Under the pieces are notes generated by a model. That model searched no databases. It had not been told where the DNA came from and was given only the letters and a program-made list of their open reading frames with translations. Positions 1 to 64,000 of a stretch of DNA of 64,000 nt are shown here, in pieces. Numbering within the stretch: the stretch's first letter is position 1; each line of letters opens with the position of its first letter. A program made the translations under genes and the position numbers. Source of the DNA: Cypionkella sp. (GTDB lineage Bacteria > Pseudomonadota > Alphaproteobacteria > Rhodobacterales > Rhodobacteraceae); assembly GCF_030652235.1 (NCBI RefSeq), contig NZ_JAUSBA010000027.1:1-64000 (forward strand). The letters run 5' to 3'.

Positions 1-51
1 CGCCCGCAGCTCCGCCGCCGTCAATTCCTTCCGCGTGACCTCGATTGCCAT
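1..51 (-). CDS. N-terminal fragment of an unidentified protein
   Basis: A minus-strand reading frame starts with ATG at 51 and runs off the left edge after 17 codons (MAIEVTRKELTAAELRA). The short charged start is reminiscent of IS630-type transposases, which often begin with an ELR-rich helix, but 17 residues cannot decide this. The next feature to the right lies more than 250 bases away and is unrelated, so the fragment has its own upstream region (52-307). Confidence 0.3.
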   Translation of the reverse strand, partial: MAIEVTRKELTAAELRA

Positions 52-150
52 TCGATCCTCCCTGCCGTCGGAACAAGAGAATCAGAATCTGAACGCTTTG
101 GGAATCCCCTCAGAGTCAGAAACAATGGCCGTTGGTATGAGTTTTGGGAT

Positions 151-168
151 GTGTCCACGCGTGGACAC
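151..168. repeat. Perfect 18-bp palindrome in the upstream region of the left-edge gene
   Basis: GTGTCCACGCGTGGACAC is identical to its reverse complement. It sits in the 52-307 non-coding stretch, about 100 bases upstream of the left-edge start codon. An uninterrupted 18-bp palindrome suggests a binding site for a dimeric DNA-binding protein (regulator, partition or replication protein). The rest of 52-307 is less GC-rich than its surroundings and shows no gene I can support. Confidence 0.45.
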
Positions 169-307
169 ACGGTTGCCACCTAGTAAATCAAGGGCTTACC
201 CCCCATTCGTTCATAAAGACTTAACACTTGCCGCAAGCCGAAAATTTCTAAAAATTCCGCACACGATTTCCGTTTCGGAAATTGGTCAGGTGTGGGCTGC
301 TTAGTGT

Positions 308-1267
308 TCAGCCGGTCTGGCGCAGTGGTTCTGCGCGCAAGGCCAGTTCAATCCCCACGGCCTTGCGCGCCTGCACTTCGCCACTGTTCAGCCGGATGGC
401 ACGCATGCCGCGATTCTGCCCCAAGCGGCCCTCGGCCAGCACGCGGCCATCGAGCCCTTCAAAACAAATCCGGTCAATCGCGGCGCGCGGCAAGGTGATC
501 ACCTCACCCACTTTCAACGCCATCACCCGCGCCAACGGCAGCGACACCCGGCTGACCACGGCATCCAGCACACAGCGGGCAGCGTCGACCTGTTCCGCCA
601 AGGCCTGCGCGAAAGCCTGCCCAATTTGCGCCGCAGCCTCTGGCCCCGACACCTGCGCGGCGGGCATCACGCCCTTGCCCTCGGCAGGCAGCGCCAACAG
701 GATCATGCCCTGCCGTGCGCCCTGCCCCAAGGACAGCTCTGCGGTCAACACCCGGTAGTCGATATCTTCCAGCAGCAAGCCCAAAGGGCGCGGATCATCG
801 AGAAAACTGGCGTAGCGAAAGCCGCCCGCCCAGTGCAAATCCGCCTCTTGCTCCAAGGTCTGCTCCAGCCCCTCAAGCGCTGCATCCAGCGTGGGCGCCA
901 CCATGGCGGCATCGGTGCGGGTGGGTTTGCGGCTGGCCAAAGGACTGCTGGAGACTTTGCCCAAAGTCTGCGCCTCGATCATCGCGGCGAGCACCGGCGG
1001 TGTCAGAATCAATAGCCCCATACCTTCTGCCGGACCTTGCAGCACCGCGATCAATGCCTGCTGTGGTGGCAGTTCCAGCAGTTCGGCCAGGGAATGTCGC
1101 TGCATCGCAAGCGCCGTCACCTCAACCGACAGGCTAAGCTGATCGCGTGCGGCCCGGGCCAAAGCCAAGCGCCAACCGCGATCTGCCCCCGGCCCGCCTT
1201 CGGCCATCTGCGCCTTGGCTGACGCGATTTTGCGCCGAATAACGCCGTCTTGCTGTGCTTCTGCCAC
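308..1267 (-). CDS. FliM/FliN-family (SpoA domain) flagellar motor switch-like protein
   Basis: A 319-residue protein. The last 70 or so residues (about 245-310) carry a SpoA/surface-presentation-of-antigens domain with the family pattern LPLARVMALKVGEVITLP and a following GRLGQNRGMRAIRL strand. In FliM and FliN this domain forms the cytoplasmic C-ring of the flagellar motor that sets rotation direction. The N-terminal 240 residues look like a degenerate FliM middle domain without the CheY-binding N-terminal peptide I would expect of canonical FliM. Rhodobacterales often carry such a divergent stand-alone copy away from the main flagellar locus. No other flagellar gene is visible nearby, so a role in motility is inferred from the domain only. 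Confidence 0.75.
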   Translation of the reverse strand: MAEAQQDGVIRRKIASAKAQMAEGGPGADRGWRLALARAARDQLSLSVEVTALAMQRHSLAELLELPPQQALIAVLQGPAEGMGLLILTPPVLAAMIEAQTLGKVSSSPLASRKPTRTDAAMVAPTLDAALEGLEQTLEQEADLHWAGGFRYASFLDDPRPLGLLLEDIDYRVLTAELSLGQGARQGMILLALPAEGKGVMPAAQVSGPEAAAQIGQAFAQALAEQVDAARCVLDAVVSRVSLPLARVMALKVGEVITLPRAAIDRICFEGLDGRVLAEGRLGQNRGMRAIRLNSGEVQARKAVGIELALRAEPLRQTG

Positions 1268-1333
1268 TTGGTTCCCCTGATCGGACCGCCCTGTGGTCAG
1301 ATTAGCGGCCCCGGCCCTAACAAAGGGTTACCA

Positions 1334-4021
1334 TCAGCCAGATTTTTCCATCCGCAGCGGCACAGAGACCCGAAACGCAGCCCCGCGTTGCCCCGGCAAA
1401 TAGCTGACGGTGCCGCCCAAATTCGCCATGATCTCGCGACAAATCGCCAGACCCAGCCCGGCACCGCCGACCCGCGCATCATCGGTCAGCCGGGCGAATT
1501 TCTCAAAGATCAGACCCTGCGCATCTTTCGCAATGCCTGCGCCATTGTCGATGAAATCCACCACCACCCGACCACCTTTTTGCCGCACCGCGATACGCAA
1601 TATCGGCGCGGTGGAATCGCAATATTTCCGCGCGTTTGAGATCAGATTGATGAAGACCTGCACCAAACGATCGGCATCGGTGCGCAGATGTATCTCCTCT
1701 GACGCATAGTCGCGCTGGATGTCAAAGTTGCGCTCGGGCCGGGTTTGGGAGGCCGCAGCCAAGGCGCGGTCGATCATTTGGCCCAGATGCGCGAGCCCCA
1801 GATCAAGCTGCACCGTGCCATTTTCCAACACGGAAAGGTCCAGCAGATCATCCAGCAGCCGGGTTAACCGTTTGGCCTCGGCATGGATGATCTGGCCATA
1901 TTCGGCGACGCGCGGGCTGGGCAGATCGCCCTCGGCCAGAATTTCGGAGAATGCGCGGATCGAGGTCATCGGGGTGCGCAACTCATGGCTGATCTGGCTG
2001 AGGAAGGCATCTTTTTGCACCGAAAGCTGGGTCAGCTTTTCGTTGACCTCGCGCAACTGTCGGGCGGTGCGGGAAAGTTCGCCCTGTTGTTCTTCCAGCC
2101 GCGCCGAATACTCCATGATCTGCGCGGCCTCGGTGGCCACCGCCATCAGATCTTCCACCGTCACCGTGGCGCGGCCAAACAGCTGGCTGATCATGGCATG
2201 GGCGGTCGCAGCCCCGACCGAGCCTGCAAGATTACGCTCCAGCTCCGCCAGAAAGCGCGGGGTCAGATCGGGCAGGAAACCCGCTTTGCCTTGCGCGCGC
2301 GCCTCGGCCTCAAAAAACGAAATCGCGGCTTCGTCGCCCAAGATGCGCTGCGCCATGTTCATCAGCGCCTCGGGTTCCGCCTGACCATGCGTCCAGCCCA
2401 AGCGTTCGGCCTGCAATTCATCGTCGAAGGCATTGACGAAGGCAGCCCCTTGGATGCGCTCGACCGGATCGGGGAAAGACAGCAGCGAACCCGCCGCATA
2501 ACCCGCGATGTTAAGCGCCAGCGACCAGAAGATCGAATGGATCAGCGGGTCCATGCCCTCGCTGCCAAACAAGGCTTGCGGACGCAACCATTGCAGATTG
2601 AACAGCCCGTGCTGAAGCACTTCAGCCGAGATCACCCCGCCCGCGCCAAACGACGGCAGAAACAGGGTGAAGCCCCAAGTGGCAAAGCCGATGCTCAGGC
2701 CCAAACTTGCGCCCAGCTTGGTGCCGCCGCGCCAGAAAATTCCGCCCAGCAGCGCGGGCAGCACCTGCGCCATGCCGGCAAAGGCAATCTGGCCGATGGC
2801 CGCCAGCGCTGCCGAGCCGCCGGACAGGCGGAAATATTCCAGCCCCAGCGCCAGCACGCCGATGATGGAAAACCGCCGCGCCAGCAGGATCGCGCCGCGC
2901 AGATCGCCAGAGACGGCGGCTTGCGGGCGCAGCCACAACCACGCGGGCATCAGGATGTGGTTGGATACCATGGTGGCCAGCGCAATGGTTTCGACAATCA
3001 CCATCGAAGTGGCCGAGGAAAACCCGCCAAGGAAGGCCAGCAATGCCAGCCCGCCCTGACCTTCATGCAGCGGCAGGGTCAGCACCATCATATCAGGGTT
3101 CGCGCCTGCGGGCATCCGCTCCAGCCCGATCATGGCGATGGGCAGGATGAACAGGCTGATCAGAAACAGATAGGTCGGAAACGCCCACGAGGCACGGGCA
3201 AGGTGGCCCTCTTCGACATTCTCCACCACCAGCACCTGAAACATCCTTGGCAGGGTGATCACGGCGGCGGCAGAGAGAAAGATCAACCCCCCCCAGCGCC
3301 CGGGCTGGATCGCCCAGTTAGGGTCGGTATAGTTTTCAATCCGGGTGATCATCGCGACGGGGCCGCCGCCCAAGCCCCAGACCACAAAGATCCCAACCGC
3401 CAGCAATGCCACCAACTTGACCACGGCCTCGACGGCGATGGCCATGACGATGCCGTGGTGCTGCTCTTTGGCATCCAGATTGCGGGTGCCAAACAGGATT
3501 GTGAACAGCGCAAGCCCCGCCGCCACCCAGATCGCGGTGGCATCACGGTCGGGCATCGCCCAGGTTTCGGGCGAGCTTTGGGCGAAAACGCTGAACGACA
3601 GCGTCACCGATTGCAGTTGCAGCGCGATATAGGGGGTGGCTGCGACCACGGCGATCACTGTGACCAGCACGCCCAACAGGTTGGATTTGCCATAGCGGCT
3701 GGAAATCAGATCGGCAATCGACGTCACCCTCTGCCTGCGCCCGATCCGCAGCAGTTTGCGCAGCACCCACCACCAGCCGACGAACACCAAGGTTGGGCCC
3801 AAGTAGATCGTCAGAAACTCCAGCCCCGTGCGCGCCGCCGAGCCTACCGCGCCATAAAACGTCCAAGCCGTGCAATAGATCGACAGCGACAAAGTATAAA
3901 CCAAGGGCGAGCGCAAGAACCGCATCTCGCCCCGCGAAGCGCGACGTTCAACGACGAAAGCGACAAGGAACAGAAACGCCACATAGGCCAGACAGGTCAG
4001 CACCAGCACATTGAACGGCAT
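1334..4021 (-). CDS. Sodium:solute symporter-like sensor histidine kinase (CbrA-like)
   Basis: An 895-residue fusion. Residues 1 to about 480 form a multi-pass SSS/PutP-like transporter domain (SIYCTAWTFYGAVGSAA and ISSRYGKSNLL are typical). A linker and coiled coil (LEEQQGELSRTARQLREV) lead to a HisKA domain with phospho-acceptor His679 in SHELRTPMTS, then a HATPase domain with the DNGAGI and GLGLAI boxes. The architecture is that of CbrA and related kinases that sense a substrate through a transporter-like module and control carbon/nitrogen use. Its stop overlaps the next minus-strand gene start: the 84-residue protein ends at 4021 exactly where this gene begins. With the response regulator upstream it forms a three-gene operon. 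The true ligand is unknown. Confidence 0.88.
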   Translation of the reverse strand: MPFNVLVLTCLAYVAFLFLVAFVVERRASRGEMRFLRSPLVYTLSLSIYCTAWTFYGAVGSAARTGLEFLTIYLGPTLVFVGWWWVLRKLLRIGRRQRVTSIADLISSRYGKSNLLGVLVTVIAVVAATPYIALQLQSVTLSFSVFAQSSPETWAMPDRDATAIWVAAGLALFTILFGTRNLDAKEQHHGIVMAIAVEAVVKLVALLAVGIFVVWGLGGGPVAMITRIENYTDPNWAIQPGRWGGLIFLSAAAVITLPRMFQVLVVENVEEGHLARASWAFPTYLFLISLFILPIAMIGLERMPAGANPDMMVLTLPLHEGQGGLALLAFLGGFSSATSMVIVETIALATMVSNHILMPAWLWLRPQAAVSGDLRGAILLARRFSIIGVLALGLEYFRLSGGSAALAAIGQIAFAGMAQVLPALLGGIFWRGGTKLGASLGLSIGFATWGFTLFLPSFGAGGVISAEVLQHGLFNLQWLRPQALFGSEGMDPLIHSIFWSLALNIAGYAAGSLLSFPDPVERIQGAAFVNAFDDELQAERLGWTHGQAEPEALMNMAQRILGDEAAISFFEAEARAQGKAGFLPDLTPRFLAELERNLAGSVGAATAHAMISQLFGRATVTVEDLMAVATEAAQIMEYSARLEEQQGELSRTARQLREVNEKLTQLSVQKDAFLSQISHELRTPMTSIRAFSEILAEGDLPSPRVAEYGQIIHAEAKRLTRLLDDLLDLSVLENGTVQLDLGLAHLGQMIDRALAAASQTRPERNFDIQRDYASEEIHLRTDADRLVQVFINLISNARKYCDSTAPILRIAVRQKGGRVVVDFIDNGAGIAKDAQGLIFEKFARLTDDARVGGAGLGLAICREIMANLGGTVSYLPGQRGAAFRVSVPLRMEKSG

Positions 4022-4275
4022 CAGGCGTCCTCGGCGGGTGAGTCGGCCTCAGGCTGCGCCAAGCCGGGCGCGACATAGGCGGCAAGCCCGATCAGCAGCG
4101 CCCAAACCCCAAACACATAGACCGCCGTGTGGCCTGCCCCTGCGGCATCGCTCCACATCAACGGCAGCATAAGCAGGAAGAACCCCACCAGCGGCAACAA
4201 CCGGGCCGCATCGCGCAGGCGGCGCTGGCGGTAAACGGCGCGGGCGAGAAACAGGGGCGCGCGCGGACCCCGCAT
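4021..4275 (-). CDS. Small two-helix membrane protein between kinase and response regulator
   Basis: An 84-residue protein with two predicted membrane helices (about residues 25-42, LLPLVGFFLLMLPLMW, and 50-70, AVYVFGVWALLIGLAAYVA) and a basic N-terminus, so an in-out-in topology is likely. It overlaps the stop of the response regulator gene by one base (4275) and its own stop abuts the kinase ATG, indicating translational coupling. No enzymatic motif is present. Its position suggests a partner of the transporter-like kinase, for example in assembly or sensing. That role is inferred from context only. Confidence 0.7.
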   Translation of the reverse strand: MRGPRAPLFLARAVYRQRRLRDAARLLPLVGFFLLMLPLMWSDAAGAGHTAVYVFGVWALLIGLAAYVAPGLAQPEADSPAEDA

Positions 4276-4640
4276 CAGGCCCCGAGCAATTCCCGCACCT
4301 TGGCGCGGATTTCCGAGTTATCGAACGGCTTGCTCATAAACGCTGTGACCCCGGCCCGCTCTGCCGCCTCACGGTCGCGCAGTTGGCCCTTGGCGGTCAG
4401 CATCAGGATCGGCAGCGCCGCATTGGCCGGATCGGCGCGCAAAGCAAGAAGAATCTCCAGCCCGCTCATCCCTGGCAGCATCGAGTCCAATATCACCAGA
4501 TCGGGCCGTATGCGCACCACATCTGCCAAAGCCCGCGCGCCATCCGACACGACGGACACCGCCCAGCCATCCCGCGACAGAATAAAGCGCAACGCCTCGG
4601 CGATGTTGGCCTCGTCCTCGATCAGCAAAACCTGACGCAT
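4275..4640 (-). CDS. Single-domain response regulator (CheY-like receiver)
   Basis: A 121-residue receiver domain with no output domain. The start was placed at the ATG at 4640 (MRQVLLIEDE) because a G-rich ribosome binding site (GGGGGGG) precedes it and the homology begins there; the open frame extends further upstream without any recognisable domain. The acidic pair is in IEDE, the phospho-acceptor is Asp52 (VILDSMLPG), and the conserved Thr and Lys are in MLTAK and SKPFD. It probably receives phosphate from the SSS-type kinase encoded two genes downstream. Without an effector domain it must act through protein contacts or phosphotransfer. Confidence 0.87.
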   Translation of the reverse strand: MRQVLLIEDEANIAEALRFILSRDGWAVSVVSDGARALADVVRIRPDLVILDSMLPGMSGLEILLALRADPANAALPILMLTAKGQLRDREAAERAGVTAFMSKPFDNSEIRAKVRELLGA

Positions 4641-4762
4641 AAATCCCCCCCGGAAGCCGACTATCAGGGCAAAGCCTCCCCGTGTCAAAAGGAAGCCACA
4701 CCCTTTGCATTTCAGACTGGCCCAAATACTCCCGCCGGAGGCTCCGACGCCACCACCAAACC

Positions 4763-5998
4763 TTACGCCGACAAAATCGAAGGCTCGCGCCGCGCAGGGC
4801 AGGCCGCCCGCTGGCAAATCCGACAGGTCGAGCCAATCGCCAAGGCCTCTCCGCCACGCCCAAGCTCGGGCAAGATCAACATCGCCGCCTCGCGCAACTC
4901 TGGGCCGCGAAAGCCCTGCGGAAAGCGCGGCTGACAAAATGCCCGCACCCGAAAGCGCAGGGGCTGCGGCCCGGCGGTCTCAATCACCGTCTCAATCGGC
5001 GTCATCGGTCGCGCAAGGGCTGCAAACAATGGCCAAAGCGGGCAAGCCGCGCCGAAGCGCGGCAAGGCAAAACCCGAGATCGGCTTGCGGAATGTGAGAG
5101 TCCCCGAGGCATCACAGACCACCAATCCCGCCTGCATCCCCGGCTGCAAAGCAATCCGTCGGAATGCTGCCAGCACATCGCCGCCGAAGCGCGTCGCCAG
5201 CTCCGCCGGGTCAGGACCCAGCTCGGCCAAAGCCTGTGCAAACCCCGCCGCCGGATACGCCGCCAGATCGCGCGCGGCCTGTGCCTGCCACGCAGCCGCC
5301 ATCTGCCGCGCCGCCCCTGACGCCAGCCCACGCACTTCGCCCGCCTTCCAGTCATTGGCGGCCAGCCATGCCTCTAATTCCTCTTGCGGCGAGGCCAGAC
5401 CCTGCTCTTGCTCTTGCCCCGCCGTATCGAGATAGCGCACCAAAGCTTCGGCCCCTAAGGCCAACCGCTTGCTGTCATCTTGCAGATTGCCCAAGAATCG
5501 TGCCTGCCATTCCGGCTCGATATCCTCGGTATCGGCGAGAATGACGGCAGTCGATCGGACCGAGGCCACGGCGGAAAGCACCTCATGCAAACTGGCCGAC
5601 AAATGCGGATCGTGGCTCATCCGGTCGTTCATTGCCTCTAACGCCCGCTCCAACCCGGCCACGCGCTGATGCAGACCGATCACCGTCGCGGCCCAACCGG
5701 GAAACCTAGCCGCGAAATCCTCGCTGCGGTCAATTTCCGCCCCGGGCAACCGCGCCGCCGCCGCGCGCAAATCATCCAGAACGGTTCCGCCCACGCCTTC
5801 GTGAAAGCTTTGCGGCGGCTGACCCAAAGCTTCTGCCAGCCGCGCCAACAAGGGCTCGGCAATGCGGCGGCGGTTGTGTTCGATCAGGTTGAGATAGGAT
5901 GCTGAAATGCCGACGGTTTCGGCTAGATCGGCCTGCCTTTGGCCCAAAGCCACCCGGCGTTCACGCAGGCGGGTTCCGGTCAGGGCAGAGATTGGCAT
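4763..5998 (-). CDS. Xre-family regulator with ImmA/IrrE-like and DUF2083 domains (short-chain acyl regulator family)
   Basis: A 411-residue protein starting at the ATG at 5998 (MPISALTGTRL). The N-terminal 65 residues are a Cro/CI helix-turn-helix (RQADLAETVGISASYLNLIEHNRR), followed by the long effector region of the short-chain fatty acyl regulator family (RamB/ScfR/MccR relatives), which usually senses acyl-CoA status and controls methylcitrate or glyoxylate-type genes. The C-terminus carries the family's cysteine motif (CRICQRAACPAR). A longer frame upstream lacks homology and runs through the regulatory region. Two TTTACAA repeats just upstream are candidate autoregulatory sites. It is separated from the next gene upstream by a terminator, so it is probably monocistronic. 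The target genes are not evident here. Confidence 0.82.
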   Translation of the reverse strand: MPISALTGTRLRERRVALGQRQADLAETVGISASYLNLIEHNRRRIAEPLLARLAEALGQPPQSFHEGVGGTVLDDLRAAAARLPGAEIDRSEDFAARFPGWAATVIGLHQRVAGLERALEAMNDRMSHDPHLSASLHEVLSAVASVRSTAVILADTEDIEPEWQARFLGNLQDDSKRLALGAEALVRYLDTAGQEQEQGLASPQEELEAWLAANDWKAGEVRGLASGAARQMAAAWQAQAARDLAAYPAAGFAQALAELGPDPAELATRFGGDVLAAFRRIALQPGMQAGLVVCDASGTLTFRKPISGFALPRFGAACPLWPLFAALARPMTPIETVIETAGPQPLRFRVRAFCQPRFPQGFRGPELREAAMLILPELGRGGEALAIGSTCRICQRAACPARREPSILSA

Positions 5999-6025
5999 GG
6001 CATAACTCCCACTTGTACCATGAAA

Positions 6026-6051
6026 TTTACAAGAAATTGAAAACTTTACAA
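6026..6051. promoter_or_regulatory. Direct repeat TTTACAA x2 upstream of the Xre-family regulator
   Basis: TTTACAA occurs at 6026-6032 and 6045-6051, 19 bases start to start (about two helical turns), 28-53 bases upstream of the regulator's ATG in an AT-rich stretch. Regulators of this family bind short AT-rich repeats of TTTG(C/T)AAA type, so autoregulation is plausible. The function is inferred. Confidence 0.35.
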
Positions 6052-6106
6052 TGTGCAGAATGGTCACAATTAATGTCTTTGATAAATCGTCTTGCGCAAA
6101 CAAAGT

Positions 6107-6130
6107 GGGCGCGAGGTTTCCCCCGCGCCC
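6107..6130 (-). terminator. Rho-independent terminator of the pyrimidine operon
   Basis: Read on the minus strand, a 10-bp stem (GGGCGCGGGG paired with CCTCGCGCCC, one G-T wobble) with a GAAA tetraloop is followed by a T-containing tail (ACTTTGTTTG). It lies 23 bases beyond the stop of the substrate-binding protein gene and closes the operon that starts near 13886. Confidence 0.75.
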
Positions 6131-6152
6131 GCTTCATCGCTAAGCCTTGCGC

Positions 6153-7154
6153 TTATTGCAGGGCTTTGTCCGTCACAGCATGGCTCCAAGCGCCAACAGG
6201 CTCTTTGGTGATCACCGGGTCCGAACCACCCGACATCAGGGCGGCCACGGTGCGCTTGTAATCGGCCTCATCCAAGGTGCCGTTCGACGCTGCGGTCAAC
6301 TTGGCAATCTCAGACATCATGCGTTTTTGATGCTCGATGGTCTGCGGTCCGGTCGCGTCATTATCCAAAACGATCTGTGCGGCCTCGTCGGTGTTGGCTT
6401 CGGCGTATTTCCAGCCCTTCATCGAGGCGCGCACGAAGCGGACCATTTTGTCTTCAAATACCGGATCGGCCAGCTTGTCTTCCATGACGTAGAGCCCGTC
6501 TTCCAAAGTGGCGACGCCTTCGTCTTCATATTTGAAGGTCACCAGATCTTCCGGCTTCACGCCCGCATCAATCACCTGCCAATATTCATTATAGGTCATG
6601 GTCGAGATACACGCCGCCTGCTTTTGCAGCAGCGGATCGACGTTGAAGCCCTGCTTCAGCACGGTGACACCGCCCGCCGAGCCATCGGTCTTCAGCCCCA
6701 GCTTGTTCATCCAGTTCAGGAACGGATATTCATTGCCGCCAAACCAGACGCCCAAGGTTTTATCCGCGAAATCCGCCGGAGTGGCGACGCCGGATTCTTT
6801 GAGACAGGTCAGCATCATGCCCGAAGATTTGAACGGCTGCGCGATGTTGACCAATGCGAGCCCCTTTTCACGCGCGGCCAGTGCCGAAGGCATCCAGTCA
6901 ATCACCACATCCGCGCCACCGCCTGCGATCACTTGCGTTGGGGCCACATCCGGGCCGCCGGGCAGGATGGTGACGTTCAGGCCTTCCTCTGTGTAATAGC
7001 CTTTCGCCGCGGCAACATAGTAGCCTGCGAACTGCGCTTGAGTGACCCATTTCAGTTGCAGCGTTACGTCATCGGCTGCCTGCGCGGCCGAAGTCAGACC
7101 GCCCGTCGCCAGTGCGGTGAACAGCGCCGCTGTGAGTAACTTTTTCATTCTCAA
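6153..7154 (-). CDS. ABC transporter substrate-binding protein, NMT1/THI5-like (pyrimidine-type)
   Basis: A 333-residue secreted protein. The Sec signal peptide covers residues 1-27 (KKLLTAALFTALATGG then cleavage after AQA). The mature part begins VTLQLKWVTQAQFAGYYVA, the hallmark of the NMT1/THI5-like family that binds pyrimidine or hydroxymethylpyrimidine-like ligands. It is the last gene of the operon headed by beta-ureidopropionase, directly after two permease genes, so it very likely delivers a pyrimidine or its breakdown product to them from the periplasm. A terminator follows. The exact ligand cannot be read from sequence. Confidence 0.85.
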   Translation of the reverse strand: MRMKKLLTAALFTALATGGLTSAAQAADDVTLQLKWVTQAQFAGYYVAAAKGYYTEEGLNVTILPGGPDVAPTQVIAGGGADVVIDWMPSALAAREKGLALVNIAQPFKSSGMMLTCLKESGVATPADFADKTLGVWFGGNEYPFLNWMNKLGLKTDGSAGGVTVLKQGFNVDPLLQKQAACISTMTYNEYWQVIDAGVKPEDLVTFKYEDEGVATLEDGLYVMEDKLADPVFEDKMVRFVRASMKGWKYAEANTDEAAQIVLDNDATGPQTIEHQKRMMSEIAKLTAASNGTLDEADYKRTVAALMSGGSDPVITKEPVGAWSHAVTDKALQ

Positions 7155-7184
7155 CCTCCAAGTTGAAGCCCGGTTTTGGGCTCG

Positions 7185-8033
7185 TTAGTTTCTTTGTGAC
7201 GGGTGCCAGAACGTCACCCGCTTCTCGATCAGCGCAACCAGCCCATAGAACGCCGATCCCGCCAATGCCGCCACCGCAATCTCAGCCCAAACCATGTCGG
7301 GATTCGAGCGCCCAACCTCTGCCACGATGCGGAATCCCATGCCCACGATAGGACTGCCGAAAAATTCGGCAACAATCGCGCCGATCAGCGCCAAAGTTGT
7401 CGCAATTTTCAGCCCGTTGAAGATGAACGGCATCGCCGCAGGCAGCCGCAGCTTGAACAGCGTCTGCCAGTAACTCGCCGAATAGGTCGCCATCAGATCG
7501 CGCTGCATCACCTCGGATGCCGCAAGCCCCGCGATGGTGTTCACCAGCACCGGGAAGAACACCATCACCACCACCACGGCGGCCTTCGATTGCCAGTCAA
7601 AGCCGAACCACATCACCAGAATCGGCGCGATGCCCACTATCGGCAAAGCTGCGACGAAATTGCCCACCGGCAGCAACCCGGCTTGCAGGAAAGGTGAGCG
7701 GTCAATCGCAATCGCGGTAGAAACCGCCGCTGCACAGCCAATCGCATAGCCGCTCAACGCGCCCTTGAAGAAGGTCTGCACCAGATCGGCCCAAAGCGTC
7801 GGCACACTGCGTGCCATGCGTGCGGCCACATCGCTTGGCGGCGGCAGGATGATCTTGTTCACGCCGTAAGCCGTCACCCCCGCCTGCCAAAGCACCAGCA
7901 CGGTGACCCCAAACATCAAGGGCACCGCATAGCGCACCCAAGCCGCACGGCCTTTCGACAATTCAGAATTGAGCAGCCAAGCCCCAGCCCAGAACGCCAG
8001 CAAACACCACAGCCGCGGGTCCAGCACCATCAT
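7185..8033 (-). CDS. ABC transporter permease (pyrimidine-type, SsuC/ThiX family)
   Basis: A 282-residue inner-membrane protein of the BPD_transp_1 family with about six helices. The EAA-type loop is at GLAASEVMQRDLMATYSAS. The start was placed at the ATGATG at 8033 because it overlaps the stop of the upstream permease (8030-8032) and is preceded by GGGGAT; an upstream GTG or TTG start would cut further into that gene. It pairs with the second permease, the ATPase at 9877-10668 and the substrate-binding protein. Confidence 0.85.
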   Translation of the reverse strand: MMVLDPRLWCLLAFWAGAWLLNSELSKGRAAWVRYAVPLMFGVTVLVLWQAGVTAYGVNKIILPPPSDVAARMARSVPTLWADLVQTFFKGALSGYAIGCAAAVSTAIAIDRSPFLQAGLLPVGNFVAALPIVGIAPILVMWFGFDWQSKAAVVVVMVFFPVLVNTIAGLAASEVMQRDLMATYSASYWQTLFKLRLPAAMPFIFNGLKIATTLALIGAIVAEFFGSPIVGMGFRIVAEVGRSNPDMVWAEIAVAALAGSAFYGLVALIEKRVTFWHPSQRN

Positions 8034-8890
8034 CGCGCCATCCCCATCCGCAGCAGAACCCACGCCTCAATCCGCCCCGCCAGCATCACCAAGACCGCCG
8101 CGAGGATCGCTGACAGGAACAACGCTGCCCAAATCTGCGTGGTTTGCCCGTAATAAGACCCCTGCAACAACCGCGCGCCCAAGCCCGCCTGCTGGTTCAA
8201 CTCGGCGACAATCGCACCGACCAAACTCGCGGCAATCCCCACCTTCACGCTTGCAAAGAAATACGGCATCGAGGACGGCAACCGCAGCTTCCAGAACACC
8301 GCTCCACCGGGGGCCGCGTAGGTCTGCAATAAATCCAACTGCATCACCTCCGGGCTGCGCAAGCCTTTCACCATCCCTACCACCACCGGGAAGAAACTGA
8401 GATAAGCCGAGATCACCGCTTTGGTCATCAAAGGCGTCGCCCCCACCGCATGCATCACCACCGCCAGCATCGGCGCGAGGGCGATGATCGGCACCATCTG
8501 GCTGGCAATCGCCCAAGGCAGGACGCTCATCTCCATGCTGCGCGAATAGACAATCCCCACCGCCAAAAGCACACCCAATGTCGTGCCCATCGCAAAGCCC
8601 AAAAGCGTGCCCGAAATCGTCACCCAAGCATGATAAACTAGCGATTTTTTTGAGCTTGGCGGCAACCCAAAGGTCGAGCGCGCCAACTCGGCGATCACCT
8701 GATGCGGGCTTGGCAACACCGGGCGATCTTGGTTCAACGTCAGCCCCGGCAGTTCTGCCCAAGTAGGTGCCGCAGCCTCCGCCCGCGCCGCCTGATCATA
8801 GGCCCAAGGCGCGTTCATCCACACCGCTGCCGCATACCAGACGGCGACGATGATCAAGAGAACGGTCAGGATGGGAAGAAACTTACGCAT
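8030..8890 (-). CDS. ABC transporter permease (pyrimidine-type, SsuC/ThiX family)
   Basis: A 286-residue permease starting at ATG 8890 (MRKFLPILTVLLIIVAVWYAAAVW). The first helix is at residues 4-22, then a periplasmic segment with the LNQDRPVLPSPHQV motif typical of SsuC-like permeases, then the transport domain with the coupling loop GLRSPEVMQLDLLQTYAAPGG. The start overlaps the stop of the 176-residue membrane protein by 8 bases and has GGTGAG upstream. An in-frame GTG at 8899 is the alternative. The downstream permease gene overlaps its stop, so the two are translationally coupled and probably form the heterodimeric channel. Confidence 0.85.
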   Translation of the reverse strand: MRKFLPILTVLLIIVAVWYAAAVWMNAPWAYDQAARAEAAAPTWAELPGLTLNQDRPVLPSPHQVIAELARSTFGLPPSSKKSLVYHAWVTISGTLLGFAMGTTLGVLLAVGIVYSRSMEMSVLPWAIASQMVPIIALAPMLAVVMHAVGATPLMTKAVISAYLSFFPVVVGMVKGLRSPEVMQLDLLQTYAAPGGAVFWKLRLPSSMPYFFASVKVGIAASLVGAIVAELNQQAGLGARLLQGSYYGQTTQIWAALFLSAILAAVLVMLAGRIEAWVLLRMGMAR

Positions 8891-9413
8891 TTGTCTCACC
8901 CGACTTTAAGATGCCCCCCAATGACCTAATACTTTTCTGCATCTCCAGCCGCTCGAAAAACGCATACATCGGCAGCCACAGAAGACCAGAGAGAGCAATC
9001 GCCCCCTCAATAGCCATTACGGCTTGGAACAGCGAATATTCAGACTGACTGCCACGTTTTTGAAGGCTGGGGTGAAACTCAAAGAATACATAGTCTTCAC
9101 CTAACACACCCTCTAAGACCCAGTTGCAGAACAACACCATGATCACCGCATGAAGCCAAAACATTGAGAGGCCCAGCATCAAATCCTTATAGCGCCTCCG
9201 ACAATCCTCAACCTCATCGCGCGGATATAGGCAGGCCACTTTCGCCGGAACTGGTCCAAATGTCCAAGCTCTTATGCTGCTCAAAACAAACAAGAAAATG
9301 AATGGAACTCCCAACAGCAGCATGAGTTTCCAGACATAATCGAGCCCGAAAGCAAGCAGAACGACAGCAACGAACAAGATGATTAGCAAGCATCCTTGCA
9401 AAACCGATGTCAC
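8883..9413 (-). CDS. Unrecognised four-helix membrane protein inserted in the pyrimidine operon
   Basis: A 176-residue protein using a GTG start at 9413. Hydrophobic segments lie at about 5-25, 28-46, 80-100 (MFWLHAVIMVLFCNWVL) and 130-152 (AIEGAIALSGLLWLPMYAFF). The loop between helices 2 and 3 carries a cysteine and basic residues (VACLYPRDEVEDCRRRYKD). I recognise no family. The GTG overlaps the stop of the preceding short frame (GTGA), and its own stop overlaps the next permease start, so it is fully embedded in the operon. Its DNA is visibly richer in A/T than the flanking transporter genes, which suggests later acquisition. A role in transport or membrane insertion of the permeases is only a guess. 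Confidence 0.65.
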   Translation of the reverse strand: MTSVLQGCLLIILFVAVVLLAFGLDYVWKLMLLLGVPFIFLFVLSSIRAWTFGPVPAKVACLYPRDEVEDCRRRYKDLMLGLSMFWLHAVIMVLFCNWVLEGVLGEDYVFFEFHPSLQKRGSQSEYSLFQAVMAIEGAIALSGLLWLPMYAFFERLEMQKSIRSLGGILKSGETNA

Positions 9414-9484
9414 GCCATCGCCCCCTTCATAAAGGGATGGTTTGGAGCGCCGATAACTGCCAGCATTCGCAACGTCCGCTTCAT
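9410..9484 (-). CDS. Very short frame (24 codons) coupled to its neighbours
   Basis: ATG at 9484 overlaps the stop of the EamA-like gene (ATGA), and its TGA at 9410 overlaps the GTG start of the 176-residue membrane protein (GTGA). The product would be 24 residues starting MKRTLRMLAVIGAP. It could be a functional micropeptide, a leader that couples translation, or the surviving 5' end of a gene cut by insertion of the A/T-rich neighbour. The double overlap is the only support. Confidence 0.3.
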   Translation of the reverse strand: MKRTLRMLAVIGAPNHPFMKGAMA

Positions 9485-9816
9485 GCCTGCCCCCCGCTGG
9501 GCCAAGCGATCATCAGCACCGCCACCACGCCCAAAGCCATCCCGGCCAGTTGCAGCGGGCTGGGTTTTTCGCCGAACACCACCACCGCCATCGCGGTGAT
9601 CGCCACCAGTTGGAACACCACCGACAAGGAAATCGCCACGCCAAGGCCGTTGCCGCGCATCACCTGCACCATCAGCGTGTTGCCCAGACAGAACAGCGCC
9701 AGCGCGCCCACCAGCACCCAGATGCCGCCCTGTTGCGCATACGTTTTCAGCACGCCATTGGCTGCGACAAACACGGCGGTAGAGGTGACCAACCAAGCGA
9801 GGGTGACAAGGTTCAT
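9481..9816 (-). CDS. EamA/SMR-type four-helix membrane transporter
   Basis: A 111-residue protein starting at ATG 9816 (MNLVTLAWLVTSTAVFVAANGVLKTYAQQ). Four hydrophobic helices and the terminal motif VFGEKPSPLQLAGMALGVVAVLMIAW match half-size members of the drug/metabolite transporter superfamily (EmrE-like), which work as dimers. An upstream in-frame codon at 9849 gives a longer N-terminus with no homology. It follows the ABC ATPase by 60 bases in the same operon and may export an intermediate or product of pyrimidine catabolism. That substrate link is inferred from position. Confidence 0.7.
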   Translation of the reverse strand: MNLVTLAWLVTSTAVFVAANGVLKTYAQQGGIWVLVGALALFCLGNTLMVQVMRGNGLGVAISLSVVFQLVAITAMAVVVFGEKPSPLQLAGMALGVVAVLMIAWPSGGQA

Positions 9817-9876
9817 CGCGCGCCCCGCGTATATGTACCGAAAAAGCACGGATAAAGCACGGCTTGCCTACAGTGC

Positions 9877-10668
9877 CTATTCATCAGAATGCCCCGCCCT
9901 TAAGCCCTCACGCACCCGATGCGAAATCTCGATGAATGCCGCGGAATCGCGAATATCCAAGGGGCGTTCTTTCGGCAAAGGGCTGTCGATCACATCGGTA
10001 ATCCGGCCCGGACGGGGGGACATCACCACAATCTTGGTCGACAGATACACCGCCTCGGGGATGGAATGGGTCACAAAACCAATAGTTTTGCCGGTGCGCG
10101 CCCAAAGCTTCAAGACCTCCTCATTCAACCGATCCCGCACAATCTCATCCAGCGCGCCGAAGGGTTCGTCCATCAGCAGAATATCGGCATCGAACGCCAG
10201 CGCACGCGCGATGCTGGCGCGCTGCTGCATCCCGCCGGAGAGCTGCCACGGGAATTTCTTGCCGAAGCCGGAAAGTTCGACCAACTCCAGCACCTGCTCA
10301 ACCCGCTGGTTCTGCTCGGCTTTCGAGAACCCCATGATTTCCAGCGGAAGCCGGATGTTCCCCGCAATCGTCCGCCAAGGATAAAGCCCCGCCGCTTGAA
10401 ACACATAGCCATAAGCGCGCTTGCGGCGGGCCTCGTCCGGCGTCAGGCCGTTTACGGTCAGAGTACCGCCCGTCGGATGCTCCAAAGCCGCAATGGCGCG
10501 CAGAAACGTGGTCTTGCCGCAGCCAGAAGGCCCGATGAAAGAGACAAACTCCCCTTTGTTGATTGTAAGGTTCACATCCTTGAGCGCCTGCACCGGGCCG
10601 TCATTGGTGGTGAACACCAGTTGCAGGTTTTTGGCCTCAATGACGGGAGAGGTAACGGTATCCTTCAT
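9877..10668 (-). CDS. ABC transporter ATP-binding protein (pyrimidine-type)
   Basis: A 263-residue cytoplasmic ATPase of the SsuB/TauB class. Walker A is GPSGCGKTT, the Q-loop is at VFQAAGLYPW, the signature is LSGGMQQR, Walker B is LLMDEP and the switch His is in VTHS. The start is at ATG 10668 (MKDTVTSPVIEAKNLQLVF), which shares one base with the dihydropyrimidinase stop (TGATG); a longer frame upstream is not homologous. It energises the two permeases and binding protein encoded further downstream. Confidence 0.88.
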   Translation of the reverse strand: MKDTVTSPVIEAKNLQLVFTTNDGPVQALKDVNLTINKGEFVSFIGPSGCGKTTFLRAIAALEHPTGGTLTVNGLTPDEARRKRAYGYVFQAAGLYPWRTIAGNIRLPLEIMGFSKAEQNQRVEQVLELVELSGFGKKFPWQLSGGMQQRASIARALAFDADILLMDEPFGALDEIVRDRLNEEVLKLWARTGKTIGFVTHSIPEAVYLSTKIVVMSPRPGRITDVIDSPLPKERPLDIRDSAAFIEISHRVREGLRAGHSDE

Positions 10669-12119
10669 CACACCCCCGTCACCGGCACACCTGACCGCGC
10701 TACGGCGCGCGGCGCGGTCAGGTCTTTCCATGCACTCAGCGCGCGGTTCACTGCGGGGCGGGGGTCGCGGGCGATGAATTGGCCATGGCCTTCGCGGGTT
10801 TTGATCTCGCCATCATCGACCGAGACCACGCCGCGCGACAGGGTGTAGCGCGGCAGGCCTTTGACAGATTTGCCCTCGAAGACGTTGTAATCAATCGAGG
10901 ATTGTTGGCTGGAGGCGTGGATGGTTTTCGACTTCTCGGGGTCCCACACCACCAGATCGGCGTCGGCGCCGACCAGAACCGCGCCTTTTTGCGGATAGCA
11001 GTTGAGGATTTTCGCGATATTCGTGGAGGTGACGGCGACAAATTCATTCGGCGTCAGGCGGCCGGTGGCCACGCCGTAAGTCCACAGCATTGGCATCCGA
11101 TCCTCTAGCCCCCCCGTGCCATTCGGGATTTTGGAGAAATTGCCGACGCCGTAGCGCTTCTGGTCTGTGGTGAAGGCGCAATGGTCGGTGGCCACCACCG
11201 ACAAAGACCCAGATTGCAGGCCAGCCCACAGGCTGTCTTGGTGGGATTTGTTGCGGAAGGGGGGCGACATCACCCGGCGGGCGGCGTGGTCCCAGTCGGG
11301 GTTTTGGTATTCGCTTTCGTCCAGCGTCAGGTGCTGGATCAGCGGCTCGCCCCACACCCGTTTGCCCTGCATCCGGGCACGGCGGATGGCTTCGTGGCTG
11401 TCTTCGCAGGAGGTATGCACGACATATAGGGGCACCCCGGCCATATCGGCGATCATGATGGCGCGGTTGGTGGCCTCACCTTCCACCTGCGGCGGGCGGG
11501 AATAGGCGTGGGCTTCGGGGCCAGTATTGCCCTCGGCCAGCAGTTTGGCGGTCAGTTCCGCCACCACATCGCCGTTCTCGGCATGGACCATGGCGAGGCC
11601 ACCCAGATCGCCGACCCTTTTGAAGGATTGATACATTTCATCGTCGTTGACCATCAACGCGCCTTTGTAGGCCATGAAATGCTTGAAACTGGTCATGCCC
11701 GCTTTCACGGAAAGCTCCATATCCTCCCACACCTTTTGGCCCCACCAGGTGATCGCCATATGGTAGGAATAGTCGCAATTCGCGCGGGTGGATTTGTTGT
11801 GCCACATTTGGGCTGCATCCATCAGCCCCTGCCCCTGCCCCGGCAGCACGAAATCGACGACCATCGTGGTGCCGCCCGCGAGCGCCGCCCGGGTGCCGGA
11901 TTCGAAATCATCCGCCGAGTAGGTGCCCATAAACGGCATCTCCAGATGCGTATGCGGATCAATCCCGCCGGGCATCACATAGCAGCCCGAGGCATCAAGG
12001 GAGCGGTCGCCCTTCAGGTTCGGGCCGATCTCGATGATCTTGCCTTGGTCGATCAGCACGTCGGCCTTGTAGGTCAGATCAGCGGTAACGATGGTGCCGT
12101 TTTTGATGACTGTGGTCAT
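10668..12119 (-). CDS. hydA: Dihydropyrimidinase (hydantoinase family)
   Basis: A 483-residue amidohydrolase that opens dihydrouracil/dihydrothymine to N-carbamoyl-beta-amino acids, step two of the reductive pyrimidine pathway. Metal ligands are visible: DPHTHLEMP (two His), the carboxylated Lys region SFKHFMAYKGAL, HAENGD, VVHTSCEDSHEA and the catalytic Asp in ATDHCAF. Length is normal for the family. The start at ATG 12119 is preceded by AGGAGC and an A-rich spacer. It lies between beta-ureidopropionase (upstream, same operon) and the transporter ATPase, which matches a dedicated pyrimidine uptake and degradation unit. The first enzyme (PreTA) is encoded at 22-24.6 kb. Confidence 0.93.
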   Translation of the reverse strand: MTTVIKNGTIVTADLTYKADVLIDQGKIIEIGPNLKGDRSLDASGCYVMPGGIDPHTHLEMPFMGTYSADDFESGTRAALAGGTTMVVDFVLPGQGQGLMDAAQMWHNKSTRANCDYSYHMAITWWGQKVWEDMELSVKAGMTSFKHFMAYKGALMVNDDEMYQSFKRVGDLGGLAMVHAENGDVVAELTAKLLAEGNTGPEAHAYSRPPQVEGEATNRAIMIADMAGVPLYVVHTSCEDSHEAIRRARMQGKRVWGEPLIQHLTLDESEYQNPDWDHAARRVMSPPFRNKSHQDSLWAGLQSGSLSVVATDHCAFTTDQKRYGVGNFSKIPNGTGGLEDRMPMLWTYGVATGRLTPNEFVAVTSTNIAKILNCYPQKGAVLVGADADLVVWDPEKSKTIHASSQQSSIDYNVFEGKSVKGLPRYTLSRGVVSVDDGEIKTREGHGQFIARDPRPAVNRALSAWKDLTAPRAVARSGVPVTGV

Positions 12120-12139
12120 TTTTTTTTGCTCCTATCCGG

Positions 12140-12328
12140 TCAATTTGCCTTCAAGCGAAACACTCGAATTTCGGTACCATTCCACTCGCTCATTTTCATT
12201 CCACAAACTTCACAATCCGCAGTATCTCTGTCTCTTGCAGGCAGTCTCTCAGTCATTACCGAGTACAAAGCATGGCAATGGGGACACGCAAAATCGTTGC
12301 CACGCCCTTCGTTCCAAGTTCTGACCAT
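12140..12328 (-). CDS. Small zinc-ribbon protein inserted in the pyrimidine operon
   Basis: A 62-residue protein with two CxxC pairs (CPHC near residue 15 and CEVC near residue 39), a classic small zinc ribbon, otherwise unrecognised. Its ATG at 12328 shares a base with the stop of the 101-residue membrane protein (TGATG), and dihydropyrimidinase starts 20 bases after its stop. The coding DNA is richer in A/T than hydA and the amidase on either side. A structural or regulatory role is possible. No function can be assigned. Confidence 0.6.
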   Translation of the reverse strand: MVRTWNEGRGNDFACPHCHALYSVMTERLPARDRDTADCEVCGMKMSEWNGTEIRVFRLKAN

Positions 12329-12633
12329 CAGCCGAACCCCTCCATTCTAAATGTAAACAACCCGCCGATTACCGCCACCGGCAGTGTGACCCAATATTCC
12401 CCGATTAAGTGCAGCAGATGGCGGAGGCCAACCCATTTTATTTGATCAATGAGCGAGAATATCTGCGGAAATGCGTCTAAGGCTGACCAATTTAACCAGA
12501 ATCCATTTTTCAACCAAAAGAGAGCTTCACAGAGCGCTTGCACGGGTAGTGACAGCATCATCGCCAGCACGAATAAGATATTAATGATGGACTGTAAGTC
12601 CAACCCGTTGCTTTCTCCCGAATCACGACTCAC
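12328..12633 (-). CDS. Small membrane protein inserted in the pyrimidine operon
   Basis: A 101-residue protein from GTG 12633, which overlaps the stop of the beta-ureidopropionase gene (GTGA). It has a hydrophobic helix at about residues 15-33 (INILFVLAMMLSLPVQALCEALFW) and a second near the C-terminus (YWVTLPVAVIGGLFTF). The longer open frame upstream of the GTG lies inside the amidase gene and is a shadow. No family is recognised. Composition is relatively A/T-rich, like the zinc-ribbon gene that follows and overlaps it. Confidence 0.58.
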   Translation of the reverse strand: MSRDSGESNGLDLQSIINILFVLAMMLSLPVQALCEALFWLKNGFWLNWSALDAFPQIFSLIDQIKWVGLRHLLHLIGEYWVTLPVAVIGGLFTFRMEGFG

Positions 12634-13886
12634 CCCACCACCCCCGCCACTTCCAGCACGGCGTGCAGCAGAACATCGGTCCCGGCAGCCGCCCATTCGG
12701 GGGAAATCTTCTCGGCCTCGTTGTGCGACAGGCCGCCCTCGCAGGGACACATCACCATCACGGTGGGGGCGACGCGGTTGATCCAGCAGGCGTCGTGGCC
12801 TGCGCCAGAGACGATGTCCATATGGGAATAGCCCAGCTTTTCAGCGCTTTGGCGGACGATGTTCACGAGGTTTGCATCGAAGGTTACGGGGTCGAAATGG
12901 CCGACCGCCTCAATCGAACAGCCAAGGCCCAACTCGGCGGCCACCGCATGGGCGGCGCGTTCGACCTCGCCGCGCATCAGGTCGAGTTTGGTTTGATCGG
13001 GCGAGCGGATGTCGACGGTGAAGATCACCTTGCCGGGGATCACGTTGCGGGAGTTGGGGAAGACTTTGACCTGCCCCACAGCCCCCACCGCCCCCGGCTG
13101 GTGGCCCATGGCGATCTGATGCACGCGCTCGGTGATCCGGGCCATGCCGAGGCCTGCGTTCACCCGCATTGCCATTGGGGTGCTACCTGTATGGGCATCG
13201 CGCCCGGTCAGAGTGATTTCCAGCCACCACAGGCCTTGACCGTGGGTGACGACGCCGATTTCTTTGCCCTCGGCTTCCAGAATTGGCCCCTGCTCAATAT
13301 GCAACTCCAACATGGCGTGCATTTTGCGGGCGCCTACGACCTCGGAGCCGACCCAACCGATGCGGGCCAATTCGTCGCCAAACTTCAACCCGTCCATATC
13401 GGTGCGGTTGTAGGCGTAGTCTTGGCTGTGCAGGCCCGCGAATACGCCGCTCGCCAGCATGGCCGGGGCGAAACGCGCGCCTTCCTCGTTGGTCCAGTTC
13501 GTCACCACGATCGGGTGCTTGGTCTGGATGTTCGTGTCGTTGATCGTGCGAATGACTTCCAAGGCCCCCAGCACGCCGAGCACGCCGTCATAGCGGCCTC
13601 CGGTCGGTTGGGTGTCGAGATGCGAACCCATATAGACCGGCAAAGCATCAGGGTCCGTGCCTGCCCGCGTGGCGAACATGTTGCCCATGGTATCCACCCC
13701 CATGGTCATGCCAGCAGCCTTGCACCAATCCGCGAACAAATGGCGGCCTGCGCTGTCGGCATCAGTCAGGGTCTGGCGGTTGTTGCCGCCCGCCACGCCG
13801 GGGCCGATCTGCGCCATCGCGTCGAGGCTCTCCCACAGACGTGCTGCATTGATCCGCAGATTTGCACCGAGCGTCGTCATCATCAA
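12630..13886 (-). CDS. Beta-ureidopropionase / N-carbamoyl-beta-amino acid amidohydrolase (M20 family)
   Basis: A 418-residue Zn-dependent hydrolase of the allantoate/N-carbamoyl amidohydrolase group. It releases ammonia and CO2 from N-carbamoyl-beta-alanine, the last step of reductive pyrimidine breakdown. Key motifs: metal-binding YMGSHLDTQPTGGRYDGVLGV, WTNEEGARFAPAM, and the late GAGHDACWINRVAPTVMV. The start is one of three consecutive ATGs at 13886 with GGAG upstream. It is the first gene of the operon, transcribed away from the RutR-like regulator across two palindromic operators. In alphaproteobacteria this enzyme next to dihydropyrimidinase is a reliable pair. Confidence 0.9.
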   Translation of the reverse strand: MMMTTLGANLRINAARLWESLDAMAQIGPGVAGGNNRQTLTDADSAGRHLFADWCKAAGMTMGVDTMGNMFATRAGTDPDALPVYMGSHLDTQPTGGRYDGVLGVLGALEVIRTINDTNIQTKHPIVVTNWTNEEGARFAPAMLASGVFAGLHSQDYAYNRTDMDGLKFGDELARIGWVGSEVVGARKMHAMLELHIEQGPILEAEGKEIGVVTHGQGLWWLEITLTGRDAHTGSTPMAMRVNAGLGMARITERVHQIAMGHQPGAVGAVGQVKVFPNSRNVIPGKVIFTVDIRSPDQTKLDLMRGEVERAAHAVAAELGLGCSIEAVGHFDPVTFDANLVNIVRQSAEKLGYSHMDIVSGAGHDACWINRVAPTVMVMCPCEGGLSHNEAEKISPEWAAAGTDVLLHAVLEVAGVVG

Positions 13887-13937
13887 AACTCCATGCGGGG
13901 ACGTTGCCCCAGATCTCGCTTGCTGCGAATCTTTTCC

Positions 13938-13985
13938 TGACCGTATGGTCAGCTAGAAGGCTGATACAACCTGACCAAGCGGTCA
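13938..13985. promoter_or_regulatory. Two RutR-like palindromic operators in the divergent promoter
   Basis: TGACCGTATGGTCA (13938-13951) and TGACCAAGCGGTCA (13972-13985) are two copies of TGACC-N4-GGTCA, centre to centre 34 bases. Escherichia coli RutR binds TTGACCANNTGGTCAA, so these are close to that consensus. They lie between the start of the pyrimidine operon and the start of the RutR-like gene, ideally placed to control both. Confidence 0.75.
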
Positions 13986-14010
13986 ACTAAAATCTGAAGG
14001 CCAATCTGCA

Positions 14011-14640
14011 ATGTCCGAAGCCCTCCGCCCTCTGCGGCGCAATGAGATCCGCCAACAGAATGAGGCGCTGATTTTACAGGCAGCCGAGAAAGTCTTTGCC
14101 GAGGCGGGCTTTGGCGGCGCGACCATGCAGTTGATCGCCGATGTGGCGGGATTGCCAAAGGCGAACCTGCATTATTACTTCACCAGCAAAGAGGAGCTTT
14201 ACCGCAAGGTGGTGTCGAATATCTTCGACATTTGGCTGCACGCGGCGGAAAGCATGGACAATGCGCCCGGCCCGGTCGAAGGCATTGGCGCTTATATCGA
14301 CGCCAAGATGGAGATTTCGCGCAGGCATCCTGACGGATCAAAGGTTTGGGCATCCGAGGTGATGCATGGCGCGCCGGTTATTCAGGACTATCTGGAGACG
14401 ACGCTGCGCGACTGGACAGCGGGGCGGGCGGCACTGATCCAGGGCTGGATTGATGCCGGGCAGATGGCTGCGGTAAACCCGGATCATTTGCTGTATATGC
14501 TCTGGGCCGCCACCCAGCATTATGCCGATTTCGGGCATCAGATTGAGACGCTGAATGGGGGGCCATTGACGGAGAGCCAATGGCGCGAGGCGAAAGACAG
14601 CGTCAAGGTGATGATCCTGCGTGGGATCGGGGCGGTTTGA
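14011..14640 (+). CDS. TetR-family regulator, RutR-like (pyrimidine catabolism)
   Basis: A 209-residue protein. The N-terminal TetR helix-turn-helix (ATMQLIADVAGLPKANLHYYFTSKEELYRKVV) is followed by a TetR_C_13-type ligand domain with the RutR-like patterns KMEISRRHPDGSKVWASEVMHGAP and LLYMLWAATQHYADFGHQI. RutR senses uracil/thymine and represses or activates pyrimidine genes. It is divergent from the amidase-hydantoinase-ABC operon and separated from it only by the twin TGACC/GGTCA palindromes, so it is the likely local regulator. A second homologue is encoded at 17415. Confidence 0.85.
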   Translation: MSEALRPLRRNEIRQQNEALILQAAEKVFAEAGFGGATMQLIADVAGLPKANLHYYFTSKEELYRKVVSNIFDIWLHAAESMDNAPGPVEGIGAYIDAKMEISRRHPDGSKVWASEVMHGAPVIQDYLETTLRDWTAGRAALIQGWIDAGQMAAVNPDHLLYMLWAATQHYADFGHQIETLNGGPLTESQWREAKDSVKVMILRGIGAV

Positions 14641-14716
14641 TGGGTTTTTCTTGCCGTCTTACCGAATCTCGAAGATATCGGGGTGATTGTATCCCTTTTG
14701 GAAACGGTGTGGCGTG

Positions 14717-15613
14717 ATGGACGTTGAAGATAGCAAAACACCGGCGGACACTCTGACTTGGCTGCTGGCAGCACTTGCCCCGGCCCGCAAGACCACCATC
14801 GTTGATGTTGGCGCAAACCCTATCTATGCGCCGGATTATGCTGACTTGTTGCGGGTGGGCGGCTGCAAGGTGGTGGGGTTTGAGCCGCAGGCGGCAGCCT
14901 TTGCCGAGTTGCAGAAAAACAAGGGGCCGGATGAAACCTATTATCCCTTCGCGGTCGGCACGGGCGAGACGCTGAGCCTGCGGATCTACAAATCCTCTGG
15001 CATGACCTCAATCTTCGATCCCTATGTGCCGACGATGGCGATGGTGAATGAGATGGGCATGGCGCGAGTGCGTGAAACCGTGGCTATGGACACGGTGGCG
15101 CTGGATCAGACCACCGACCTGCCCGAGTTTGATCTGCTGAAGATCGACATTCAGGGCGCGGAAAATTTGGTGTTTCAGGGTGCCGAGCGTGTGCTGAAGG
15201 GCTGTATCTCGGTGATGGTCGAGTTGCGCTATATGCGGCTGTATCATGGTGAGCCGATGCTGGGCGGAGTGGATACAGAACTGCGCCGTCAGGGGTTTTA
15301 TCTGCACAAGTTCATGTTCAACAAAGGCTATATGCTGACCAACTCGCAGGCGCGGCGGTTGAAGGCGAAGAAGCTGACAGATCAGTTGATTGATGGTGAT
15401 GGCGTCTATCTGCGCAATATCGCCGAGTTAGATGCCTATAGCGATGAGCAGTTGAAGCATCAGGCGATCTTGGCGGCTGGGGTATTTCACAGCCATTCGC
15501 TGGTGCTGTATTGTCTGGATGCGCTGGTGGCGCGTAAGGCCATCGCTGTAGAACTGCCGGGGCAATATGTCGACCGGATGCCAGAGGCTTTGCGGACGGA
15601 TGTGAAACGGTAA
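14717..15613 (+). CDS. FkbM-family methyltransferase
   Basis: A 298-residue protein from the ATG at 14717 (MDVEDSKTPADTL); a TTG at 14687 would add ten residues. It has the SAM-binding motif TIVDVGANP, the acidic GFEPQ end of strand 2, and the FkbM signature FDLLKIDIQGAENLVFQGAE. Members O-methylate sugars or natural products. It is followed after 4 bases by a glycosyltransferase-like gene, suggesting a role in surface glycan modification. The substrate is unknown. Confidence 0.8.
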   Translation: MDVEDSKTPADTLTWLLAALAPARKTTIVDVGANPIYAPDYADLLRVGGCKVVGFEPQAAAFAELQKNKGPDETYYPFAVGTGETLSLRIYKSSGMTSIFDPYVPTMAMVNEMGMARVRETVAMDTVALDQTTDLPEFDLLKIDIQGAENLVFQGAERVLKGCISVMVELRYMRLYHGEPMLGGVDTELRRQGFYLHKFMFNKGYMLTNSQARRLKAKKLTDQLIDGDGVYLRNIAELDAYSDEQLKHQAILAAGVFHSHSLVLYCLDALVARKAIAVELPGQYVDRMPEALRTDVKR

Positions 15614-15617
15614 ACCC

Positions 15618-16511
15618 ATGCAACCTGCGCCCAACGATATCGCCTTTGCCACCATGGTTGGGGATGAGCCGATTTTCCTGCCGATCTGGATCAACTATTA
15701 CGCGCGCTTCGTGCCGAAAGCGCAGCTGTTCATTCTGGTCGATGGCCTGCATCGGGTGATCCCGCCCGAGGCCGAGGGCTGTCAGGTGATCCGCCTTCCG
15801 GGCGTTGTGCCGGGGCCGGGTTGGGATGTGGCGCGGTGGCGGATGATTTCCCTGTTCACCAATACGCTGCTGCAGCGCTTTGGCGTTGTGGTGTTCAACG
15901 ATGTTGATGAGATTCTGCTGGCCGATCCGGCGCAGGGCGGCGATTTGCTGGGCCATATCGGGCGGGCGCGCGAGGTTGGGGTGATCTCGCCGTTCGCGAT
16001 TGAAATGCTGCATCGGTTTGATCTGGAGCCGGAGGCGCTGGACCCCTGCCGCCCGGTGCTGACGCAGCGGCGGTTCGGTCGGATCAACGCCAGTTATTGC
16101 AAGCCTTGCATCACCACAAAGCCGATCAACTGGAGCATTGGCGGGCATTATTCGGATTACCCGGTGCTGAACCTAGACCCTGCCCTGTTCCTGTTTCATC
16201 TGCGCTTTGTTGACCATGACATGCTGCGGGCGCGGCAAGCCAGCCGTCAGGCGTTGATGCAGCCGGGAGCCGCCAAGGGGGCCGAAGTGGCTGGCGCGGG
16301 CTGGCTGAAGGGTGCGCAGGATATGACGGATTTTCTGCAAAGCTTTGTCGATGCAGGCCCGCCGCTTGACACAGATTTCAGCTTTGGCTGGCAGCGCAAG
16401 CGCATCATTGACAGTTGGGCATATGATGCAGAGGCTGGCATCTGGCGGCACGACCGCTTGCACAACCGTAAAACCTATCGGTTGCCCGACCGCATCCAAG
16501 ATCAATTCTGA
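15618..16511 (+). CDS. Glycosyltransferase-like protein (GT92/GT2-type, DVD motif)
   Basis: A 297-residue cytoplasmic protein with an N-terminal GT-A-like fold (ATMVGDEPIFLPIWINYYARFVPKAQLFILVDG), a DVDE metal/nucleotide-sugar motif (VVVFNDVDEILLADP) and an aromatic-rich C-terminus. This is the type of roseobacter protein often listed as glycosyltransferase family 2-like. It follows the FkbM gene with 4 bases between, so the pair probably acts on the same polysaccharide or glycoconjugate. Confidence 0.65.
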   Translation: MQPAPNDIAFATMVGDEPIFLPIWINYYARFVPKAQLFILVDGLHRVIPPEAEGCQVIRLPGVVPGPGWDVARWRMISLFTNTLLQRFGVVVFNDVDEILLADPAQGGDLLGHIGRAREVGVISPFAIEMLHRFDLEPEALDPCRPVLTQRRFGRINASYCKPCITTKPINWSIGGHYSDYPVLNLDPALFLFHLRFVDHDMLRARQASRQALMQPGAAKGAEVAGAGWLKGAQDMTDFLQSFVDAGPPLDTDFSFGWQRKRIIDSWAYDAEAGIWRHDRLHNRKTYRLPDRIQDQF

Positions 16512-16523
16512 CCGGAGCCTGAC

Positions 16524-16979
16524 ATGACAACCGCCACCGCAGCAAGCCTTGCAGCCGAATACGCCGAACTGCACTTTCCCCGCTTTGCCGAAGCCGAGGC
16601 TTGGACTTTGGGGCAAAAGTTGGCGGAACTGGCGGGCGCGGCCCCGGTGGTGATCAATATTCGCAGCACAGAGCGGATGTTGTTTCATGCCGCCCTGCCG
16701 GGATCGGCCCCGCTGAATGATCTGTGGGCACGGCGCAAAAGCAATACCGCGCTGCTGTTTCAACTGCCGTCATTTCTGGTCGGCGCGCGCAACCGTGAGA
16801 ACGGTCACACGCTGGCCCGCAATGGGCTGGCCGAGGCCGATTATGCCGACCACGGCGGCGCAGTGCCAATCCGCGTGACCGGCGTGGGAGTGGTAGCCTG
16901 CGCGACGGTTTCGGGTCTGCCGCAAGCCGACGATCACGCGCTGGTCGTGGCGGCGATTCAGGCGATGCTGGTAGGGTGA
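16524..16979 (+). CDS. HbpS-like / UPF0303 heme-degrading-domain protein
   Basis: A 151-residue single-domain protein. ALPGSAPLNDLWARRKSNTALLF and DYADHGGAVPIRVTGVGVVACATVSGLPQADDHALVV match the UPF0303/HbpS family, relatives of GlcG that bind heme or small metabolites and occur as octamers. It starts 12 bases after the glycosyltransferase stop with GGAG in front (gaccggagcctgac) and converges with the cupin gene. The biochemical role in this organism is not evident. Confidence 0.78.
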   Translation: MTTATAASLAAEYAELHFPRFAEAEAWTLGQKLAELAGAAPVVINIRSTERMLFHAALPGSAPLNDLWARRKSNTALLFQLPSFLVGARNRENGHTLARNGLAEADYADHGGAVPIRVTGVGVVACATVSGLPQADDHALVVAAIQAMLVG

Positions 16980-16986
16980 CTACAAA

Positions 16987-17271
16987 CTACTTTAGTTCAA
17001 CCTCAACAAAGCTCATCACCTGATCGCCATTGTTGATCACGTTATGCTCGACGCCTTCGGCGCGGCGATAGGCGGTTCCTGCGGGGACCAAGACCTGCCG
17101 CGTACTACCGTCGGGGTCTTCCAGCAGCATATGGCAATCGGTGACGGCGGTGATCACATAATCCATGCTGTGTCGGTGCCATCCGGTCTCGGCCCCCGGT
17201 GCAAAGTCAAAACGGGTGACGCGCACGCGATTGTCATCAACCAGTTGGGTGGCAGTGCAAGGCGCGCGCAT
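16987..17271 (-). CDS. Single-domain cupin
   Basis: A 94-residue beta-barrel protein. Cupin motif 1 is GAETGWHRHSMDYVITAV and motif 2 is PAGTAYRRAEGVEHNVINNG. The two His of motif 1 and the late His can coordinate a metal. It converges with the HbpS-like gene, leaving 7 bases between stops. It sits back to back with a RutR-type regulator gene, but no operator like that at 13.9 kb is visible between them. Function unassigned beyond the fold. Confidence 0.75.
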   Translation of the reverse strand: MRAPCTATQLVDDNRVRVTRFDFAPGAETGWHRHSMDYVITAVTDCHMLLEDPDGSTRQVLVPAGTAYRRAEGVEHNVINNGDQVMSFVEVELK

Positions 17272-17414
17272 GCAGGGTCTCCTTTATCGGTCAGGGTCGG
17301 CGTTGCTAGGCTAGGGGTTATCGCGCGCGCGTCAAGCCTGCGCCGAATGGGGTTTACAATCTGCTGAAGAATACGCCACCCTAGCCCCCCAAGGTGCAAA
17401 CGGTGGCCGATGCT

Positions 17415-18056
17415 ATGACCAAACCCCGAACCCGCATACAAGCGCGCAACTCGACCACAATTCTGGATGCGGCATTGGATGTGTTTTCGCAACAGGGCTT
17501 TCGCGGCGCGACGCTGGATCAGATTGCCGATGTGGCCGGGCTGTCGAAGCCGAACCTTTTGTATTATTTCCCCTCGAAAGAAGCCGTTCACACCGCCCTT
17601 TTAAACCAGCTGCTGCGCACCTGGTTGGACCCTTTACGCGCGATGGACCCCGAGGGCGATCCGGTGGCCGAGATTATGGCCTATGTGCATCGCAAGCTGG
17701 AACTGTCGCGCGATTTCCCCCGCGAAAGCAGGTTGTTCGCCAATGAGATGCTGCAAGGTGCGCCCCGAATGCGCGATGTGATCGAGGGTGATCTGAAAAC
17801 CTTGGTCGATGAGAAAGCCGCGGTTTTGCAGGCGTGGATGGATCAGGGCCGCATTGCAAAGCTGCCCCCGGTGCATCTGATTTTCTCGATCTGGGCGATG
17901 ACCCAGCATTATGCCGATTTCGACGTGCAAGTGCGCGCGGTGTTAGGGCCGGATCATGATCCTTTCACTGAGGCCGGGGAGTTTCTGCAAACCCTGTTCA
18001 CAAAACTGCTCGTCCCATCTGGAGTCACCCCGTCTCGCGACGCAGCGGCACTCTAA
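17415..18056 (+). CDS. rutR: RutR-family TetR regulator (second copy)
   Basis: A 213-residue protein starting at ATG 17415 (MTKPRTRIQARN); GTG at 17403 has a better-spaced AAGGTG and is an alternative. The helix-turn-helix ATLDQIADVAGLSKPNLLYYFPSKEAVH and the ligand domain (KLELSRDFPRESRLFANEMLQGAPRM, LIFSIWAMTQHYADFDVQV) resemble E. coli RutR along nearly the whole length, more closely than the regulator at 14011. It probably senses pyrimidines. It is not next to a pyrimidine operon, and its targets may include preTA or other nitrogen genes. Confidence 0.82.
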   Translation: MTKPRTRIQARNSTTILDAALDVFSQQGFRGATLDQIADVAGLSKPNLLYYFPSKEAVHTALLNQLLRTWLDPLRAMDPEGDPVAEIMAYVHRKLELSRDFPRESRLFANEMLQGAPRMRDVIEGDLKTLVDEKAAVLQAWMDQGRIAKLPPVHLIFSIWAMTQHYADFDVQVRAVLGPDHDPFTEAGEFLQTLFTKLLVPSGVTPSRDAAAL

Positions 18057-18133
18057 CATCATGCGTGTAGTGCTGGACCTTTGAACCTAGTCAGTATAGG
18101 GAGCATCCCTGCAAGAGTTTCCGGTCGAAGGTT

Positions 18134-20059
18134 ATGAACCCACCAAACGAAACCCCCGATCGGGCTGCCATCCCGACTCCCGTTCCCCCGCACCCCGAGC
18201 ATCAAACCCCACAAAACATGGGGAAATTGGTGCTTGGCTGCATTGGTGTCGTCTATGGCGATATCGGCACCTCGCCGCTTTACGCTATGCGGGAATCGCT
18301 GCACGCCGCCAGCTATGACGGGCTGTCTCGTGATGATGTGATCGGGGTGATTTCTCTGCTGATCTGGACGCTGATTCTGATCGTGACGGTGAAATATGTG
18401 GCCCTGATCATGCGGGCCGACAACAAGGGCGAAGGTGGCACACTGTCGCTGGTGGCCTTGGTGCAGCGCGCGCTGAACAAGCGCCCCGGCTGGTTGCTGG
18501 CGATTGGGGTGATCGGGATTTCGCTGTTTTTCGGCGATGCGATGATCACACCGGCAATGTCGGTTTTGTCTGCGGTTGAAGGCTTGGACCTTGTCGCGCC
18601 TTCGATGGGCCCCTTCGTGTTGCCGTTGACGCTGGTGATCATTCTGGGGCTGTTTTTGTTCCAAAGCCAAGGCACCGAGCGGGTGGCGATCTTGTTCGGC
18701 CCGATCATGGTGGCTTGGTTTCTGGTGATGGCGGCTTTGGGGATTTATCATCTAAGTGATGACCTAAGCATCATGACAGCCTTTAACCCCGCTCATGCTT
18801 TGGGATTTCTTGTCACCAATGGTAAAGCGTCATTCTTCGTGCTGGGGTCGGTGTTTCTGGCGGTGACCGGGGGCGAGGCGCTTTATGCCGATATGGGGCA
18901 TTTTGGACGCCGTCCGATCCGGCTGGCTTGGGCGCTTTTGGTGTTCCCGGCGCTGACGCTGTCTTATCTTGGCCAAGGGGCGCTGGTTTTGGCGCATCCT
19001 GAGACATTCCACAATCCGTTCTTTCTGATGGCACCGGATTTTCTGCTGCTGCCGTTGGTGCTGTTGTCGGTGGCCGCCACCATCATCGCCAGCCAAGCCG
19101 TGATCTCGGGTGCGTTTTCGATGATGCACCAAGCCGTGCAAATGGGCCTGCTGCCAAGGCTTGAGATCCGCCACACCTCGGAAACCACGCTGGGCCAGAT
19201 CTATCTGCCGAAAGTGAACCTGATTTTGATGGTGGGCGTCTTGTGCCTCGTTGTGGCGTTTGGATCGTCGTCGAACCTAGCCTCGGCTTACGGCATTGCG
19301 GTGACCGGCGATATGGTGATCACCACGATCCTTGCGTCGATCCTGTTCTTGAAAGCGTGGAAATGGCCGCTTTGGGGTGTGATCGCCGTGCTGCTGCCGA
19401 TCTTTATCATCGAGTTGATGTTTCTGTCGGCCAACCTGATCAAGCTGCCGGATGGCGGCTATGTGCCGGTGCTGATGGCGGCCACCTCGTGCTTCCTGAT
19501 CTGGACATGGGTGCGTGGCACCGCACATGTGCAACGCAAGGCGCATGATTCTGCGGTGGAATTGTCCAAGCTGATCAAGATGCTGGAAAAATCCCACCCC
19601 ATCGAAGTGCCGGGCACCGCCGTTTTCCTGACGCAAGACCCAGATACCGCGCCCTCAGCTTTGCTGCATAATCTCAAGCACAACCGGGTTTTGCACAGTC
19701 AGAATTTCATCGTCACCGTAGGAGTGGCGACCACGCCAAAGGTCAATGACGAAAACCGCATCACGATTGAGCGCTTGTCGGTTAACTTCGTGCGGGTGCG
19801 GCTGATGTTTGGCTATATGGAGACGCCGAATGTGCCGCGCGCCTTGGCTTTGGCGCGCAGGCGCGGTGAGAAGTTTGACATCATGACCACCTCGTTCTTC
19901 CTGAACCGCCGCACTTTCCGCTCTGCCCGCAACCATGGCCTGCCGTTCTGGCAGGAACGCGTGTTCATCTCGATGACCAAATCGGCCTCGGATGCGACGG
20001 CATTCTACTGCCTGCCCTCGAACCGGGTGGTGGAACTGGGGCAACAACTGGCAATCTGA
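18134..20059 (+). CDS. kup: Low-affinity potassium transporter Kup
   Basis: A 641-residue membrane protein with the Kup/HAK signature GVVYGDIGTSPLYAMRES at the first helix, about twelve membrane helices, and a C-terminal cytoplasmic domain of about 180 residues beginning near AHVQRKAHDSAVELSKL. It takes up K+ by proton symport. The start at ATG 18134 has GAAGG upstream. It is a monocistronic gene converging with the LLM oxidoreductase. Length and motif order are normal. Confidence 0.93.
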   Translation: MNPPNETPDRAAIPTPVPPHPEHQTPQNMGKLVLGCIGVVYGDIGTSPLYAMRESLHAASYDGLSRDDVIGVISLLIWTLILIVTVKYVALIMRADNKGEGGTLSLVALVQRALNKRPGWLLAIGVIGISLFFGDAMITPAMSVLSAVEGLDLVAPSMGPFVLPLTLVIILGLFLFQSQGTERVAILFGPIMVAWFLVMAALGIYHLSDDLSIMTAFNPAHALGFLVTNGKASFFVLGSVFLAVTGGEALYADMGHFGRRPIRLAWALLVFPALTLSYLGQGALVLAHPETFHNPFFLMAPDFLLLPLVLLSVAATIIASQAVISGAFSMMHQAVQMGLLPRLEIRHTSETTLGQIYLPKVNLILMVGVLCLVVAFGSSSNLASAYGIAVTGDMVITTILASILFLKAWKWPLWGVIAVLLPIFIIELMFLSANLIKLPDGGYVPVLMAATSCFLIWTWVRGTAHVQRKAHDSAVELSKLIKMLEKSHPIEVPGTAVFLTQDPDTAPSALLHNLKHNRVLHSQNFIVTVGVATTPKVNDENRITIERLSVNFVRVRLMFGYMETPNVPRALALARRRGEKFDIMTTSFFLNRRTFRSARNHGLPFWQERVFISMTKSASDATAFYCLPSNRVVELGQQLAI

Positions 20060-20135
20060 TTGCTTATCGCTTGCTCCGGGCGCTCTGCGCTGGAGTCAAC
20101 CATAGCGCAAAGGCCTGCAAGGGAGGGTTAGCGGC

Positions 20136-21116
20136 TTAAAGCTCGCGCATCACCTCTGCCGCGATCTCGAACGAGCGCAGACGGGCTTGGTGATCATGGA
20201 TCATGCCTGTCAGCATGATTTCATCCGGCGCATAGGTTTCAATCAGCTTGGCCAATTGACGGCGCAGCGTAGCGGGCGACCCGACGGCCGCACAGGACAA
20301 AACCTGTTCCACCTCAGCCCGCATCTGTGGGGTGACTTCGGACAAATCATGCACCGGAAGCGGCAGTTTGCCGGGTTGACCCGAGCGCAGTCGCGAAAAC
20401 GCCAGCACTTGCGAACTGCGCAGATATTCCGCCTCGGCATCGGTTTCTGCCGCCGCCATCCCAGCGAGCAGCATGAAATAGGGCTTGTCGTGCCATTGCG
20501 AGGGCCGGAAGGTGGCGCGGTAGGTCTCAATCGCTTGGTCCAGCATCGCCGGGGCGAAATGGCTGGCGAAAGCGTAAGGCAGGCCCAGATAGGCCGCCAG
20601 TTGCGCGCCGTACAGGCTTGATCCCAGGATCCAGACCGGCACTTCGGTGCCCTCCCCGGGCACCGCGCGGATGCGGGCATCGGGGTGCGGCGCGTCAAGG
20701 TAGTTGATCAATTCCAACACATCTTCGGGAAATTGATCCGAGGCTTGCATGTTGCGCCGCAACGCCCGTGCGGTGGCCTGATCGGTGCCTGGCGCACGGC
20801 CAAGGCCCAGATCAATCCGGTTGGGGAACAAGGTGGCAAGGGTGCCAAACTGCTCGGCAATCACCAAAGGTGCGTGATTGGGCAGCATGATGCCGCCCGA
20901 ACCCACCCGAATGGTCTTGGTGCCGCCTGCCACATGCCCGATCACGATGGAGGTCGCGGCCGACGCTATCCCCGGCATGTTGTGATGCTCGGCCAGCCAA
21001 AAGCGGTGATAGCCCCAAGCCTCTGCATGGCGCGCAAGGTCCAGCGTGTTGGCGAGGGCCTCAGATACGGTTTGGCCCTCGGCCACCGGAGACAGATCAA
21101 GAAGCGAATATTGCAT
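20136..21116 (-). CDS. LLM-class flavin-dependent oxidoreductase (luciferase-like)
   Basis: A 326-residue TIM-barrel protein starting at ATG 21116 ([16 protein letters not shown]). Family motifs: [47 protein letters not shown] and [13 protein letters not shown]. These are shared by the YhbW/alkanal-monooxygenase-like group whose physiological substrates are mostly unknown. A longer upstream frame lacks homology. It converges with kup and is a stand-alone gene, unrelated to the LLM gene at 57-58 kb. Confidence 0.85.
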
Positions 21117-21365
21117 TGGATTTCTTTTGTTGTGGATGCACCGGACGCGAAGCCATCGCGGGCTTACTATACAGTTGGGTTTAGTTTGCCGAATTGAAAG
21201 ATGCACGCAGGGATTTATCTGCGCATTGGGGCGCTGGGTGAAATCCCACGTCAGATCATGGCGAAAGCGTGGCAAGCGTTTAGAAAGCTTGGCAGTTTGT
21301 ATCAGCGAAGGCGGTTCATTTCTGCTAAGTTCAGGCTTGGGGGCTGTTGTAAAACAGGTGCAAGG

Positions 21366-21980
21366 ATGGGACAGATCTCGTCGCTTGCGGCGCTGTCTGC
21401 GCCGCAATTCCAATCGCTGATCGTCAAACCCGTGGCCCGTACGGCGGCGGCCCTAACGACGCCCAGCCCAGACAGCCATGTTTCCGCGCAGAAGCAGCGG
21501 GCAGAACCGCCGACAGAAGCCGCACCGCGCCCAATCTTGCCGCCCGCGCGCAGCGAGAAAATCTTCAAGGGTCTGCTGCCGGTACTGCCAACCACGATAC
21601 AGGCGGCGGACAGCGGCCAAATCGAAACTTTGACCGAGGTCGACGGCATCAGCCTTGACGGCATCCCCTATCTGCGCGACGGCGCGGTGTTGCTGGATGA
21701 TCTGCCGCAAGCCGAGCCCGCCGCTGCGCCAAAAGCCAAACCAACCGATCAGGCGGCATTGGCTTTTGTGACGCCTGCCGCTCTTAATCTCGAAACCGCG
21801 GCGCAGGTGGACCCCGATCAGGTGCTGTCCGACCACGCCGAACGCGCCTACCTCGACGCGCGCGAAATTTCAGCGTTGCGGGCAGAGCCTGCGCGCCCCA
21901 CAGATCTGCCGGAGCCAGATCAGGCCAACCCCGATCCGCCCAATCCTCAGGCGGCCCCAAGCGTTGATAAGCGCGCCTGA
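21366..21980 (+). CDS. Hypothetical proline/alanine-rich protein
   Basis: About 204 residues from ATG 21366 ([22 protein letters not shown]) preceded closely by CAAGG; a longer frame starts at 21201. The codon pattern is GC-rich at third positions, supporting real coding. The C-terminal third is rich in Pro, Asp and Ala ([18 protein letters not shown]) and looks unstructured. No domain, signal peptide or membrane segment is recognised. It converges with preA, 10 bases apart. Confidence 0.5.
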
Positions 21981-21990
21981 GGCCCCAAGG

Positions 21991-23292
21991 TTATTCCGCC
22001 GCCGTAGCGGTCGGGTTGTTCGGATGCGTTGTCCAGTTGGCATAATCGCTGACCGGACGCCCTGTACGTTCGTCCATCGCCCCCTTCGGCAGCTCGATCA
22101 TGGTGATGCAGTTTTCCACCGGGCAGACGTTGACGCACAGATTGCAGGCGACACATTCGTCGTCTTTGACGGTAAAGGTGCGATCATCCGACATCGAAAT
22201 CGCCTGATGGCTGGTATCCTCGCAGGCCGCATAGCAGCGGCCGCATTTGATGCAATCATCCTGCGAAATATGAGCTTTGGTGACGTAATTCAGGTTCAGG
22301 AATTGCCAATCGGTGACATTGGGCACCGCGCGCCCGACCAATTCAGACGTATTGGCCATACCCTTCTCGTCCATATACTCCGACAGGCCCGAGATCATTT
22401 CCTGCACAATCTTAAAGCCATAGGTCATCGCCGCCGTGCAGACCTGCACATTGCCCGCCCCCAAAGCCATGAATTCCGCCGCATCGCGCCACGTGGTGAT
22501 ACCGCCGATGCCGGAAATCGGCAGGCCGTGGGTTTCGCGGCTTCGGGCAATTTCCGCCACCATGTTCAGTGCAATCGGCTTCACCGCCGGGCCGCAATAG
22601 CCGCCATGGGTGCCTTTGCCGTCAATCGTCGGTTCCGGCGCAAAGCTGTCGAGGTTGACGGATGTGATCGAATTGATCGTGTTGATCAAAGACACCGCAT
22701 CCGCGCCACCGCGCTTGGCCGCCTCGGCAGGTTTGCGAATGTCGCTGATGTTTGGCGTCAGCTTGACGATCACCGGCATGCGGGTGTGCATCTTGCACCA
22801 GCGGGTGATCATCTCAATGTATTCAGGCACTTGACCGACAGCCCCGCCCATACCCCGCTCGGCCATACCATGCGGACAGCCGAAGTTCAGCTCGACGCCG
22901 TCGGCTTCGGTATCTTCGACATGGCCAAGGATATCCTTCCACGAATCCTCATCACATGGCACCATGAGGCTGATGATCATGGCGCGGTCTTTGTAATCGC
23001 GCTTCACCGATTTGATTTCACGCAGGTTGATTTCCAACGGGCGGTCGGTGATCAACTCGATATTGTTCAGCCCCAGCAAGCGCCGATCTGCGCCCCAGAT
23101 CGCGCCATAGCGCGGGCCATTGACGTTCACCACCGGAGGCCCTTCCGAGCCTAAGGTTTTCCAAACCACGCCGCCCCAGCCCGCCTCAAAGGCGCGGCGC
23201 ACGTTGACCTCTTTGTCTGTCGGCGGCGCCGAGGCCAGCCAGAACGGGTTGGGGGATTTGATGCCAATAAAGTCGGTTGTCAGATTTGCCAT
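21991..23292 (-). CDS. preA: NAD-dependent dihydropyrimidine dehydrogenase subunit PreA
   Basis: A 433-residue FMN enzyme subunit that reduces uracil/thymine to the 5,6-dihydro forms, step one of reductive pyrimidine catabolism. The TIM barrel starts DFIGIKSPNPFWLASAPPTD. The catalytic-loop Cys is in ELNFGCPHGM, and the C-terminus has two 4Fe-4S motifs (CIKCGRCYAACEDTSHQA and CVACNLCVNVCPVENC). Start ATG 23292 with AAGGGG upstream. It follows preT by 10 bases in a two-gene operon and supplies the substrate for the dihydropyrimidinase encoded at 10.7-12.1 kb. Confidence 0.94.
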   Translation of the reverse strand: MANLTTDFIGIKSPNPFWLASAPPTDKEVNVRRAFEAGWGGVVWKTLGSEGPPVVNVNGPRYGAIWGADRRLLGLNNIELITDRPLEINLREIKSVKRDYKDRAMIISLMVPCDEDSWKDILGHVEDTEADGVELNFGCPHGMAERGMGGAVGQVPEYIEMITRWCKMHTRMPVIVKLTPNISDIRKPAEAAKRGGADAVSLINTINSITSVNLDSFAPEPTIDGKGTHGGYCGPAVKPIALNMVAEIARSRETHGLPISGIGGITTWRDAAEFMALGAGNVQVCTAAMTYGFKIVQEMISGLSEYMDEKGMANTSELVGRAVPNVTDWQFLNLNYVTKAHISQDDCIKCGRCYAACEDTSHQAISMSDDRTFTVKDDECVACNLCVNVCPVENCITMIELPKGAMDERTGRPVSDYANWTTHPNNPTATAAE

Positions 23293-23302
23293 GATAATCC
23301 CC

Positions 23303-24607
23303 TTACGCCATCAGGCTTGCATGAATGGCTTCAGCCGCATCGCGGCCCTCGGCCACGGCCGTCACCGTCAAATCTTCGCCGCCTGCGGCACAATCGCCAC
23401 CGGCCCAGATTTTGCCCTGCTGTTTCACCAACTTGGCGCCGTCTTTGCCAATCGGGGCAGCACCCAGCGTCTGGCCAATCGCCTTGAACACCTGATCGGC
23501 CTTCAGCGTGAAGGTCTCGCCCATCTCAAGGCCGTTCGGGCCATCATGGGTATAGGCAAACTCAACGCCTTCGACCGAAGCATCGCCAAGAACCCTAACC
23601 GGAGCCGCGCCATAGATGATCCGCACGCCGCTTTGCGTCGCGTGGTCTTGCTCATATTCCGAAGCGCTCATTTTATCCTTGCCGCGCCGATACACCATCG
23701 TCACCGAATTGGCACCGAGCAGCTTGGATTGCACCGCCGCATCCACCGCCGTCATGCCGCCGCCGATCACCACCACATCGCGGCCAACCGCAACCGAGGG
23801 CTTATCCGATTGCCGCAGTTCGGCAATGAAATCAACGGCATTGCGCGCACCCTTCAGATCCTCGCCCGCTGCCCGCAACGCATTCACCCCGGCCAGACCG
23901 ATGCCCAGAAACACTGCGTCATAGTCCTTTTCCAGCTCATCCAGCGTCACATCGCGGCCCAGCTCGACTCCAGTTTTCACCGTGATTCCGCCGATTTTCA
24001 GCAACCACTCCACCTCACGCGCGGCGAAATTCTCAGGTGTTTTATAGGCAGCGATTCCGTATTCGTTCAAACCACCGGGCTTGGCGTGGCGCTCAAACAC
24101 CGTGACCTCATGCCCCTTCAGCGCCAAGCGATGCGCGCAGGCAAGCCCCGCAGGCCCTGCCCCGACCACCGCAACCCGCTTGCCCGTCGAAGCCGCCCGC
24201 GTGAAAGGATGCACGCCCTTACCCATCAGCGTATCGGTGGCAAAGCGCTGCAACCGCCCAATTTCCACCGGCTTGCCCTCGGCCACTTCGCGCACGCAAA
24301 CCTCCTCGCACAGCTGCTCGGTCGGGCAGACCCGCGCGCACATTCCCCCCAGAATATTCTGCGCAAAGATCGTCTTGGCCGCCGCATCCGGCGTGCCAGT
24401 AGCGATCTGGCGGATGAACAGGGGAATGTCGATTGAGGTCGGGCACGCCGTCATGCAGGGTGCGTCAAAGCAGAAGTAACAGCGATCCGCCGCCACCCGC
24501 GCCTCGTGTCGATCAAACACCGGCTGCACATCGGAAAAGTTCTCGGCGTAAGCAGCGGGCGACAAGCGCTCTGCCACCACACCGGGGGTCAACGGGCTAT
24601 TGGACAA
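23303..24607 (-). CDS. preT: Dihydropyrimidine dehydrogenase subunit PreT (NAD(P)H/FAD, Fe-S)
   Basis: A 434-residue electron-input subunit. The N-terminal Cys cluster (CYFCFDAPCMTACPTSIDIP, ILGGMCARVCPTEQLCEEVC) precedes two dinucleotide-binding folds (VAVVGAGPAGLACAHRLA for FAD and DVVVIGGGMTAVDAA for NAD). It uses a TTG start at 24607 with GGGAGG nine bases before it, supported by the family's N-terminus. It passes electrons to PreA, encoded next. The region upstream (24608-24833) is A/T-rich and serves as the divergent promoter with accB. Confidence 0.92.
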   Translation of the reverse strand: MSNSPLTPGVVAERLSPAAYAENFSDVQPVFDRHEARVAADRCYFCFDAPCMTACPTSIDIPLFIRQIATGTPDAAAKTIFAQNILGGMCARVCPTEQLCEEVCVREVAEGKPVEIGRLQRFATDTLMGKGVHPFTRAASTGKRVAVVGAGPAGLACAHRLALKGHEVTVFERHAKPGGLNEYGIAAYKTPENFAAREVEWLLKIGGITVKTGVELGRDVTLDELEKDYDAVFLGIGLAGVNALRAAGEDLKGARNAVDFIAELRQSDKPSVAVGRDVVVIGGGMTAVDAAVQSKLLGANSVTMVYRRGKDKMSASEYEQDHATQSGVRIIYGAAPVRVLGDASVEGVEFAYTHDGPNGLEMGETFTLKADQVFKAIGQTLGAAPIGKDGAKLVKQQGKIWAGGDCAAGGEDLTVTAVAEGRDAAEAIHASLMA

Positions 24608-24833
24608 GGCGGAGCCTCCCTTGGCTGTGTTGTTTTCTTGAGGCTGGCACAGCTTTATTTTTTTATCAAATGGTAAATTTTATCTAAGAAGGTTTGTGGG
24701 CAGTTTTTTTAGCTCTGGCCAGCCGCAACCGATCTTGGGCCTTTTTTCTAGGCGCTGGCTTATGTATATGTGTGCGATCAAGGCGCGGATATGGCCCATC
24801 CAGCGCGCAGCAATGACGCCAAAAGAGGACGGC

Positions 24834-25313
24834 ATGAGCAAACAATCTTCCGACGCAGACGTTGCGTTTATCTCGGCTCTTGCAGAGCTTTTGAATAAGA
24901 ATGAACTGACCGAACTGTCAGTTAAACGTGAGTATGGCGAGGATGACAGCCTTGAAGTCCGCGTCGTCAAGCAAGCCAATATCGTTCAGGTGGCCGCTGC
25001 GCCCGCGATGCACTACGCGCCTGCGCCTGTTGCAGCCGCCGCTGCAGCACCTGCCGTCATCGAAGATCCGGCGCAGCATCCCGGCGCTTTGACGTCGCCG
25101 ATGGTGGGAACCTGCTATTTATCAGCGGAACCCGGGGCTGCGGCCTTTGTCGCCGTAGGCTCGGTGGTGACCGAGGGTCAGACCGTGATGATCATCGAAG
25201 CGATGAAAACCATGAACCACATTCCCGCCCAGCGGGCCGGCACCGTGAAACGCATCCTTGTCGCCGACGGCAATTCTGTCGAATACGGCGCGCCGCTGAT
25301 GATCATCGAGTAA
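24834..25313 (+). CDS. accB: Biotin carboxyl carrier protein of acetyl-CoA carboxylase
   Basis: A 159-residue protein from ATG 24834 with AGAGGA upstream; the earlier in-frame start lies in non-coding sequence. The N-terminal domain is followed by an Ala/Pro-rich flexible linker ([14 protein letters not shown]) and a C-terminal biotinyl domain with the target Lys in [13 protein letters not shown]. It carries the carboxyl group in the first step of fatty acid synthesis. accC follows after 4 bases, the standard accBC operon. Confidence 0.95.
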
Positions 25314-25317
25314 GCCG

Positions 25318-26667
25318 ATGTTTGAAAAAATCCTGATCGCCAACCGGGGCGAGATCGCCCTCCGCGTGATCCGCGCCTGCCAGGAGATGGGGATCAAATC
25401 GGTCGCCGTGCATTCTACCGCAGACGCTGATGCGATGCATGTGCGGATGGCCGACGAGTCGGTCTGTATCGGTCCCGCCTCGTCCTCGGCAAGCTACTTG
25501 TCTAAAGCCGCTATCATCTCGGCCTGCGAGATCACCGGCGCGCAGGCGGTGCATCCGGGCTATGGGTTCCTGTCTGAAAATGCCGCGTTCGCGCAGGCGT
25601 TGGAGGATCACGGCATCACCTTTATCGGCCCGAAAGCCGAGCACATCCGCATAATGGGTGACAAGATCACCGCCAAGATCACCGCAAAAGATCTGGGGAT
25701 TCCAGTGGTGCCGGGCTCGGATGGCGGGGTGGCCGACTATGAAACGGCGATCGGTGTGGCGGCGGGCATCGGCTTTCCGGTGATCATCAAAGCCACCGCA
25801 GGCGGTGGCGGCCGTGGCATGAAGGTTGCCAAGAACGCTGAGGAACTTGAGATCGCGTTTCGGACCGCGCGGGCGGAATCAAAGGCGGCATTTGGCAATG
25901 ACGAAGTCTATATCGAGAAATATCTGCAAAAGCCGCGCCATATCGAGATTCAGGTGTTCGGTGACGGCAAGGGGCGCGCGGTGCATCTGGGTGAGCGGGA
26001 TTGTTCCCTGCAACGCCGCCACCAGAAGGTGTTCGAGGAGGCCCCCGGCCCCTGCATCACGCCAGAAATGCGGGCGCGGATTGGCAAGGTTTGCGCCGAT
26101 GCTGTTGCCAAGATCAACTATATCGGCGCAGGCACGATTGAGTTTCTGTATGAGGATGGCGAGTTTTTCTTCATTGAGATGAACACCCGGTTGCAGGTGG
26201 AACATCCTGTGACGGAAGCGATCTTCGGGGTGGACCTTGTGCGCGAACAAATCCGGGTGGCTGCCGGGATGGATATGTCCTTCACGCAGGATGAGCTGGA
26301 AATCAACGGCCACGCGATTGAGGTGCGGATCAACGCCGAGCGGCTGCCCGATTTCGCGCCGCGCCCCGGTAAGGTCAACGTGTTCCACGCGCCGGGTGGT
26401 TTGGGCGTGCGGATGGATTCGGCGCTGTATGGCGGCTATTCGATTCCGCCTTATTATGACAGCTTGATCGGGAAACTGATCGTGCACGGCCGGGATCGGC
26501 CCGAGGCTTTGGCGCGGTTGAAGCGGGCGCTGGGGGAGTTGATCATCGACGGCATTGAGACCACGGTGCCGCTGTTTGATATGCTGCTGGCCGAACCGGA
26601 TATTCAGAATGGGGAATATGGCATTCACTGGCTGGAGCAATGGCTGGAAGCGACCTTCGGGCAATGA
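25318..26667 (+). CDS. accC: Acetyl-CoA carboxylase, biotin carboxylase subunit
   Basis: A 449-residue ATP-grasp enzyme that carboxylates biotin on AccB using ATP and bicarbonate. Motifs: [19 protein letters not shown] at the N-terminus, the Gly-rich ATP loop [14 protein letters not shown], the [15 protein letters not shown] active-site stretch and the RINAE motif. Full length. It is followed by two tandem terminators, so the operon ends here. Confidence 0.96.
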
Positions 26668-26674
26668 AATTGAG

Positions 26675-26724
26675 GGGCGCTTTCGGGCGCCCTTTCTTAT
26701 GGTCCCAACTCGGGACCTTTTTTT
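26675..26724 (+). terminator. Tandem rho-independent terminators after accBC
   Basis: First hairpin: GGGCGC (26675-26680) pairs with GCGCCC (26687-26692), followed by TTTCTT. Second hairpin: GGTCCC (26701-26706) pairs with GGGACC (26712-26717), followed by seven T. Both lie within 60 bases of the accC stop. Confidence 0.88.
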
Positions 26725-26803
26725 ATAATTTGAAGTCAATGGCTTGACTATGGGCCATTAACGGATTTTTAACACATTAGCCGTAAAGACCCCCTCTACG
26801 CCC

Positions 26804-27433
26804 ATGACCCAGATGCTGACACCCGACATGCTCTTGCGCGCCTATGGCATCGGAATTTTCCCGATGGCGGAGGGGCGGGATGATCCTGAAATTCACTGGG
26901 TTGATCCGAAGCGGCGTGGGATCTTCCCGTTGGATGGCTTTCATATTTCGCGCTCGCTGGCCAAGCATATCCTGACGGCGGATTACCGCGTCAGCGTCAA
27001 TGAGGCGTTCTCGGACGTGGTGGCAGGCTGCGCAGATCGGCCTGAGACTTGGATCAACGCCGAGATTACCGGGCTTTACACTGCGCTGCACCGAACGGGT
27101 TTTGCGCACAGCCTAGAGGTTTGGCACGGGGAAGCGCTGATTGGCGGGGTGTATGGGGTGACTTTGGGGGCGGCGTTTTTCGGTGAAAGCATGTTTTCAC
27201 GCCAGACCAATGCGTCTAAAACTGCGCTGGCTTATCTGACCCATCGGCTGCGGGCGGGTGGGTTTGCCCTGTTTGACACGCAGTTTCTGACGCCGCATCT
27301 GGCGTCGCTAGGTGCTGTGGAAATTCCGCGTGCGGAGTATCAGCGCCGCCTCGGGGCAGCGGTGCAAGGCCAAGCGACCTTCACACCCGAAGGCTATCAG
27401 CCGTTGCCACCATCAGTGGCGTTGGGGTCTTGA
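26804..27433 (+). CDS. aat: Leucyl/phenylalanyl-tRNA--protein transferase
   Basis: A 209-residue enzyme that adds Leu or Phe to N-terminal Arg/Lys of proteins, marking them for ClpS/ClpAP degradation. Family motifs: LLRAYGIGIFPMAEG near the N-terminus, WVDPKRRGIFPLD, and the GGVYGVTLGAAFFGESMFSRQTNASKTAL core. Slightly shorter than the E. coli protein, as usual in alphaproteobacteria. Its 3' end overlaps the convergent DUF2155 gene by 37 bases. Confidence 0.93.
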   Translation: MTQMLTPDMLLRAYGIGIFPMAEGRDDPEIHWVDPKRRGIFPLDGFHISRSLAKHILTADYRVSVNEAFSDVVAGCADRPETWINAEITGLYTALHRTGFAHSLEVWHGEALIGGVYGVTLGAAFFGESMFSRQTNASKTALAYLTHRLRAGGFALFDTQFLTPHLASLGAVEIPRAEYQRRLGAAVQGQATFTPEGYQPLPPSVALGS

Positions 27434-27837
27434 CCTTCGCCGGGTGTATCTGCGGGCGGGTCTTCGACATCGGGCAGCACCACATCGGGCACGTCGCAGC
27501 GCAGCACCCAGACATCGTAGCGGGCGTTGTCCAAAGCCGACAATGCCGGGCTAGAGGCGGTCATCCAGCCGTTGAACACCGGGTCAGGCACATTGGCGTC
27601 CAAGATGGTCAGATGCGCAAAAGCCTCGGCGGCGGGGCTGTCGGGGTAATAGCGGCAGCCGTCCATCTGCACGGTCAGGCGGCCCACGGTTTGCGATTGG
27701 CCCGTCGACAGATCAAGATCGGTGACCGTGCCGGTCAGCTTATCGAGCAGGCGCAGTTTCGCTCCGGGGGCGTCGGCGACGTCCTGCGCTGTGGCCATGC
27801 TGGCCAGCAGACTAAGGCAAATCGCCAAGCGCTTCAT
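27397..27837 (-). CDS. DUF2155 periplasmic protein
   Basis: A 146-residue protein with a signal peptide (MKRLAICLSLLASMATAQ). The DUF2155 core is LRLLDKLTGTVTDLDLSTGQ, RLTVQMDGCRYYP and NVPDPVFNGWMTASSPALSALDNARYDVWVLRC. Two conserved cysteines may form a disulfide. The acidic tail (PPADTPGEGQDPNATDGG) is variable. It is found almost only in alphaproteobacteria, commonly next to mlaD, as here (4-base overlap), which suggests an envelope role. The biochemical function is unknown. The stop region overlaps aat. Confidence 0.85.
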   Translation of the reverse strand: MKRLAICLSLLASMATAQDVADAPGAKLRLLDKLTGTVTDLDLSTGQSQTVGRLTVQMDGCRYYPDSPAAEAFAHLTILDANVPDPVFNGWMTASSPALSALDNARYDVWVLRCDVPDVVLPDVEDPPADTPGEGQDPNATDGGNG

Positions 27838-28334
27838 GGTGTTGAAGCATCCGGTGCGGTCGCGGCCGGATCAGCCGGTTTGTCGCCGCTGGAGGAGCCG
27901 CCCGAGACAAATTTCAACAACAGCGATATCAGGCTGACCGAACCTTGGGTGTCTTCAATCTCATCGCCAGGGGCGAGGATATCGAGGGCGCCACCGGGCA
28001 CCAGTTCGACAAAATTACCGCCAAGCAGGCCCTCGGACGAGATCAGAATCGCGGTGTCGGTCGGCAACTGGATTTTGCTGTCGATGACGATGCTGGCATC
28101 GGCAAAGAAGGTTTCGGGGTTCAACGTCAGTGCTGTGATGCTGCCCACTTTGACGCCCGCCAGCCGCACATCCGAGCCGGGGGTGATGCCATCGACCGAG
28201 CGAAACGAGGCTTTCAACGGATAGGTTCCGGCGGCTGCGGTCAGGCCCTGCCCGCCCGTAGCATAGACCAGAAAGCCTAATGCGGCGGCGAGCACGGCGG
28301 CTCCGGCCAAGATTTCTGCGCGATTTTCACTCAT
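27834..28334 (-). CDS. mlaD: Lipid-asymmetry MCE protein MlaD
   Basis: A 166-residue protein with one N-terminal membrane helix (ILAGAAVLAAALGFLVYATGG) and a single MCE domain (YPLKASFRSVDGITPGSDVRLAGVKVGSITALTLNP). It ends with a Pro/Ala-rich tail. MlaD forms the periplasmic hexamer of the Mla phospholipid transporter. The other mla genes are not next to it here. It overlaps the DUF2155 gene by 4 bases. Confidence 0.88.
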   Translation of the reverse strand: MSENRAEILAGAAVLAAALGFLVYATGGQGLTAAAGTYPLKASFRSVDGITPGSDVRLAGVKVGSITALTLNPETFFADASIVIDSKIQLPTDTAILISSEGLLGGNFVELVPGGALDILAPGDEIEDTQGSVSLISLLLKFVSGGSSSGDKPADPAATAPDASTP

Positions 28335-28380
28335 GTCTGGGTCTCAGGCCTTATTCGGGCTGCCATTATTCAGGCTGGCA

Positions 28381-28755
28381 TTATTTCGGCTGCCACGCCT
28401 CGTAATCGCTGCGCAAGGCGGGGGCATGTGCGCGGATCGAGCCGGGAGGGGCATAGGCGGCGGCGGTGCCGGTCAGGTTTTCCTGATGCGGCTGCTCCCA
28501 GGCTTTGTGCTTCAGCGGGGTTTTGGTCGGCGGATCATTCCAGGTGAAATGCAGCCAGCCGTGCCAATCGGGCGAAACGCGCGATGCCTCGGATTCGCCG
28601 TTGTAGATCACCCAGCGGCGCTTGGTGTCGGCGGTTTGGTAATAGATATTGCCCTGCTCATCCTCGCCGACCTTCTGACCCTTGCGGGCGGTGTATAGCT
28701 GGGTGCCAAGGGTTTGGCTGTTCCACCAGGTCAACATTCGCTTGAGGAAATACAT
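28381..28755 (-). CDS. NADH:ubiquinone oxidoreductase NDUFA12-type accessory subunit
   Basis: A 124-residue protein from ATG 28755 with GGAGG upstream; the longer frame to 29184 has no homology. Family motifs: [56 protein letters not shown] and the Pro-rich H-x-PP region. It is the alphaproteobacterial homologue of the mitochondrial complex I subunit B17.2 and docks on the peripheral arm. It lies 46 bases upstream of mlaD and is probably co-transcribed. Confidence 0.92.
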
Positions 28756-29003
28756 AGAGGCCTCCGCAGGGGTTTCGTCTTGATATGGCCGAAAGGGGTG
28801 GAAAGGTCTAGGGGGCACGCAAGCACCACACGACTTTGCGCGCAGTTTCGCAGCATTGACCGGGGCCGGGTTTATCCGGGGCGGCGGGGCTTTTTTCCCA
28901 AAACGGCTTTCCCCGCGGGGAGAGACTTGTGGTATAGATGGGCATTTGCACAACATGTAGTAGCGATGCAGGTGGCAACTTGGGTTGCATGGCGGCGCGC
29001 ACC
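28756..29003. other. Intergenic stretch between the NDUFA12-type gene and clpX
   Basis: No gene that I can support lies here. It holds the ribosome binding site and promoter region of the NDUFA12-type gene. The only frames are shadows without homology or a consistent codon pattern. Confidence 0.5.
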
Positions 29004-29036
29004 GCAGAAAGCAAAACGGCGAGCCAATGGCCCGCC
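29004..29036 (-). terminator. Rho-independent terminator of clpX
   Basis: On the minus strand GGCGGGCC and GGCTCGCC (29036-29018) pair through an 8-bp stem with one G-T wobble and an ATT loop, followed by GTTTTGCTTTC. It lies 24 bases beyond the clpX stop. Confidence 0.78.
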
Positions 29037-29059
29037 GCTGCATCCGTTCTGCGCACGCC

Positions 29060-30325
29060 TTAGCTGGCGGTTGCAGGTTCTTTTTTCTTCGTCTCGGTGT
29101 GGACCAACAAGGGAGCCGCGCCGTTGTTGACGGCTTCTTCATTGACCACGACCTCTTCGACATCATCCATGCCGGGCAATTCAAACATGGTGTTCAGCAA
29201 GATGCTTTCCATGATCGAACGCAGGCCGCGCGCGCCGGTTTTGCGCTTGATGGCGCGTTTGGCGATGGCGATGAGGGCATCCGGCGTGAAGGTCAGCTTG
29301 GTGCCTTCGATGTCGAACAGCCGCTGATATTGCTTGACCAAAGCGTTCTTCGGCTCGGTCAAAATCGTGATCAGCGCGGCCTCATCCAGATCGGTCAGGG
29401 TGGCGATCACGGGAAGGCGACCGACGAATTCCGGGATCAGACCGAATTTCAGCAGATCTTCCGGCTCTAGTTCCTGGAACAATTCGCCAGCACCACGATC
29501 TTCCGGGCCTTTCACCGCCGCGCCAAAGCCGATGGCTGAGCCTTTGCCGCGTTGCGCAATGATCTTCTCAAGCCCCGAGAATGCCCCGCCACAGATGAAC
29601 AGGATATTCGTGGTATCGACTTGCAGAAATTCTTGCTGCGGATGCTTGCGGCCACCTTGCGGCGGAACGCTTGCCACGGTGCCTTCCATGATCTTCAGCA
29701 GGGCTTGCTGCACGCCCTCGCCCGACACGTCGCGGGTGATCGAGGGATTGTCCGACTTGCGGGTGATCTTGTCCACTTCGTCGATATAGACGATGCCGCG
29801 TTGTGCGCGTTCAACGTTATATTCCGAGGCTTGCAGCAATTTCAGGATGATGTTTTCCACATCTTCACCGACATAACCCGCTTCGGTCAAAGTCGTCGCA
29901 TCCGCCATGGTGAACGGAACATCCAAGATGCGGGCCAAGGTCTGCGCCAACAGCGTCTTGCCGCAACCCGTTGGGCCAATCAGCAAGATGTTGGATTTCG
30001 ACAGTTCAATGTCGGTTTTGCTGGCGTGGTTCAACCGCTTGTAGTGGTTGTGCACCGCGACCGAGAGCACGCGCTTGGCATGGACTTGACCGATGACATA
30101 ATCATCCAAAACCTTACAAATATCACGCGGCGTTGGCACGCCATCGGTGGTTTTCAGCCCCGTGGTCTTGGTTTCCTCGCGGATGATGTCCATACACAGC
30201 TCGACACATTCATCACAGATGAAGACCGTCGGGCCGGCGATCAGCTTGCGCACCTCATGCTGGCTTTTGCCGCAGAAGGAGCAGTAGAGCGTGTTCTTGC
30301 TGTCGCTGCCGGTATTGTTCGCCAT
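29060..30325 (-). CDS. clpX: ATP-dependent Clp protease ATP-binding subunit ClpX
   Basis: A 421-residue AAA+ unfoldase. The N-terminal zinc-binding domain has four Cys ([10 protein letters not shown] and ICDECVELC). Walker A is GPTGCGKT, Walker [11 protein letters not shown], the pore loop GYVGED and the sensor/arginine region [10 protein letters not shown]. It feeds substrates to ClpP, encoded upstream, and in alphaproteobacteria controls cell-cycle proteolysis. It follows clpP across an unusual tandem hairpin repeat. Length is typical. Confidence 0.97.
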
Positions 30326-30398
30326 GGGTATCCTCTAGCCCTGCGCCCGTAAGGGGCGTTTGAAGGAAGTGTAGGCCAAGGCCCAAACCTCTACAATC

Positions 30399-30490
30399 CG
30401 AAAGTGCCCCGCCCTGCGTGGACGGGCCGAAAGCGCCCCGCCCTGCGTGGACGGGCCGAAAGTGCCCCCGCCCTGCCTGGACGGGCCGAA
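30399..30490. repeat. Tandem 29-30-bp repeat (three copies) forming hairpins between clpP and clpX
   Basis: Three head-to-tail units begin at 30399, 30428 and about 30457. Each starts CCGAAAG(T/C)GCCC and ends with GGACGGG, and a partial fourth unit leads into the clpP terminator. Within each unit CCCGCCC and GGACGGG pair through 7 bp (one G-T) around a 5-base loop, so the clpP-clpX intergenic RNA would form a row of similar stem-loops. Units differ at only one to three positions, indicating recent duplication. Confidence 0.85.
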
Positions 30491-30493
30491 AGC

Positions 30494-30514
30494 GCCCCCG
30501 GTATCAGCGGGGGC
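30494..30514 (-). terminator. Hairpin after clpP
   Basis: GCCCCCG (30494-30500) and CGGGGGC (30508-30514) form a 7-bp perfect stem with a 7-base loop, 8 bases past the clpP stop. The T-tract is weak (GCTTTCGG), so it may only attenuate transcription into clpX or protect the clpP mRNA end. Confidence 0.55.
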
Positions 30515-30521
30515 ACCGAGT

Positions 30522-31151
30522 TTACTTCACTTCGTCAGCCTTGCCACGGCTTTCGAGAATCTCATCGATCAGGCCCCAAGCCTTGGCATCTTCGGCGGAC
30601 ATGAAATTGTCGCGCTCTAGTGCGGCTTCGACCGTCTCATAATCGTTGCCGGTGTGGCGGACGTAGATCTCATTCAAGCGGCGCTTCAGCTTTTCGGTTT
30701 CGCGCGCATGGATCATGATGTCGGTCGCTTGGCCTTGGTAGCCGCCCGAAGGCTGGTGGACCATGACGCGGCTGTTCGGCAGGCTAAAGCGCATGCCCTT
30801 TTCGCCCGCTTGCAGCAAAAGCGAACCCATCGAGGCCGCCTGCCCGATCACCAAGGTTGAAACCTTGGGGCGGATGTATTGCATGGTGTCATAGATCGAG
30901 AGACCGCTTGTCACAACGCCACCGGGGCTGTTGATATACATCGAGATTTCCTTTGACGGATTTTCCGCCTCAAGGAACAAAAGCTGGGCGCAGATCAGCG
31001 ATGACATGCCGTCATGCACCTGGCCGGACAGGAAAATGATACGTTCTTTCAGCATGCGGCTGAAAATGTCGTAAGCGCGTTCGCCGCGGCTGGTCTGTTC
31101 GACCACCATCGGCACGAGCGTATTCATGTAGTGGTCAACTGGATCGCGCAT
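30522..31151 (-). CDS. clpP: ATP-dependent Clp protease proteolytic subunit ClpP
   Basis: A 209-residue serine protease. The catalytic Ser is in [14 protein letters not shown], the His in [12 protein letters not shown] and the Asp near the [19 protein letters not shown]-terminal stretch. [21 protein letters not shown] is the usual oxyanion/handle region. It assembles as a tetradecamer with ClpX or ClpA. The start at ATG 31151 gives the family's normal N-terminus. Confidence 0.97.
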
Positions 31152-31518
31152 GGAAACCTGCCTGTTTAGGTCCGTGGAACTGTTTTATCGCCGGATGCTT
31201 TGCAGAGTCTTAGAGGCGCGCGCGGGGGGGTGCAAGGGCGGTCGGGCGCATTGCTGCAATCGGCGATGGGTTGCGTTTGGGTTTAGCTGGGATGTGCTGA
31301 AAATTTGGTTCGTACAAGAATTTCAACTTCGCTGAAATAGGACGCGGCGGCGGTGTTTCAATGGGATGCCAACGTATGGGCGGCCCCGCTGCGCGCTCGA
31401 CGCGAACACAAATTCTGCGCAGGCATTTGGCCGCTTATTGGCCGCTTCAGGCCACGCCGCTGTTGTGGGGTGCGATCGTGGCAAGCGAGGCGGCCTGACA
31501 GGGCCGAAGGGCGGTGGG
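31152..31518. other. Intergenic stretch between clpP and the sensor kinase gene
   Basis: 367 bases without a supportable gene. The left part (31152-31330) is the clpP promoter region. The right part is GC-rich with several GGCCGC/GCGGCC motifs that could fold. The open frames do not resemble any family. A small RNA cannot be excluded. Confidence 0.4.
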
Positions 31519-32859
31519 TCAGCGTGCCACGCTGATCTCTGCCCGCAAACCGCCCATGCGCTCGCTGTCGCCCAAACGTAAAGCACCACCATGGCTGCGG
31601 GCGATGTCAGAGGCTATCGACAGGCCCAGCCCCACGCCGCCGCCCTTGTTGGGGTTGCGCGCCGGATCCAGCCGTTTGAACGGCTCTAGCGCCTCGTCGC
31701 GGCGGTCTTTGGCGATGCCGGGGCCGTCATCTTCGACGATAAAGCGCAAGGCGCGGTCAGAGATTTGCAGGCTGACCTCGACATGTTTGGCATGGCGCAC
31801 CGCATTACCGATCAGATTCTCTAACGCACGGGTGATGGCCTGCGGGCGCAGGCGGGCGACATCCAGCGCATCACCCGAGTCAAATTTGGCGGCGCCAAGC
31901 GTGACCGGTTGGCCCATGCGGCGGGCGTTATCCACCACATGTTGCAGCAAGGCGATGGGATCGGTGGGCTCGGCCTCTTCCATCGCATCACCGCGCGCGA
32001 AGGACAGGAATTCATCCACCAAGCGCTCCATATCCGCGACATCCTGCTGCAACGCGCGGGTGTCATCGTCTTCGGGCAAGAACGACAGGCCAAGTTTCAG
32101 CCGGGTCAGCGGCGTGCGCAGATCGTGGCTGACGCCCGACAGCATCTGGGTGCGGCTTTCGATCTGGCGTTCAATCCGGGCGCGCATGTTCAAAAACGCA
32201 TTGCCCGCCGCGCGGACTTCGGTGGCGCCGCGCGGGGTGTAGGGCACGGTTTGGCCCTTGCCGAAGGCGTCCGAGGCGCGGGCAAGCCTTGTGATCGGGC
32301 TGAGTTGGTTGCGCAGGAAAATATAGGCGATGAAGGTCATCAGCGCCGAGGTAAATACCATCCAGACCAGCAGTTGGTGTGGGTTGCTGGCCGAGATGCG
32401 CGAGCGTTTTATCTCAAACCGGATTGGGCCTTTGTTGGTATCCAGATAGACCTGCACCGCCAAGGGATTGCTGGTCAGATCGACCGCACGCACACCCGAC
32501 AGCCGCTCATACAGCGTCAGGGCGACGGCACGCCCGGCATAGTCGAACCACGCACGGCTGTCGGCTTGCGGGATTTCAGCCGCGTTCAGCGGGAATTTCA
32601 GGCCAAGATCCAGCCCGCGCGTGAGATCATAGGCGAGGGCTTTTGCTTGGGCTTGCGTCTCAACCGCATCAATACGGGCCCGGATGTAGCGAATCTCGAT
32701 GCTAACGCCGCCGGTCATCTGCCGGGTGACGCCATCGAAATGCCGCTGGATGAAGGCGATCGAGACGATCAGCTGCACCACCACCACCGGCAGCACCAGA
32801 ATAAGCGCTGCACGCCCAAACAGGCTGCGGGGCAGAAGGGGCTTGAGGCGGCGCTGCAT
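31519..32859 (-). CDS. EnvZ-type sensor histidine kinase
   Basis: A 446-residue membrane kinase from ATG 32859 (MQRRLKPLLPRSLFGRAALILVLPVVVVQLIVS). Helix 1 is at about 16-37 and helix 2 near LLVWMVFTSALMTFIAYIFL, with a periplasmic sensor between them. A HAMP domain follows (NQLSPITRLARASDAFGKG), then HisKA with the phospho-acceptor His in GVSHDLRTPLTRLKL and HATPase with the N and G boxes (ALENLIGNAVRHAK, DDGPGIAKD, GVGLGLSI). This is the EnvZ subfamily, usually paired with an OmpR-like regulator. No response regulator gene adjoins it here, so its partner is elsewhere. Confidence 0.87.
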   Translation of the reverse strand: MQRRLKPLLPRSLFGRAALILVLPVVVVQLIVSIAFIQRHFDGVTRQMTGGVSIEIRYIRARIDAVETQAQAKALAYDLTRGLDLGLKFPLNAAEIPQADSRAWFDYAGRAVALTLYERLSGVRAVDLTSNPLAVQVYLDTNKGPIRFEIKRSRISASNPHQLLVWMVFTSALMTFIAYIFLRNQLSPITRLARASDAFGKGQTVPYTPRGATEVRAAGNAFLNMRARIERQIESRTQMLSGVSHDLRTPLTRLKLGLSFLPEDDDTRALQQDVADMERLVDEFLSFARGDAMEEAEPTDPIALLQHVVDNARRMGQPVTLGAAKFDSGDALDVARLRPQAITRALENLIGNAVRHAKHVEVSLQISDRALRFIVEDDGPGIAKDRRDEALEPFKRLDPARNPNKGGGVGLGLSIASDIARSHGGALRLGDSERMGGLRAEISVAR

Positions 32860-32902
32860 AGCGGCAAGATTAGCGAGGATGCGGCAAGATGGGAAGGCCG
32901 GG

Positions 32903-33772
32903 ATGCAAGTAGCGGATGGCGTGTGGCGGATCAGGGCGGCAAACCCCAGCCCGATGACCGGGACTGGCACCAACACCTATGTGCTGCGCGGGCGCGATGG
33001 CGCGGTGGTGATCGACCCCGGCCCTGCCCTGCCCGATCATCTGGCGGCGGTGCTGGCGGCTTTGCGGGATGCCCCGTTGCGGGCGATTCTGTTGACACAT
33101 CCGCATCTGGACCATTCCGCGCTGGTGCCGAAGTTACGGGCGGCGACCGGGGCGCAGGTCTACGGCTTTGGCCGAGCTTTGGCGGGGCGCTCGGCAGTGA
33201 TGCAACGGCTGGCTTTGGTTGGGTTGCAGGGCGGCGGCGAGGGCGTTGATCTGGGCTTTGCGCCGGATGTGCGGGTGGCGGATGGTGCGGTGCTGGCGCT
33301 GGCAGGCCTGCAGATTGAGGCTGTGCACACCCCTGGCCATATGGGCGGGCATCTGTGCTTCGCGCTGGGGGAGGATCTGTTCAGCGGCGATCATGTGATG
33401 GGGTGGGCCAGCACGCTGATCTCGCCGCCCGATGGCGATATGGCGGACTATAGGACGTCGCTGCAGCGGTTGGCCACGCGCGGATGGCGGCAGTTTTTGC
33501 CCGGCCATGGCGAGACAATCGCCGATCCGGCTGCGCGTCTGGCCGAGCTTGTCGCCCACCGTCGCGCCCGCGAAACCGCGATCCGTGCCGCATTGCAGGC
33601 AGGCCCCGCCCGCCCCGCCGATCTCGCCTTGCAGCTTTACACCGATACCCCGCCCGCCCTACTGCCTGCCGCCGCCCGCAACATTCTTGCGCATCTTATT
33701 GATCTGCATGACAGAAGTGTCGTGACCTCGGCAGGTCCGCTTGGCCCCGAGGCCCAGTTCAAAATCATCTGA
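32903..33772 (+). CDS. Metallo-beta-lactamase-fold hydrolase (LACTB2-like)
   Basis: A 289-residue protein from ATG 32903 with GGAAGG upstream; an in-frame ATG eight codons earlier is possible. The dinuclear metal site is THPHLDHS with the later HTPGHMGGH, GDHVMGW and LPGHGE His/Asp ligands. The C-terminal winged-helix-like part (ARETAIRAALQAGPARPADLALQLY) is typical of LACTB2/hydroxyacylglutathione-hydrolase-like enzymes. It is divergent from the kinase gene. The substrate could be a thioester or a phosphodiester. Confidence 0.82.
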   Translation: MQVADGVWRIRAANPSPMTGTGTNTYVLRGRDGAVVIDPGPALPDHLAAVLAALRDAPLRAILLTHPHLDHSALVPKLRAATGAQVYGFGRALAGRSAVMQRLALVGLQGGGEGVDLGFAPDVRVADGAVLALAGLQIEAVHTPGHMGGHLCFALGEDLFSGDHVMGWASTLISPPDGDMADYRTSLQRLATRGWRQFLPGHGETIADPAARLAELVAHRRARETAIRAALQAGPARPADLALQLYTDTPPALLPAAARNILAHLIDLHDRSVVTSAGPLGPEAQFKII

Positions 33773-33841
33773 GCTGCAATGCATTTTTATGCGTGCCCCC
33801 CCTTTACGCCCCCAAACACCCTTGCTATAGACCCCTCGTGT

Positions 33842-33916
33842 TCCGGCGTAGCTCAGCGGTAGAGCAGTTGACTGTTAATCAATTGGTCGTAGGTTCGATC
33901 CCTACCGCCGGAGCCA
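33842..33916 (+). tRNA. tRNA-Asn (anticodon GTT)
   Basis: A 75-base cloverleaf. The acceptor arms TCCGGCG and CGCCGGA pair perfectly, the D-loop is AGCTCAGCGGTAGAGC, the anticodon loop is CTGTTAA (GTT, Asn) and the T-arm has GGTTCGATCC. The CCA end is encoded after discriminator G. It is followed by a hairpin and by gene debris, consistent with an integration target. Confidence 0.96.
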
Positions 33917-33944
33917 AATCTTACAAAGATTTCAGCTACTTACG

Positions 33945-33964
33945 GAAACCCCTCAGGGGGTTTC
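33945..33964 (+). terminator. Hairpin downstream of tRNA-Asn
   Basis: GAAACCCC and GGGGTTTC form an 8-bp perfect stem with a TCAG loop, 28 bases after the tRNA. The downstream T content is low, so it may act as a processing or termination signal. Confidence 0.55.
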
Positions 33965-34225
33965 TCGTAGTTTATGACCGAGCCGTAAGAATACCGTAGG
34001 TTTTGCAGGAGGTCGGTAGGCGGCCATAAGTCACTGGCTCGCTTGCGCGAAAGCAAACACCCCCAGCCTTTCGGCAGAGGGTGCTACAGCGCCAGGCAGC
34101 AAAGAGCAGCAAACCGCGCTGCTGGGTCCGATATTTGTCACGGAGGCTCGGTTTCCTATCTCCGCCGGGCGTTAGAGGCACCAGCCCGGACCCTCGCTGT
34201 GCATTGGGCACATCGAGGGGTGTTC
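33965..34225. other. Gene debris region downstream of tRNA-Asn
   Basis: 261 bases with no supportable gene. The composition differs from neighbouring coding DNA. Together with the IS fragments at 34.7-35.1 kb it looks like the remains of an integrated element, but no integrase or att duplication can be identified by eye. Confidence 0.4.
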
Positions 34226-34618
34226 CTATTCGATCCGCATCTTGCAAGGCGCGCAGATTCGCGACCGCACAACGTCATCGCTCCAGAAGGAGCGCTGGCA
34301 CCGCATACAACAGCGCCACCCCACATGCCTGATGGCCCCTTCGCGTTGGGCGCGGCGAATGCTCATCTCCAAAGCCTCCAACTCGCCGTCACGGATACCC
34401 TGCATCCCCAGAGTTCTCGTGTCACTCAGCTTCCACCAGCGCCATCGATCCTGGTCGGTCGAGAACTCAACGCTCGGAAACGCTGCCTCCAAGCCCCGGA
34501 TCATGCGCTGGCCGGTGCGCAGATTGACGCCAAACTCGGCACAGACCTCAACAAGGGGCACGCCTTTATGGCGGGCAGCGGCTCTGTTGATGGCGTGGAT
34601 GCCCCCTCCTGACGGCAT
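34226..34618 (-). CDS. Truncated HTH (WYL-type) regulator fused to a zinc-ribbon-like tail
   Basis: A 130-residue frame. Residues 10-95 (GVPLVEVCAEFGVNLRTGQRMIRGLEAAFPSVEF through DGELEALEMSIRRAQREGA) resemble the N-terminal winged helix and linker of WYL-domain transcriptional regulators, which normally run to about 300 residues. Here the WYL domain is missing. The sequence ends with CCMRCQRSFWSDDVVRSRICAPCK, a CxxC/CxxC pattern like small phage- or plasmid-type zinc ribbons. It may be a real fusion or a truncated gene read into another remnant. It stands among IS debris, so loss of function is likely. Confidence 0.5.
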   Translation of the reverse strand: MPSGGGIHAINRAAARHKGVPLVEVCAEFGVNLRTGQRMIRGLEAAFPSVEFSTDQDRWRWWKLSDTRTLGMQGIRDGELEALEMSIRRAQREGAIRHVGWRCCMRCQRSFWSDDVVRSRICAPCKMRIE

Positions 34619-34682
34619 CGCAAAGTGCCAATGTGATGAGTGTTGAAGCCATCACAGAAGAAGAGGACATCCATGAATGATG

Positions 34683-35110
34683 CAGCGTAAACCGAAGATG
34701 TTGGCAGCCATAGCACTGGCCAACAAGATGGCCCGGCAAATCTGGGCGATGCTTGCAAGGCTGCGCGACCCGTTTTCCCTACGAGCGTTGGAAGATCAGC
34801 GGCAAACCAAGCTGCTCCAAACAGCTTGGGAGAAAAGTGGTGAAGCCTATGGATACCCCAAACTGCATGATGGTCTGTGCGACATCGGCGAAGACATCAG
34901 CCCCAACCGGGCTTGGCGTTTGGCGCGGCTGGCGGGCATAAGGGTCCAAATCGGTTACAAAAAGAAGCCCGGTTCTTATGGTGGCTGCGCCGCTGTCGTG
35001 GCGGACAATACTCTAAACCGGGAGTTCGATGTCCCCTCTCGTTGATTGCAAGCAATCAACTGCCGGGCAACGGATGCACCGGACCAGTTCTGGGTCTCTG
35101 AGTGTCGCTG
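34683..35110 (+). pseudogene. Composite transposase remnant (IS110-family end joined to IS3-family orfB fragment)
   Basis: The first part (QRKPKMLAAIALANKMARQIWAML) matches the C-terminal end of IS110/IS1111-type transposases. It runs in frame into EDQRQTKLLQTAWEKSGEAYGYPKLHDGL and NRAWRLARLAGIRVQIGYKKKPGSYGG, the front part of an IS3-family orfB (IS2/IS407-like) transposase. The frame stops after NREFDVPSR. The next expected block (DAPDQFWVS) appears in another frame near 35071-35100, showing a frameshift or small indel, and the DDE core is absent. Both elements are decayed. Confidence 0.75.
35041..35060. repeat. 9-bp inverted repeat at the IS3 remnant break
   Basis: GTTGATTGC and GCAATCAAC flank two A residues exactly where the IS3-like frame is broken. 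It may be the scar of an insertion or excision. 35061-35294 otherwise holds only remnant sequence and the 3' flank of the LysR gene. Confidence 0.4.
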
Positions 35111-35294
35111 ATCTTCGCGTCTCTTTGAGCTGAACTGATCACGATTTGGGGCCAAATGAAATCCAAACCCTTAAATCACAGGCGACAACAGCGCTATGCG
35201 ACCATGTTTGGCCAGAGTAGAGTTTGCTTGGCCAGATTTGGCGATCAGTGACCCTGCAAGACGAAGCTGCCGCTTGCTCAAAAGGCCGATGACG

Positions 35295-36251
35295 TTATGC
35301 CGCTGACCTATCCAGCACGCGAATTCCGCGTAGAGCCAGCTGCTCCAGCACCGTCGATTGATAGCTCGCAACAGCCGCGCGCAACCAGTGTTCAAAACGG
35401 TTTGCAGCCTTTGACCTGACACTGCTCGGCGACGAAAACAGGGAATATGTTTGCGTGCTGATCAAACCCGCATCGAACGGCACAATCAGTTCGCCCAGAC
35501 GGATCAGCGGCAATGTCAGAAAGCTGTCCCCCATCGCCAGCCCGCCGCCAGAGGTTGCAACCGAAATGCTCAGCGTCGTTTCGTTGAACAGGGTCCTGTG
35601 CAGGCGCGCGCCTCCCGGATCAAATCCTGAATACGCGCACCATTCTTCCCAGACGTCATAGTTGTTGTCGATGAAATACGGGGCTTGTGCGACGCACTGA
35701 CCGGGCTGCAAAAACCGGTCGGCAAAGCCTTGTGTGCAAACTGGCATGTCAATCCACCGGCACAGTTCGCTTTCCATCAGCAGACCCGACGGATGTTCGC
35801 CATGCATCCCATAGAAGATGCGAAAATCGAAATCCTCGTCATGGCGAAAACTGCCATTCTTTTCGGCGGTTATTTCAACCGAAATGCCCGGATTGGCCAC
35901 CAGAAATGACCCTACCTGCCCCGCCAGCCAGCCCGAGGCGAAATCGCGGCAGACCAGAACCCGCACGCGCTGGCCCTGACCTGACCGCCGGACGACGCTT
36001 TCGGTTGTGGAAGAGATCAGATCAAACGCCTGTTTCAAGCCGTGACATAGCTCTTGCCCGGCGTCTGTCAGCCGGATTCTGTTGCCGGTGCGTTCAAACA
36101 GCGCGCAGCCAAGGTCCTGCTCCAGCAAGGCAAGCTGCTTGCTGATTGCAGGGCGGGTGACGTGCAACTCTGTTGCGGCCGCCGAAACGCTGCCGGTGCG
36201 CGCCACGGCGTCACAGGCCCGCAAGGCGGTAAGGGATCGCCATTTCCGCAT
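35295..36251 (-). CDS. LysR-family transcriptional regulator (GcvA-like)
   Basis: A 318-residue protein from ATG 36251 (MRKWRSLTALRACDAVARTGSVSAAATELHVTRPAISKQL), a standard LTTR winged helix, followed by a periplasmic-binding-protein-like effector domain (RVRVLVCRDFASGWLAGQVGSFL onward). A longer upstream frame crosses the promoter. It is divergent from the cupin/GMC/ABC/flavoprotein operon, with a T-N11-A palindrome in between, and is the likely regulator of that operon. The inducer is unknown. Confidence 0.87.
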   Translation of the reverse strand: MRKWRSLTALRACDAVARTGSVSAAATELHVTRPAISKQLALLEQDLGCALFERTGNRIRLTDAGQELCHGLKQAFDLISSTTESVVRRSGQGQRVRVLVCRDFASGWLAGQVGSFLVANPGISVEITAEKNGSFRHDEDFDFRIFYGMHGEHPSGLLMESELCRWIDMPVCTQGFADRFLQPGQCVAQAPYFIDNNYDVWEEWCAYSGFDPGGARLHRTLFNETTLSISVATSGGGLAMGDSFLTLPLIRLGELIVPFDAGLISTQTYSLFSSPSSVRSKAANRFEHWLRAAVASYQSTVLEQLALRGIRVLDRSAA

Positions 36252-36267
36252 TCTGCCACCTCTGGAA

Positions 36268-36280
36268 TAACCTGAGGTTA
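36268..36280. promoter_or_regulatory. LysR-type operator (T-N11-A palindrome)
   Basis: TAACCTGAGGTTA is a perfect inverted repeat (6-bp arms, 1-base centre) of the T-N11-A form bound by LysR regulators. It lies 17 bases upstream of the LysR start and about 110 bases upstream of the divergent operon. The cupin gene has AAGGAG six bases before its ATG region. Confidence 0.6.
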
Positions 36281-36390
36281 CGCTGACTGAAATCTTGTCA
36301 CTTGTCACCCTTGATCGCCGACCCGCATAGTTCCGCGGCACTGCCTTTTGGCAGATACCGCAGGGCTTTGCCTGTAAAAGGAGACTTCGC

Positions 36391-36750
36391 ATGGTTGTTC
36401 CGATCCGGTTTTCATCATCAGGGCCAACAGGTTGGGGTGCTTTGGCCGACGTGCCGCTGGATCACGCAGAACTTTTGGCTGGCCTGCCACTGGGTCAGGA
36501 TTTCAGCTATTTTCAGCGCCCCGAGGCAAAACTTCGCGCCGGAATCTGGCGATCTACCGCTTATACCGAACACTACGAAAACTATCCTTGTGATGAATTC
36601 ATGATCGTTCTGGAAGGTGAAGTGACGCTGGAGAATGACGAAATCTGCGAAACTTACCGCAAGGGCGATGCTTTTTTGGTTCCGAAAGGCTTCAAGGGCA
36701 TCTGGCGGCAGCCTGTGGCGATGTTGAAATTCTATGTGATCGTCGAATGA
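36391..36750 (+). CDS. Cupin_3/DUF861 (EutQ-like) cupin
   Basis: A 119-residue single-domain cupin. The diagnostic stretch is WRSTAYTEHYENYPCDEFMIVLEGEVTLENDE followed by YRKGDAFLVPKGFKGIWRQP. The DUF861 group has an incomplete set of metal ligands and often accompanies amine or amino-acid catabolic operons. It is the first gene of the operon. Its stop overlaps the GMC dehydrogenase ATG (ATGA). A sensing or accessory role is inferred. Confidence 0.8.
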   Translation: MVVPIRFSSSGPTGWGALADVPLDHAELLAGLPLGQDFSYFQRPEAKLRAGIWRSTAYTEHYENYPCDEFMIVLEGEVTLENDEICETYRKGDAFLVPKGFKGIWRQPVAMLKFYVIVE

Positions 36751-38519
36751 CACAGCGTCAGGCTGAACCTGCGTTGCGCGATGAGGGCAGCTACGATTAC
36801 GTCATCATTGGGGCCGGATCGGCGGGCTGTGTTTTGGCCAATCGGTTGGGGGAAGACCCCAAGGTGCGTATTCTGGTGCTGGAGGCTGGCGGCAACGACC
36901 GCGCCACGATCGTGGCCATGCCCTCGGCGCTGTCAATCCCGATGAACACCACCCGGTTTAACTGGGGCATGACCACCGAACCCGAGCCAGGTCTGGACGG
37001 GCGGGTGATGAACCTGCCGCGCGGCAAGGGGCTCGGCGGGTCGTCCTCGATCAATGGCATGTGTTGGGTGCGCGGCAATCCGATGGACTATGAGCTGTGG
37101 GAAGCTTTGGGTGCCGACGGCTGGCGATGGTCCAACGTGCTGCCGTATTTTCAGCGGCTGGAAGATGTGCAAGGCGGTGGGCCGTTGCGGGGCACCGATG
37201 GGCCGATCAAAGTGACGCGTGGCCGGGAAACCAACCCACTTTACCACGCGTTTGTGCAGGCCGGGGTGCAGGCAGGCTATGCGCAAAGCCCGAACATGAA
37301 CCAACGCCAGCACGAAGGCTTTGGCCCGATGGAGATGAACGTCGGCGGTGGTGCGCGCTGCAGCGCCGCCGTGGCCTATCTGCGCCCCGCGATGGCGCGC
37401 GGCAATGTGCGGGTGATCACAAAAGCACTGGTGGACAAGATCGAATTTGCAGGCCGCCGGGCCACGGCGGTGGTGTTTGCGGTCAACGGTCAGGCTTGCC
37501 GGGCGCGTGCTGGGCGGGAGGTTATTCTGTCTGCCGGCGCGATCATGTCGCCGGTGATCCTGAAACGCTCGGGTGTGGGGCCATCTGCCGAATTGCGAGA
37601 GCACGGCATTACGGTGCGGCACGACAGCCCGGGGGTGGGCGAAAACCTGATGGATCATCTTGAGGTCTATATCCAACAGGAATGTACCCAGCCGATCAGC
37701 CTTTATCCAGCGATCAGTTTGCTGGGCAAAGCGCGGATCGGTGTGGAATGGCTGCTGACCCATCGCGGCTTGGGCGCCACCAACCATTTTGAAAGCGGTG
37801 GCCATATCCGCAGTCGCGCCGGAATTGTTTACCCCGATATTCAATATCACTTTTTGCCGCTGGCGATTTCCTATGATGGCAAATCGGCGGTGCGCGGCCA
37901 CGGCTATCAGGTGCATGTTGGCACCAAACGCTCAAAAAGCCGCGGTTGGGTGCGGCTGCGCGATGCAAGGCCGCAAAGCCTGCCGCGGGTGCGGTTCAAC
38001 TACATGACACATCCGGACGACTGGCTGGACTACCGCGCCTGCATCCGCCTGACGCGGGAGATTTTCGCACAGACCGCCATGGCCCCCTATCGCGGGGCAG
38101 AGCTGGCTCCGGGGGCCGATGTGACCACCGACGAGGCGTTGGATGCGTTTTTGAAGCGTAAACTGGAAAGCGCCTATCATCCCAGCGGCACTTGCCGGAT
38201 GGGCACCGATGCGGCAGCAGTCACCCACCCTGATGGCCGGGTGCATGGGTTGGAGGCGCTGCGGGTGGTTGATGCCTCGGTCATGCCGCAGGCCACCGCG
38301 GGCGATCTGAACGCGCCAACCTTGGTGATAGCCGAACGGATGGCCGATCTGATCCGGGGTCGCCACCTGCCTGTGGCCACCGATGCCCCGCTTTTGGCCG
38401 CGCAAGACTGGGCCACCGCTCAGCGGTCGCCGCACATCCTGCAGGATTATTCCAACGACCGTGCCGCCTTGCGCGACGTTTTGCTGGCCAACGCACGGGG
38501 CACGGCGCTGCCAACCTGA
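36747..38519 (+). CDS. GMC-family flavin dehydrogenase (choline dehydrogenase-like)
   Basis: A 590-residue FAD enzyme. The N-terminal FAD loop is YVIIGAGSAGCVLANRL, GMC signature 1 is GKGLGGSSSINGMCWVRG, and signature 2 is SAGAIMSPVILKRSGVG. The C-terminal catalytic His region is AYHPSGTCRMG with DASVMPQATAGDLNAPTLVIAERMAD. It is about 30-40 residues longer at the C-terminus than typical BetA. It oxidises a primary alcohol, possibly choline or a related amino alcohol. Together with the polyamine/betaine-type transporter and the TMADH-like enzyme downstream it suggests stepwise oxidation of a methylated amine. Substrate not determined. Confidence 0.87.
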   Translation: MTQRQAEPALRDEGSYDYVIIGAGSAGCVLANRLGEDPKVRILVLEAGGNDRATIVAMPSALSIPMNTTRFNWGMTTEPEPGLDGRVMNLPRGKGLGGSSSINGMCWVRGNPMDYELWEALGADGWRWSNVLPYFQRLEDVQGGGPLRGTDGPIKVTRGRETNPLYHAFVQAGVQAGYAQSPNMNQRQHEGFGPMEMNVGGGARCSAAVAYLRPAMARGNVRVITKALVDKIEFAGRRATAVVFAVNGQACRARAGREVILSAGAIMSPVILKRSGVGPSAELREHGITVRHDSPGVGENLMDHLEVYIQQECTQPISLYPAISLLGKARIGVEWLLTHRGLGATNHFESGGHIRSRAGIVYPDIQYHFLPLAISYDGKSAVRGHGYQVHVGTKRSKSRGWVRLRDARPQSLPRVRFNYMTHPDDWLDYRACIRLTREIFAQTAMAPYRGAELAPGADVTTDEALDAFLKRKLESAYHPSGTCRMGTDAAAVTHPDGRVHGLEALRVVDASVMPQATAGDLNAPTLVIAERMADLIRGRHLPVATDAPLLAAQDWATAQRSPHILQDYSNDRAALRDVLLANARGTALPT

Positions 38520-38558
38520 CACGCGCCCGCCTTCGCAACCCACAGCAAAGAGCCAAAG

Positions 38559-39692
38559 ATGAGCCGTATCCGCCAGGACCAATCCTTGAACCGTCGCCGC
38601 TTGCTGCAATATACTGCGGCAGGCGTCGGCCTGTTGGCGATGCCCGCAATCATCGGCAGAGCCGCGCTTGCCACCGCACAAACCAGCTTTGCCGGTGAAA
38701 GCCTGATCGTTGTGCCGTGGTCGGGCAATTATGAACTGGTGTTCAAGGAAACCGTGATTGACCCGTTCAACGCGCAATACGGCACCAAGGTTGAAAGCGT
38801 TGGCGGCTGGGATCAAATGGTGCCGCAGATCATTGCAGCCCCGGCCGACAATCCCCCATTCGATATCACCGTGACCGAGGAATTCATCGCAGGCCAGGGC
38901 CAGTCCGAAGGGCTGTGGGCCAAGGCTGATCGCGCTTCGATTCCCAATCTTGACGCGGTCTATCCGTATTTCGCCGAAACCCGGCCTGGCTATGAAAGCT
39001 GGGGCGTGCCATTTGCCGGGGGCACGTCGATGCTGATTGTGCGCAAACGCCTGGAAATTGCACCTGATACCTGGGGCGTGCTGTGGGATGACCGGCTTGC
39101 AGGCAAGGTCACGGCGGATGGGTCATCGTGGTGGTGGTCGCTTTCGGTTCCGGCCGCGATGAGCACGGCACATCCGGGCCTTGATGAAATGTACGCACTC
39201 GCCACTGCCGAGCCGTTGTTTGCCAAGATGGGTCAGTTGAAAGTCGCGCGCTGGTACATGACCGGCGCCGAACAGGCCAACCTTCTCAACCAAAAAGAGG
39301 CGGATGCGGCGCTGACTTATTCCTCGGATGCGCTTGGTTTTCTGACCGATAGCCCCGATGAATATGTCGCTGGCGTGCCGAAAGAGGGCACTTCGGCTTG
39401 GACCGACTGGTTCATCAAGGTGCGCGGCACCCGGCACAACGATCTGGCGGATTTCTTTTTGAACTATCTGCTGGAAAAAGAAACGCAGGGCCGGTTCCTT
39501 GCAAAGTCCATGGTGTTCATGTCGCGCAAGGACGTGACGGTGCCGCCGCATTGGACTGGCTATCCGCAATCAAACGCCGATTTCCACAAGATGTTCCAAC
39601 TGATCACCATTGATGGCTGGGCCAAGATCAACGCCAATTATCAGGCCTTCGATGATCGGATGAAACAAACCATCACCCGCTCGGCGGGCTGA
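38559..39692 (+). CDS. PotD/PotF-type ABC substrate-binding protein
   Basis: A 377-residue periplasmic protein with a Tat-like signal (NRRRLLQYTAAGVGLLAMP) and the PotD-type start FAGESLIVVPWSGNYELVFKETVIDPFN. Such proteins bind polyamines, betaines or other cationic amines. It follows the GMC gene by 39 bases. A strong hairpin separates it from the ATPase gene, a common way to keep binding protein in excess. The ligand cannot be named from sequence. Confidence 0.85.
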   Translation: MSRIRQDQSLNRRRLLQYTAAGVGLLAMPAIIGRAALATAQTSFAGESLIVVPWSGNYELVFKETVIDPFNAQYGTKVESVGGWDQMVPQIIAAPADNPPFDITVTEEFIAGQGQSEGLWAKADRASIPNLDAVYPYFAETRPGYESWGVPFAGGTSMLIVRKRLEIAPDTWGVLWDDRLAGKVTADGSSWWWSLSVPAAMSTAHPGLDEMYALATAEPLFAKMGQLKVARWYMTGAEQANLLNQKEADAALTYSSDALGFLTDSPDEYVAGVPKEGTSAWTDWFIKVRGTRHNDLADFFLNYLLEKETQGRFLAKSMVFMSRKDVTVPPHWTGYPQSNADFHKMFQLITIDGWAKINANYQAFDDRMKQTITRSAG

Positions 39693-39698
39693 ACCGAA

Positions 39699-39724
39699 AC
39701 GGCGGCATCCGCAGATGCCGCCGT
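39699..39724 (+). terminator. Intra-operon attenuator hairpin after the binding-protein gene
   Basis: ACGGCGGCATC (39699-39709) and GATGCCGCCGT (39714-39724) form an 11-bp perfect stem with a CGCA loop, followed by CCGCTTTTG. It lies 6 bases past the binding-protein stop and 29 bases before the ATPase start. It probably causes partial termination or protects the upstream mRNA. Confidence 0.72.
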
Positions 39725-39752
39725 CCGCTTTTGAAATCAAGAAAGTTGCCCC

Positions 39753-40799
39753 GTGCCACAAACAGCCCTTGATCTGGATCACATCTGCCGAAACTACGGC
39801 CCGGTCGTGGCCGTGGATGACGTGTCGCTGACCGTGGCCAAGGGCGAATTCGTGACCCTGCTGGGGCCTTCGGGGGCTGGCAAAACCTCGACCTTGCGGT
39901 TGATTGGTGGGTTTGAAAGCATCGATTCAGGGGCTATCGGCCTCAACGGCGGGCGGGTGGATCATCTGCCGCCCTATCTGCGCGACACCGCGACGATTTT
40001 CCAATCCGGCGCGCTGTTTCCACACAAGACCGTGGCCGAAAACGTGGCGTTTGGCTTGCGGATGCGCCGGATTGCAAAGGCCGATATTGCGGTTCGTGTT
40101 GCCGAAGCGTTGGCAGTGGTGCGGCTGCAAGGGCTGGAAGACCGCTATCCCGACCAGCTTTCGGGTGGACAAAAGCAGCGGGTCGCGCTGGCGCGGTCTA
40201 TGGCTGTGCGGCCCGCGATCTTGTTGTTCGACGAGCCTTTGTCGGCGCTTGACCTATCATTGCGCCTGCAATTGCGCTCTGAAATCAAACGTCTGCATGA
40301 TGAAATCGGCTTTAGCGCAATCTACGTCACCCATGACCAAGGTGAGGCGATGGCGATGTCGGACCGCGTCGCGGTAATGCGCAGCGGCAAAATCGAACAG
40401 ACTGACTGCCCCGAAACCGTGTTCAACGCGGCGGCAAACGAGTTCATTCACACCTTTGTCGGGGAAACCTGTTGTCTGACATTCCGGATAGAGGGCGGAC
40501 GGGGAGTTGATCCAGCAACAGGTACTTTGGACCTGCATCTGGCGCAACCTTTGCCGGATGGCGCCTACAGGCTTTATTTGCGCCCCTCGCAGCCCAGCCT
40601 TGGACAGGCGGCGCAGGCCATGCCAAACCGCGTGATCGCACGGCTTGGCTTTGTCGCGTTTCTGGGTGAAAAATACCGCCACCATTTGATGGCAGGCCCC
40701 TGCGAGATTGTGGGTGACCAGCCGGGTGCCTTGACGGCAGAGTCGGGCGCAGACGCTCTGATCGGTTGGGATTCCAGCGCGATGCGGATATTCCAATGA
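39753..40799 (+). CDS. PotA-type ABC ATP-binding protein
   Basis: A 348-residue ATPase with a GTG start ([33 protein letters not shown]). Walker A is GPSGAGKTS, signature LSGGQKQR, Walker B ILLFDEP, switch His in VTHDQGEAM, and a C-terminal TOBE-like domain ([17 protein letters not shown]). It energises the two permeases that follow. The first permease ATG overlaps its stop. Confidence 0.88.
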
Positions 40800-41659
40800 C
40801 TGGCCCAAAACGCAGCCGCCTTGCGCCTTGGCTGTTGCTGACCCCGGCGCAGATCCTTGCGGTGGTGTTTTTTGGTGTGCCCGCCCTTTACATGGCGCGG
40901 ATGAGCGTCAACGCCCACGCGCCGCAAAGCTATTTCACCCCCGGCTTCACCTTCGAGAACTATGCCCGCCTGACCCACGATCCGGTGATTGCGGGGGCAA
41001 TCTGGAACACGATCTGGCTGGCCTTGATCGGCTCGGCAGTGACGATTGTTCTGGCTTATGGCTTTGCGTTGATTGTCTGGCTGAAACCCGCGCGTTGGCG
41101 GCTTTGGTTTATCGGGCTGGCCTTGTTGCCGCTGTTGATTTCCGAAATCGCAATCATTTTCGGCTGGTGGATGGTGTTTCCAAGGAATGGGCTGCTGAGT
41201 GTCGCCCTGATGTCTTCGGGCCTGATCACCGACAAGATCAGCCTGACGTATACCGAGGGTGCGGCGTTGGTCGGGCAGGTCTACATCACCCTGCCCTATT
41301 GCTTTTTCATCCTGCTTTCCGTGTTCGATGGACTGGATCGCCGGGTTCTTGAGGCTGCGTTAGATTTGAGCGCGCCGCCCCTGACAACCCTTTACGAGGT
41401 TTTGTTGCCGCAAACGCGGGCCGGGTTGCTTGCGGCTTTCGCGCAAGCGTTCATCTGGACCATGGGTACCTACGCCACGCCGATGGCGTTGGGGCCAGAT
41501 ACGCTGTGGACGCTGGGATTTCTCATTCAGGCCCAGATGCTTGGCAAACACCATTGGCCGATGGCCGCCGCCCTGTCGATGGTGCTGGTGGTCGGGGTGG
41601 CGCTGGTGGTTCTGCTGACACGGTGGCTGCAACTGCAGCAAAGGTCGTTCCATGTCTGA
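40796..41659 (+). CDS. PotB-type ABC permease
   Basis: A 287-residue, six-helix inner-membrane protein starting at ATG 40796 (ATGA overlap with the ATPase gene). PAQILAVVFFGVPALYMARMSVN is the first helix and LDRRVLEAALDLSAPPLTTLYEVLLPQT the EAA coupling loop. It overlaps the next permease gene by 8 bases. Confidence 0.87.
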   Translation: MTGPKRSRLAPWLLLTPAQILAVVFFGVPALYMARMSVNAHAPQSYFTPGFTFENYARLTHDPVIAGAIWNTIWLALIGSAVTIVLAYGFALIVWLKPARWRLWFIGLALLPLLISEIAIIFGWWMVFPRNGLLSVALMSSGLITDKISLTYTEGAALVGQVYITLPYCFFILLSVFDGLDRRVLEAALDLSAPPLTTLYEVLLPQTRAGLLAAFAQAFIWTMGTYATPMALGPDTLWTLGFLIQAQMLGKHHWPMAAALSMVLVVGVALVVLLTRWLQLQQRSFHV

Positions 41660-42491
41660 CGCCCTGCGCGCACCCCGGATCGGACCGCGCTTGCTGCGGG
41701 CGATTGCGGCGGTTTTCACCCTCAGTCTTGTGGCCTATATCCTGATCCCGGTGCTGGTGACGCTGGCCATGTCGTTCAGTGGTGCGGCACAACTGCGGTT
41801 TCCCATCAGGTCATGGTCTTTGGGTTGGTACGCCGAGTTTGCGGCAAGCCCGCAATGGACCGGGGCATTGATCAATAGTCTGATCATCGCCACTGGCACG
41901 GCGGTGATGTCCAGCGTCGCCGGAGTGGCTGCGGCCTACGCCTACACGCGCTATACTTTGCGGTTCAGCACTTTGCTTTATGTGCTGTTGATGTTGCCGC
42001 TGTTCATGCCCGGCATCGTTCTGGGGTTGGGCGTGGCTTTGACCTTCAGCCGGTTCAGCATTGGCGGCTACAGCCTGTTGGGATCGCATCTGCTGGTGAT
42101 GATCGCGCATTCACTTTGGGCGATGCCGCTGGTGTTCCTGCTGATGGAGGCGGTGTTTCGGATGATTGACCGCCGGGTGATCGAGGCCGCGCAGGATCTG
42201 GGCTGCCCGCCGCTTCGCACATTCTTCGAGATCGAAGTGCCGATGATATCCACTGGTCTGATATCGTCGCTGTTGTTCGCCTTTGTCATCTCGTTGAACG
42301 AATTCGTCATGGTGCTGTTTTTGACCGACCGCGACACTCAAACCCTGCCGGTGTTGATGTGGCTTGGCCTGCGATCCGCAGCCACCCCACAGATTGCGGT
42401 GGCGTCGGTGGTGATTAGCCTGTCGGTCTTTGCATGCCTCAGCCTGATCATGGTTTGGTATGTCCGCCAATTGCGCAAAATCACCCGATGA
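41652..42491 (+). CDS. PotC-type ABC permease
   Basis: A 279-residue permease with helices beginning LLRAIAAVFTLSLVAYILIPVLVTLAMSFS and the EAA loop IDRRVIEAAQDLGCPPLRTFFEIEVPM. It is the partner of the PotB-type protein. The following flavoprotein gene starts at or just after its stop. Confidence 0.87.
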   Translation: MSDALRAPRIGPRLLRAIAAVFTLSLVAYILIPVLVTLAMSFSGAAQLRFPIRSWSLGWYAEFAASPQWTGALINSLIIATGTAVMSSVAGVAAAYAYTRYTLRFSTLLYVLLMLPLFMPGIVLGLGVALTFSRFSIGGYSLLGSHLLVMIAHSLWAMPLVFLLMEAVFRMIDRRVIEAAQDLGCPPLRTFFEIEVPMISTGLISSLLFAFVISLNEFVMVLFLTDRDTQTLPVLMWLGLRSAATPQIAVASVVISLSVFACLSLIMVWYVRQLRKITR

Positions 42492-42502
42492 AAGGCGTTG
42501 AT

Positions 42503-44509
42503 ATGTCCCGTATGGATCCCCGCTATAGCGTGCTGTTTGAACCTGTGCGCATCGGCCCTGTCACCGCGCCAAACCGATTTTACCAGGTGCCGCATTGCAC
42601 CGGCATCGCAGATCGCGCCCCCGCCGACGTGGCCGCCATGCGCGAGATGAAGGCGATGGGCGGCTGGGGCGTGGTTTGCACCGAGAATATCGAAATTTCG
42701 CAGGATGCAGATATCTCGCCCTATCCCGCCCTGCGGTTTTCCAGTGACACAGACATTGCGCGCCAAGCTCGCATGGCAGATCTGGTGCATAAGCATGGCG
42801 CGCTTGCGGGGGCGGAACTGGCCCATATGGGGCTTTATTCGGCCAACCGCACGTCACGGCGGCCCAGCATCGGCCCATCGTCGCGTTTGCTGATCGAGGC
42901 GATCGAGCCGGTTCAGGCTCGCGCGATGGACAAAGCCGACATCCGCACCCTGCGTCAAGATCACCGCGCCGCCGCCTTGCGCGCCAAGGCGGCCGGGTTC
43001 GATATCATCTATGTCTATGCCAGCCACAACCTGTCCATCGCCTCGCATTTTCTGGCCCGGCGTTTCAACGACCGCAGCGACGAATATGGCGGCAATCTGG
43101 AAAACCGCGCCCGGCTGCTGCGCGAACTGCTGGAGGATACCAAAGACGCGGTAGGGGATCGTTGTGCCGTGGCGCTGCGTTTCGCCGTGGAAGAGTTCCT
43201 TGGCCCGGATGGTCTGACCCACGATGGCGAAGGGGCAGAGGTGGTTGAGCTGCTGAAAGATTTGCCCGATCTTTGGGACGTCAACCTTTCCGATTGGTCA
43301 AATGACAGCCAGACCGCGCGGTTTTCGCAAGAAGGCTATCAAGAGCCGTTCGTGCGATTTGTCAAACAGATCACCGGCAAGCCGGTTGTAGGCGTGGGGC
43401 GCTTTACCTCGCCCGATACCATGGTCAGCCAGATCAGGCGGGGCGTGCTGGATTTCATCGGGGCCGCGCGGCCTTCGATTGCCGATCCGTTCCTGCCGCT
43501 AAAGATTGCCGAAGGCCGCATCGACGATATTCGCGAATGTATTGGCTGCAATATCTGCCTGTCGTGCGAAAACAGCTTTGTACCGATCCGCTGCACGCAG
43601 AACCCCACGATGATGGAGGAAGGTCGTGCGGGTTGGCATCCTGAAATCATGCCCGCCCGCCGCTCTGACGATCGGGTGTTGATTGTGGGCGGCGGGCCAG
43701 CCGGGCTCGAATGTGCGCTGTCGTTGGCGCGGCGCGGCCATCACGTCACGCTGGCAGAAGCCCGCGACAGCTTTGGTGGTCGGGTGTCGCGCGAAGCGGC
43801 CTTGCCGGGCATTGCTGCGTGGGGCCGGGTGCGCGATTACCGTTTGGGCCAGTTGGCCAAGCTGCCCAATGTCGAACTCTACCCCGGCAGCCGGATGGAG
43901 GTTGCCGATATTCTGGGCTTTGGGGCCGCGCGCGTGGTGATTGCCACCGGTGCGGAGTGGCGACGTGGGCCGATGGCGCGTGATGGGCGGAGTGGCGTGG
44001 AGTTTACCTGTCCGATTTTGACACCAGATGACATTATGGATGGCCTCTGCCCCAAAGGCCGGATTTTGGTGCATGACACCGAAGGCGGCTATATCGGCGG
44101 CCTGATTGCCGAAAAACTGCGGCTTTCCGGGGCGGAGGTTATATTTTCCACCCCGGCGATGTCACATTCGGGCTTTCTGAGCTTGACTCTAGAACAGGAT
44201 CGCGTGTTGCGCCGTCTGACAAGCCTTGGGGTTGAACTTATCGCGGGACGCGATTTGGCCGGTGTTTCCGAAGGAGAAGCCCTGCTTGTCTCTAAGCTCG
44301 GCGGTCCGGTGTTGGAGTGCCGGATAGATCACCTTGTGTTGGTCGCAGACCGAATTCCGCAAGATGGGCTGGCAACGCAGTTGCTGTCAGACCGGAACCG
44401 GCTGACCGAGGCGAGTATTCAATCTGTCGTCCCTGTGGGTGATTGCGTGGCGCCTGGCCTGATTGCCCATGCCATCTACGCAGCGCATCGCTTGGCGCGT
44501 TTGTTTTAA
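42503..44509 (+). CDS. Trimethylamine dehydrogenase-like FMN/4Fe-4S oxidoreductase
   Basis: About 668 residues from ATG 42503 with AAAGG upstream; ATG 42488, overlapping the permease stop, is an alternative. The N-terminal old-yellow-enzyme barrel (FEPVRIGPVTAPNRFYQVPHC) binds FMN, CIGCNICLSC with a later Cys (PIRCTQNP) holds a 4Fe-4S cluster, and the C-terminal half has FAD/NAD-type folds (RVLIVGGGPAGLECALSLARRG, GRILVHDTEGGYIGGLIAEKL). This is the layout of trimethylamine, dimethylamine and histamine dehydrogenases and of related N-demethylases. It likely oxidatively demethylates or deaminates the amine imported by the adjacent transporter. Confidence 0.85.
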   Translation: MSRMDPRYSVLFEPVRIGPVTAPNRFYQVPHCTGIADRAPADVAAMREMKAMGGWGVVCTENIEISQDADISPYPALRFSSDTDIARQARMADLVHKHGALAGAELAHMGLYSANRTSRRPSIGPSSRLLIEAIEPVQARAMDKADIRTLRQDHRAAALRAKAAGFDIIYVYASHNLSIASHFLARRFNDRSDEYGGNLENRARLLRELLEDTKDAVGDRCAVALRFAVEEFLGPDGLTHDGEGAEVVELLKDLPDLWDVNLSDWSNDSQTARFSQEGYQEPFVRFVKQITGKPVVGVGRFTSPDTMVSQIRRGVLDFIGAARPSIADPFLPLKIAEGRIDDIRECIGCNICLSCENSFVPIRCTQNPTMMEEGRAGWHPEIMPARRSDDRVLIVGGGPAGLECALSLARRGHHVTLAEARDSFGGRVSREAALPGIAAWGRVRDYRLGQLAKLPNVELYPGSRMEVADILGFGAARVVIATGAEWRRGPMARDGRSGVEFTCPILTPDDIMDGLCPKGRILVHDTEGGYIGGLIAEKLRLSGAEVIFSTPAMSHSGFLSLTLEQDRVLRRLTSLGVELIAGRDLAGVSEGEALLVSKLGGPVLECRIDHLVLVADRIPQDGLATQLLSDRNRLTEASIQSVVPVGDCVAPGLIAHAIYAAHRLARLF

Positions 44510-45161
44510 GGCTACTGGCTGATCGGGCCTGTGGCGACGTGTTCTACAAAATGCCCGGCCTTCATGCTGATATCAGCGCTAGCCGCAATCGAGGGCGAAA
44601 AAATTGAGGTTTCGTAAGCAGTTGAAAAGCGCCCGAAGCAGACCAAGCTGTGGCGCGTCGATCTTTGTGGGAGCGTCCGAGGTATTTGACGAGGCTTCAA
44701 AGGCCTGCCGCAGCCTGTGACTGAGGTGCGCCGCTTCTTGCAGTGCTTGAAGTCACGACATCAGAACAAGATCTTTTATCCGGAGCGCTTACCAAGGCGG
44801 GTCGATTTGCGCACGCCAGACTGCGGTTGATCCCGCCGCAAAGCTGAGCGTTTTCCGTCTGGCCATCAGGTTTGCGATCAGCAGGCACGGCACATATATC
44901 GCGCGACGGCCGCGCTAGGCTGCCTATTTTAAGCCGACGCATCGGGTCCGTTTTCTGGCAACGGTTGCGACATGATTAGAGTTGAAAACCACCTGCAACG
45001 CGCAAAATTAATCGTTCCCATAAACCCGATAGCCTTTTTTGATGCAGGCCAATGAAGTGAGGCTTTTCTTCAAATCGCTTACTTATTGGCGCTTCGACTG
45101 TGTGAGTGGGCGGGCTACACGTTGTTGCAGCTTTATGTGAAAAGGGTGCGGCCTGTCTTGT
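44510..45161. other. 650-base non-coding or decayed stretch
   Basis: No gene can be supported between the TMADH-like gene and the convergent serine hydrolase gene. The sequence is less GC-rich than either neighbour and carries several interrupted frames on both strands without recognisable family motifs. It is probably degenerate coding DNA separating the two catabolic islands. Confidence 0.5.
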
Positions 45162-46289
45162 TTAGCCGCAACAGATCGCTTCGAGGCCTGCAATCACGTC
45201 TGTCATATAGTCATCATCATAGCCGGAGTCGTTCTCAAGGACGCTTTGAAACGCAGCTACCCGGCCTGATGCCATGTCTGCCATGACGAACTGGCCGCCA
45301 TATCCGGCATGGCCGATCCAGTGGCCGTTGGTCATCAGGTGGTTGGAATACCGGATTGCACCGCGTTTTGGCCCAAGCAGGGGGGCAGTGCGACGTATCG
45401 AGGCTCGCAGGAAATCCGGCGACCCGACCGACGGTCCAAACACTGCCTGCCCTTGCCGCGCCAAAAGCAACCCAAAACGGGCAAGATCGCGGGACGAAAG
45501 GCAGCCGCCGCCCGAAAAGGCCGGAAGGTGTTCTGGACTAAGGCTGATATGGAACGCGGCTTCGTAGCCAGCGGCGTCTACGATTTCCTCAATCTTCGCG
45601 TGCAGATCAACGAAACCAGCGGCAATGAGCGTCAACACATCGGTGTTGGCGGATTTATAGCGGGCAAAGGCAGTTTGGCCCGCTGCGCCGCTTCCCGTCA
45701 GGCTGCCAATGAAACTGCGCAGGGTTAATTCTGGCTGATCGTCCGATGGAAGCCGCCAGCCCAGCGCCTGTTCTTCGCGAAAGCAGTCGGCGTTCGAATC
45801 GCTGTAGTTTTCCGAAAAATCGTTTTCGACATTCATGTCAAGCACGTTCTGAAGGCTTGCTGTGGCATAGGCAGAGCCAATCCACGGCAAGATATCCCCG
45901 ACGTAGGCATCAAGGCGAAGGTGGCCGGCCGCAACCAGCTCTCCGATGATCAGGTGGATGTGCATCTTGCTGATGGATTGCAGCGAGTGGACGCGATTGG
46001 TGGAAAAATCAGGCGCTGCGGCCTCAAAAAGGCAGTTGGTGCCTTGGGCTATCACGAGGGCGCTAAAGGCGGGGTGTGCGGTCAGACCAGATGCTTGAGC
46101 GCGGCCGGCGATATCGGGATCTGGGGCGTGCGTCAGGTCAAGCACCCGGCGCGCGCGGACCATCAAGGTACGGCGAAACAACAGATGCGCGTTATGAAAC
46201 CCGGCGCGGCGCTGGTGCGGCTGATTCCAGCCCTGTTTGTTATCGGCCCCCACCGTCAGCGCCGGGTTTGGATGGCTGATCAGGGTCAC
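45162..46289 (-). CDS. Class C beta-lactamase-fold serine hydrolase
   Basis: A 375-residue protein from GTG 46289, which overlaps the stop of the acyl-CoA synthetase gene (GTGA). The N-terminus GWNQPHQRRAGFHNAHLLFR matches the family, so the start is not further downstream at MVRARR. Catalytic SxxK is S105-I-S-K108 (SLQSISKMH). FARYKSANTDVL carries the Tyr/Asn element and IGHAGYGGQFVMAD the KTG-equivalent region. These enzymes are esterases/amidases, not necessarily antibiotic-degrading. It is the last gene of the carnitine-type operon and could hydrolyse an ester or amide conjugate. Confidence 0.78.
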   Translation of the reverse strand: MTLISHPNPALTVGADNKQGWNQPHQRRAGFHNAHLLFRRTLMVRARRVLDLTHAPDPDIAGRAQASGLTAHPAFSALVIAQGTNCLFEAAAPDFSTNRVHSLQSISKMHIHLIIGELVAAGHLRLDAYVGDILPWIGSAYATASLQNVLDMNVENDFSENYSDSNADCFREEQALGWRLPSDDQPELTLRSFIGSLTGSGAAGQTAFARYKSANTDVLTLIAAGFVDLHAKIEEIVDAAGYEAAFHISLSPEHLPAFSGGGCLSSRDLARFGLLLARQGQAVFGPSVGSPDFLRASIRRTAPLLGPKRGAIRYSNHLMTNGHWIGHAGYGGQFVMADMASGRVAAFQSVLENDSGYDDDYMTDVIAGLEAICCG

Positions 46290-48385
46290 GGTTGCACCGC
46301 ACTCTGGATCAGGGCATCCACCACCCAAACTCCGGCTGGGGTGACGAAGAGCGGGTTGATCTCTATTTCCGTCAGGCTGTGGGCGTTGGCTTCAAAGGTT
46401 GTCGCAAGCTGTGCCAGAAAGCCTGCAAGGGCGGGCATGTCGGCGGCGGCGGCACCGCGAAAGCCTGTCAGCAGGGGGGAGATTTTCAACCGCGACAGGG
46501 CGTGCAGAATATCGGTTTCGGTGGTGGGCAGCAGCAGGGTTTCGGCATCGTTCAGCAGTTCCACCAAAACGCCGCCCGCACCAAGCGTCAGGATCAGGCC
46601 AAACTGTGCATCGCGGCGCAGGTTGACCAGCAGTTCGGCCAAAGGACGCGGGGCCATGCGTTCGACAAGGAAGCGGTCTGTCACAGCCAAAGGATCATGG
46701 CGCAGAACATCGGCGCACATCTTATCCAAGGCTTGGCTCAGCGCGGCAGTGGTATCAAGGCCAATGGCCACGGCCCCCGCTTCGGATTTGTGGGCAAGTC
46801 TTGCGCCCATCATTTTAAGCACCAAGGGGTAGCCTACGCGCGCTGCGGCGGCGATGATGCCTGCGGCGGAGACGACCTCGCCTTGCGGAATGGGCAAGCC
46901 AAGCTGGCGCAAATGATCTTTGCCTTCGGCCTCGTCCAGAACCTTGATGGCGGCGTTGGCGGGTGGGGTGTGCAGGAGGTCTGGCGGCGCTTGCAGGATT
47001 TGGGCGCGTCGCGCGCTCCACAGTACGGCGCTGCGGATTGCGTTCAGGGCCTCGGTCAGACCCTGCATCGGGGCGATGCCTTGCGACACCAGCCACGTGC
47101 GGGTTTCAGCGTCGATATTTTCAGGCAAGGTGGCGCAGATGGCTGCGGGGATGCCGCGCGCTTGGGCGGCGGCGATGAAGGCGGAGGCGTCGGCCCGGTA
47201 GAAGCCTTTGGATTCGTCCAAACCCGCCGCCGGGTAATCTTGCACCAGCAGGGTAGCGTCGGCGGACAAGCCGTCTATCGCCGCGCGAAACACCGGGCCA
47301 GTGCGCGCCGGATCACCCCAGATCGGGGTGGTGTAATCCAGCGGATTTGACACTGTGGCGATATCGGGCAGCAGGGTGGTGAGTGTGGTGTGCGCCGCGT
47401 CGGGGAAGGCTGGAAAGCCCAGGCCGATGGTTTCGGCATGATCGGCCAACATGGTGGCACCACCGCCTGAACAGGTGAAACCCGCGATCCGGTTGCCGCT
47501 GGGGGCTCCGGCCACACAGAGGAATTTCAGAGTCTCCAGCAGTTGCGCCGGGCTGTTGACCCGAATGACCCCGACGCGGACAAAAAGGGCATCGTAAAGA
47601 TCATCGGTGCCGGACAGTGATCCGGTATGGCTGACCGTCAGCGATGCCCCGATTTGCGAGGACCCGGTTTTCAACGCCACCAAGGGGATGCCCTTTTGCA
47701 CCGCGCGCAACGCCACTGCCGCAAAGCGGGGCACGTCGCGCAGACCTTCGATATGCATGCCGATGGCGCGCACGGCGGGGTGGTCGATCAGGTGATCGAC
47801 AAAATCTTCAAGGCTTAGGACGGATTGATTGCCGCAGGAAATCATATGGGTCAATGGCAGCGATCGCTGGCTCATGGTGATGTCGGAGGACAGCATACCG
47901 CTTTGAGTGATGATGGCGGCGCCGTAGCCGGGCGCGCCGCCGCCATGCGCAAAGGGCCACATCGCGGCGCGGTCAAGGTAGTTGATCACGCCGTAACAAT
48001 TGGGGCCGACAAGGGCGAGATCACCGGCGGCCTTGATCAGATCGGCCTCCAACGCCGCCCCAACAGACCCCGCTTCGCGAAAACCGGCGGTGTAGCAAAC
48101 AATGCCCCCCGCGCCACGTGCAGCCAGTTTTGCCGTGGTGGCGATGGCGGCAGCGGCAGGCACAGCCAGAAAACAGCCGTCGGGGGCTTCGGGCAGATCA
48201 TCGACCGAGGGATAACAGCGGTAGCCCGCCAAGGTTTCGCGGCGCGGGTTCACCGGCCAGATTTGGCCCTGAAAGCCGATGCGTTCGGCCTCATGGATCG
48301 CCACTTCGGCATCGCGCCCACCGACAAAGGCAATGTGGCGTGGCGACAGCAGGCGGCGCAGGTTTTCAGAGCGCTTCGTTGTCAT
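46286..48385 (-). CDS. ADP-forming acyl-CoA synthetase (acetate--CoA ligase type)
   Basis: A 699-residue protein with CoA-binding (1-130, RHIAFVGGRDAEVAI, VNPRRETLAGYRCYPSV), succinyl-CoA-ligase-like (about 150-440) and ATP-grasp (about 480-690) domains. The phospho-transfer His253 sits in TVSHTGSLSG. These enzymes interconvert acyl-CoA + ADP + Pi with acid + CoA + ATP. In this operon it could activate gamma-butyrobetaine/carnitine or recover ATP from betainyl-CoA, where pseudomonads use a thioesterase. It overlaps the acyl-CoA dehydrogenase stop by 4 bases. Confidence 0.87.
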   Translation of the reverse strand: MTTKRSENLRRLLSPRHIAFVGGRDAEVAIHEAERIGFQGQIWPVNPRRETLAGYRCYPSVDDLPEAPDGCFLAVPAAAAIATTAKLAARGAGGIVCYTAGFREAGSVGAALEADLIKAAGDLALVGPNCYGVINYLDRAAMWPFAHGGGAPGYGAAIITQSGMLSSDITMSQRSLPLTHMISCGNQSVLSLEDFVDHLIDHPAVRAIGMHIEGLRDVPRFAAVALRAVQKGIPLVALKTGSSQIGASLTVSHTGSLSGTDDLYDALFVRVGVIRVNSPAQLLETLKFLCVAGAPSGNRIAGFTCSGGGATMLADHAETIGLGFPAFPDAAHTTLTTLLPDIATVSNPLDYTTPIWGDPARTGPVFRAAIDGLSADATLLVQDYPAAGLDESKGFYRADASAFIAAAQARGIPAAICATLPENIDAETRTWLVSQGIAPMQGLTEALNAIRSAVLWSARRAQILQAPPDLLHTPPANAAIKVLDEAEGKDHLRQLGLPIPQGEVVSAAGIIAAAARVGYPLVLKMMGARLAHKSEAGAVAIGLDTTAALSQALDKMCADVLRHDPLAVTDRFLVERMAPRPLAELLVNLRRDAQFGLILTLGAGGVLVELLNDAETLLLPTTETDILHALSRLKISPLLTGFRGAAAADMPALAGFLAQLATTFEANAHSLTEIEINPLFVTPAGVWVVDALIQSAVQP

Positions 48386-49539
48386 GCGCCCAGCGGCCTT
48401 AGGATAGAGCGGGTGATGATGTGGCGCTGAATTTCCGAGGTGCCGTCCCAGATCCGTTCCAACCGGCTATCGCGCCAGAGGCGTTGGATCGGCAATTCCT
48501 CCATCAGGCCCATGCCACCAAAGATTTGGACGGCGTCGTCTGCGACCCGGTTGAGCATTTCGGAACAATAGACTTTTACCATAGACACATCGGCATCGGT
48601 CAAGCGGCCTTCCTCTGCGCGCACAACTGCGTCAGCCACCAGCAAATCTGCGGTGCGCAGGCCGATGGCCATATCCGCCAGCTTGAACCCGGTGCCTTGA
48701 AACTGGCCAATCGGTTGGCCGAATTGTTTGCGGTTGGCCGCCCAGTCGGTGGCCAGCCCGATGATCCGCTCGGCCTTGCCACAGCAGCAGGTGCCAACCC
48801 AGACCCGGCCCATCCCCAGCCATTCTCCTGCGAGTTCAAAGCCTTTGCCCTCTTCGCCCAAAATCTGATCTGGCCCAAGACGGACGTCGTTGAAAGCAAG
48901 CTGAAAAGTTTTGTAGCCGCGATAGCTGACCGATTTATTGCCTTCTCGGACGTCGAAGCCGGGAGTGCCTACGTCAACCAGAAAGGCTGTGATGCGCTTG
49001 CGCGGGCCGCGTTTGGTTTCATCAACGCCGGTAACAGCAAAGACGATCGCAAAATCTGGCATCCGTGGACCAGAGATGAAGTGTTTCGATCCGTTCAAAA
49101 TCCAATCCGCGCCGTCGCGGTGGGCGTTGGATTTCATCCCCATCGCATCGGACCCTGCTTCGGGTTCGGTCAGTGCGAACAACTCGCGCTTTTCGCCACG
49201 TACAGCTGGCATCAAGTACTTTTCAATCTGATCGCCTTTGCAGGCCAACAGCAGTTCGGTGGGCCGTCCGATCCATGAATGGAGTGCATGGGTGGATTTG
49301 CCGTATTCCCGTTCAATCAAGGACATCGCCTTCATCGACAGCCCGCCACCGCCGACACGTTCGGGCATGTTGGCGGAATAAAGCCCTGCCTGTTTGGCGC
49401 GGGTTTCAATTTGCAGGCCAAGTTCTGGCGGGACGCTGCCGGTACGATCCACCATGTCTTCGTGAGGATAAATCTCGGCCGCCATGAAGGCGCGAACGGT
49501 GCTGAGCAGAAGTTCGGTTTCGTGGACATCGCTGGTCAC
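48382..49539 (-). CDS. Acyl-CoA dehydrogenase (CaiA/BcdA-like role proposed)
   Basis: A 385-residue FAD enzyme. ALTEPEAGSDAMGMKSNAHRDGADWILNGSKHFISGP is the flavin/substrate region and ERIWDGTSEIQRHIITRSIL the C-terminal signature, with Glu369 as likely catalytic base. In carnitine/gamma-butyrobetaine loci such an enzyme makes crotonobetainyl-CoA from gamma-butyrobetainyl-CoA. The neighbours (ADP-forming synthetase, CdhC, transporter) fit that reaction, but the substrate is inferred from context. It starts 9 bases after the permease stop. Confidence 0.85.
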   Translation of the reverse strand: MTSDVHETELLLSTVRAFMAAEIYPHEDMVDRTGSVPPELGLQIETRAKQAGLYSANMPERVGGGGLSMKAMSLIEREYGKSTHALHSWIGRPTELLLACKGDQIEKYLMPAVRGEKRELFALTEPEAGSDAMGMKSNAHRDGADWILNGSKHFISGPRMPDFAIVFAVTGVDETKRGPRKRITAFLVDVGTPGFDVREGNKSVSYRGYKTFQLAFNDVRLGPDQILGEEGKGFELAGEWLGMGRVWVGTCCCGKAERIIGLATDWAANRKQFGQPIGQFQGTGFKLADMAIGLRTADLLVADAVVRAEEGRLTDADVSMVKVYCSEMLNRVADDAVQIFGGMGLMEELPIQRLWRDSRLERIWDGTSEIQRHIITRSILRPLGA

Positions 49540-49548
49540 AGGGTTCCC

Positions 49549-50340
49549 CTATTTGGTGGTTCGGTTGCGCCGCGCGGCCAAGGCCCAGACGGTGAACGCC
49601 ACCAAGGTGACGGCCATCAGAACCACAGCAGCAGCAGCAACGGTTGGATCGGTATTTTCGCGGATGCCGTTCCACATCCGGCGCGGCAAGGTGTAGACGC
49701 TGAATTTTGACAAAAACAACGTGACAACGATTTCGTCCCAAGACGAGATGAACGCGAACACAGCCCCCGCCAGAATGCCGGGTTTGATGCCCGGAACGAT
49801 CACGCGGCGTATTGTGGTCCAGTTTGACGCCCCAAGATTGCGCGAGGCTTGTTCCAGCCTTGGATCAAAGCCCGCCAAGGACGCAGAGACGGTGATCAGC
49901 ACGAGGGGCGCTGACAAAACGGTGTGGGCAAGGATCAGGCCCGCATAGCTGTCTATCAGGCCCAAAGGGACGAACAGGCGGTAGAACGCCATCGCAGCGA
50001 TGATCGGCGGGATCACCAGCGGCAGCAGCAGGATCGCGCGCACCACCTCACCGGCTTTGGAGGACACGCGCCACAGCCCAATGGCGCAAAGCGTGCCAAT
50101 CGCGGTGGCCAGCAGGGTTGAGGCGATGGCAATCACCGCGCTTTGCCAGAAGCTGGACATCCATTCCGGGCTGCTGAAAAGCTTGATGTAATATTGCAGC
50201 GAAAGCTCGTTTGTCGGGAAAGACAGAAAGCGTTTCGGGGTAAGCGATACGGGAATGGCGACCAAAGCCGGGGCGACAAGAAACACCAGCAAGACCCATG
50301 ACAGGCCCGAGTTGAACCGCGCGGGAAGGCCGGCCTTCAT
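49549..50340 (-). CDS. PotC-type ABC permease (carnitine-type operon)
   Basis: A 263-residue, six-helix permease. SWVLLVFLVAPALVAIPVSLTP is the first helix and FDPRLEQASRNLGASNWTTIRRVIVPG the EAA loop. It overlaps the PotB-type gene stop (ATGA) and pairs with that permease and the PotA/PotD-type proteins encoded upstream. Confidence 0.86.
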   Translation of the reverse strand: MKAGLPARFNSGLSWVLLVFLVAPALVAIPVSLTPKRFLSFPTNELSLQYYIKLFSSPEWMSSFWQSAVIAIASTLLATAIGTLCAIGLWRVSSKAGEVVRAILLLPLVIPPIIAAMAFYRLFVPLGLIDSYAGLILAHTVLSAPLVLITVSASLAGFDPRLEQASRNLGASNWTTIRRVIVPGIKPGILAGAVFAFISSWDEIVVTLFLSKFSVYTLPRRMWNGIRENTDPTVAAAAVVLMAVTLVAFTVWALAARRNRTTK

Positions 50341-51188
50341 GCTTTACCCCCCCCAAAAACGGTTGAAAGCTTCATGAAACGCGACATCAGGAACAAGAGC
50401 GCCAACACGCCAAACAACATGAGCGCCGCCAGCATCGCCGCCGTGCCCCATTGCAGCGTGACCAAGACCTGAACCGAGATGTATTCGGCGACCATCAGCA
50501 CTTTGCCGCCCCCCAGGACCGCAGGCACGACATAAAAGCCGAGGTTGATGATAAATACCAAAAGTGAGGCGGCAACTATGCCTGCGCGGGTCAGCGGCAG
50601 ATAGACGCGCCAGAACGTCTGCGCTCCGGTGGCCCCAAGCGAGCGAGACGCCTGCACCACGCGCCCGTCAATGCTTTGCATCGAGGCCAGGATCGGCAGA
50701 ACCGCATAGGGAACCATATAATGGACCATGCCGATCAGCACGCCCAACTCATTTCGCATGAATGAAATCGGTTGTGAGATAATGCCAAGGGCTTCGAGGC
50801 CGTTGTTCACAACACCATTGCGACCCAAAAGCATCAGCCATGAAAAGGTGCGCACAAGGACCGAAATCCAGAATGACATCAGCAAGAGCCCAAGCATTTT
50901 ATTGCGTGAGGCATCGGCGGCATGAACCATGGCGTAGGCGATGGAATAGCCCAGCGCGACGCTGATCGCAGTGGATATCACGCAGATCCGGACGGTTGTC
51001 CCGATAATCCGGCCAAGGGAATCAGAGGTGAAAAGTTTGGCGTAGTTGCCAAGCCCCGGGGTGGGTTCGCTGACACTCAGCCAAAGTATGTTCACAATTG
51101 GGCCAAGAAACAGGGCGACCACCAACACGAGGAAGGGCAGCACTAGAATCCATCCGGTATTCAAGACATGACGTGGCAAAGCGCTCAT
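50337..51188 (-). CDS. PotB-type ABC permease (carnitine-type operon)
   Basis: A 283-residue permease. ILVLPFLVLVVALFLGPIVNILWLSVSEP is the first helix and DGRVVQASRSLGATGAQTFWRVYLPLT the EAA loop. It starts 67 bases after the binding-protein stop, beyond a hairpin that could reduce its expression relative to that protein. Confidence 0.86.
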   Translation of the reverse strand: MSALPRHVLNTGWILVLPFLVLVVALFLGPIVNILWLSVSEPTPGLGNYAKLFTSDSLGRIIGTTVRICVISTAISVALGYSIAYAMVHAADASRNKMLGLLLMSFWISVLVRTFSWLMLLGRNGVVNNGLEALGIISQPISFMRNELGVLIGMVHYMVPYAVLPILASMQSIDGRVVQASRSLGATGAQTFWRVYLPLTRAGIVAASLLVFIINLGFYVVPAVLGGGKVLMVAEYISVQVLVTLQWGTAAMLAALMLFGVLALLFLMSRFMKLSTVFGGGKA

Positions 51189-51216
51189 CTGCGGCTACCT
51201 GATCAGGGAAAGGGGT

Positions 51217-51247
51217 GCCCGGCAGGGCAAGTTTCACGCGGCCGGGC
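51217..51247 (-). terminator. Hairpin between binding-protein and permease genes
   Basis: GCCCGGC (51217-51223) and GCCGGGC (51241-51247) pair through 7 bp around a 17-base loop, followed on the minus strand by ACCCCTTTCC. It is 9 bases past the binding-protein stop and is likely an attenuator or mRNA stabiliser. Confidence 0.5.
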
Positions 51248-51255
51248 GGGAGATA

Positions 51256-52362
51256 TCAGCTAATCGCTGCAAGGAAGGCGTTCACAGCGGCATCGGTATT
51301 TTCGCCCCACCACGTGGGATCATTCATCACCACATTCGGCAAGTTCGCCGCCGAGGTGATGGAATAGGGCTGATCTGCTTCGGCCAAGGCGGCGATTGCC
51401 TCGGGATTGGTCGGGGTCATGCCAAGACAGGCGAAGAGATCAAGCTGGGCCTGAACCGATTGTGCCGTTGCGATGAACTTCATCACCGCGGCCCCACCCG
51501 GATTGCCTTTGGGCACGATGTAAGCGCCCGGCATCGCGATGGCTTGGTTCGTGACCAACTTGTAACGGCCATTGGTATCATTCTCAATCGAGCGGCCCCG
51601 GTTTTGCCAGACCATGCCCATGGAAACTTCGCCGTTCACGATCATCTGCTGGGCTTCGGCACCCGACCCCCAGTAAATCGTGTCTGCCTTGATCGCTTTG
51701 ATCTTGGCCAGCGCCCGATCCATATCCAAAGGGTAAAGGGCGTCTTTTGCAACGCCATCGGCCATCAAAGCGGCTTCAAGTGAACCGTTGGCCCATTTGT
51801 AAAGTGAACGGGTGCCGGGGAATTTGGTGGTGTCGAAAAAATCTGCCCAAGTGCTTGGCGCGCCATCCGGGTACGTTTGGGTGTCATACATGAAGGCGTA
51901 GCCGTAAAGGATGATTGAGACCCCAAACTCCAACGCATAACCGTCAATGGTCTTGGCCTTGTCGACCACGGTGTAGTCGATTGGCTCCAGATGGCCAGTT
52001 TTGCCCAAAGCGACGGCATCGAACAGATCACCATCGCAGACATCGGCAGTGACATTGCCACTGTCGACCATTTCCTTGATCTTGCCCTGAAGCGGGCCGG
52101 ATGTGTCAAACTTCAACGGGATACCGGTTTCGGCGGTGAAGGCGTTGCCGATGGCGCTGGTGTGACATTCTTCCGACTGGCCACCCCAGTTCCACATCAC
52201 GATCTCACCGGCGGCGGCTTCGGCGCGGCCTGCCAACACCGAGGCGCTAGCGAATCCCGCCATGCCGCAAAGTGCCAGAAAACTGCGCCGCCCCATCTTG
52301 CCCGCTTGGAAAGCCTGAGCGCCTTGCAGCAGCGATTCACGCATAAACTGTTTGTCGTGCAT
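51256..52362 (-). CDS. PotD-type ABC substrate-binding protein (carnitine/betaine candidate)
   Basis: A 368-residue periplasmic protein. ATG 52362 is eight bases from AGGAGG; ATG 52368 is too close to it. The Tat-type signal is GRRSFLALCGMAGFASASVLAGRAEA. The mature part begins AAGEIVMWNWGGQSEECHTSAIGNAFTAETG, typical of the polyamine/opine/betaine binding group. Its position after the ATPase and before catabolic genes for carnitine-like compounds makes a trimethylammonium ligand likely. That is inference. Confidence 0.83.
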   Translation of the reverse strand: MHDKQFMRESLLQGAQAFQAGKMGRRSFLALCGMAGFASASVLAGRAEAAAGEIVMWNWGGQSEECHTSAIGNAFTAETGIPLKFDTSGPLQGKIKEMVDSGNVTADVCDGDLFDAVALGKTGHLEPIDYTVVDKAKTIDGYALEFGVSIILYGYAFMYDTQTYPDGAPSTWADFFDTTKFPGTRSLYKWANGSLEAALMADGVAKDALYPLDMDRALAKIKAIKADTIYWGSGAEAQQMIVNGEVSMGMVWQNRGRSIENDTNGRYKLVTNQAIAMPGAYIVPKGNPGGAAVMKFIATAQSVQAQLDLFACLGMTPTNPEAIAALAEADQPYSITSAANLPNVVMNDPTWWGENTDAAVNAFLAAIS

Positions 52363-52438
52363 TTTCATTCCTCCTGTTGAGTGGGTCAGAACGACCCTGT
52401 TTCATGTCACCGGGTTGATCCCGGCTTTGGCTTATCAA

Positions 52439-53446
52439 TTAGCTTTGGTCGTTCAGCCGCACGGCGGCGTTGTCCGCCCAGGTCAGATCGACGGGGCTGT
52501 GTTCCGGCAGCGGCGCACCACCGCGCCAAGCATCCACATCGACTTCGATCAGCCCCATGCCCAGCACTTCGACCTGATATTTAAGCACCGACCCAAAATA
52601 GGTGACTGACTGCACAATGCCGGCCACCTTGTTGGCCCCCTGCCCGTGGCCAGCCGCCGCAAGATCGATTTTCTCCGGGCGCAGCGCATAAACTGCGCCG
52701 TCCCGGTGCAGGAAGTTGCTTTTGCCAAGGAAACTTGCCGCAAAGCGCGTGGTTGGCTGCTGATAGAGAGCTGTCGGTGTGCCCAACTGTTCGATATGAC
52801 CATTTCGCATGATCACAATGCGATCCGACATCGACAGCGCCTCTTCCTGATCATGTGTCACATAAACAAACGTAGTGCCGATGCGGTGGTGGATGTCTTT
52901 CAACTGCGCCTGCACTTCGGTTCTCAGGTTTTTGTCCAGAGCCCCCAAGGGTTCATCCAGCAACAACACCGGAGGCGCAAAGCACAGCGCCCGTGCCAAA
53001 GCGACGCGCTGCTGTTGGCCACCCGAAAGCTCTTTTGGCAGACGATGCGCGAAGTCGCCCAAGCGCACCAACTCCATCATCTCGCCCACACGGGCATCAA
53101 TCTCGGCCTTGGGGCGTTTGCGCACCGACAACGGATAGGCGATGTTGTCGCGCACAGTCATGTGGGGAAACAGCGCGTAGCCTTGAAATACCATGCCAAA
53201 GTTGCGTTTTTCCGCCGGCATGGCGGCAATAGAGCGGCCGTCCAGCAAGATATCGCCCGAGGTGATGTCCTGAAACCCGGCCATCATCATCAAAAGCGTG
53301 GTCTTGCCAGAACCAGACGGGCCAAGCAGCGTCAGAAACTCACCACTTTGGATTTCAAGATCAACATTTTCAACGGCGGTGAAGGTGCCATAGTGCTTGG
53401 TCAGCGCCTTCAACTGCAGGCTGCCGCTTTTGCCGAGCTCTGCCAT
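52439..53446 (-). CDS. PotA-type ABC ATP-binding protein (carnitine-type operon)
   Basis: A 335-residue ATPase. Walker A GPSGSGKTT, Q-loop VFQGYALFPH, signature LSGGQQQR, Walker B VLLLDEP, switch VTHDQEEAL, and a TOBE domain (FLHRDGAVYALRPEKIDL). It follows the CdhC-like gene with two bases between stop and start and is the second gene of the operon. Confidence 0.88.
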   Translation of the reverse strand: MAELGKSGSLQLKALTKHYGTFTAVENVDLEIQSGEFLTLLGPSGSGKTTLLMMMAGFQDITSGDILLDGRSIAAMPAEKRNFGMVFQGYALFPHMTVRDNIAYPLSVRKRPKAEIDARVGEMMELVRLGDFAHRLPKELSGGQQQRVALARALCFAPPVLLLDEPLGALDKNLRTEVQAQLKDIHHRIGTTFVYVTHDQEEALSMSDRIVIMRNGHIEQLGTPTALYQQPTTRFAASFLGKSNFLHRDGAVYALRPEKIDLAAAGHGQGANKVAGIVQSVTYFGSVLKYQVEVLGMGLIEVDVDAWRGGAPLPEHSPVDLTWADNAAVRLNDQS

Positions 53447-53448
53447 GC

Positions 53449-54339
53449 TCAGGCGACCGCGCCGCGAAGTTTCAACTTGTTGCGCGCCTCTTGCGGCGTC
53501 AGCGCCCGTGCGCCCATGCGTTCGACAATGCCAATCACCCGTTCGACCAGTTGGGCGTTGGTCGCGAGCACACCCCGATCAAGGAACAGATTGTCTTCCA
53601 ACCCCACCCGGACGTTGCCGCCCATCGCGACGGCGGCGGCTGCCATTGGCATCTGCATGCGGCTAATGCCGAAACTTGCCCAGCTTGCGTCAGGCGGCAG
53701 ATGCTCTTTCATGGCCTTCATGGTTTCGACGGTTTGATCCGCGCCCCACGGAATCCCCAGACACAGTTGGAACATCGGCGGATCAGCCAGCAGGCCTTCA
53801 GCCACCATCTGGCGGGCAAAGCGGATGTGGCCTAGTTCAAAAACCTCAAGCTCGGGCTTTACGCCCCATTCCTTTGTCAGCGCCGCCATTCGGCGCAGAA
53901 TCGGAGGCGTGGAAATGTAGATGCTGTTATCATTGCCGAAGTTCAGCGTGCCGCAATCCAGCGAGCAAATTTCCGGCATGCAATCCTTCACATGGGCCAG
54001 CCGTTCGTCTGGCCCGATCATGTCGGTTCCAGGCCCCGGCATCGCCCAGTTCAGGGCATCTGGCGTCCAATCTCCGCCCATTCCGGCGGTCAGGTTGATG
54101 ACAACATCGGTGCCGCTGTCGCGGATGCGTTCAACCACTTCGCGGAACAAGGCAGGGTCGCGAGAGCCCTTTCCGGTTTCAGGATCGCGGACATGAATAT
54201 GGGCAATGGCGGCGCCGGCTTTCGCGGCCTCTATGGCTGCATGCGCAATTTCTGCTGGTGTTACAGGCACATGCGGGCTCTTGCCCATAGTATCGCCTGC
54301 TCCGGTTACAGCACATGTCACCACAACTTCGAAGTTCAT
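53449..54339 (-). CDS. cdhC: Dehydrocarnitine cleavage enzyme (BKACE/DUF849 family, CdhC-like)
   Basis: A 296-residue TIM barrel from ATG 54339 ([28 protein letters not shown]) with GGGAGACC upstream. The Zn-binding pair is H47/H49 in [11 protein letters not shown], and [29 protein letters not shown] holds the later acidic ligand. It resembles the carnitine-pathway CdhC subgroup of beta-keto-acid cleavage enzymes almost throughout. The reaction is 3-dehydrocarnitine + acetyl-CoA to betainyl-CoA + acetoacetate. It heads the minus-strand operon and faces the CdhR-type regulator across a 78-base promoter. Confidence 0.85.
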
Positions 54340-54417
54340 TTCGGTCTCCCTGTTTCGCTTTATCTTGTGCGCAAGATTTCGATTTCCTTTCATTTATTCG
54401 CCATATATCCTTCATCG
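54340..54417. promoter_or_regulatory. Divergent cdhC/cdhR-type promoter with shared motifs
   Basis: The 78-base A/T-rich interval contains CTTGTGCGCAAG (54364-54375) and TTATTCGCCA (54394-54403). Near copies (CTTTTGCGCAAG and TTTTCGCCAC) stand next to each other upstream of the LLM-operon at 58491-58514, and TTTTCGCCA recurs at 60160. This pattern suggests a common regulator, probably the GlxA-type activator encoded here. The assignment is inferred. Confidence 0.5.
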
Positions 54418-55536
54418 ATGTCGAAAAATCGCACCACCTATCCAGATGATCCCACGGCTTCCAGCCCTTCGATGGATGTGAAGGAAATCGCCCTTACAAA
54501 CGTGACGTTCCTGATCGTGCCGCGCTTTAACATGGCGACGCTGATGACCGTGATCGAGCCGATGCGGATCGCGAATTATCTGTCGCCACGGCCAATTTAC
54601 AGCTGGGAAATTGTCTCGTTTGACGGCGATGAGATCGTGGCAAGCAATGGTTTTTCTTTGCCCGCACATGCGCCTACAAACCGCAATCGGCGCGGCGAGG
54701 TGATCTTCGTCATGGGCAGTTGGGGCGCTGAAAGTTATCGCAACACCACGTTGTTTTCATGGATTCGCAGGCAGGCCCGTGAGGGCGCACGGATTTGCGC
54801 GGTGGAACTTGGCACCTATCTGGTGGCGCGATCCGGAATCTTGTCGGGGCGCAGCGTGACCACGCATTGGTCCTACGGGCCGGGATTTCAGGAGCAATTT
54901 CCCGACATCACATTTGTCGAACAAATATATACCGGTGACGATGGGATGATGACCTGCGGCGGCGGGATGGCGGGGGTAGATATGATGCTGCGCCTGATTG
55001 GTGAAGCCCATGGGGAAAGCCTTATCGGTGAGATCGCGGACCAACTTATGCATCACCCCGTGCGTCCGGCGACGGCTCCGCAACGCCGCACGATGGGACG
55101 CAGCACCGATACGATGGTGCCAATGGTGCGCGAGGCGATTGCCCTGATTGAGCGGAATATCACCGAACCGCTAAGCGTTCCGGATATTGCCGATGCGTTG
55201 GCGGTATCACAACGTCAGATGGAGCGGCAATTCAAGCAGACGATTGGCTGCACGGTTGTGCAGTTTGGCTTGCTTTTGCGGTTGCAGCACGCACGGGTTT
55301 TGCTGATCTCGACCACCCTCAGCGTGCGCGACATTGCGACGGCATCCGGGTTTAATACGCTGTCGCATTTCGCGTTTTCGTTCGGAAAGTGCTTTGGACG
55401 CAGGCCCAGCGAATACCGTCAGGCTTGGCCGGAAAAAGACAGCGCCCCCAGTTGGCCGGGGACACTGTCGAAATTTTTGCTGGCGTTGCAGAACCGGGGC
55501 ACTGCGAAACCGATTCAGGTTCTGCGCAAAAGCTGA
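54418..55536 (+). CDS. GlxA/CdhR-family AraC-type regulator
   Basis: A 372-residue protein from ATG 54418 (MSKNRTTYPDDPTASS); the longer frame runs through the promoter and cdhC. The N-terminal DJ-1/PfpI-like domain (VTFLIVPRFNMATLMTVIEPMRIANYL, GARICAVELGTYLVARSGILSGRSVTTHW) has Glu at the usual nucleophile position, typical of non-enzymatic GlxA sensors. The C-terminal AraC double helix-turn-helix is LSVPDIADALAVSQRQMERQFKQTIG and LSVRDIATASGFNTLSHFAFSFGKCFGRRPSEYR. CdhR of pseudomonads, in the same family, activates carnitine dehydrogenase genes. The stop is 2 bases from the convergent carnitine dehydrogenase-like gene. Confidence 0.85.
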   Translation: MSKNRTTYPDDPTASSPSMDVKEIALTNVTFLIVPRFNMATLMTVIEPMRIANYLSPRPIYSWEIVSFDGDEIVASNGFSLPAHAPTNRNRRGEVIFVMGSWGAESYRNTTLFSWIRRQAREGARICAVELGTYLVARSGILSGRSVTTHWSYGPGFQEQFPDITFVEQIYTGDDGMMTCGGGMAGVDMMLRLIGEAHGESLIGEIADQLMHHPVRPATAPQRRTMGRSTDTMVPMVREAIALIERNITEPLSVPDIADALAVSQRQMERQFKQTIGCTVVQFGLLLRLQHARVLLISTTLSVRDIATASGFNTLSHFAFSFGKCFGRRPSEYRQAWPEKDSAPSWPGTLSKFLLALQNRGTAKPIQVLRKS

Positions 55537-55538
55537 AA

Positions 55539-56483
55539 CTAGCGGCGGACGTCGCGGATCGCGTTCAGAACAGCAACGATTTCGCGGTCACGCGTGACCG
55601 CCAAATCTTCAAAATGTCGTCCGGCGGCGATGTCATTGCAGCCGTCCACCATGCGATCTCGCAACTCTTGGGTCAGTTCAGGCGCTTCCAGACGCGTCCA
55701 AGGCCATTTCAAGGCTGGGCCGAATTGGTCCAGATTGGTCGCCATGCCTCCCTCGCCACAGGCCACATGAAACGCCATGCATTGTCCCTGCACCGCCATC
55801 CGTGGCGCAGGGCCGTTCATCAGGGCGTTGTCAATATCGGCGGGGGTTGCTTCGCCGTTGGCGACCATGTGCAGCGCTTCACGCCAGAGCGCTTCTTGCA
55901 GGCGAGTGGCGACAAATCCCGGGATTTCCTTTTTCATCGCCAGCGGCGCTTTACCCGCAATCTGGTAAAACGCAACCGCCCAAGCCACAGCCGCAGGGCT
56001 GCTGCCTTTGCCGCCGACCACTTCGACCAAGGGCAAAAGATAGGGGGGGTTGAAGGGGTGGCCGATAACCGTGCGCTGCGGGGTCATGCAGTTGGCCTGA
56101 ATCTGGCTCATCGTCAGGCCCGAGGTGGACGAGGCAATGACGCAAGTTTCAGGCGCGAGTTCGCCCAGACGTTGGTAAAGCGCCTGCTTGATGTCCAGCC
56201 GTTCGGGCGCGCTTTCCTGAATGAACTGTGCTTCCCGCACCGCGTCTGCCAGATCGGTGGTGATGCGCAACCGGTCCCGTGATGCACCGGGGGCCAGACC
56301 CAAGGCCATCAGACTGATCCAGCCGGTATTGATCACCGACATCAGCGCCGGCACTTCGGCATCAGAATGAACATAGGCGGTAACATCATAGCCGCGCGCT
56401 AGAAAATGGGCGGCCCAACCGCCACCGATGGGTCCAGCGCCGATTGTTGTAATGCGAGTGACGGATTTGGGGTCGGGATACAT
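55539..56483 (-). CDS. L-carnitine 3-dehydrogenase-like (3-hydroxyacyl-CoA dehydrogenase fold)
   Basis: A 314-residue NAD enzyme from ATG 56483 (MYPDPKSVTRITTIGAGPIGGGW). The Rossmann loop is GAGPIGGGW (15-23) and the catalytic-His region VIGHPFNPPYLLPLVEVVGG (His142). FGPALKWPWTRL in the C-terminal domain is characteristic of the carnitine dehydrogenase subgroup rather than FadB-type enzymes. It converts carnitine to 3-dehydrocarnitine, the substrate of the CdhC-like enzyme. No thioesterase domain is fused, unlike some rhizobial versions. It is last in the LLM-CaiD-dehydrogenase operon. Confidence 0.82.
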   Translation of the reverse strand: MYPDPKSVTRITTIGAGPIGGGWAAHFLARGYDVTAYVHSDAEVPALMSVINTGWISLMALGLAPGASRDRLRITTDLADAVREAQFIQESAPERLDIKQALYQRLGELAPETCVIASSTSGLTMSQIQANCMTPQRTVIGHPFNPPYLLPLVEVVGGKGSSPAAVAWAVAFYQIAGKAPLAMKKEIPGFVATRLQEALWREALHMVANGEATPADIDNALMNGPAPRMAVQGQCMAFHVACGEGGMATNLDQFGPALKWPWTRLEAPELTQELRDRMVDGCNDIAAGRHFEDLAVTRDREIVAVLNAIRDVRR

Positions 56484-56544
56484 CGTGCGGACTTTCAGGT
56501 AAAAGGGAGGAGCGATTTTTTCGTCCAAAAGGCGGATTGTGGCT

Positions 56545-57345
56545 TTAGCGGCCCTTGAAGACGGGATCGCGTTTTTCGACAAACGCCGCGATGCCTTCGG
56601 CAGAATCTTCGGATTTCAGCATGGCGCGGTAGGTTGGCAGATCGCCTGTACGCATGTGGTTGAAGGCCACTTCCAAAGGCATGGCCTGAATGGCGCGTTC
56701 AACTTCCTTGACGGTTTGCATCGCAAGCGGCGCGGATCCCGCAATCTGATCCGCCCAAGCGCGGGCGGTTTCCATCAGGCTTTCTTTCGGCACCACCTTG
56801 TTCACAAGGCCGTAATGCGCCGCCTCTGCCGCAGGCATCCGACGCCCCAGCAGCAGCATTTCCATTGCGATGTTGCGCGGAATCAGGCGCGGCAGGCGTT
56901 GCAGCGCGCCTGCGTCCGGCACAATCCCCAAGGGCATTTCCGGCAGGCCAAACTGCACATGATCTGCGGCGATGATCAGATCGCAGGACATGGCAATTTC
57001 AAACCCTCCACCAATCGCCATACCGTTCAAGGCGCAAATCACTGGCTTGTTCATCTGCCAGTTTTCCGTCAACCCGCCAAAGCCGCCGATGCCATAATCA
57101 GCGGTTTCCCACCAGTTATCCAACGTCATCTCACCCGCGTTAAGCGCTTTGAGATCCCATCCGGCGGAAAAGATGCGGTCGCCTTCCGCCGTCAGAATCC
57201 CAACCCAAAGGTCAGGATCGTCGCGCAACAAGGCAAAGGCGCGCCCCATATCCTGGCTCATCGCGACGTCAATCGCGTTCACTTTTGGCTTGTTCAGCTT
57301 TATTTCCAGCACCCGGCCGCGGCGGGTAACTTCAACATGGCTCAT
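56545..57345 (-). CDS. caiD: Carnitinyl-CoA dehydratase / crotonobetainyl-CoA hydratase (CaiD-like)
   Basis: A 266-residue crotonase. FSAGWDLKALNAGE is diagnostic of CaiD, and the active-site glutamates are E116 (GGGFEIAMSCDL) and E136 (FGLPEMPLGIVPDAG), matching E111/E131 of E. coli CaiD. The C-terminus DSAEGIAAFVEKRDPVFKGR also follows CaiD. It interconverts crotonobetainyl-CoA and carnitinyl-CoA. The start has AAGGAA upstream. It follows the LLM gene by 25 bases and precedes the carnitine dehydrogenase-like gene. Confidence 0.87.
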   Translation of the reverse strand: MSHVEVTRRGRVLEIKLNKPKVNAIDVAMSQDMGRAFALLRDDPDLWVGILTAEGDRIFSAGWDLKALNAGEMTLDNWWETADYGIGGFGGLTENWQMNKPVICALNGMAIGGGFEIAMSCDLIIAADHVQFGLPEMPLGIVPDAGALQRLPRLIPRNIAMEMLLLGRRMPAAEAAHYGLVNKVVPKESLMETARAWADQIAGSAPLAMQTVKEVERAIQAMPLEVAFNHMRTGDLPTYRAMLKSEDSAEGIAAFVEKRDPVFKGR

Positions 57346-57370
57346 AGGGATTCCTTTCGGGAAAAGACGT

Positions 57371-58405
57371 TCAGGCGAAAGCCGGGATGACTTCCTTACA
57401 AAACAACTCCAACGAGCGTTTTTGCTCGGCGAGACCTAGGCCAAGGCTGGCGTAGTAGATGAATTCATCCACACCCAGCGCCTGATAGAGTTTCAATTTC
57501 GCAATCACCTCATCGGGTGTGCCAAGCATCAGATTGCGGTGCAGCATGTCAGGATCATATTCCGCGCGGTTGCCAAGCTGATCAAACGGGATGGCTTTCG
57601 GGAAGCCGTTTTCGACATCGCCCATGTTCTTGAACAGATTTTCAAACTGCGAAAGCTGGCGCTGTGCGGCGCGAATTGGCACCATCCAATCCTCTTTTCG
57701 GTCATAAACGGCGGTGTGGCGCATCATCGCCATGATCGGGCGTTTGGAGCCGGGGTTGTTGGTCATAGCCTCGTCCATGCGGCCCATGTAGATTTCCGCT
57801 TCGGACATATCGCGGGTCAGAGGCCAAGACATGATATTGCAGCCATTCTTGACCGCGTAATCATAGGTGATCGGGGCGCGCGCGGCGATCCAGACCGGCA
57901 CTTCCGCCTGCAACGGTTTGGGGCAAGAGGTGGAGGTGGGGAAGTTCCAGAATTCGCCGGTGTGATCATAATCGCCTTTCCAGAGCGCGCGCACCGCAGG
58001 CAGCATTTCTTGCATGTAGCGCCACGCGTCGGATTGTTTCAGACCCGGGTGCATGCGGTCAAACTCGCGCTGATAGGCGCCGGAACCGATGCCAAACTCC
58101 AACCGCCCGCCCGAGATCAGATCCACGAAAGCCGCCTCTCCGGCAACTTTGATCGGATGCCAATAGGCGGCGGCGACGCAGGCGGTGCCAAGGCGGATGC
58201 GGTCGGTATGGCCCGCCCACCACGTCAGCACCGAAAACGGATTGGGCGCGATGGTCATTTCCAGCGCGTGATGTTCGGCGGCCCACGCGATGTTGAAGCC
58301 ACCCAGTTCGGCCATCTGAACCATGTCAATCGTGTGACGCGCGACGTCCTTCATATCCAGACTTTCGTCCATCCGTTCCAAATTAATGGCGAGTTGAAAC
58401 TTCAT
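57371..58405 (-). CDS. LLM-class flavin-dependent monooxygenase (two-component oxygenase)
   Basis: A 344-residue luciferase-fold oxygenase from ATG 58405 with GGAGG six bases upstream. Motifs: AELGGFNIAWAAEHHALEMTIAPNPFSVLTWWAG, RLGTACVAAAYWHPIKVAGEAAFVDLISGGRLEFGIGSG, and a long C-terminal active-site insert. Group C oxygenases such as RutA and TgnB use FMNH2 supplied by a separate reductase. The only flavin reductase seen nearby is the one fused to the CoA-transferase at 61437-63530. It heads the LLM-CaiD-dehydrogenase operon. The substrate is unknown; a nitrogen-containing compound related to carnitine or a heterocycle is plausible. Confidence 0.83.
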   Translation of the reverse strand: MKFQLAINLERMDESLDMKDVARHTIDMVQMAELGGFNIAWAAEHHALEMTIAPNPFSVLTWWAGHTDRIRLGTACVAAAYWHPIKVAGEAAFVDLISGGRLEFGIGSGAYQREFDRMHPGLKQSDAWRYMQEMLPAVRALWKGDYDHTGEFWNFPTSTSCPKPLQAEVPVWIAARAPITYDYAVKNGCNIMSWPLTRDMSEAEIYMGRMDEAMTNNPGSKRPIMAMMRHTAVYDRKEDWMVPIRAAQRQLSQFENLFKNMGDVENGFPKAIPFDQLGNRAEYDPDMLHRNLMLGTPDEVIAKLKLYQALGVDEFIYYASLGLGLAEQKRSLELFCKEVIPAFA

Positions 58406-58464
58406 ATCATCCTCCACGATTGCGCTTTGTTACAGGAATGTTGGTTGGAACCGCGGGCAATAAT

Positions 58465-58514
58465 GTCGAAATTTCGACGTTGGTTGCGTTTTTTCGCCAC
58501 AACTTTTGCGCAAG
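58465..58514 (-). promoter_or_regulatory. LLM-operon regulatory region with palindrome and shared motifs
   Basis: GTCGAAATTTCGAC (58465-58478) is a perfect 14-bp palindrome 60 bases upstream of the LLM start. TTTTCGCCAC (58491-58500) and CTTTTGCGCAAG (58503-58514) follow, both shared with the other promoters of this island. A terminator to the right isolates this promoter from the aldehyde dehydrogenase gene. Confidence 0.5.
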
Positions 58515-58534
58515 CTGGCACAGGCAAAAATAGC

Positions 58535-58559
58535 AGGGCCAGCCGCGATGGCTGGCCCT
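58535..58559 (-). terminator. Rho-independent terminator of the aldehyde dehydrogenase gene
   Basis: AGGGCCAGCC (58535-58544) and GGCTGGCCCT (58550-58559) form a 10-bp perfect stem with a 5-base loop, followed on the minus strand by GCTATTTTTGCC. It lies 25 bases beyond the aldehyde dehydrogenase stop. Confidence 0.9.
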
Positions 58560-58583
58560 GAAGGTCACTGCATCAAAGTCGGT

Positions 58584-60065
58584 TCAGCGCATGACGAAAG
58601 GATTGGCCATCGGTTCGGTTGACGTATTGACCCAAACCGTCTTGGGCCGGGTGTAGTCATACATCGCCTGCAATCCGCTTTCGCGGCCATAACCGGAGCC
58701 TTTCACGCCGCCAAATTCCGCGATGGGCGACACCACGCGGTAGGTGTTGATCCAGACAATTCCCGACCGGATCGCCTTGGCCATTCGCATTTGACGCGCG
58801 CCATCGCGGGTGAAAACGCCTGCGGCAAGCCCGTGTTTCGTATCATTGGCCAGCGCAATCGCCTCTGCCTCGGTCTTGAACCGCAGAACGGACAGCACCG
58901 GGCCGAACAGTTCGGTATCAACGATCCGCAAATCCTGACGCGGACACTCGATGATGGTCGGTTCATAATAGGTGCCGCCCAAACCGTCGGGTTGCTTGCC
59001 GCCGCATAGAACGCGGCCACCTTCGGTTTGCGCATGTGCCACTTCGCGTTCAATCGTCGCCAGTTGGCCCTGTGTGCACAGCGGGCCCATCTGGGTGTCT
59101 TCGTCCAAAGGATCGCCGATGCGGATTTGTCGGGCAAGGCCGACCATCTTTTCAAGGAACGCATCCGCAATGTCTTCATGCAGATAGAGCCGCGATCCTG
59201 CCACACAGCTTTGCCCGGTGGCGCCGAATATACCTGCAATCGAGCCGTTCACCGCACTGTCGATATCGGCGTCTTCAAACACGATGAACGGGGATTTTCC
59301 GCCCAGTTCCAACGACACCTGCGCAAAGTTTTCGCATGAATTGGTCAGCACAGCGCGCCCCGCCCCCGCGCCGCCGGTAAATGAAATCCGCGCCACCAAA
59401 GGGTGCGCTGTCAACACCCGACCGCAGGGTTCGCCGTGGCCCGACACAATGTTCACCACGCCCGGCGGAAAGCCCGCAGCTTCGATCAATTCGCCAAATT
59501 CCAGCATCGCGGCAGAGGCGTGTTCAGACGCCTTCAGCACCACAGTATTGCCAGCCGCCAGCGCGGGGCCAATTTTCACCGCCACAAGGAATAGCTGCGA
59601 ATTCCATGGCACGATGGCGGCGACGACACCCAAGGGTTCGCGTCTGGTGAACACAAACAAATCCGGCTTATCGATTGGCAGCGTTTCACCGGAAATCTTG
59701 TCGGCACAACCGGCATAAAAGTGGAAAAACTCGGCAATGTATTTCGCCTGCCAGCGGGTTTCTTTCAGCATCTTGCCGGTATCGATGGTTTCGATGCGGC
59801 CCAAGCTTTCGGATTTCTCAGCCAGCAAATCCCCCAGTTTACGCAGGCAGCGGCCCCGCGCCGAGGGGCTCATCTCGGCCCAAGGGCCAGAGGTAAAGGC
59901 GCGATCCGCTGCCCGAACCGCACGATCAACATCTTCGGCGGTTGCTTCTGGCACACGGCACCAAACTTTGCCGGTGGTTGGATTGGTGCTTTCGAACAGC
60001 GCGCCATCCGACGCCCCGACCCAAACGCCATCAATCAGCATTTGATAGTCCTTGATTGCAGTCAC
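58584..60065 (-). CDS. Aldehyde dehydrogenase (betaine/trimethylaminobutyraldehyde-type candidate)
   Basis: A 493-residue NAD(P)-dependent enzyme from GTG 60065 with GGGAGGG upstream; the frame to 60329 crosses the divergent promoter. Active-site Cys287 is in GQSCVAGSR and Glu253 in LELGGKSP, and the NAD-binding FTGGAGAGR loop is at 229-237. It oxidises an aldehyde to the acid. Here it could make gamma-butyrobetaine from the trimethylamino-aldehyde or act on the LLM-branch product. It is monocistronic, divergent from the RidA operon across a strong palindrome. Confidence 0.88.
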   Translation of the reverse strand: MTAIKDYQMLIDGVWVGASDGALFESTNPTTGKVWCRVPEATAEDVDRAVRAADRAFTSGPWAEMSPSARGRCLRKLGDLLAEKSESLGRIETIDTGKMLKETRWQAKYIAEFFHFYAGCADKISGETLPIDKPDLFVFTRREPLGVVAAIVPWNSQLFLVAVKIGPALAAGNTVVLKASEHASAAMLEFGELIEAAGFPPGVVNIVSGHGEPCGRVLTAHPLVARISFTGGAGAGRAVLTNSCENFAQVSLELGGKSPFIVFEDADIDSAVNGSIAGIFGATGQSCVAGSRLYLHEDIADAFLEKMVGLARQIRIGDPLDEDTQMGPLCTQGQLATIEREVAHAQTEGGRVLCGGKQPDGLGGTYYEPTIIECPRQDLRIVDTELFGPVLSVLRFKTEAEAIALANDTKHGLAAGVFTRDGARQMRMAKAIRSGIVWINTYRVVSPIAEFGGVKGSGYGRESGLQAMYDYTRPKTVWVNTSTEPMANPFVMR

Positions 60066-60159
60066 CCCGCAGCCCTCCCTTAAGTCTGTCTGATCGTGCC
60101 AGCATGACGCTGCCAGCCTGAGGTTGATACTGATCGCGACAGGCCGAAGAATGTGCGGA

Positions 60160-60182
60160 TTTTCGCCACGGCTTGGCGAAAA
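60160..60182. promoter_or_regulatory. 9-bp-arm palindromic operator between aldehyde dehydrogenase and RidA genes
   Basis: TTTTCGCCA (60160-60168) and TGGCGAAAA (60174-60182) form a perfect inverted repeat with a 5-base centre (CGGCT). It lies 95 bases upstream of the aldehyde dehydrogenase GTG and 58 bases upstream of the RidA ATG. The same half-site appears upstream of the LLM operon. Confidence 0.65.
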
Positions 60183-60239
60183 AAGCACAACGGGTGACGG
60201 TTGGGCGGTGTTTGATGACACCTCAAGGGGAGAAATTAT

Positions 60240-60647
60240 ATGCCAAATTGCAAAACCGTAATCGGCGAACCCTTGGTGATTGCCGGGCGAACGCTGTCGC
60301 TGTCGCGTGCCATTCGTGCGGGTGATCATGTGTATTTAACCGGGCAAATCCCGATGAAAAATGGGGTTCCGATGACCGATGGCAGCATCGAAGACCAAAC
60401 CCGTGCGGTGTTGGATGCTATCACCGAGACCTTGGCTTTGGCCGCCTGCGCGCGATCGGATGTCGTAAAGGCGATGATCTGGCTGCGCGACCGCGCTGAT
60501 TTTGCAGGGTTTAACGCTGTTTACGGGGAATATTTTCCGATTGACCCGCCCGCACGGTCCGCCGTTGTGAGTGAGCTTTTGGTCGATTGCCGGGTTGAAA
60601 TAGAAGTCGTCGCGTGGCGGCCCCTTCCCGGCACGGCGCCCCAATGA
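60240..60647 (+). CDS. RidA-family (YjgF/RutC-like) protein
   Basis: A 135-residue member of the Rid superfamily. VYLTGQIPMKNG and PARSAVVSELLVDCRVEIEVVAW include the conserved Arg that binds the carboxylate of enamine/imine substrates (PARSAV). Rid proteins hydrolyse reactive imines or, as RutC, aminoacrylate-type products of ring cleavage. ATG 60240 has AGGGGAG upstream. It is first gene of the plus-strand operon, overlapping the alpha/beta hydrolase gene by 4 bases. Confidence 0.85.
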   Translation: MPNCKTVIGEPLVIAGRTLSLSRAIRAGDHVYLTGQIPMKNGVPMTDGSIEDQTRAVLDAITETLALAACARSDVVKAMIWLRDRADFAGFNAVYGEYFPIDPPARSAVVSELLVDCRVEIEVVAWRPLPGTAPQ

Positions 60648-61444
60648 TGCGCGCGCCCGATGGCACCGCTTATGACGTCTATGGCCCTGCGGATGCGCCC
60701 TTGGTCGTGCTTGTTCATGGGCTTGGCCTGACACGTGCAGTTTGGGACCTGACCATCCCTTATCTTGCCGGGAACTTTCGGGTGCTGGCCTATGATATCC
60801 TGGGGCACGGGCAAACACCCCCGCCTTCAGGCACGCCCAGCCTGACCCCGTTGGCGCGGCAGTTGGCTGATTTGCTGGATCATTCCAGTGCGAAAGCTGC
60901 GGCTTTGGTTGGGTTTTCGTTGGGGGGCATGATCGCGCGGCGCTTTGCGCAGGATTTCGCCGATCGCACGCAAGCGCTTGTCATCATGCACTCGCCCCAC
61001 CGCCGGACACCCGAGGCGCAGGCCGCCATTCTGGCGCGCGTCGCGCAGGCCAGCGGTGCGGGGCCTGCCTCGACGGTGGAAGCTGCGTTGACACGGTGGT
61101 TTACTGATGAGTTCCGCATGGCCAACCCAAGCGTCATGAACCGTGTTCGCGGCTGGGTGCTGGCGAATGACCCCAAAACCTATCCGTCCTTTTACAGCAT
61201 TCTGGCCGACGGGATTGATGAGATCGTGGCCCCTCAGCCACCCATCTGTTGCCCGACGCTGGTGATGACGGCCGATCAGGATTACGGCAACGGCCCCGAC
61301 ATGAGCATGGCCATCGCCGCCGAGATCGCCGGGGCTGAAACCATCATCCTTCCGGGCCTGCGCCACATGGCCTTGATGGAAGACCCGGTCCGCACCAATG
61401 CGGCTTTGGGGCGTTTTTTGCAAAAGGCGGTTCCCCGTGGTTGA
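60644..61444 (+). CDS. Alpha/beta hydrolase (RutD-like context)
   Basis: A 266-residue hydrolase from ATG 60644, overlapping the RidA stop (ATGA). LVVLVHGLGLTRAVWD is the oxyanion region, GFSLGGMIAR the nucleophile elbow with catalytic Ser, TADQDYGNGPD the acid region and GLRHMALMEDP the catalytic His. The combination RidA + alpha/beta hydrolase recalls RutC/RutD, where the hydrolase speeds removal of an aminoacrylate or carbamate. The substrate is inferred only from the neighbourhood. Its stop overlaps the fusion gene start by 8 bases. Confidence 0.83.
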   Translation: MMRAPDGTAYDVYGPADAPLVVLVHGLGLTRAVWDLTIPYLAGNFRVLAYDILGHGQTPPPSGTPSLTPLARQLADLLDHSSAKAAALVGFSLGGMIARRFAQDFADRTQALVIMHSPHRRTPEAQAAILARVAQASGAGPASTVEAALTRWFTDEFRMANPSVMNRVRGWVLANDPKTYPSFYSILADGIDEIVAPQPPICCPTLVMTADQDYGNGPDMSMAIAAEIAGAETIILPGLRHMALMEDPVRTNAALGRFLQKAVPRG

Positions 61445-63530
61445 TCCAAAAGGCATCCTTTCGGGCATCCGCGTGCTGGATCTGAGCCGCATGTTGTCAG
61501 GCCCCTATTGCACGATGATGCTGGCCGACAATGGCGCCGAAGTGATCAAGATCGAAGATCGCGGCGGCGATACCAGCCGCAGCAACGGCCCTTTCCGCGA
61601 CGATGATCCGAACCACGATTGGGCAGGCTATTTCGTCAGCCTGAACCGGTCGAAGAAAAGTGTCGTGCTGGATTTGAAATCCGAGTCTGGCAAAGCCGAT
61701 CTTTTGGCGCTGGTTGCGACTGCGGATGTGCTGGTGGAAAATTATCGCCCCGGCGTGATGGAGCGGTTGGGCCTGTCGTATGAACGGTTGGCAGACATCA
61801 ACCCCCGGCTGGTCTATGCGGCGATCCGGGGGTTTGGTGATCCGCGATCGGGGAGAAGCCCCTATGCGGATTGGCCCTCTTATGACGTGGTCGCGCAGGC
61901 GATGGGGGGGCTTATTTCCCTGACCGGACCAGATTCTACTACGCCAACCAAGGTAGGCCCCGGTATAGGCGATGTGTTTGCAGGCGCGTTGATGTCTTTT
62001 GGAATCCTTGCCGCACTGCGGCAGGCCGAAGCCACGGGGCGCGGGCAGTTCATTGATATTGCGATGTATGACGCCATGATCAGCCTGTGCGAGCGGGCAA
62101 TATATCAGCATGATTTCGACGGCTCGATCCCCGGTCCAGAGGGCAACGGTCACCCGCTTCTGGCCCCATTTGGGGTGTTTGCGGCCAAAGATGGCCATGT
62201 GGCTTTGGGGGTTGTTGACGATACGTTCTGGCAGGCTTTGGCGCAGGCTATGGAGCAACCCGGCTGGGCTACGGACCCACGCTTTGCCACGCGGGCGGCG
62301 CGGCGCGTCCACGCGTCGGTGCTTAATCCTTTGGTGGCCGAGTGGACTGCGCGCCACTCCAAGGTCGAGCTTGCGCAGAAACTGGGTGGCAAGGTGCCGT
62401 TTGGACCAGTGAACACCGTGGCTGATATTTTTGCCGATCCGCATGTTGCAGCACGCGGTATGATTGCTACAATCCCTCACGCAGATGCGGGATCACGGCC
62501 TTGGCGGGTGGCGGCCAACCCGCTGCACTTTTCGACCAACCCCACGCCTGAACCGCAAGCCCCTGCCCGCTTGGGCGCGCAGTTGGCGCAGGACTTTCTG
62601 CCACCCGCCGTGGCCGATATTGACCCCCGCCGCCTGCGCGATGCCTTTGGCAGCTTTGCAACCGGCGTTACCGTGCTCACGGCCCGGCAAGCCGATGGTA
62701 CGCCACGAGGGTTCACCGCGAATTCTTTCAGCTCTGTTTCCCTCGACCCGCCGCTGTTGCTGGTTTGCCTTGCCAAAACGGCCCACAGTTGCGCGACGTT
62801 CATGGCGGCCAACCACTTTGGCGTGAATGTTCTTGGCAAGGATCAGCAGGCTGTTTCATCGCTTTTTGCCTCTCGCGCCGCCGACAAGTTTGAGCAGTGC
62901 AATTGGCATGCAGGCGCTGGCAACGTGCCACTGATTGAAGGGACACTGGCGCAGTTTGCCTGCCGTCAGGAACGTCTTGTCGATGCGGGGGATCACATCG
63001 TGCTTATTGGCAGAGTAATCCAATTCGCAACTGGAGAGCGCGCGCCCTTGGGCTATTTTCGGGGCCGTTATTTCTCGGTTGATGCCGATACACAGCTGGT
63101 GCAGGCCGTCGTTGCGGGGTCTGGGGCGCACATTGGCGCGGTGCTGATGCAAGATGGTGCCGTCCTTATGACGGTCGCTAACGATGGCGCGCTGTCGTTG
63201 CCCCTGTCCGCACAGCCGAGCCCAAGCATTGACAAGCTGCGGGACGCTCTGGCGGCACGTGGCCTGCACCCCGAGGTTGATTTCCTATATGCTGTGTTTG
63301 AAGATCGGATCGCCAAGACCCATGGTATTTATTACCACGGTTCGGTGCGCGGCGTGGCACCACAAGGAATGGAATTCTACGCCCTGCCAGATATCCCTTG
63401 GGAATCAATGAACAATCCTGCCGAACGTAGCATGCTGCAACGCTACTGCGAAGAATCCCGCGATGGCGCGTTCGGTATTTATCAGGGCAACGAAACTGAA
63501 GGAAAAGTGCGCCGCCTCCGCGGAGCCTGA
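61437..63530 (+). CDS. Fusion: CaiB-family CoA-transferase + flavin reductase + C-terminal domain
   Basis: About 697 residues from GTG 61437; ATG 61398 is an upstream alternative. Residues 1-390 are a class III CoA-transferase (IRVLDLSRMLSGPYCTMMLADNGAEVIKIE, SLNRSKKSVVLDLKS, catalytic Asp179 in GPGIGDVFAG). Residues 396-550 are a flavin reductase (LRDAFGSFATGVTVLTAR, GFTANSFSSVSLDPPLLLVCLAKTAHSCATFM, IGRVIQFATGERAPLGYFRG). Residues 555-697 form a further conserved-looking domain (AVLMQDGAVLMTVANDG) as in reductases that serve LLM oxygenases. No stop or frameshift breaks the joint. The reductase likely supplies FMNH2 to the LLM enzyme, and the transferase likely activates the same pathway's acid. 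Confidence 0.85.
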   Translation: MVDPKGILSGIRVLDLSRMLSGPYCTMMLADNGAEVIKIEDRGGDTSRSNGPFRDDDPNHDWAGYFVSLNRSKKSVVLDLKSESGKADLLALVATADVLVENYRPGVMERLGLSYERLADINPRLVYAAIRGFGDPRSGRSPYADWPSYDVVAQAMGGLISLTGPDSTTPTKVGPGIGDVFAGALMSFGILAALRQAEATGRGQFIDIAMYDAMISLCERAIYQHDFDGSIPGPEGNGHPLLAPFGVFAAKDGHVALGVVDDTFWQALAQAMEQPGWATDPRFATRAARRVHASVLNPLVAEWTARHSKVELAQKLGGKVPFGPVNTVADIFADPHVAARGMIATIPHADAGSRPWRVAANPLHFSTNPTPEPQAPARLGAQLAQDFLPPAVADIDPRRLRDAFGSFATGVTVLTARQADGTPRGFTANSFSSVSLDPPLLLVCLAKTAHSCATFMAANHFGVNVLGKDQQAVSSLFASRAADKFEQCNWHAGAGNVPLIEGTLAQFACRQERLVDAGDHIVLIGRVIQFATGERAPLGYFRGRYFSVDADTQLVQAVVAGSGAHIGAVLMQDGAVLMTVANDGALSLPLSAQPSPSIDKLRDALAARGLHPEVDFLYAVFEDRIAKTHGIYYHGSVRGVAPQGMEFYALPDIPWESMNNPAERSMLQRYCEESRDGAFGIYQGNETEGKVRRLRGA

Positions 63531-63544
63531 AAAAGGAAATGCAG

Positions 63545-64000
63545 ATGTTCCCTGAACTACGCAAAGTCGTGACCTATGATGAAGTGATCTACCGAGAAGG
63601 CGTGCGCGCAGCCGAGCCGCCACTTCGCTTAATCGGCGTGGCGGCCGTGGTCAAGAACCCATGGCACGGCCGCGGCTATGTTGAAGACCTGTCGCCTGAA
63701 ATTAACCGTATCGCCCCGCTTTTGGGGAAAATGTTGACTGATATGCTAATCGGTTTGGCAGGATCTGGCGATGCGATAGAGGCCTATGGCAAGGCGGCAA
63801 TGGCAGGCACGGATTGCGAACTGGAACACGGCTCGGCGCTGATCCACACGTTGCGGTTTGGCAATTTCTATCGCGAAGCGGTTGGGGCTAAGACCTATCT
63901 TGGCTTCACCAACAGCCGTGGCCCAGCCAATACCCAGATCCAAATTCCGCTGATGGATAAGCATGATAGCGGACGGCGGTCGCATTATCTGACGGTGCAA
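63545..64000 (+). CDS. DUF1185 (amino acid synthesis family) protein, truncated by the window edge
   Basis: 152 codons from ATG 63545 with AAGGA seven bases upstream, continuing past 64000; ATG 63539 is too close to the ribosome binding site. ELRKVVTYDEVIYREG, AAVVKNPWHGRGYVEDLSP and EAYGKAAMAGTDCELEHGSALIHTLRFG match the DUF1185 family, whose function is not established and whose genes often accompany flavin monooxygenase/CoA-transferase catabolic clusters. It starts 14 bases after the fusion gene, in the same operon. Confidence 0.85.
   Translation, partial: MFPELRKVVTYDEVIYREGVRAAEPPLRLIGVAAVVKNPWHGRGYVEDLSPEINRIAPLLGKMLTDMLIGLAGSGDAIEAYGKAAMAGTDCELEHGSALIHTLRFGNFYREAVGAKTYLGFTNSRGPANTQIQIPLMDKHDSGRRSHYLTVQ

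Follow-up and report, generated by a model that had tools for sequence, protein, structure and literature searches.

The window, that is, the whole 64,000-nucleotide stretch of contig NZ_JAUSBA010000027.1 (Cypionkella sp., assembly GCF_030652235.1) analysed here, carries a gene cluster spanning about 45162-64147 of the contig, which most likely encodes one catabolic pathway in which two known systems, those for trigonelline (Tgn) and for gamma-butyrobetaine/carnitine, are joined, each as a second and diverged copy. We put the probability that both halves belong to a single pathway at about 75%. The LLM monooxygenase, flavin reductase, RidA, alpha/beta hydrolase, aldehyde dehydrogenase (ALDH), CoA-transferase, CaiD and DUF1185 genes listed in a sequence-only reading were all confirmed as intact open frames with Pfam matches (Table 1), and the gene set was found to extend to at least 46286, taking in an acyl-CoA synthetase (ACS), an acyl-CoA dehydrogenase (ACAD), an ABC importer, a beta-keto acid cleavage enzyme (BKACE), a GlxA-type regulator and a carnitine-dehydrogenase-like protein (CDH). 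The CaiD-like gene falls just outside 57371-64000, the range initially given to the module. The serine hydrolase at the far end has homologues in 7 related loci (39-61% identity), and the ALDH frame is open over 58584-60329 on the minus strand, with a likely start near 60065.

Table 1 Genes of the cluster in contig coordinates.
Feature	Position	Strand	Evidence
Serine hydrolase of the beta-lactamase family, found repeatedly as a neighbour; membership optional	45162-46328	-	PF00144, 39.6 bits
NDP-forming ACS	46286-48385	-	ATP-grasp_5, Succ_CoA_lig, CoA_binding_2; orthologues in 31/38 carnitine-half loci
Short-chain-type ACAD	48382-49539	-	Top PDB matches are short-chain ACADs; orthologues in 30/38 carnitine-half loci
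Two ABC permeases	49549-51188	-	Open frames; synteny with annotated ABC permeases
ABC substrate-binding protein	51256-52368	-	SBP_bac_8, 110.7 bits
ABC ATPase	52439-53446	-	Open frame; synteny with annotated ABC ATPases
BKACE, LLM-linked clade, LGxxR signature	53449-54393	-	PF05853, 337 bits; signature and clade
GlxA/GbdR-like AraC-family regulator (start approximate)	54472-55536	+	HTH_18 and DJ-1_PfpI; GbdR model 233.5/480 bits
Carnitine-dehydrogenase-like 3-hydroxyacid dehydrogenase (CDH), single-domain (start approximate)	55539-56492	-	3HCDH; carnitine DH models 306/414 and 262/592 bits
CaiD-like enoyl-CoA hydratase	56545-57345	-	ECH_1, 222.6 bits; crotonobetainyl-CoA hydratase model 313/500
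LLM flavin monooxygenase, TgnB homologue (39%)	57371-58417	-	PF00296, 177 bits; 39.2% to annotated TgnB
ALDH, TgnC homologue (55%) (start approximate)	58584-60065	-	PF00171, 549.6 bits
RidA-family protein with PARS and EIE motifs	60240-60647	+	PF01042, 88.6 bits
Alpha/beta hydrolase, PcaD-like, weak TgnD homologue (28%)	60614-61444	+	PF00561, 87.8 bits
CoA-transferase III/flavin reductase fusion protein, whole frame	61398-63530	+	
CoA-transferase family III domain, N-terminal part of fusion, nearest mesaconate/succinate type	61398-62590	+	PF02515, 416 bits
Flavin reductase domain and C-terminal extra domain, C-terminal part of fusion, TgnA homologue (36%)	62598-63530	+	PF01613, 137 bits
DUF1185/AA_synth, TgnF homologue (61%)	63539-64000, on past the window to 64147	+	PF06684, 218.9 bits

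Homologues of TgnA (36%), TgnB (39%), TgnC (55%), TgnD (28%) and TgnF (61%) stand in one gene run, so the partial likeness to the trigonelline system that had been proposed is stronger than claimed. It includes the DUF1185 protein, which had been taken for a partner foreign to that system; DUF1185 is the family of TgnF itself (PMC7913881). The flavin reductase has the C-terminal domain of the TgnA type, aligns with TgnA over 298 aa and finds 3rh7 as its top Foldseek match (38% over 293 columns). The ALDH is of the TgnC type, sharing 54.7% identity with TgnC and 33.5% with the SSADH that was taken as TgnE, and the hydrolase matches TgnD weakly (27.9% over 244 aa) with its nucleophile motif present. 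The Acinetobacter operon (TgnABCDEF) shares with the cluster a two-component LLM oxygenase and reductase, a TgnC-type dehydrogenase, an alpha/beta hydrolase and a DUF1185 protein. The cluster differs in its low LLM and hydrolase identities, in the SSADH (TgnE) and cytosine permease, neither of which was seen, in the added RidA and CoA-transferase fusion, and in its linkage to a beta-oxidation set. As far as the contig end, no second ALDH was recognised by eye among the cluster frames, and in none of the 38 related loci that have the carnitine half did an SSADH label stand less than 9 kb away from the LLM. A 41% SSADH homologue lies at the edge of one locus (L108).

The Rut-like toolkit (RutA/C/D/F) of the sequence-only reading did not hold up. 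Scores against the curated models were far below the cut-offs for RutC (52/169 bits), RutD (62/238.5) and RutF (80/255), RutA was not among the best 25 of the 31 models matching the LLM protein, and none of the 10 PDB matches of the LLM at E<=1e-10 was labelled RutA. We therefore ruled out the analogy on model scores; the pyrimidine pathway shares LLM, RidA, hydrolase and flavin reductase at superfamily level only.

The same genome contains nearer copies of both systems. A Tgn operon on contig C39 has an LLM 73% identical to annotated TgnB, and a canonical carnitine cluster on contig C73 has a carnitine 3-dehydrogenase scoring 745 bits (cut-off 592). All five enzyme families of the window's carnitine half recur in that cluster, as does a regulator of the GlxA type, so neither half of the window cluster is the closest copy of its system in its own genome. 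In the LLM tree, starred branches part the window LLM from the clade of the Klebsiella, Pantoea/Acinetobacter-plasmid, Sinorhizobium, Leisingera and C39 LLMs, which makes it a sister of TgnB placed outside the TgnB clade; the sequence-only reading had named a position inside a known, unrelated substrate clade as an outcome that would refute it. A plain trigonelline operon is held unlikely because of the closer operon in the genome. It is likewise very improbable that we are merely looking at a divergent trigonelline (or homarine) operon beside unrelated genes: this would explain the five Tgn families found (A to D and F), but not a genome already supplied with a closer Tgn operon, the SSADH not seen in the cluster, the starred branches or the co-conserved carnitine half.

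The Tgn likeness could also be ancestry only, the LLM using oxidative N-dealkylation or Baeyer-Villiger oxidation to convert an acyclic compound that the carnitine half produces. Such chemistry is carried out by other LLM enzymes, such as NtaA and the diketocamphane monooxygenases, and the ring substrate of the window LLM is a putative one. We nevertheless regard this as quite unlikely, given that four further Tgn families stand with the LLM and that related operons with no carnitine gene at all keep LLM, ALDH, hydrolase and DUF1185.

On the other side, the cluster holds a complete, diverged gamma-butyrobetaine/carnitine set of ACS, ACAD, CaiD-like, CDH and BKACE genes. The aerobic route from carnitine and gamma-butyrobetaine to glycine betaine draws on these five enzyme families, again with a regulator of the GlxA type; the window CDH is single-domain and falls below both curated carnitine 3-dehydrogenase cut-offs (262/592 and 306/414 bits, against 745 for the C73 copy). 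The CaiD-like hydratase is short of the crotonobetainyl-CoA hydratase cut-off (313/500 bits), as is its counterpart in the C73 carnitine cluster (304/500). The partner first called CaiB does belong to CoA-transferase family III, but its best model is succinyl-CoA:mesaconate CoA-transferase (NF041294; 433 bits, below the cut-off of 700) and it scores only 123.5/413 bits as an L-carnitine CoA-transferase, or CaiB proper. Glutaryl-CoA dehydrogenase was not supported as an identity for the ACAD, whose top PDB matches are short-chain ACADs.

The BKACE and CDH differ from their canonical counterparts (7 BKACEs and 8 CDHs compared) at conserved positions. All 39 LLM-linked BKACEs carry LGxxR, while TGxxW occurs in 6 of the 7 canonical carnitine enzymes and in a genome without the LLM (G567). 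W191, present in the same proportion of canonical enzymes, is replaced by Arg in 42/42 window-clade rows, where F225M, W236A and Y250M also occur (40/42 each). In the window-clade CDHs we found W208H, F238C and F253N in 35/35 rows each and W232M in 31/35, with a 60% identity limit below which the SUP05/Acidiferrobacter-type CDHs fell; the CDH tree held no canonical rows, and the grouping here is by identity and substitutions only. Conserved canonical aromatics are thus replaced in both enzymes, at positions that may line the active sites, the BKACE structure model being too poor (pLDDT 65) to place them. Changes in the opposite direction, with an aromatic gained, are BKACE Y159, CDH F294, CaiD F115 and ACAD F121 and W247. 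Given the CDH model scores, the BKACE residues and the C73 copy, a plain carnitine cluster is held unlikely.

The grouping of these genes is more than chance, since an Aminobacter and a Parasedimentitalea plasmid carry the same set and 38 of 82 related-LLM loci have CDH or BKACE orthologues, 33 of them together with the ALDH. Conserved co-occurrence, whose absence the sequence-only reading had named as a refuting outcome, was also found in whole genomes. Among 390 genomes of the window's order, surveyed at E<=1e-95 for CDH and E<=1e-130 for LLM, 10 have a window-type CDH and 25 the LLM; all 10 have both, separated by less than 1 kb in 9. Among 385 genomes of the class, CDH occurs in 9, LLM in 13 and both in 7 (within 7 kb in 5), a co-occurrence given a Fisher test. 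All of these counts take genomes regardless of relatedness. Record titles of loci with both halves name Rhodobacterales, Hyphomicrobiales, SAR116, Candidatus Thioglobus and Acidiferrobacter. The SUP05/Acidiferrobacter-type loci hold the halves together in a different gene order, with a CDH only 41-43% identical to that of the window and no nearer to it than canonical CDHs. DUF1185 was absent at E<=1e-15 from three such genomes (G013, G018, G021) and from G016. Its apparent absence from loci L042, L043, L065 and L069 was rejected, as it lies on the same contig beyond the 10 kb flank.

The halves are nonetheless separable, because LLM loci without the carnitine half exist and the LLM tree requires 17 changes to account for the carnitine context. 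LLMs 83-86% identical, with no carnitine half, occur in six loci of Tabrizicola and other Rhodobacterales whose genomes have no window-type CDH or BKACE, and one genome (G105) has the carnitine half without an adjacent LLM. Such stand-alone LLMs count against a single pathway; the 28% identity of the hydrolase to TgnD, the SUP05/Acidiferrobacter-type genomes lacking DUF1185, the G105 case and the gained aromatics count against the scheme proposed below. Alternatively, a single GlxA-type regulator could control two separate betaine modules, the first for a pyridinium betaine such as homarine or trigonelline and the second for a carnitine relative, which stay together because the compounds co-occur. 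This would fit the LLM module found alone and the LLM tree, on which the carnitine half was gained or lost repeatedly. We consider this unlikely in view of the CoA-transferase/flavin-reductase fusion (16/82 related loci), the retention of both halves in lineages of different gene order, the related LLM in every CDH-bearing genome of the order, and RidA, which goes with the carnitine half (27/38 loci with it versus 5/44 without).

For a single pathway, we infer the class of substrate, which half acts first and every catalytic step. The scheme set out here, in which a gamma-butyrobetaine analogue carrying an N-heterocyclic head group has its side chain shortened before the ring is opened, is given somewhat less than even odds. 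The ABC system would import an acid R-CH2-CH2-CH2-COOH with an R other than trimethylammonium, proposed to be a pyridinium-like N-heterocycle that may itself bear a carboxylate. After activation by the ACS or the CoA-transferase, ACAD, the CaiD-like hydratase, CDH and BKACE would remove two carbons as in gamma-butyrobetaine breakdown, yielding acetoacetate and R-CH2-CO-CoA. With reduced flavin from the flavin reductase, the LLM oxygenase may then open the ring as TgnB does, and the resulting aldehyde would be oxidised by the TgnC-like dehydrogenase. Finally, the hydrolase would take off the formyl group, RidA would hydrolyse an enamine or imine, and the DUF1185 protein may assist as TgnF does. 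An operon of itaconate or mesaconate type next to the Aminobacter copy, a candidate downstream route, was set aside; its members are unlabelled in most other loci. A saturated imported side chain fits the retention of ACS and ACAD (31/38 and 30/38 loci). The reverse order would have the LLM open an N-methylpyridinium-type betaine and the ALDH form an N-formyl-N-methyl-4-aminobutenoate-type acid, which the diverged carnitine set, because this product has a crotonobetaine skeleton, would convert to an N-formylglycyl-CoA and acetoacetate. Ring opening first would account for the lost residues of the carnitine enzymes, the mesaconate-like CoA-transferase and the conservation of the LLM with and without the carnitine half, but it leaves ACAD and ACS unneeded for an already unsaturated product, and the importer is unlike those of some carnitine-free operons (L058 has a binding protein of the OpuAC type, while L120 and L122 have homologues of ProX/W/V); we judge it improbable.

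The earlier suggestion of a betaine heterocycle or a carnitine relative as substrate is still plausible, the evidence hinting that a single molecule may combine traits of the two, although to our knowledge no natural N-heterocyclic gamma-butyrobetaine analogue has been described. The combination was also said to be undescribed, and within the open-licence PMC literature, where we found no paper on this gene set, this was borne out: the halves are co-conserved and neither is the closest copy in its genome. More speculatively, and with less confidence than the order of steps above, duplicated and merged trigonelline and carnitine pathways may form a widespread route for unrecognised N-heteroaromatic gamma-butyrobetaine/carnitine analogues, with users among marine and soil bacteria, SAR116 and SUP05 relatives included. 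If the proposed pathway is right, an overlooked nitrogen compound would be cycled by environmental bacteria, and an LGxxR BKACE beside a TgnB-like LLM would serve as a metagenome marker. LLM, BKACE and carnitine-dehydrogenase annotations found together should not be taken to mean that trigonelline or carnitine is used, because this genome carries nearer copies of each system at other sites.

The use of homarine by environmental bacteria, reportedly treated by Ferrer-Gonzalez et al. in 2026, is likewise the breakdown of an N-methylpyridinium betaine and is possibly related to the LysR-linked LLM operons. It is reported to be linked to N-methylglutamate dehydrogenase (PMC13390433).

The gene set extended beyond the range assigned to it by the sequence-only reading. 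It lies on contig C7, which ends at 65480 and belongs to a draft assembly of 4.8 Mb. Every gene named in that reading proved to be an open frame with strong family matches. Several motifs were present in the window proteins, namely EHH in the flavin monooxygenase LLM (a TgnB homologue), GQSC and ELGGK in the aldehyde dehydrogenase, GFSLG in the hydrolase, PARS and EIE in RidA, GIGD in the CoA-transferase, and GHPFNP...E in the carnitine-dehydrogenase-like protein (CDH). As for the neighbourhood, the FMN oxidoreductase adjoining the cluster appeared trimethylamine-dehydrogenase-like by eye, and its region may be a methylated-amine island.

Features of the cluster, its surroundings and related loci (BKACE, beta-keto acid cleavage enzyme; ACAD, acyl-CoA dehydrogenase)
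Feature	Location	Remark
NDP-forming acyl-CoA synthetase, ACAD	within 46286-64147	
Serine hydrolase	next after synthetase	homologues in 7 related loci
Four-gene ABC importer, its binding protein at 51256-52368	within 46286-64147	
BKACE, GlxA/GbdR-like regulator, CDH, CaiD-like hydratase	within 46286-64147	
LLM, aldehyde dehydrogenase, RidA, alpha/beta hydrolase	within 46286-64147	
CoA-transferase fused to flavin reductase, then DUF1185	within 46286-64147	
Flavin reductase	62598-63530	
ABC importer (another), 691-residue FMN oxidoreductase with FAD/NAD domain	39753-44509	adjoins cluster
IS3-like transposase genes (HTH_Tnp_1, integrase core)	C7 64578-65479 (L009:7579-8480)	contig end, just past cluster
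Tgn-type operon, contig C39	L105, 5221-12146	same genome
CDH genes with one internal TAG each	G137:C7:9744-10688; G282:C34:164428-165366	
Operon adjoining cluster, Aminobacter sp. SR38	L010:283-9087	
Carnitine-free LLM operon	L058:7001-14517	
MTTB-family (trimethylamine methyltransferase) genes	L025:12315-14780; L058:15551-17086	adjoin carnitine-free LLM modules

The carnitine half of the cluster (synthetase, ACAD, CaiD-like hydratase, CDH and BKACE) and its oxygenase half, the Tgn-like LLM module, probably belong together. The conserved co-occurrence in other genomes on which the sequence-only reading depended was found in both samples. Among 390 genomes of the Rhodobacterales, a window-type CDH (E<=1e-95) was present in 10 and an LLM (E<=1e-130) in 25; all 10 CDH genomes also contained an LLM, with less than 1 kb between the two genes in nine of them. 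In the tenth, G105, the carnitine half lies beside an aldehyde dehydrogenase and a hydrolase without an LLM, and a 64% LLM sits in another operon. An LLM of at least 68% identity occurred in 12 genomes, three of which had no CDH. Among 385 alphaproteobacterial genomes, CDH was found in nine and LLM in 13. Both occurred in seven, at most 7 kb apart in five and on separate contigs of drafts in two, where the LLM stands beside BKACE or hydrolase and the CDH beside other members; G567 and G577 had a CDH and no LLM. Fisher tests gave 1.6e-13 (order) and 2.6e-10 (class), with kinship ignored and at least five genomes shared between the samples. The window-type CDH genes of G137 and G282, each with an internal stop, may be decaying or misread.

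We further inspected 82 loci whose LLM falls in the same superclade as that of the window, made up of two plasmids and the 80 top matches out of at least 580. The nearest named loci belong to the Rhodobacteraceae. A CDH or BKACE orthologue was present within the fetched stretch in 38. Many loci are truncated by a contig end or the flank limit. Within the fetched stretches, these 38 contained aldehyde dehydrogenase in 33, RidA in 27, CaiD in 36, synthetase in 31, ACAD in 30, hydrolase in 21, DUF1185 in 17 and flavin reductase in 18; the other 44 loci contained aldehyde dehydrogenase in 13 and RidA in five. In the four loci checked (L042, L043, L065 and L069), DUF1185 and other members lay past the fetched stretch on the same contig. 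The CoA-transferase/flavin reductase fusion was found in 16 of the 82 loci, and in Aminobacter the reductase is unfused and stands alone. The operon adjoining the Aminobacter cluster encodes a CoA-transferase, an acyl-CoA dehydrogenase, a MaoC hydratase, a RipC/CitE-like lyase, MmgE/PrpD and ETF, a content suggesting that an acid resembling itaconate or mesaconate is degraded. Cultured strains that carry the cluster include Pseudogemmobacter humi CIP 111625, Shimia gijangensis DSM 100564 and Parasedimentitalea marina W43. Gammaproteobacterial loci of the SUP05/Acidiferrobacter kind kept both halves in a different gene order. With the window proteins, their CDH shares only 41-43% identity and their BKACE about 60%, the latter also having the window signature; no flavin reductase label was seen near these loci, and DUF1185 was not found in the three genomes searched.

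The proposed relation to carnitine genes held in part. The same five enzyme families occur on contig C73 of the same genome, where CaiD, acyl-CoA synthetase, acyl-CoA dehydrogenase, a 497-residue dehydrogenase (its extra length presumably a thioesterase) and BKACE accompany a GlxA-type regulator. However, the window dehydrogenase failed the carnitine 3-dehydrogenase model (262 bits, cut-off 592), whereas the C73 protein passed with 745 bits. The hydratase model was non-discriminating because both copies scored under its cut-off. Identity between the window and C73 copies was 38-55% for the five enzymes and 27% for the regulator, and a second, C73-like carnitine set also occurs in other genomes with window-type genes.

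Clade-specific residues in these proteins may reflect a changed substrate. When 42 window-clade BKACE rows, some being the same gene fetched twice, were compared with seven canonical ones of the carnitine type, conserved canonical residues were replaced by W191R in 42/42 and by F225M, W236A and Y250M in 40/42 each. Position 191 lies eight residues past the catalytic glutamate and aligns with Asp in the lysine-fermentation enzyme, whose substrate carries an amine. All 39 distinct LLM-linked BKACEs carry LGxxR and form one side of a tree branch with support 91, the label covering every BKACE of at least 50% identity from fetched LLM loci, including G105 and with G577 outside the set. TGxxW is found in six of the seven canonical enzymes (the other has TGxxV) and in the LLM-less G567. 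For CDH, 35 rows of at least 60% identity, a threshold that leaves out SUP05-type rows, differed from eight canonical ones by W208H, W232M, F238C and F253N. CaiD loses F40, F58 and Y243. In the opposite direction, aromatics were gained at BKACE 159, CDH 294, CaiD 115, and ACAD 121 and 247. We read these substitutions as suggesting a head group other than trimethylammonium, which may carry a carboxylate.

For the oxygenase half, the proposed resemblance to the pyrimidine (Rut) pathway was rejected, as the window proteins fell far under the Rut model cut-offs. The trigonelline comparison stood insofar as homologues of TgnF, D, A, B and C are present, but the window copy is distant. The annotated Acinetobacter plasmid operon runs GntR, DUF1185, alpha/beta hydrolase, tgnA, tgnB, tgnC, cytosine permease, hypothetical protein and SSADH; TgnD, TgnE and TgnF are our names for its hydrolase, SSADH and DUF1185. 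TgnF is described as a homologue of a protein of the DUF1185 family that enhances the oxidation of succinic semialdehyde by way of TgnE (PMC7913881), and Heal et al. (PMC8269262) give ring opening by TgnA/TgnB as the initial reaction. Identities to TgnF, D, A, B and C were 61, 28, 36, 39 and 55% for the window, and 70, 53, 52, 73 and 71% for the C39 operon, which has the Tgn gene order. The genome thus has one close Tgn operon and one distant one; judged by annotation and identity to the Acinetobacter plasmid copy, rather than to A. baylyi ADP1, the C39 operon probably acts on trigonelline. Among the genome's eight Bac_luciferase matches, only the window LLM and one C39 gene, the latter a member of the C39 operon, carry G[AS]YxxE[FY]DR. 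The window flavin reductase has the C-terminal domain common to TgnA-type reductases (best Foldseek match 3rh7, SMa0793 of Sinorhizobium meliloti), which resembles a degenerate Nudix fold by eye and may sense substrate; other LLM operons have short reductases of about 180-220 aa that lack it.

LLM modules also exist without the carnitine half. In six loci (L022, L025, L026, L027, L030 and L031, four titled Tabrizicola), genes for DUF1185, a reductase, a hydrolase and an aldehyde dehydrogenase accompany an LLM of 83-86% identity, and their genomes gave no BKACE above 54% and no CDH above 40%, with no match whatever in G026. In other genomes, operons free of carnitine genes group a 59-66% LLM with DUF1185, a hydrolase and an aldehyde dehydrogenase; in some of them a LysR-type regulator, a short flavin reductase, OpuA/ProX-type importer genes or a TPP enzyme also occur. 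In a tree of 111 LLM rows built by a quick method, with 37 of 108 inner branches weak, carnitine context required 17 changes. The occurrence of LLM modules in both settings suggests a similar LLM substrate in each, with the carnitine half added at the front or back of the route. Among the carnitine-free operons of L058, L120, L122 and L127, the LysR regulator was confirmed in L058 and L122 and an acetolactate-synthase-type TPP enzyme in L058, L122 and L127, and OpuA/ProX-type importer genes adjoin those of L058, L120 and L122. Operons of this type are possibly related to the published homarine operon.

The retained synthetase, ACAD and importer suggest that a saturated acid would be imported and first shortened by the carnitine half. 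Tgn-type enzymes would next open the ring and oxidize the aldehyde, after which the formyl group would be removed, and the enamine removed with RidA. A ring-first order is a serious rival, in which opening would precede shortening. Trigonelline and carnitine clusters are each already known, and their combination appears new and yields a testable prediction.

Two minor observations concern the Tgn-type loci. The C39 operon adjoins an arginase-family gene, as read by eye. Plasmids CP060162.1 (an Acinetobacter venetianus record) and NZ_CP083450.1 (Pantoea) share a replicon type and near-equal length, and their LLMs are equally identical to that of Klebsiella; CP060162.1 may be a misassigned record or reflect recent plasmid transfer.
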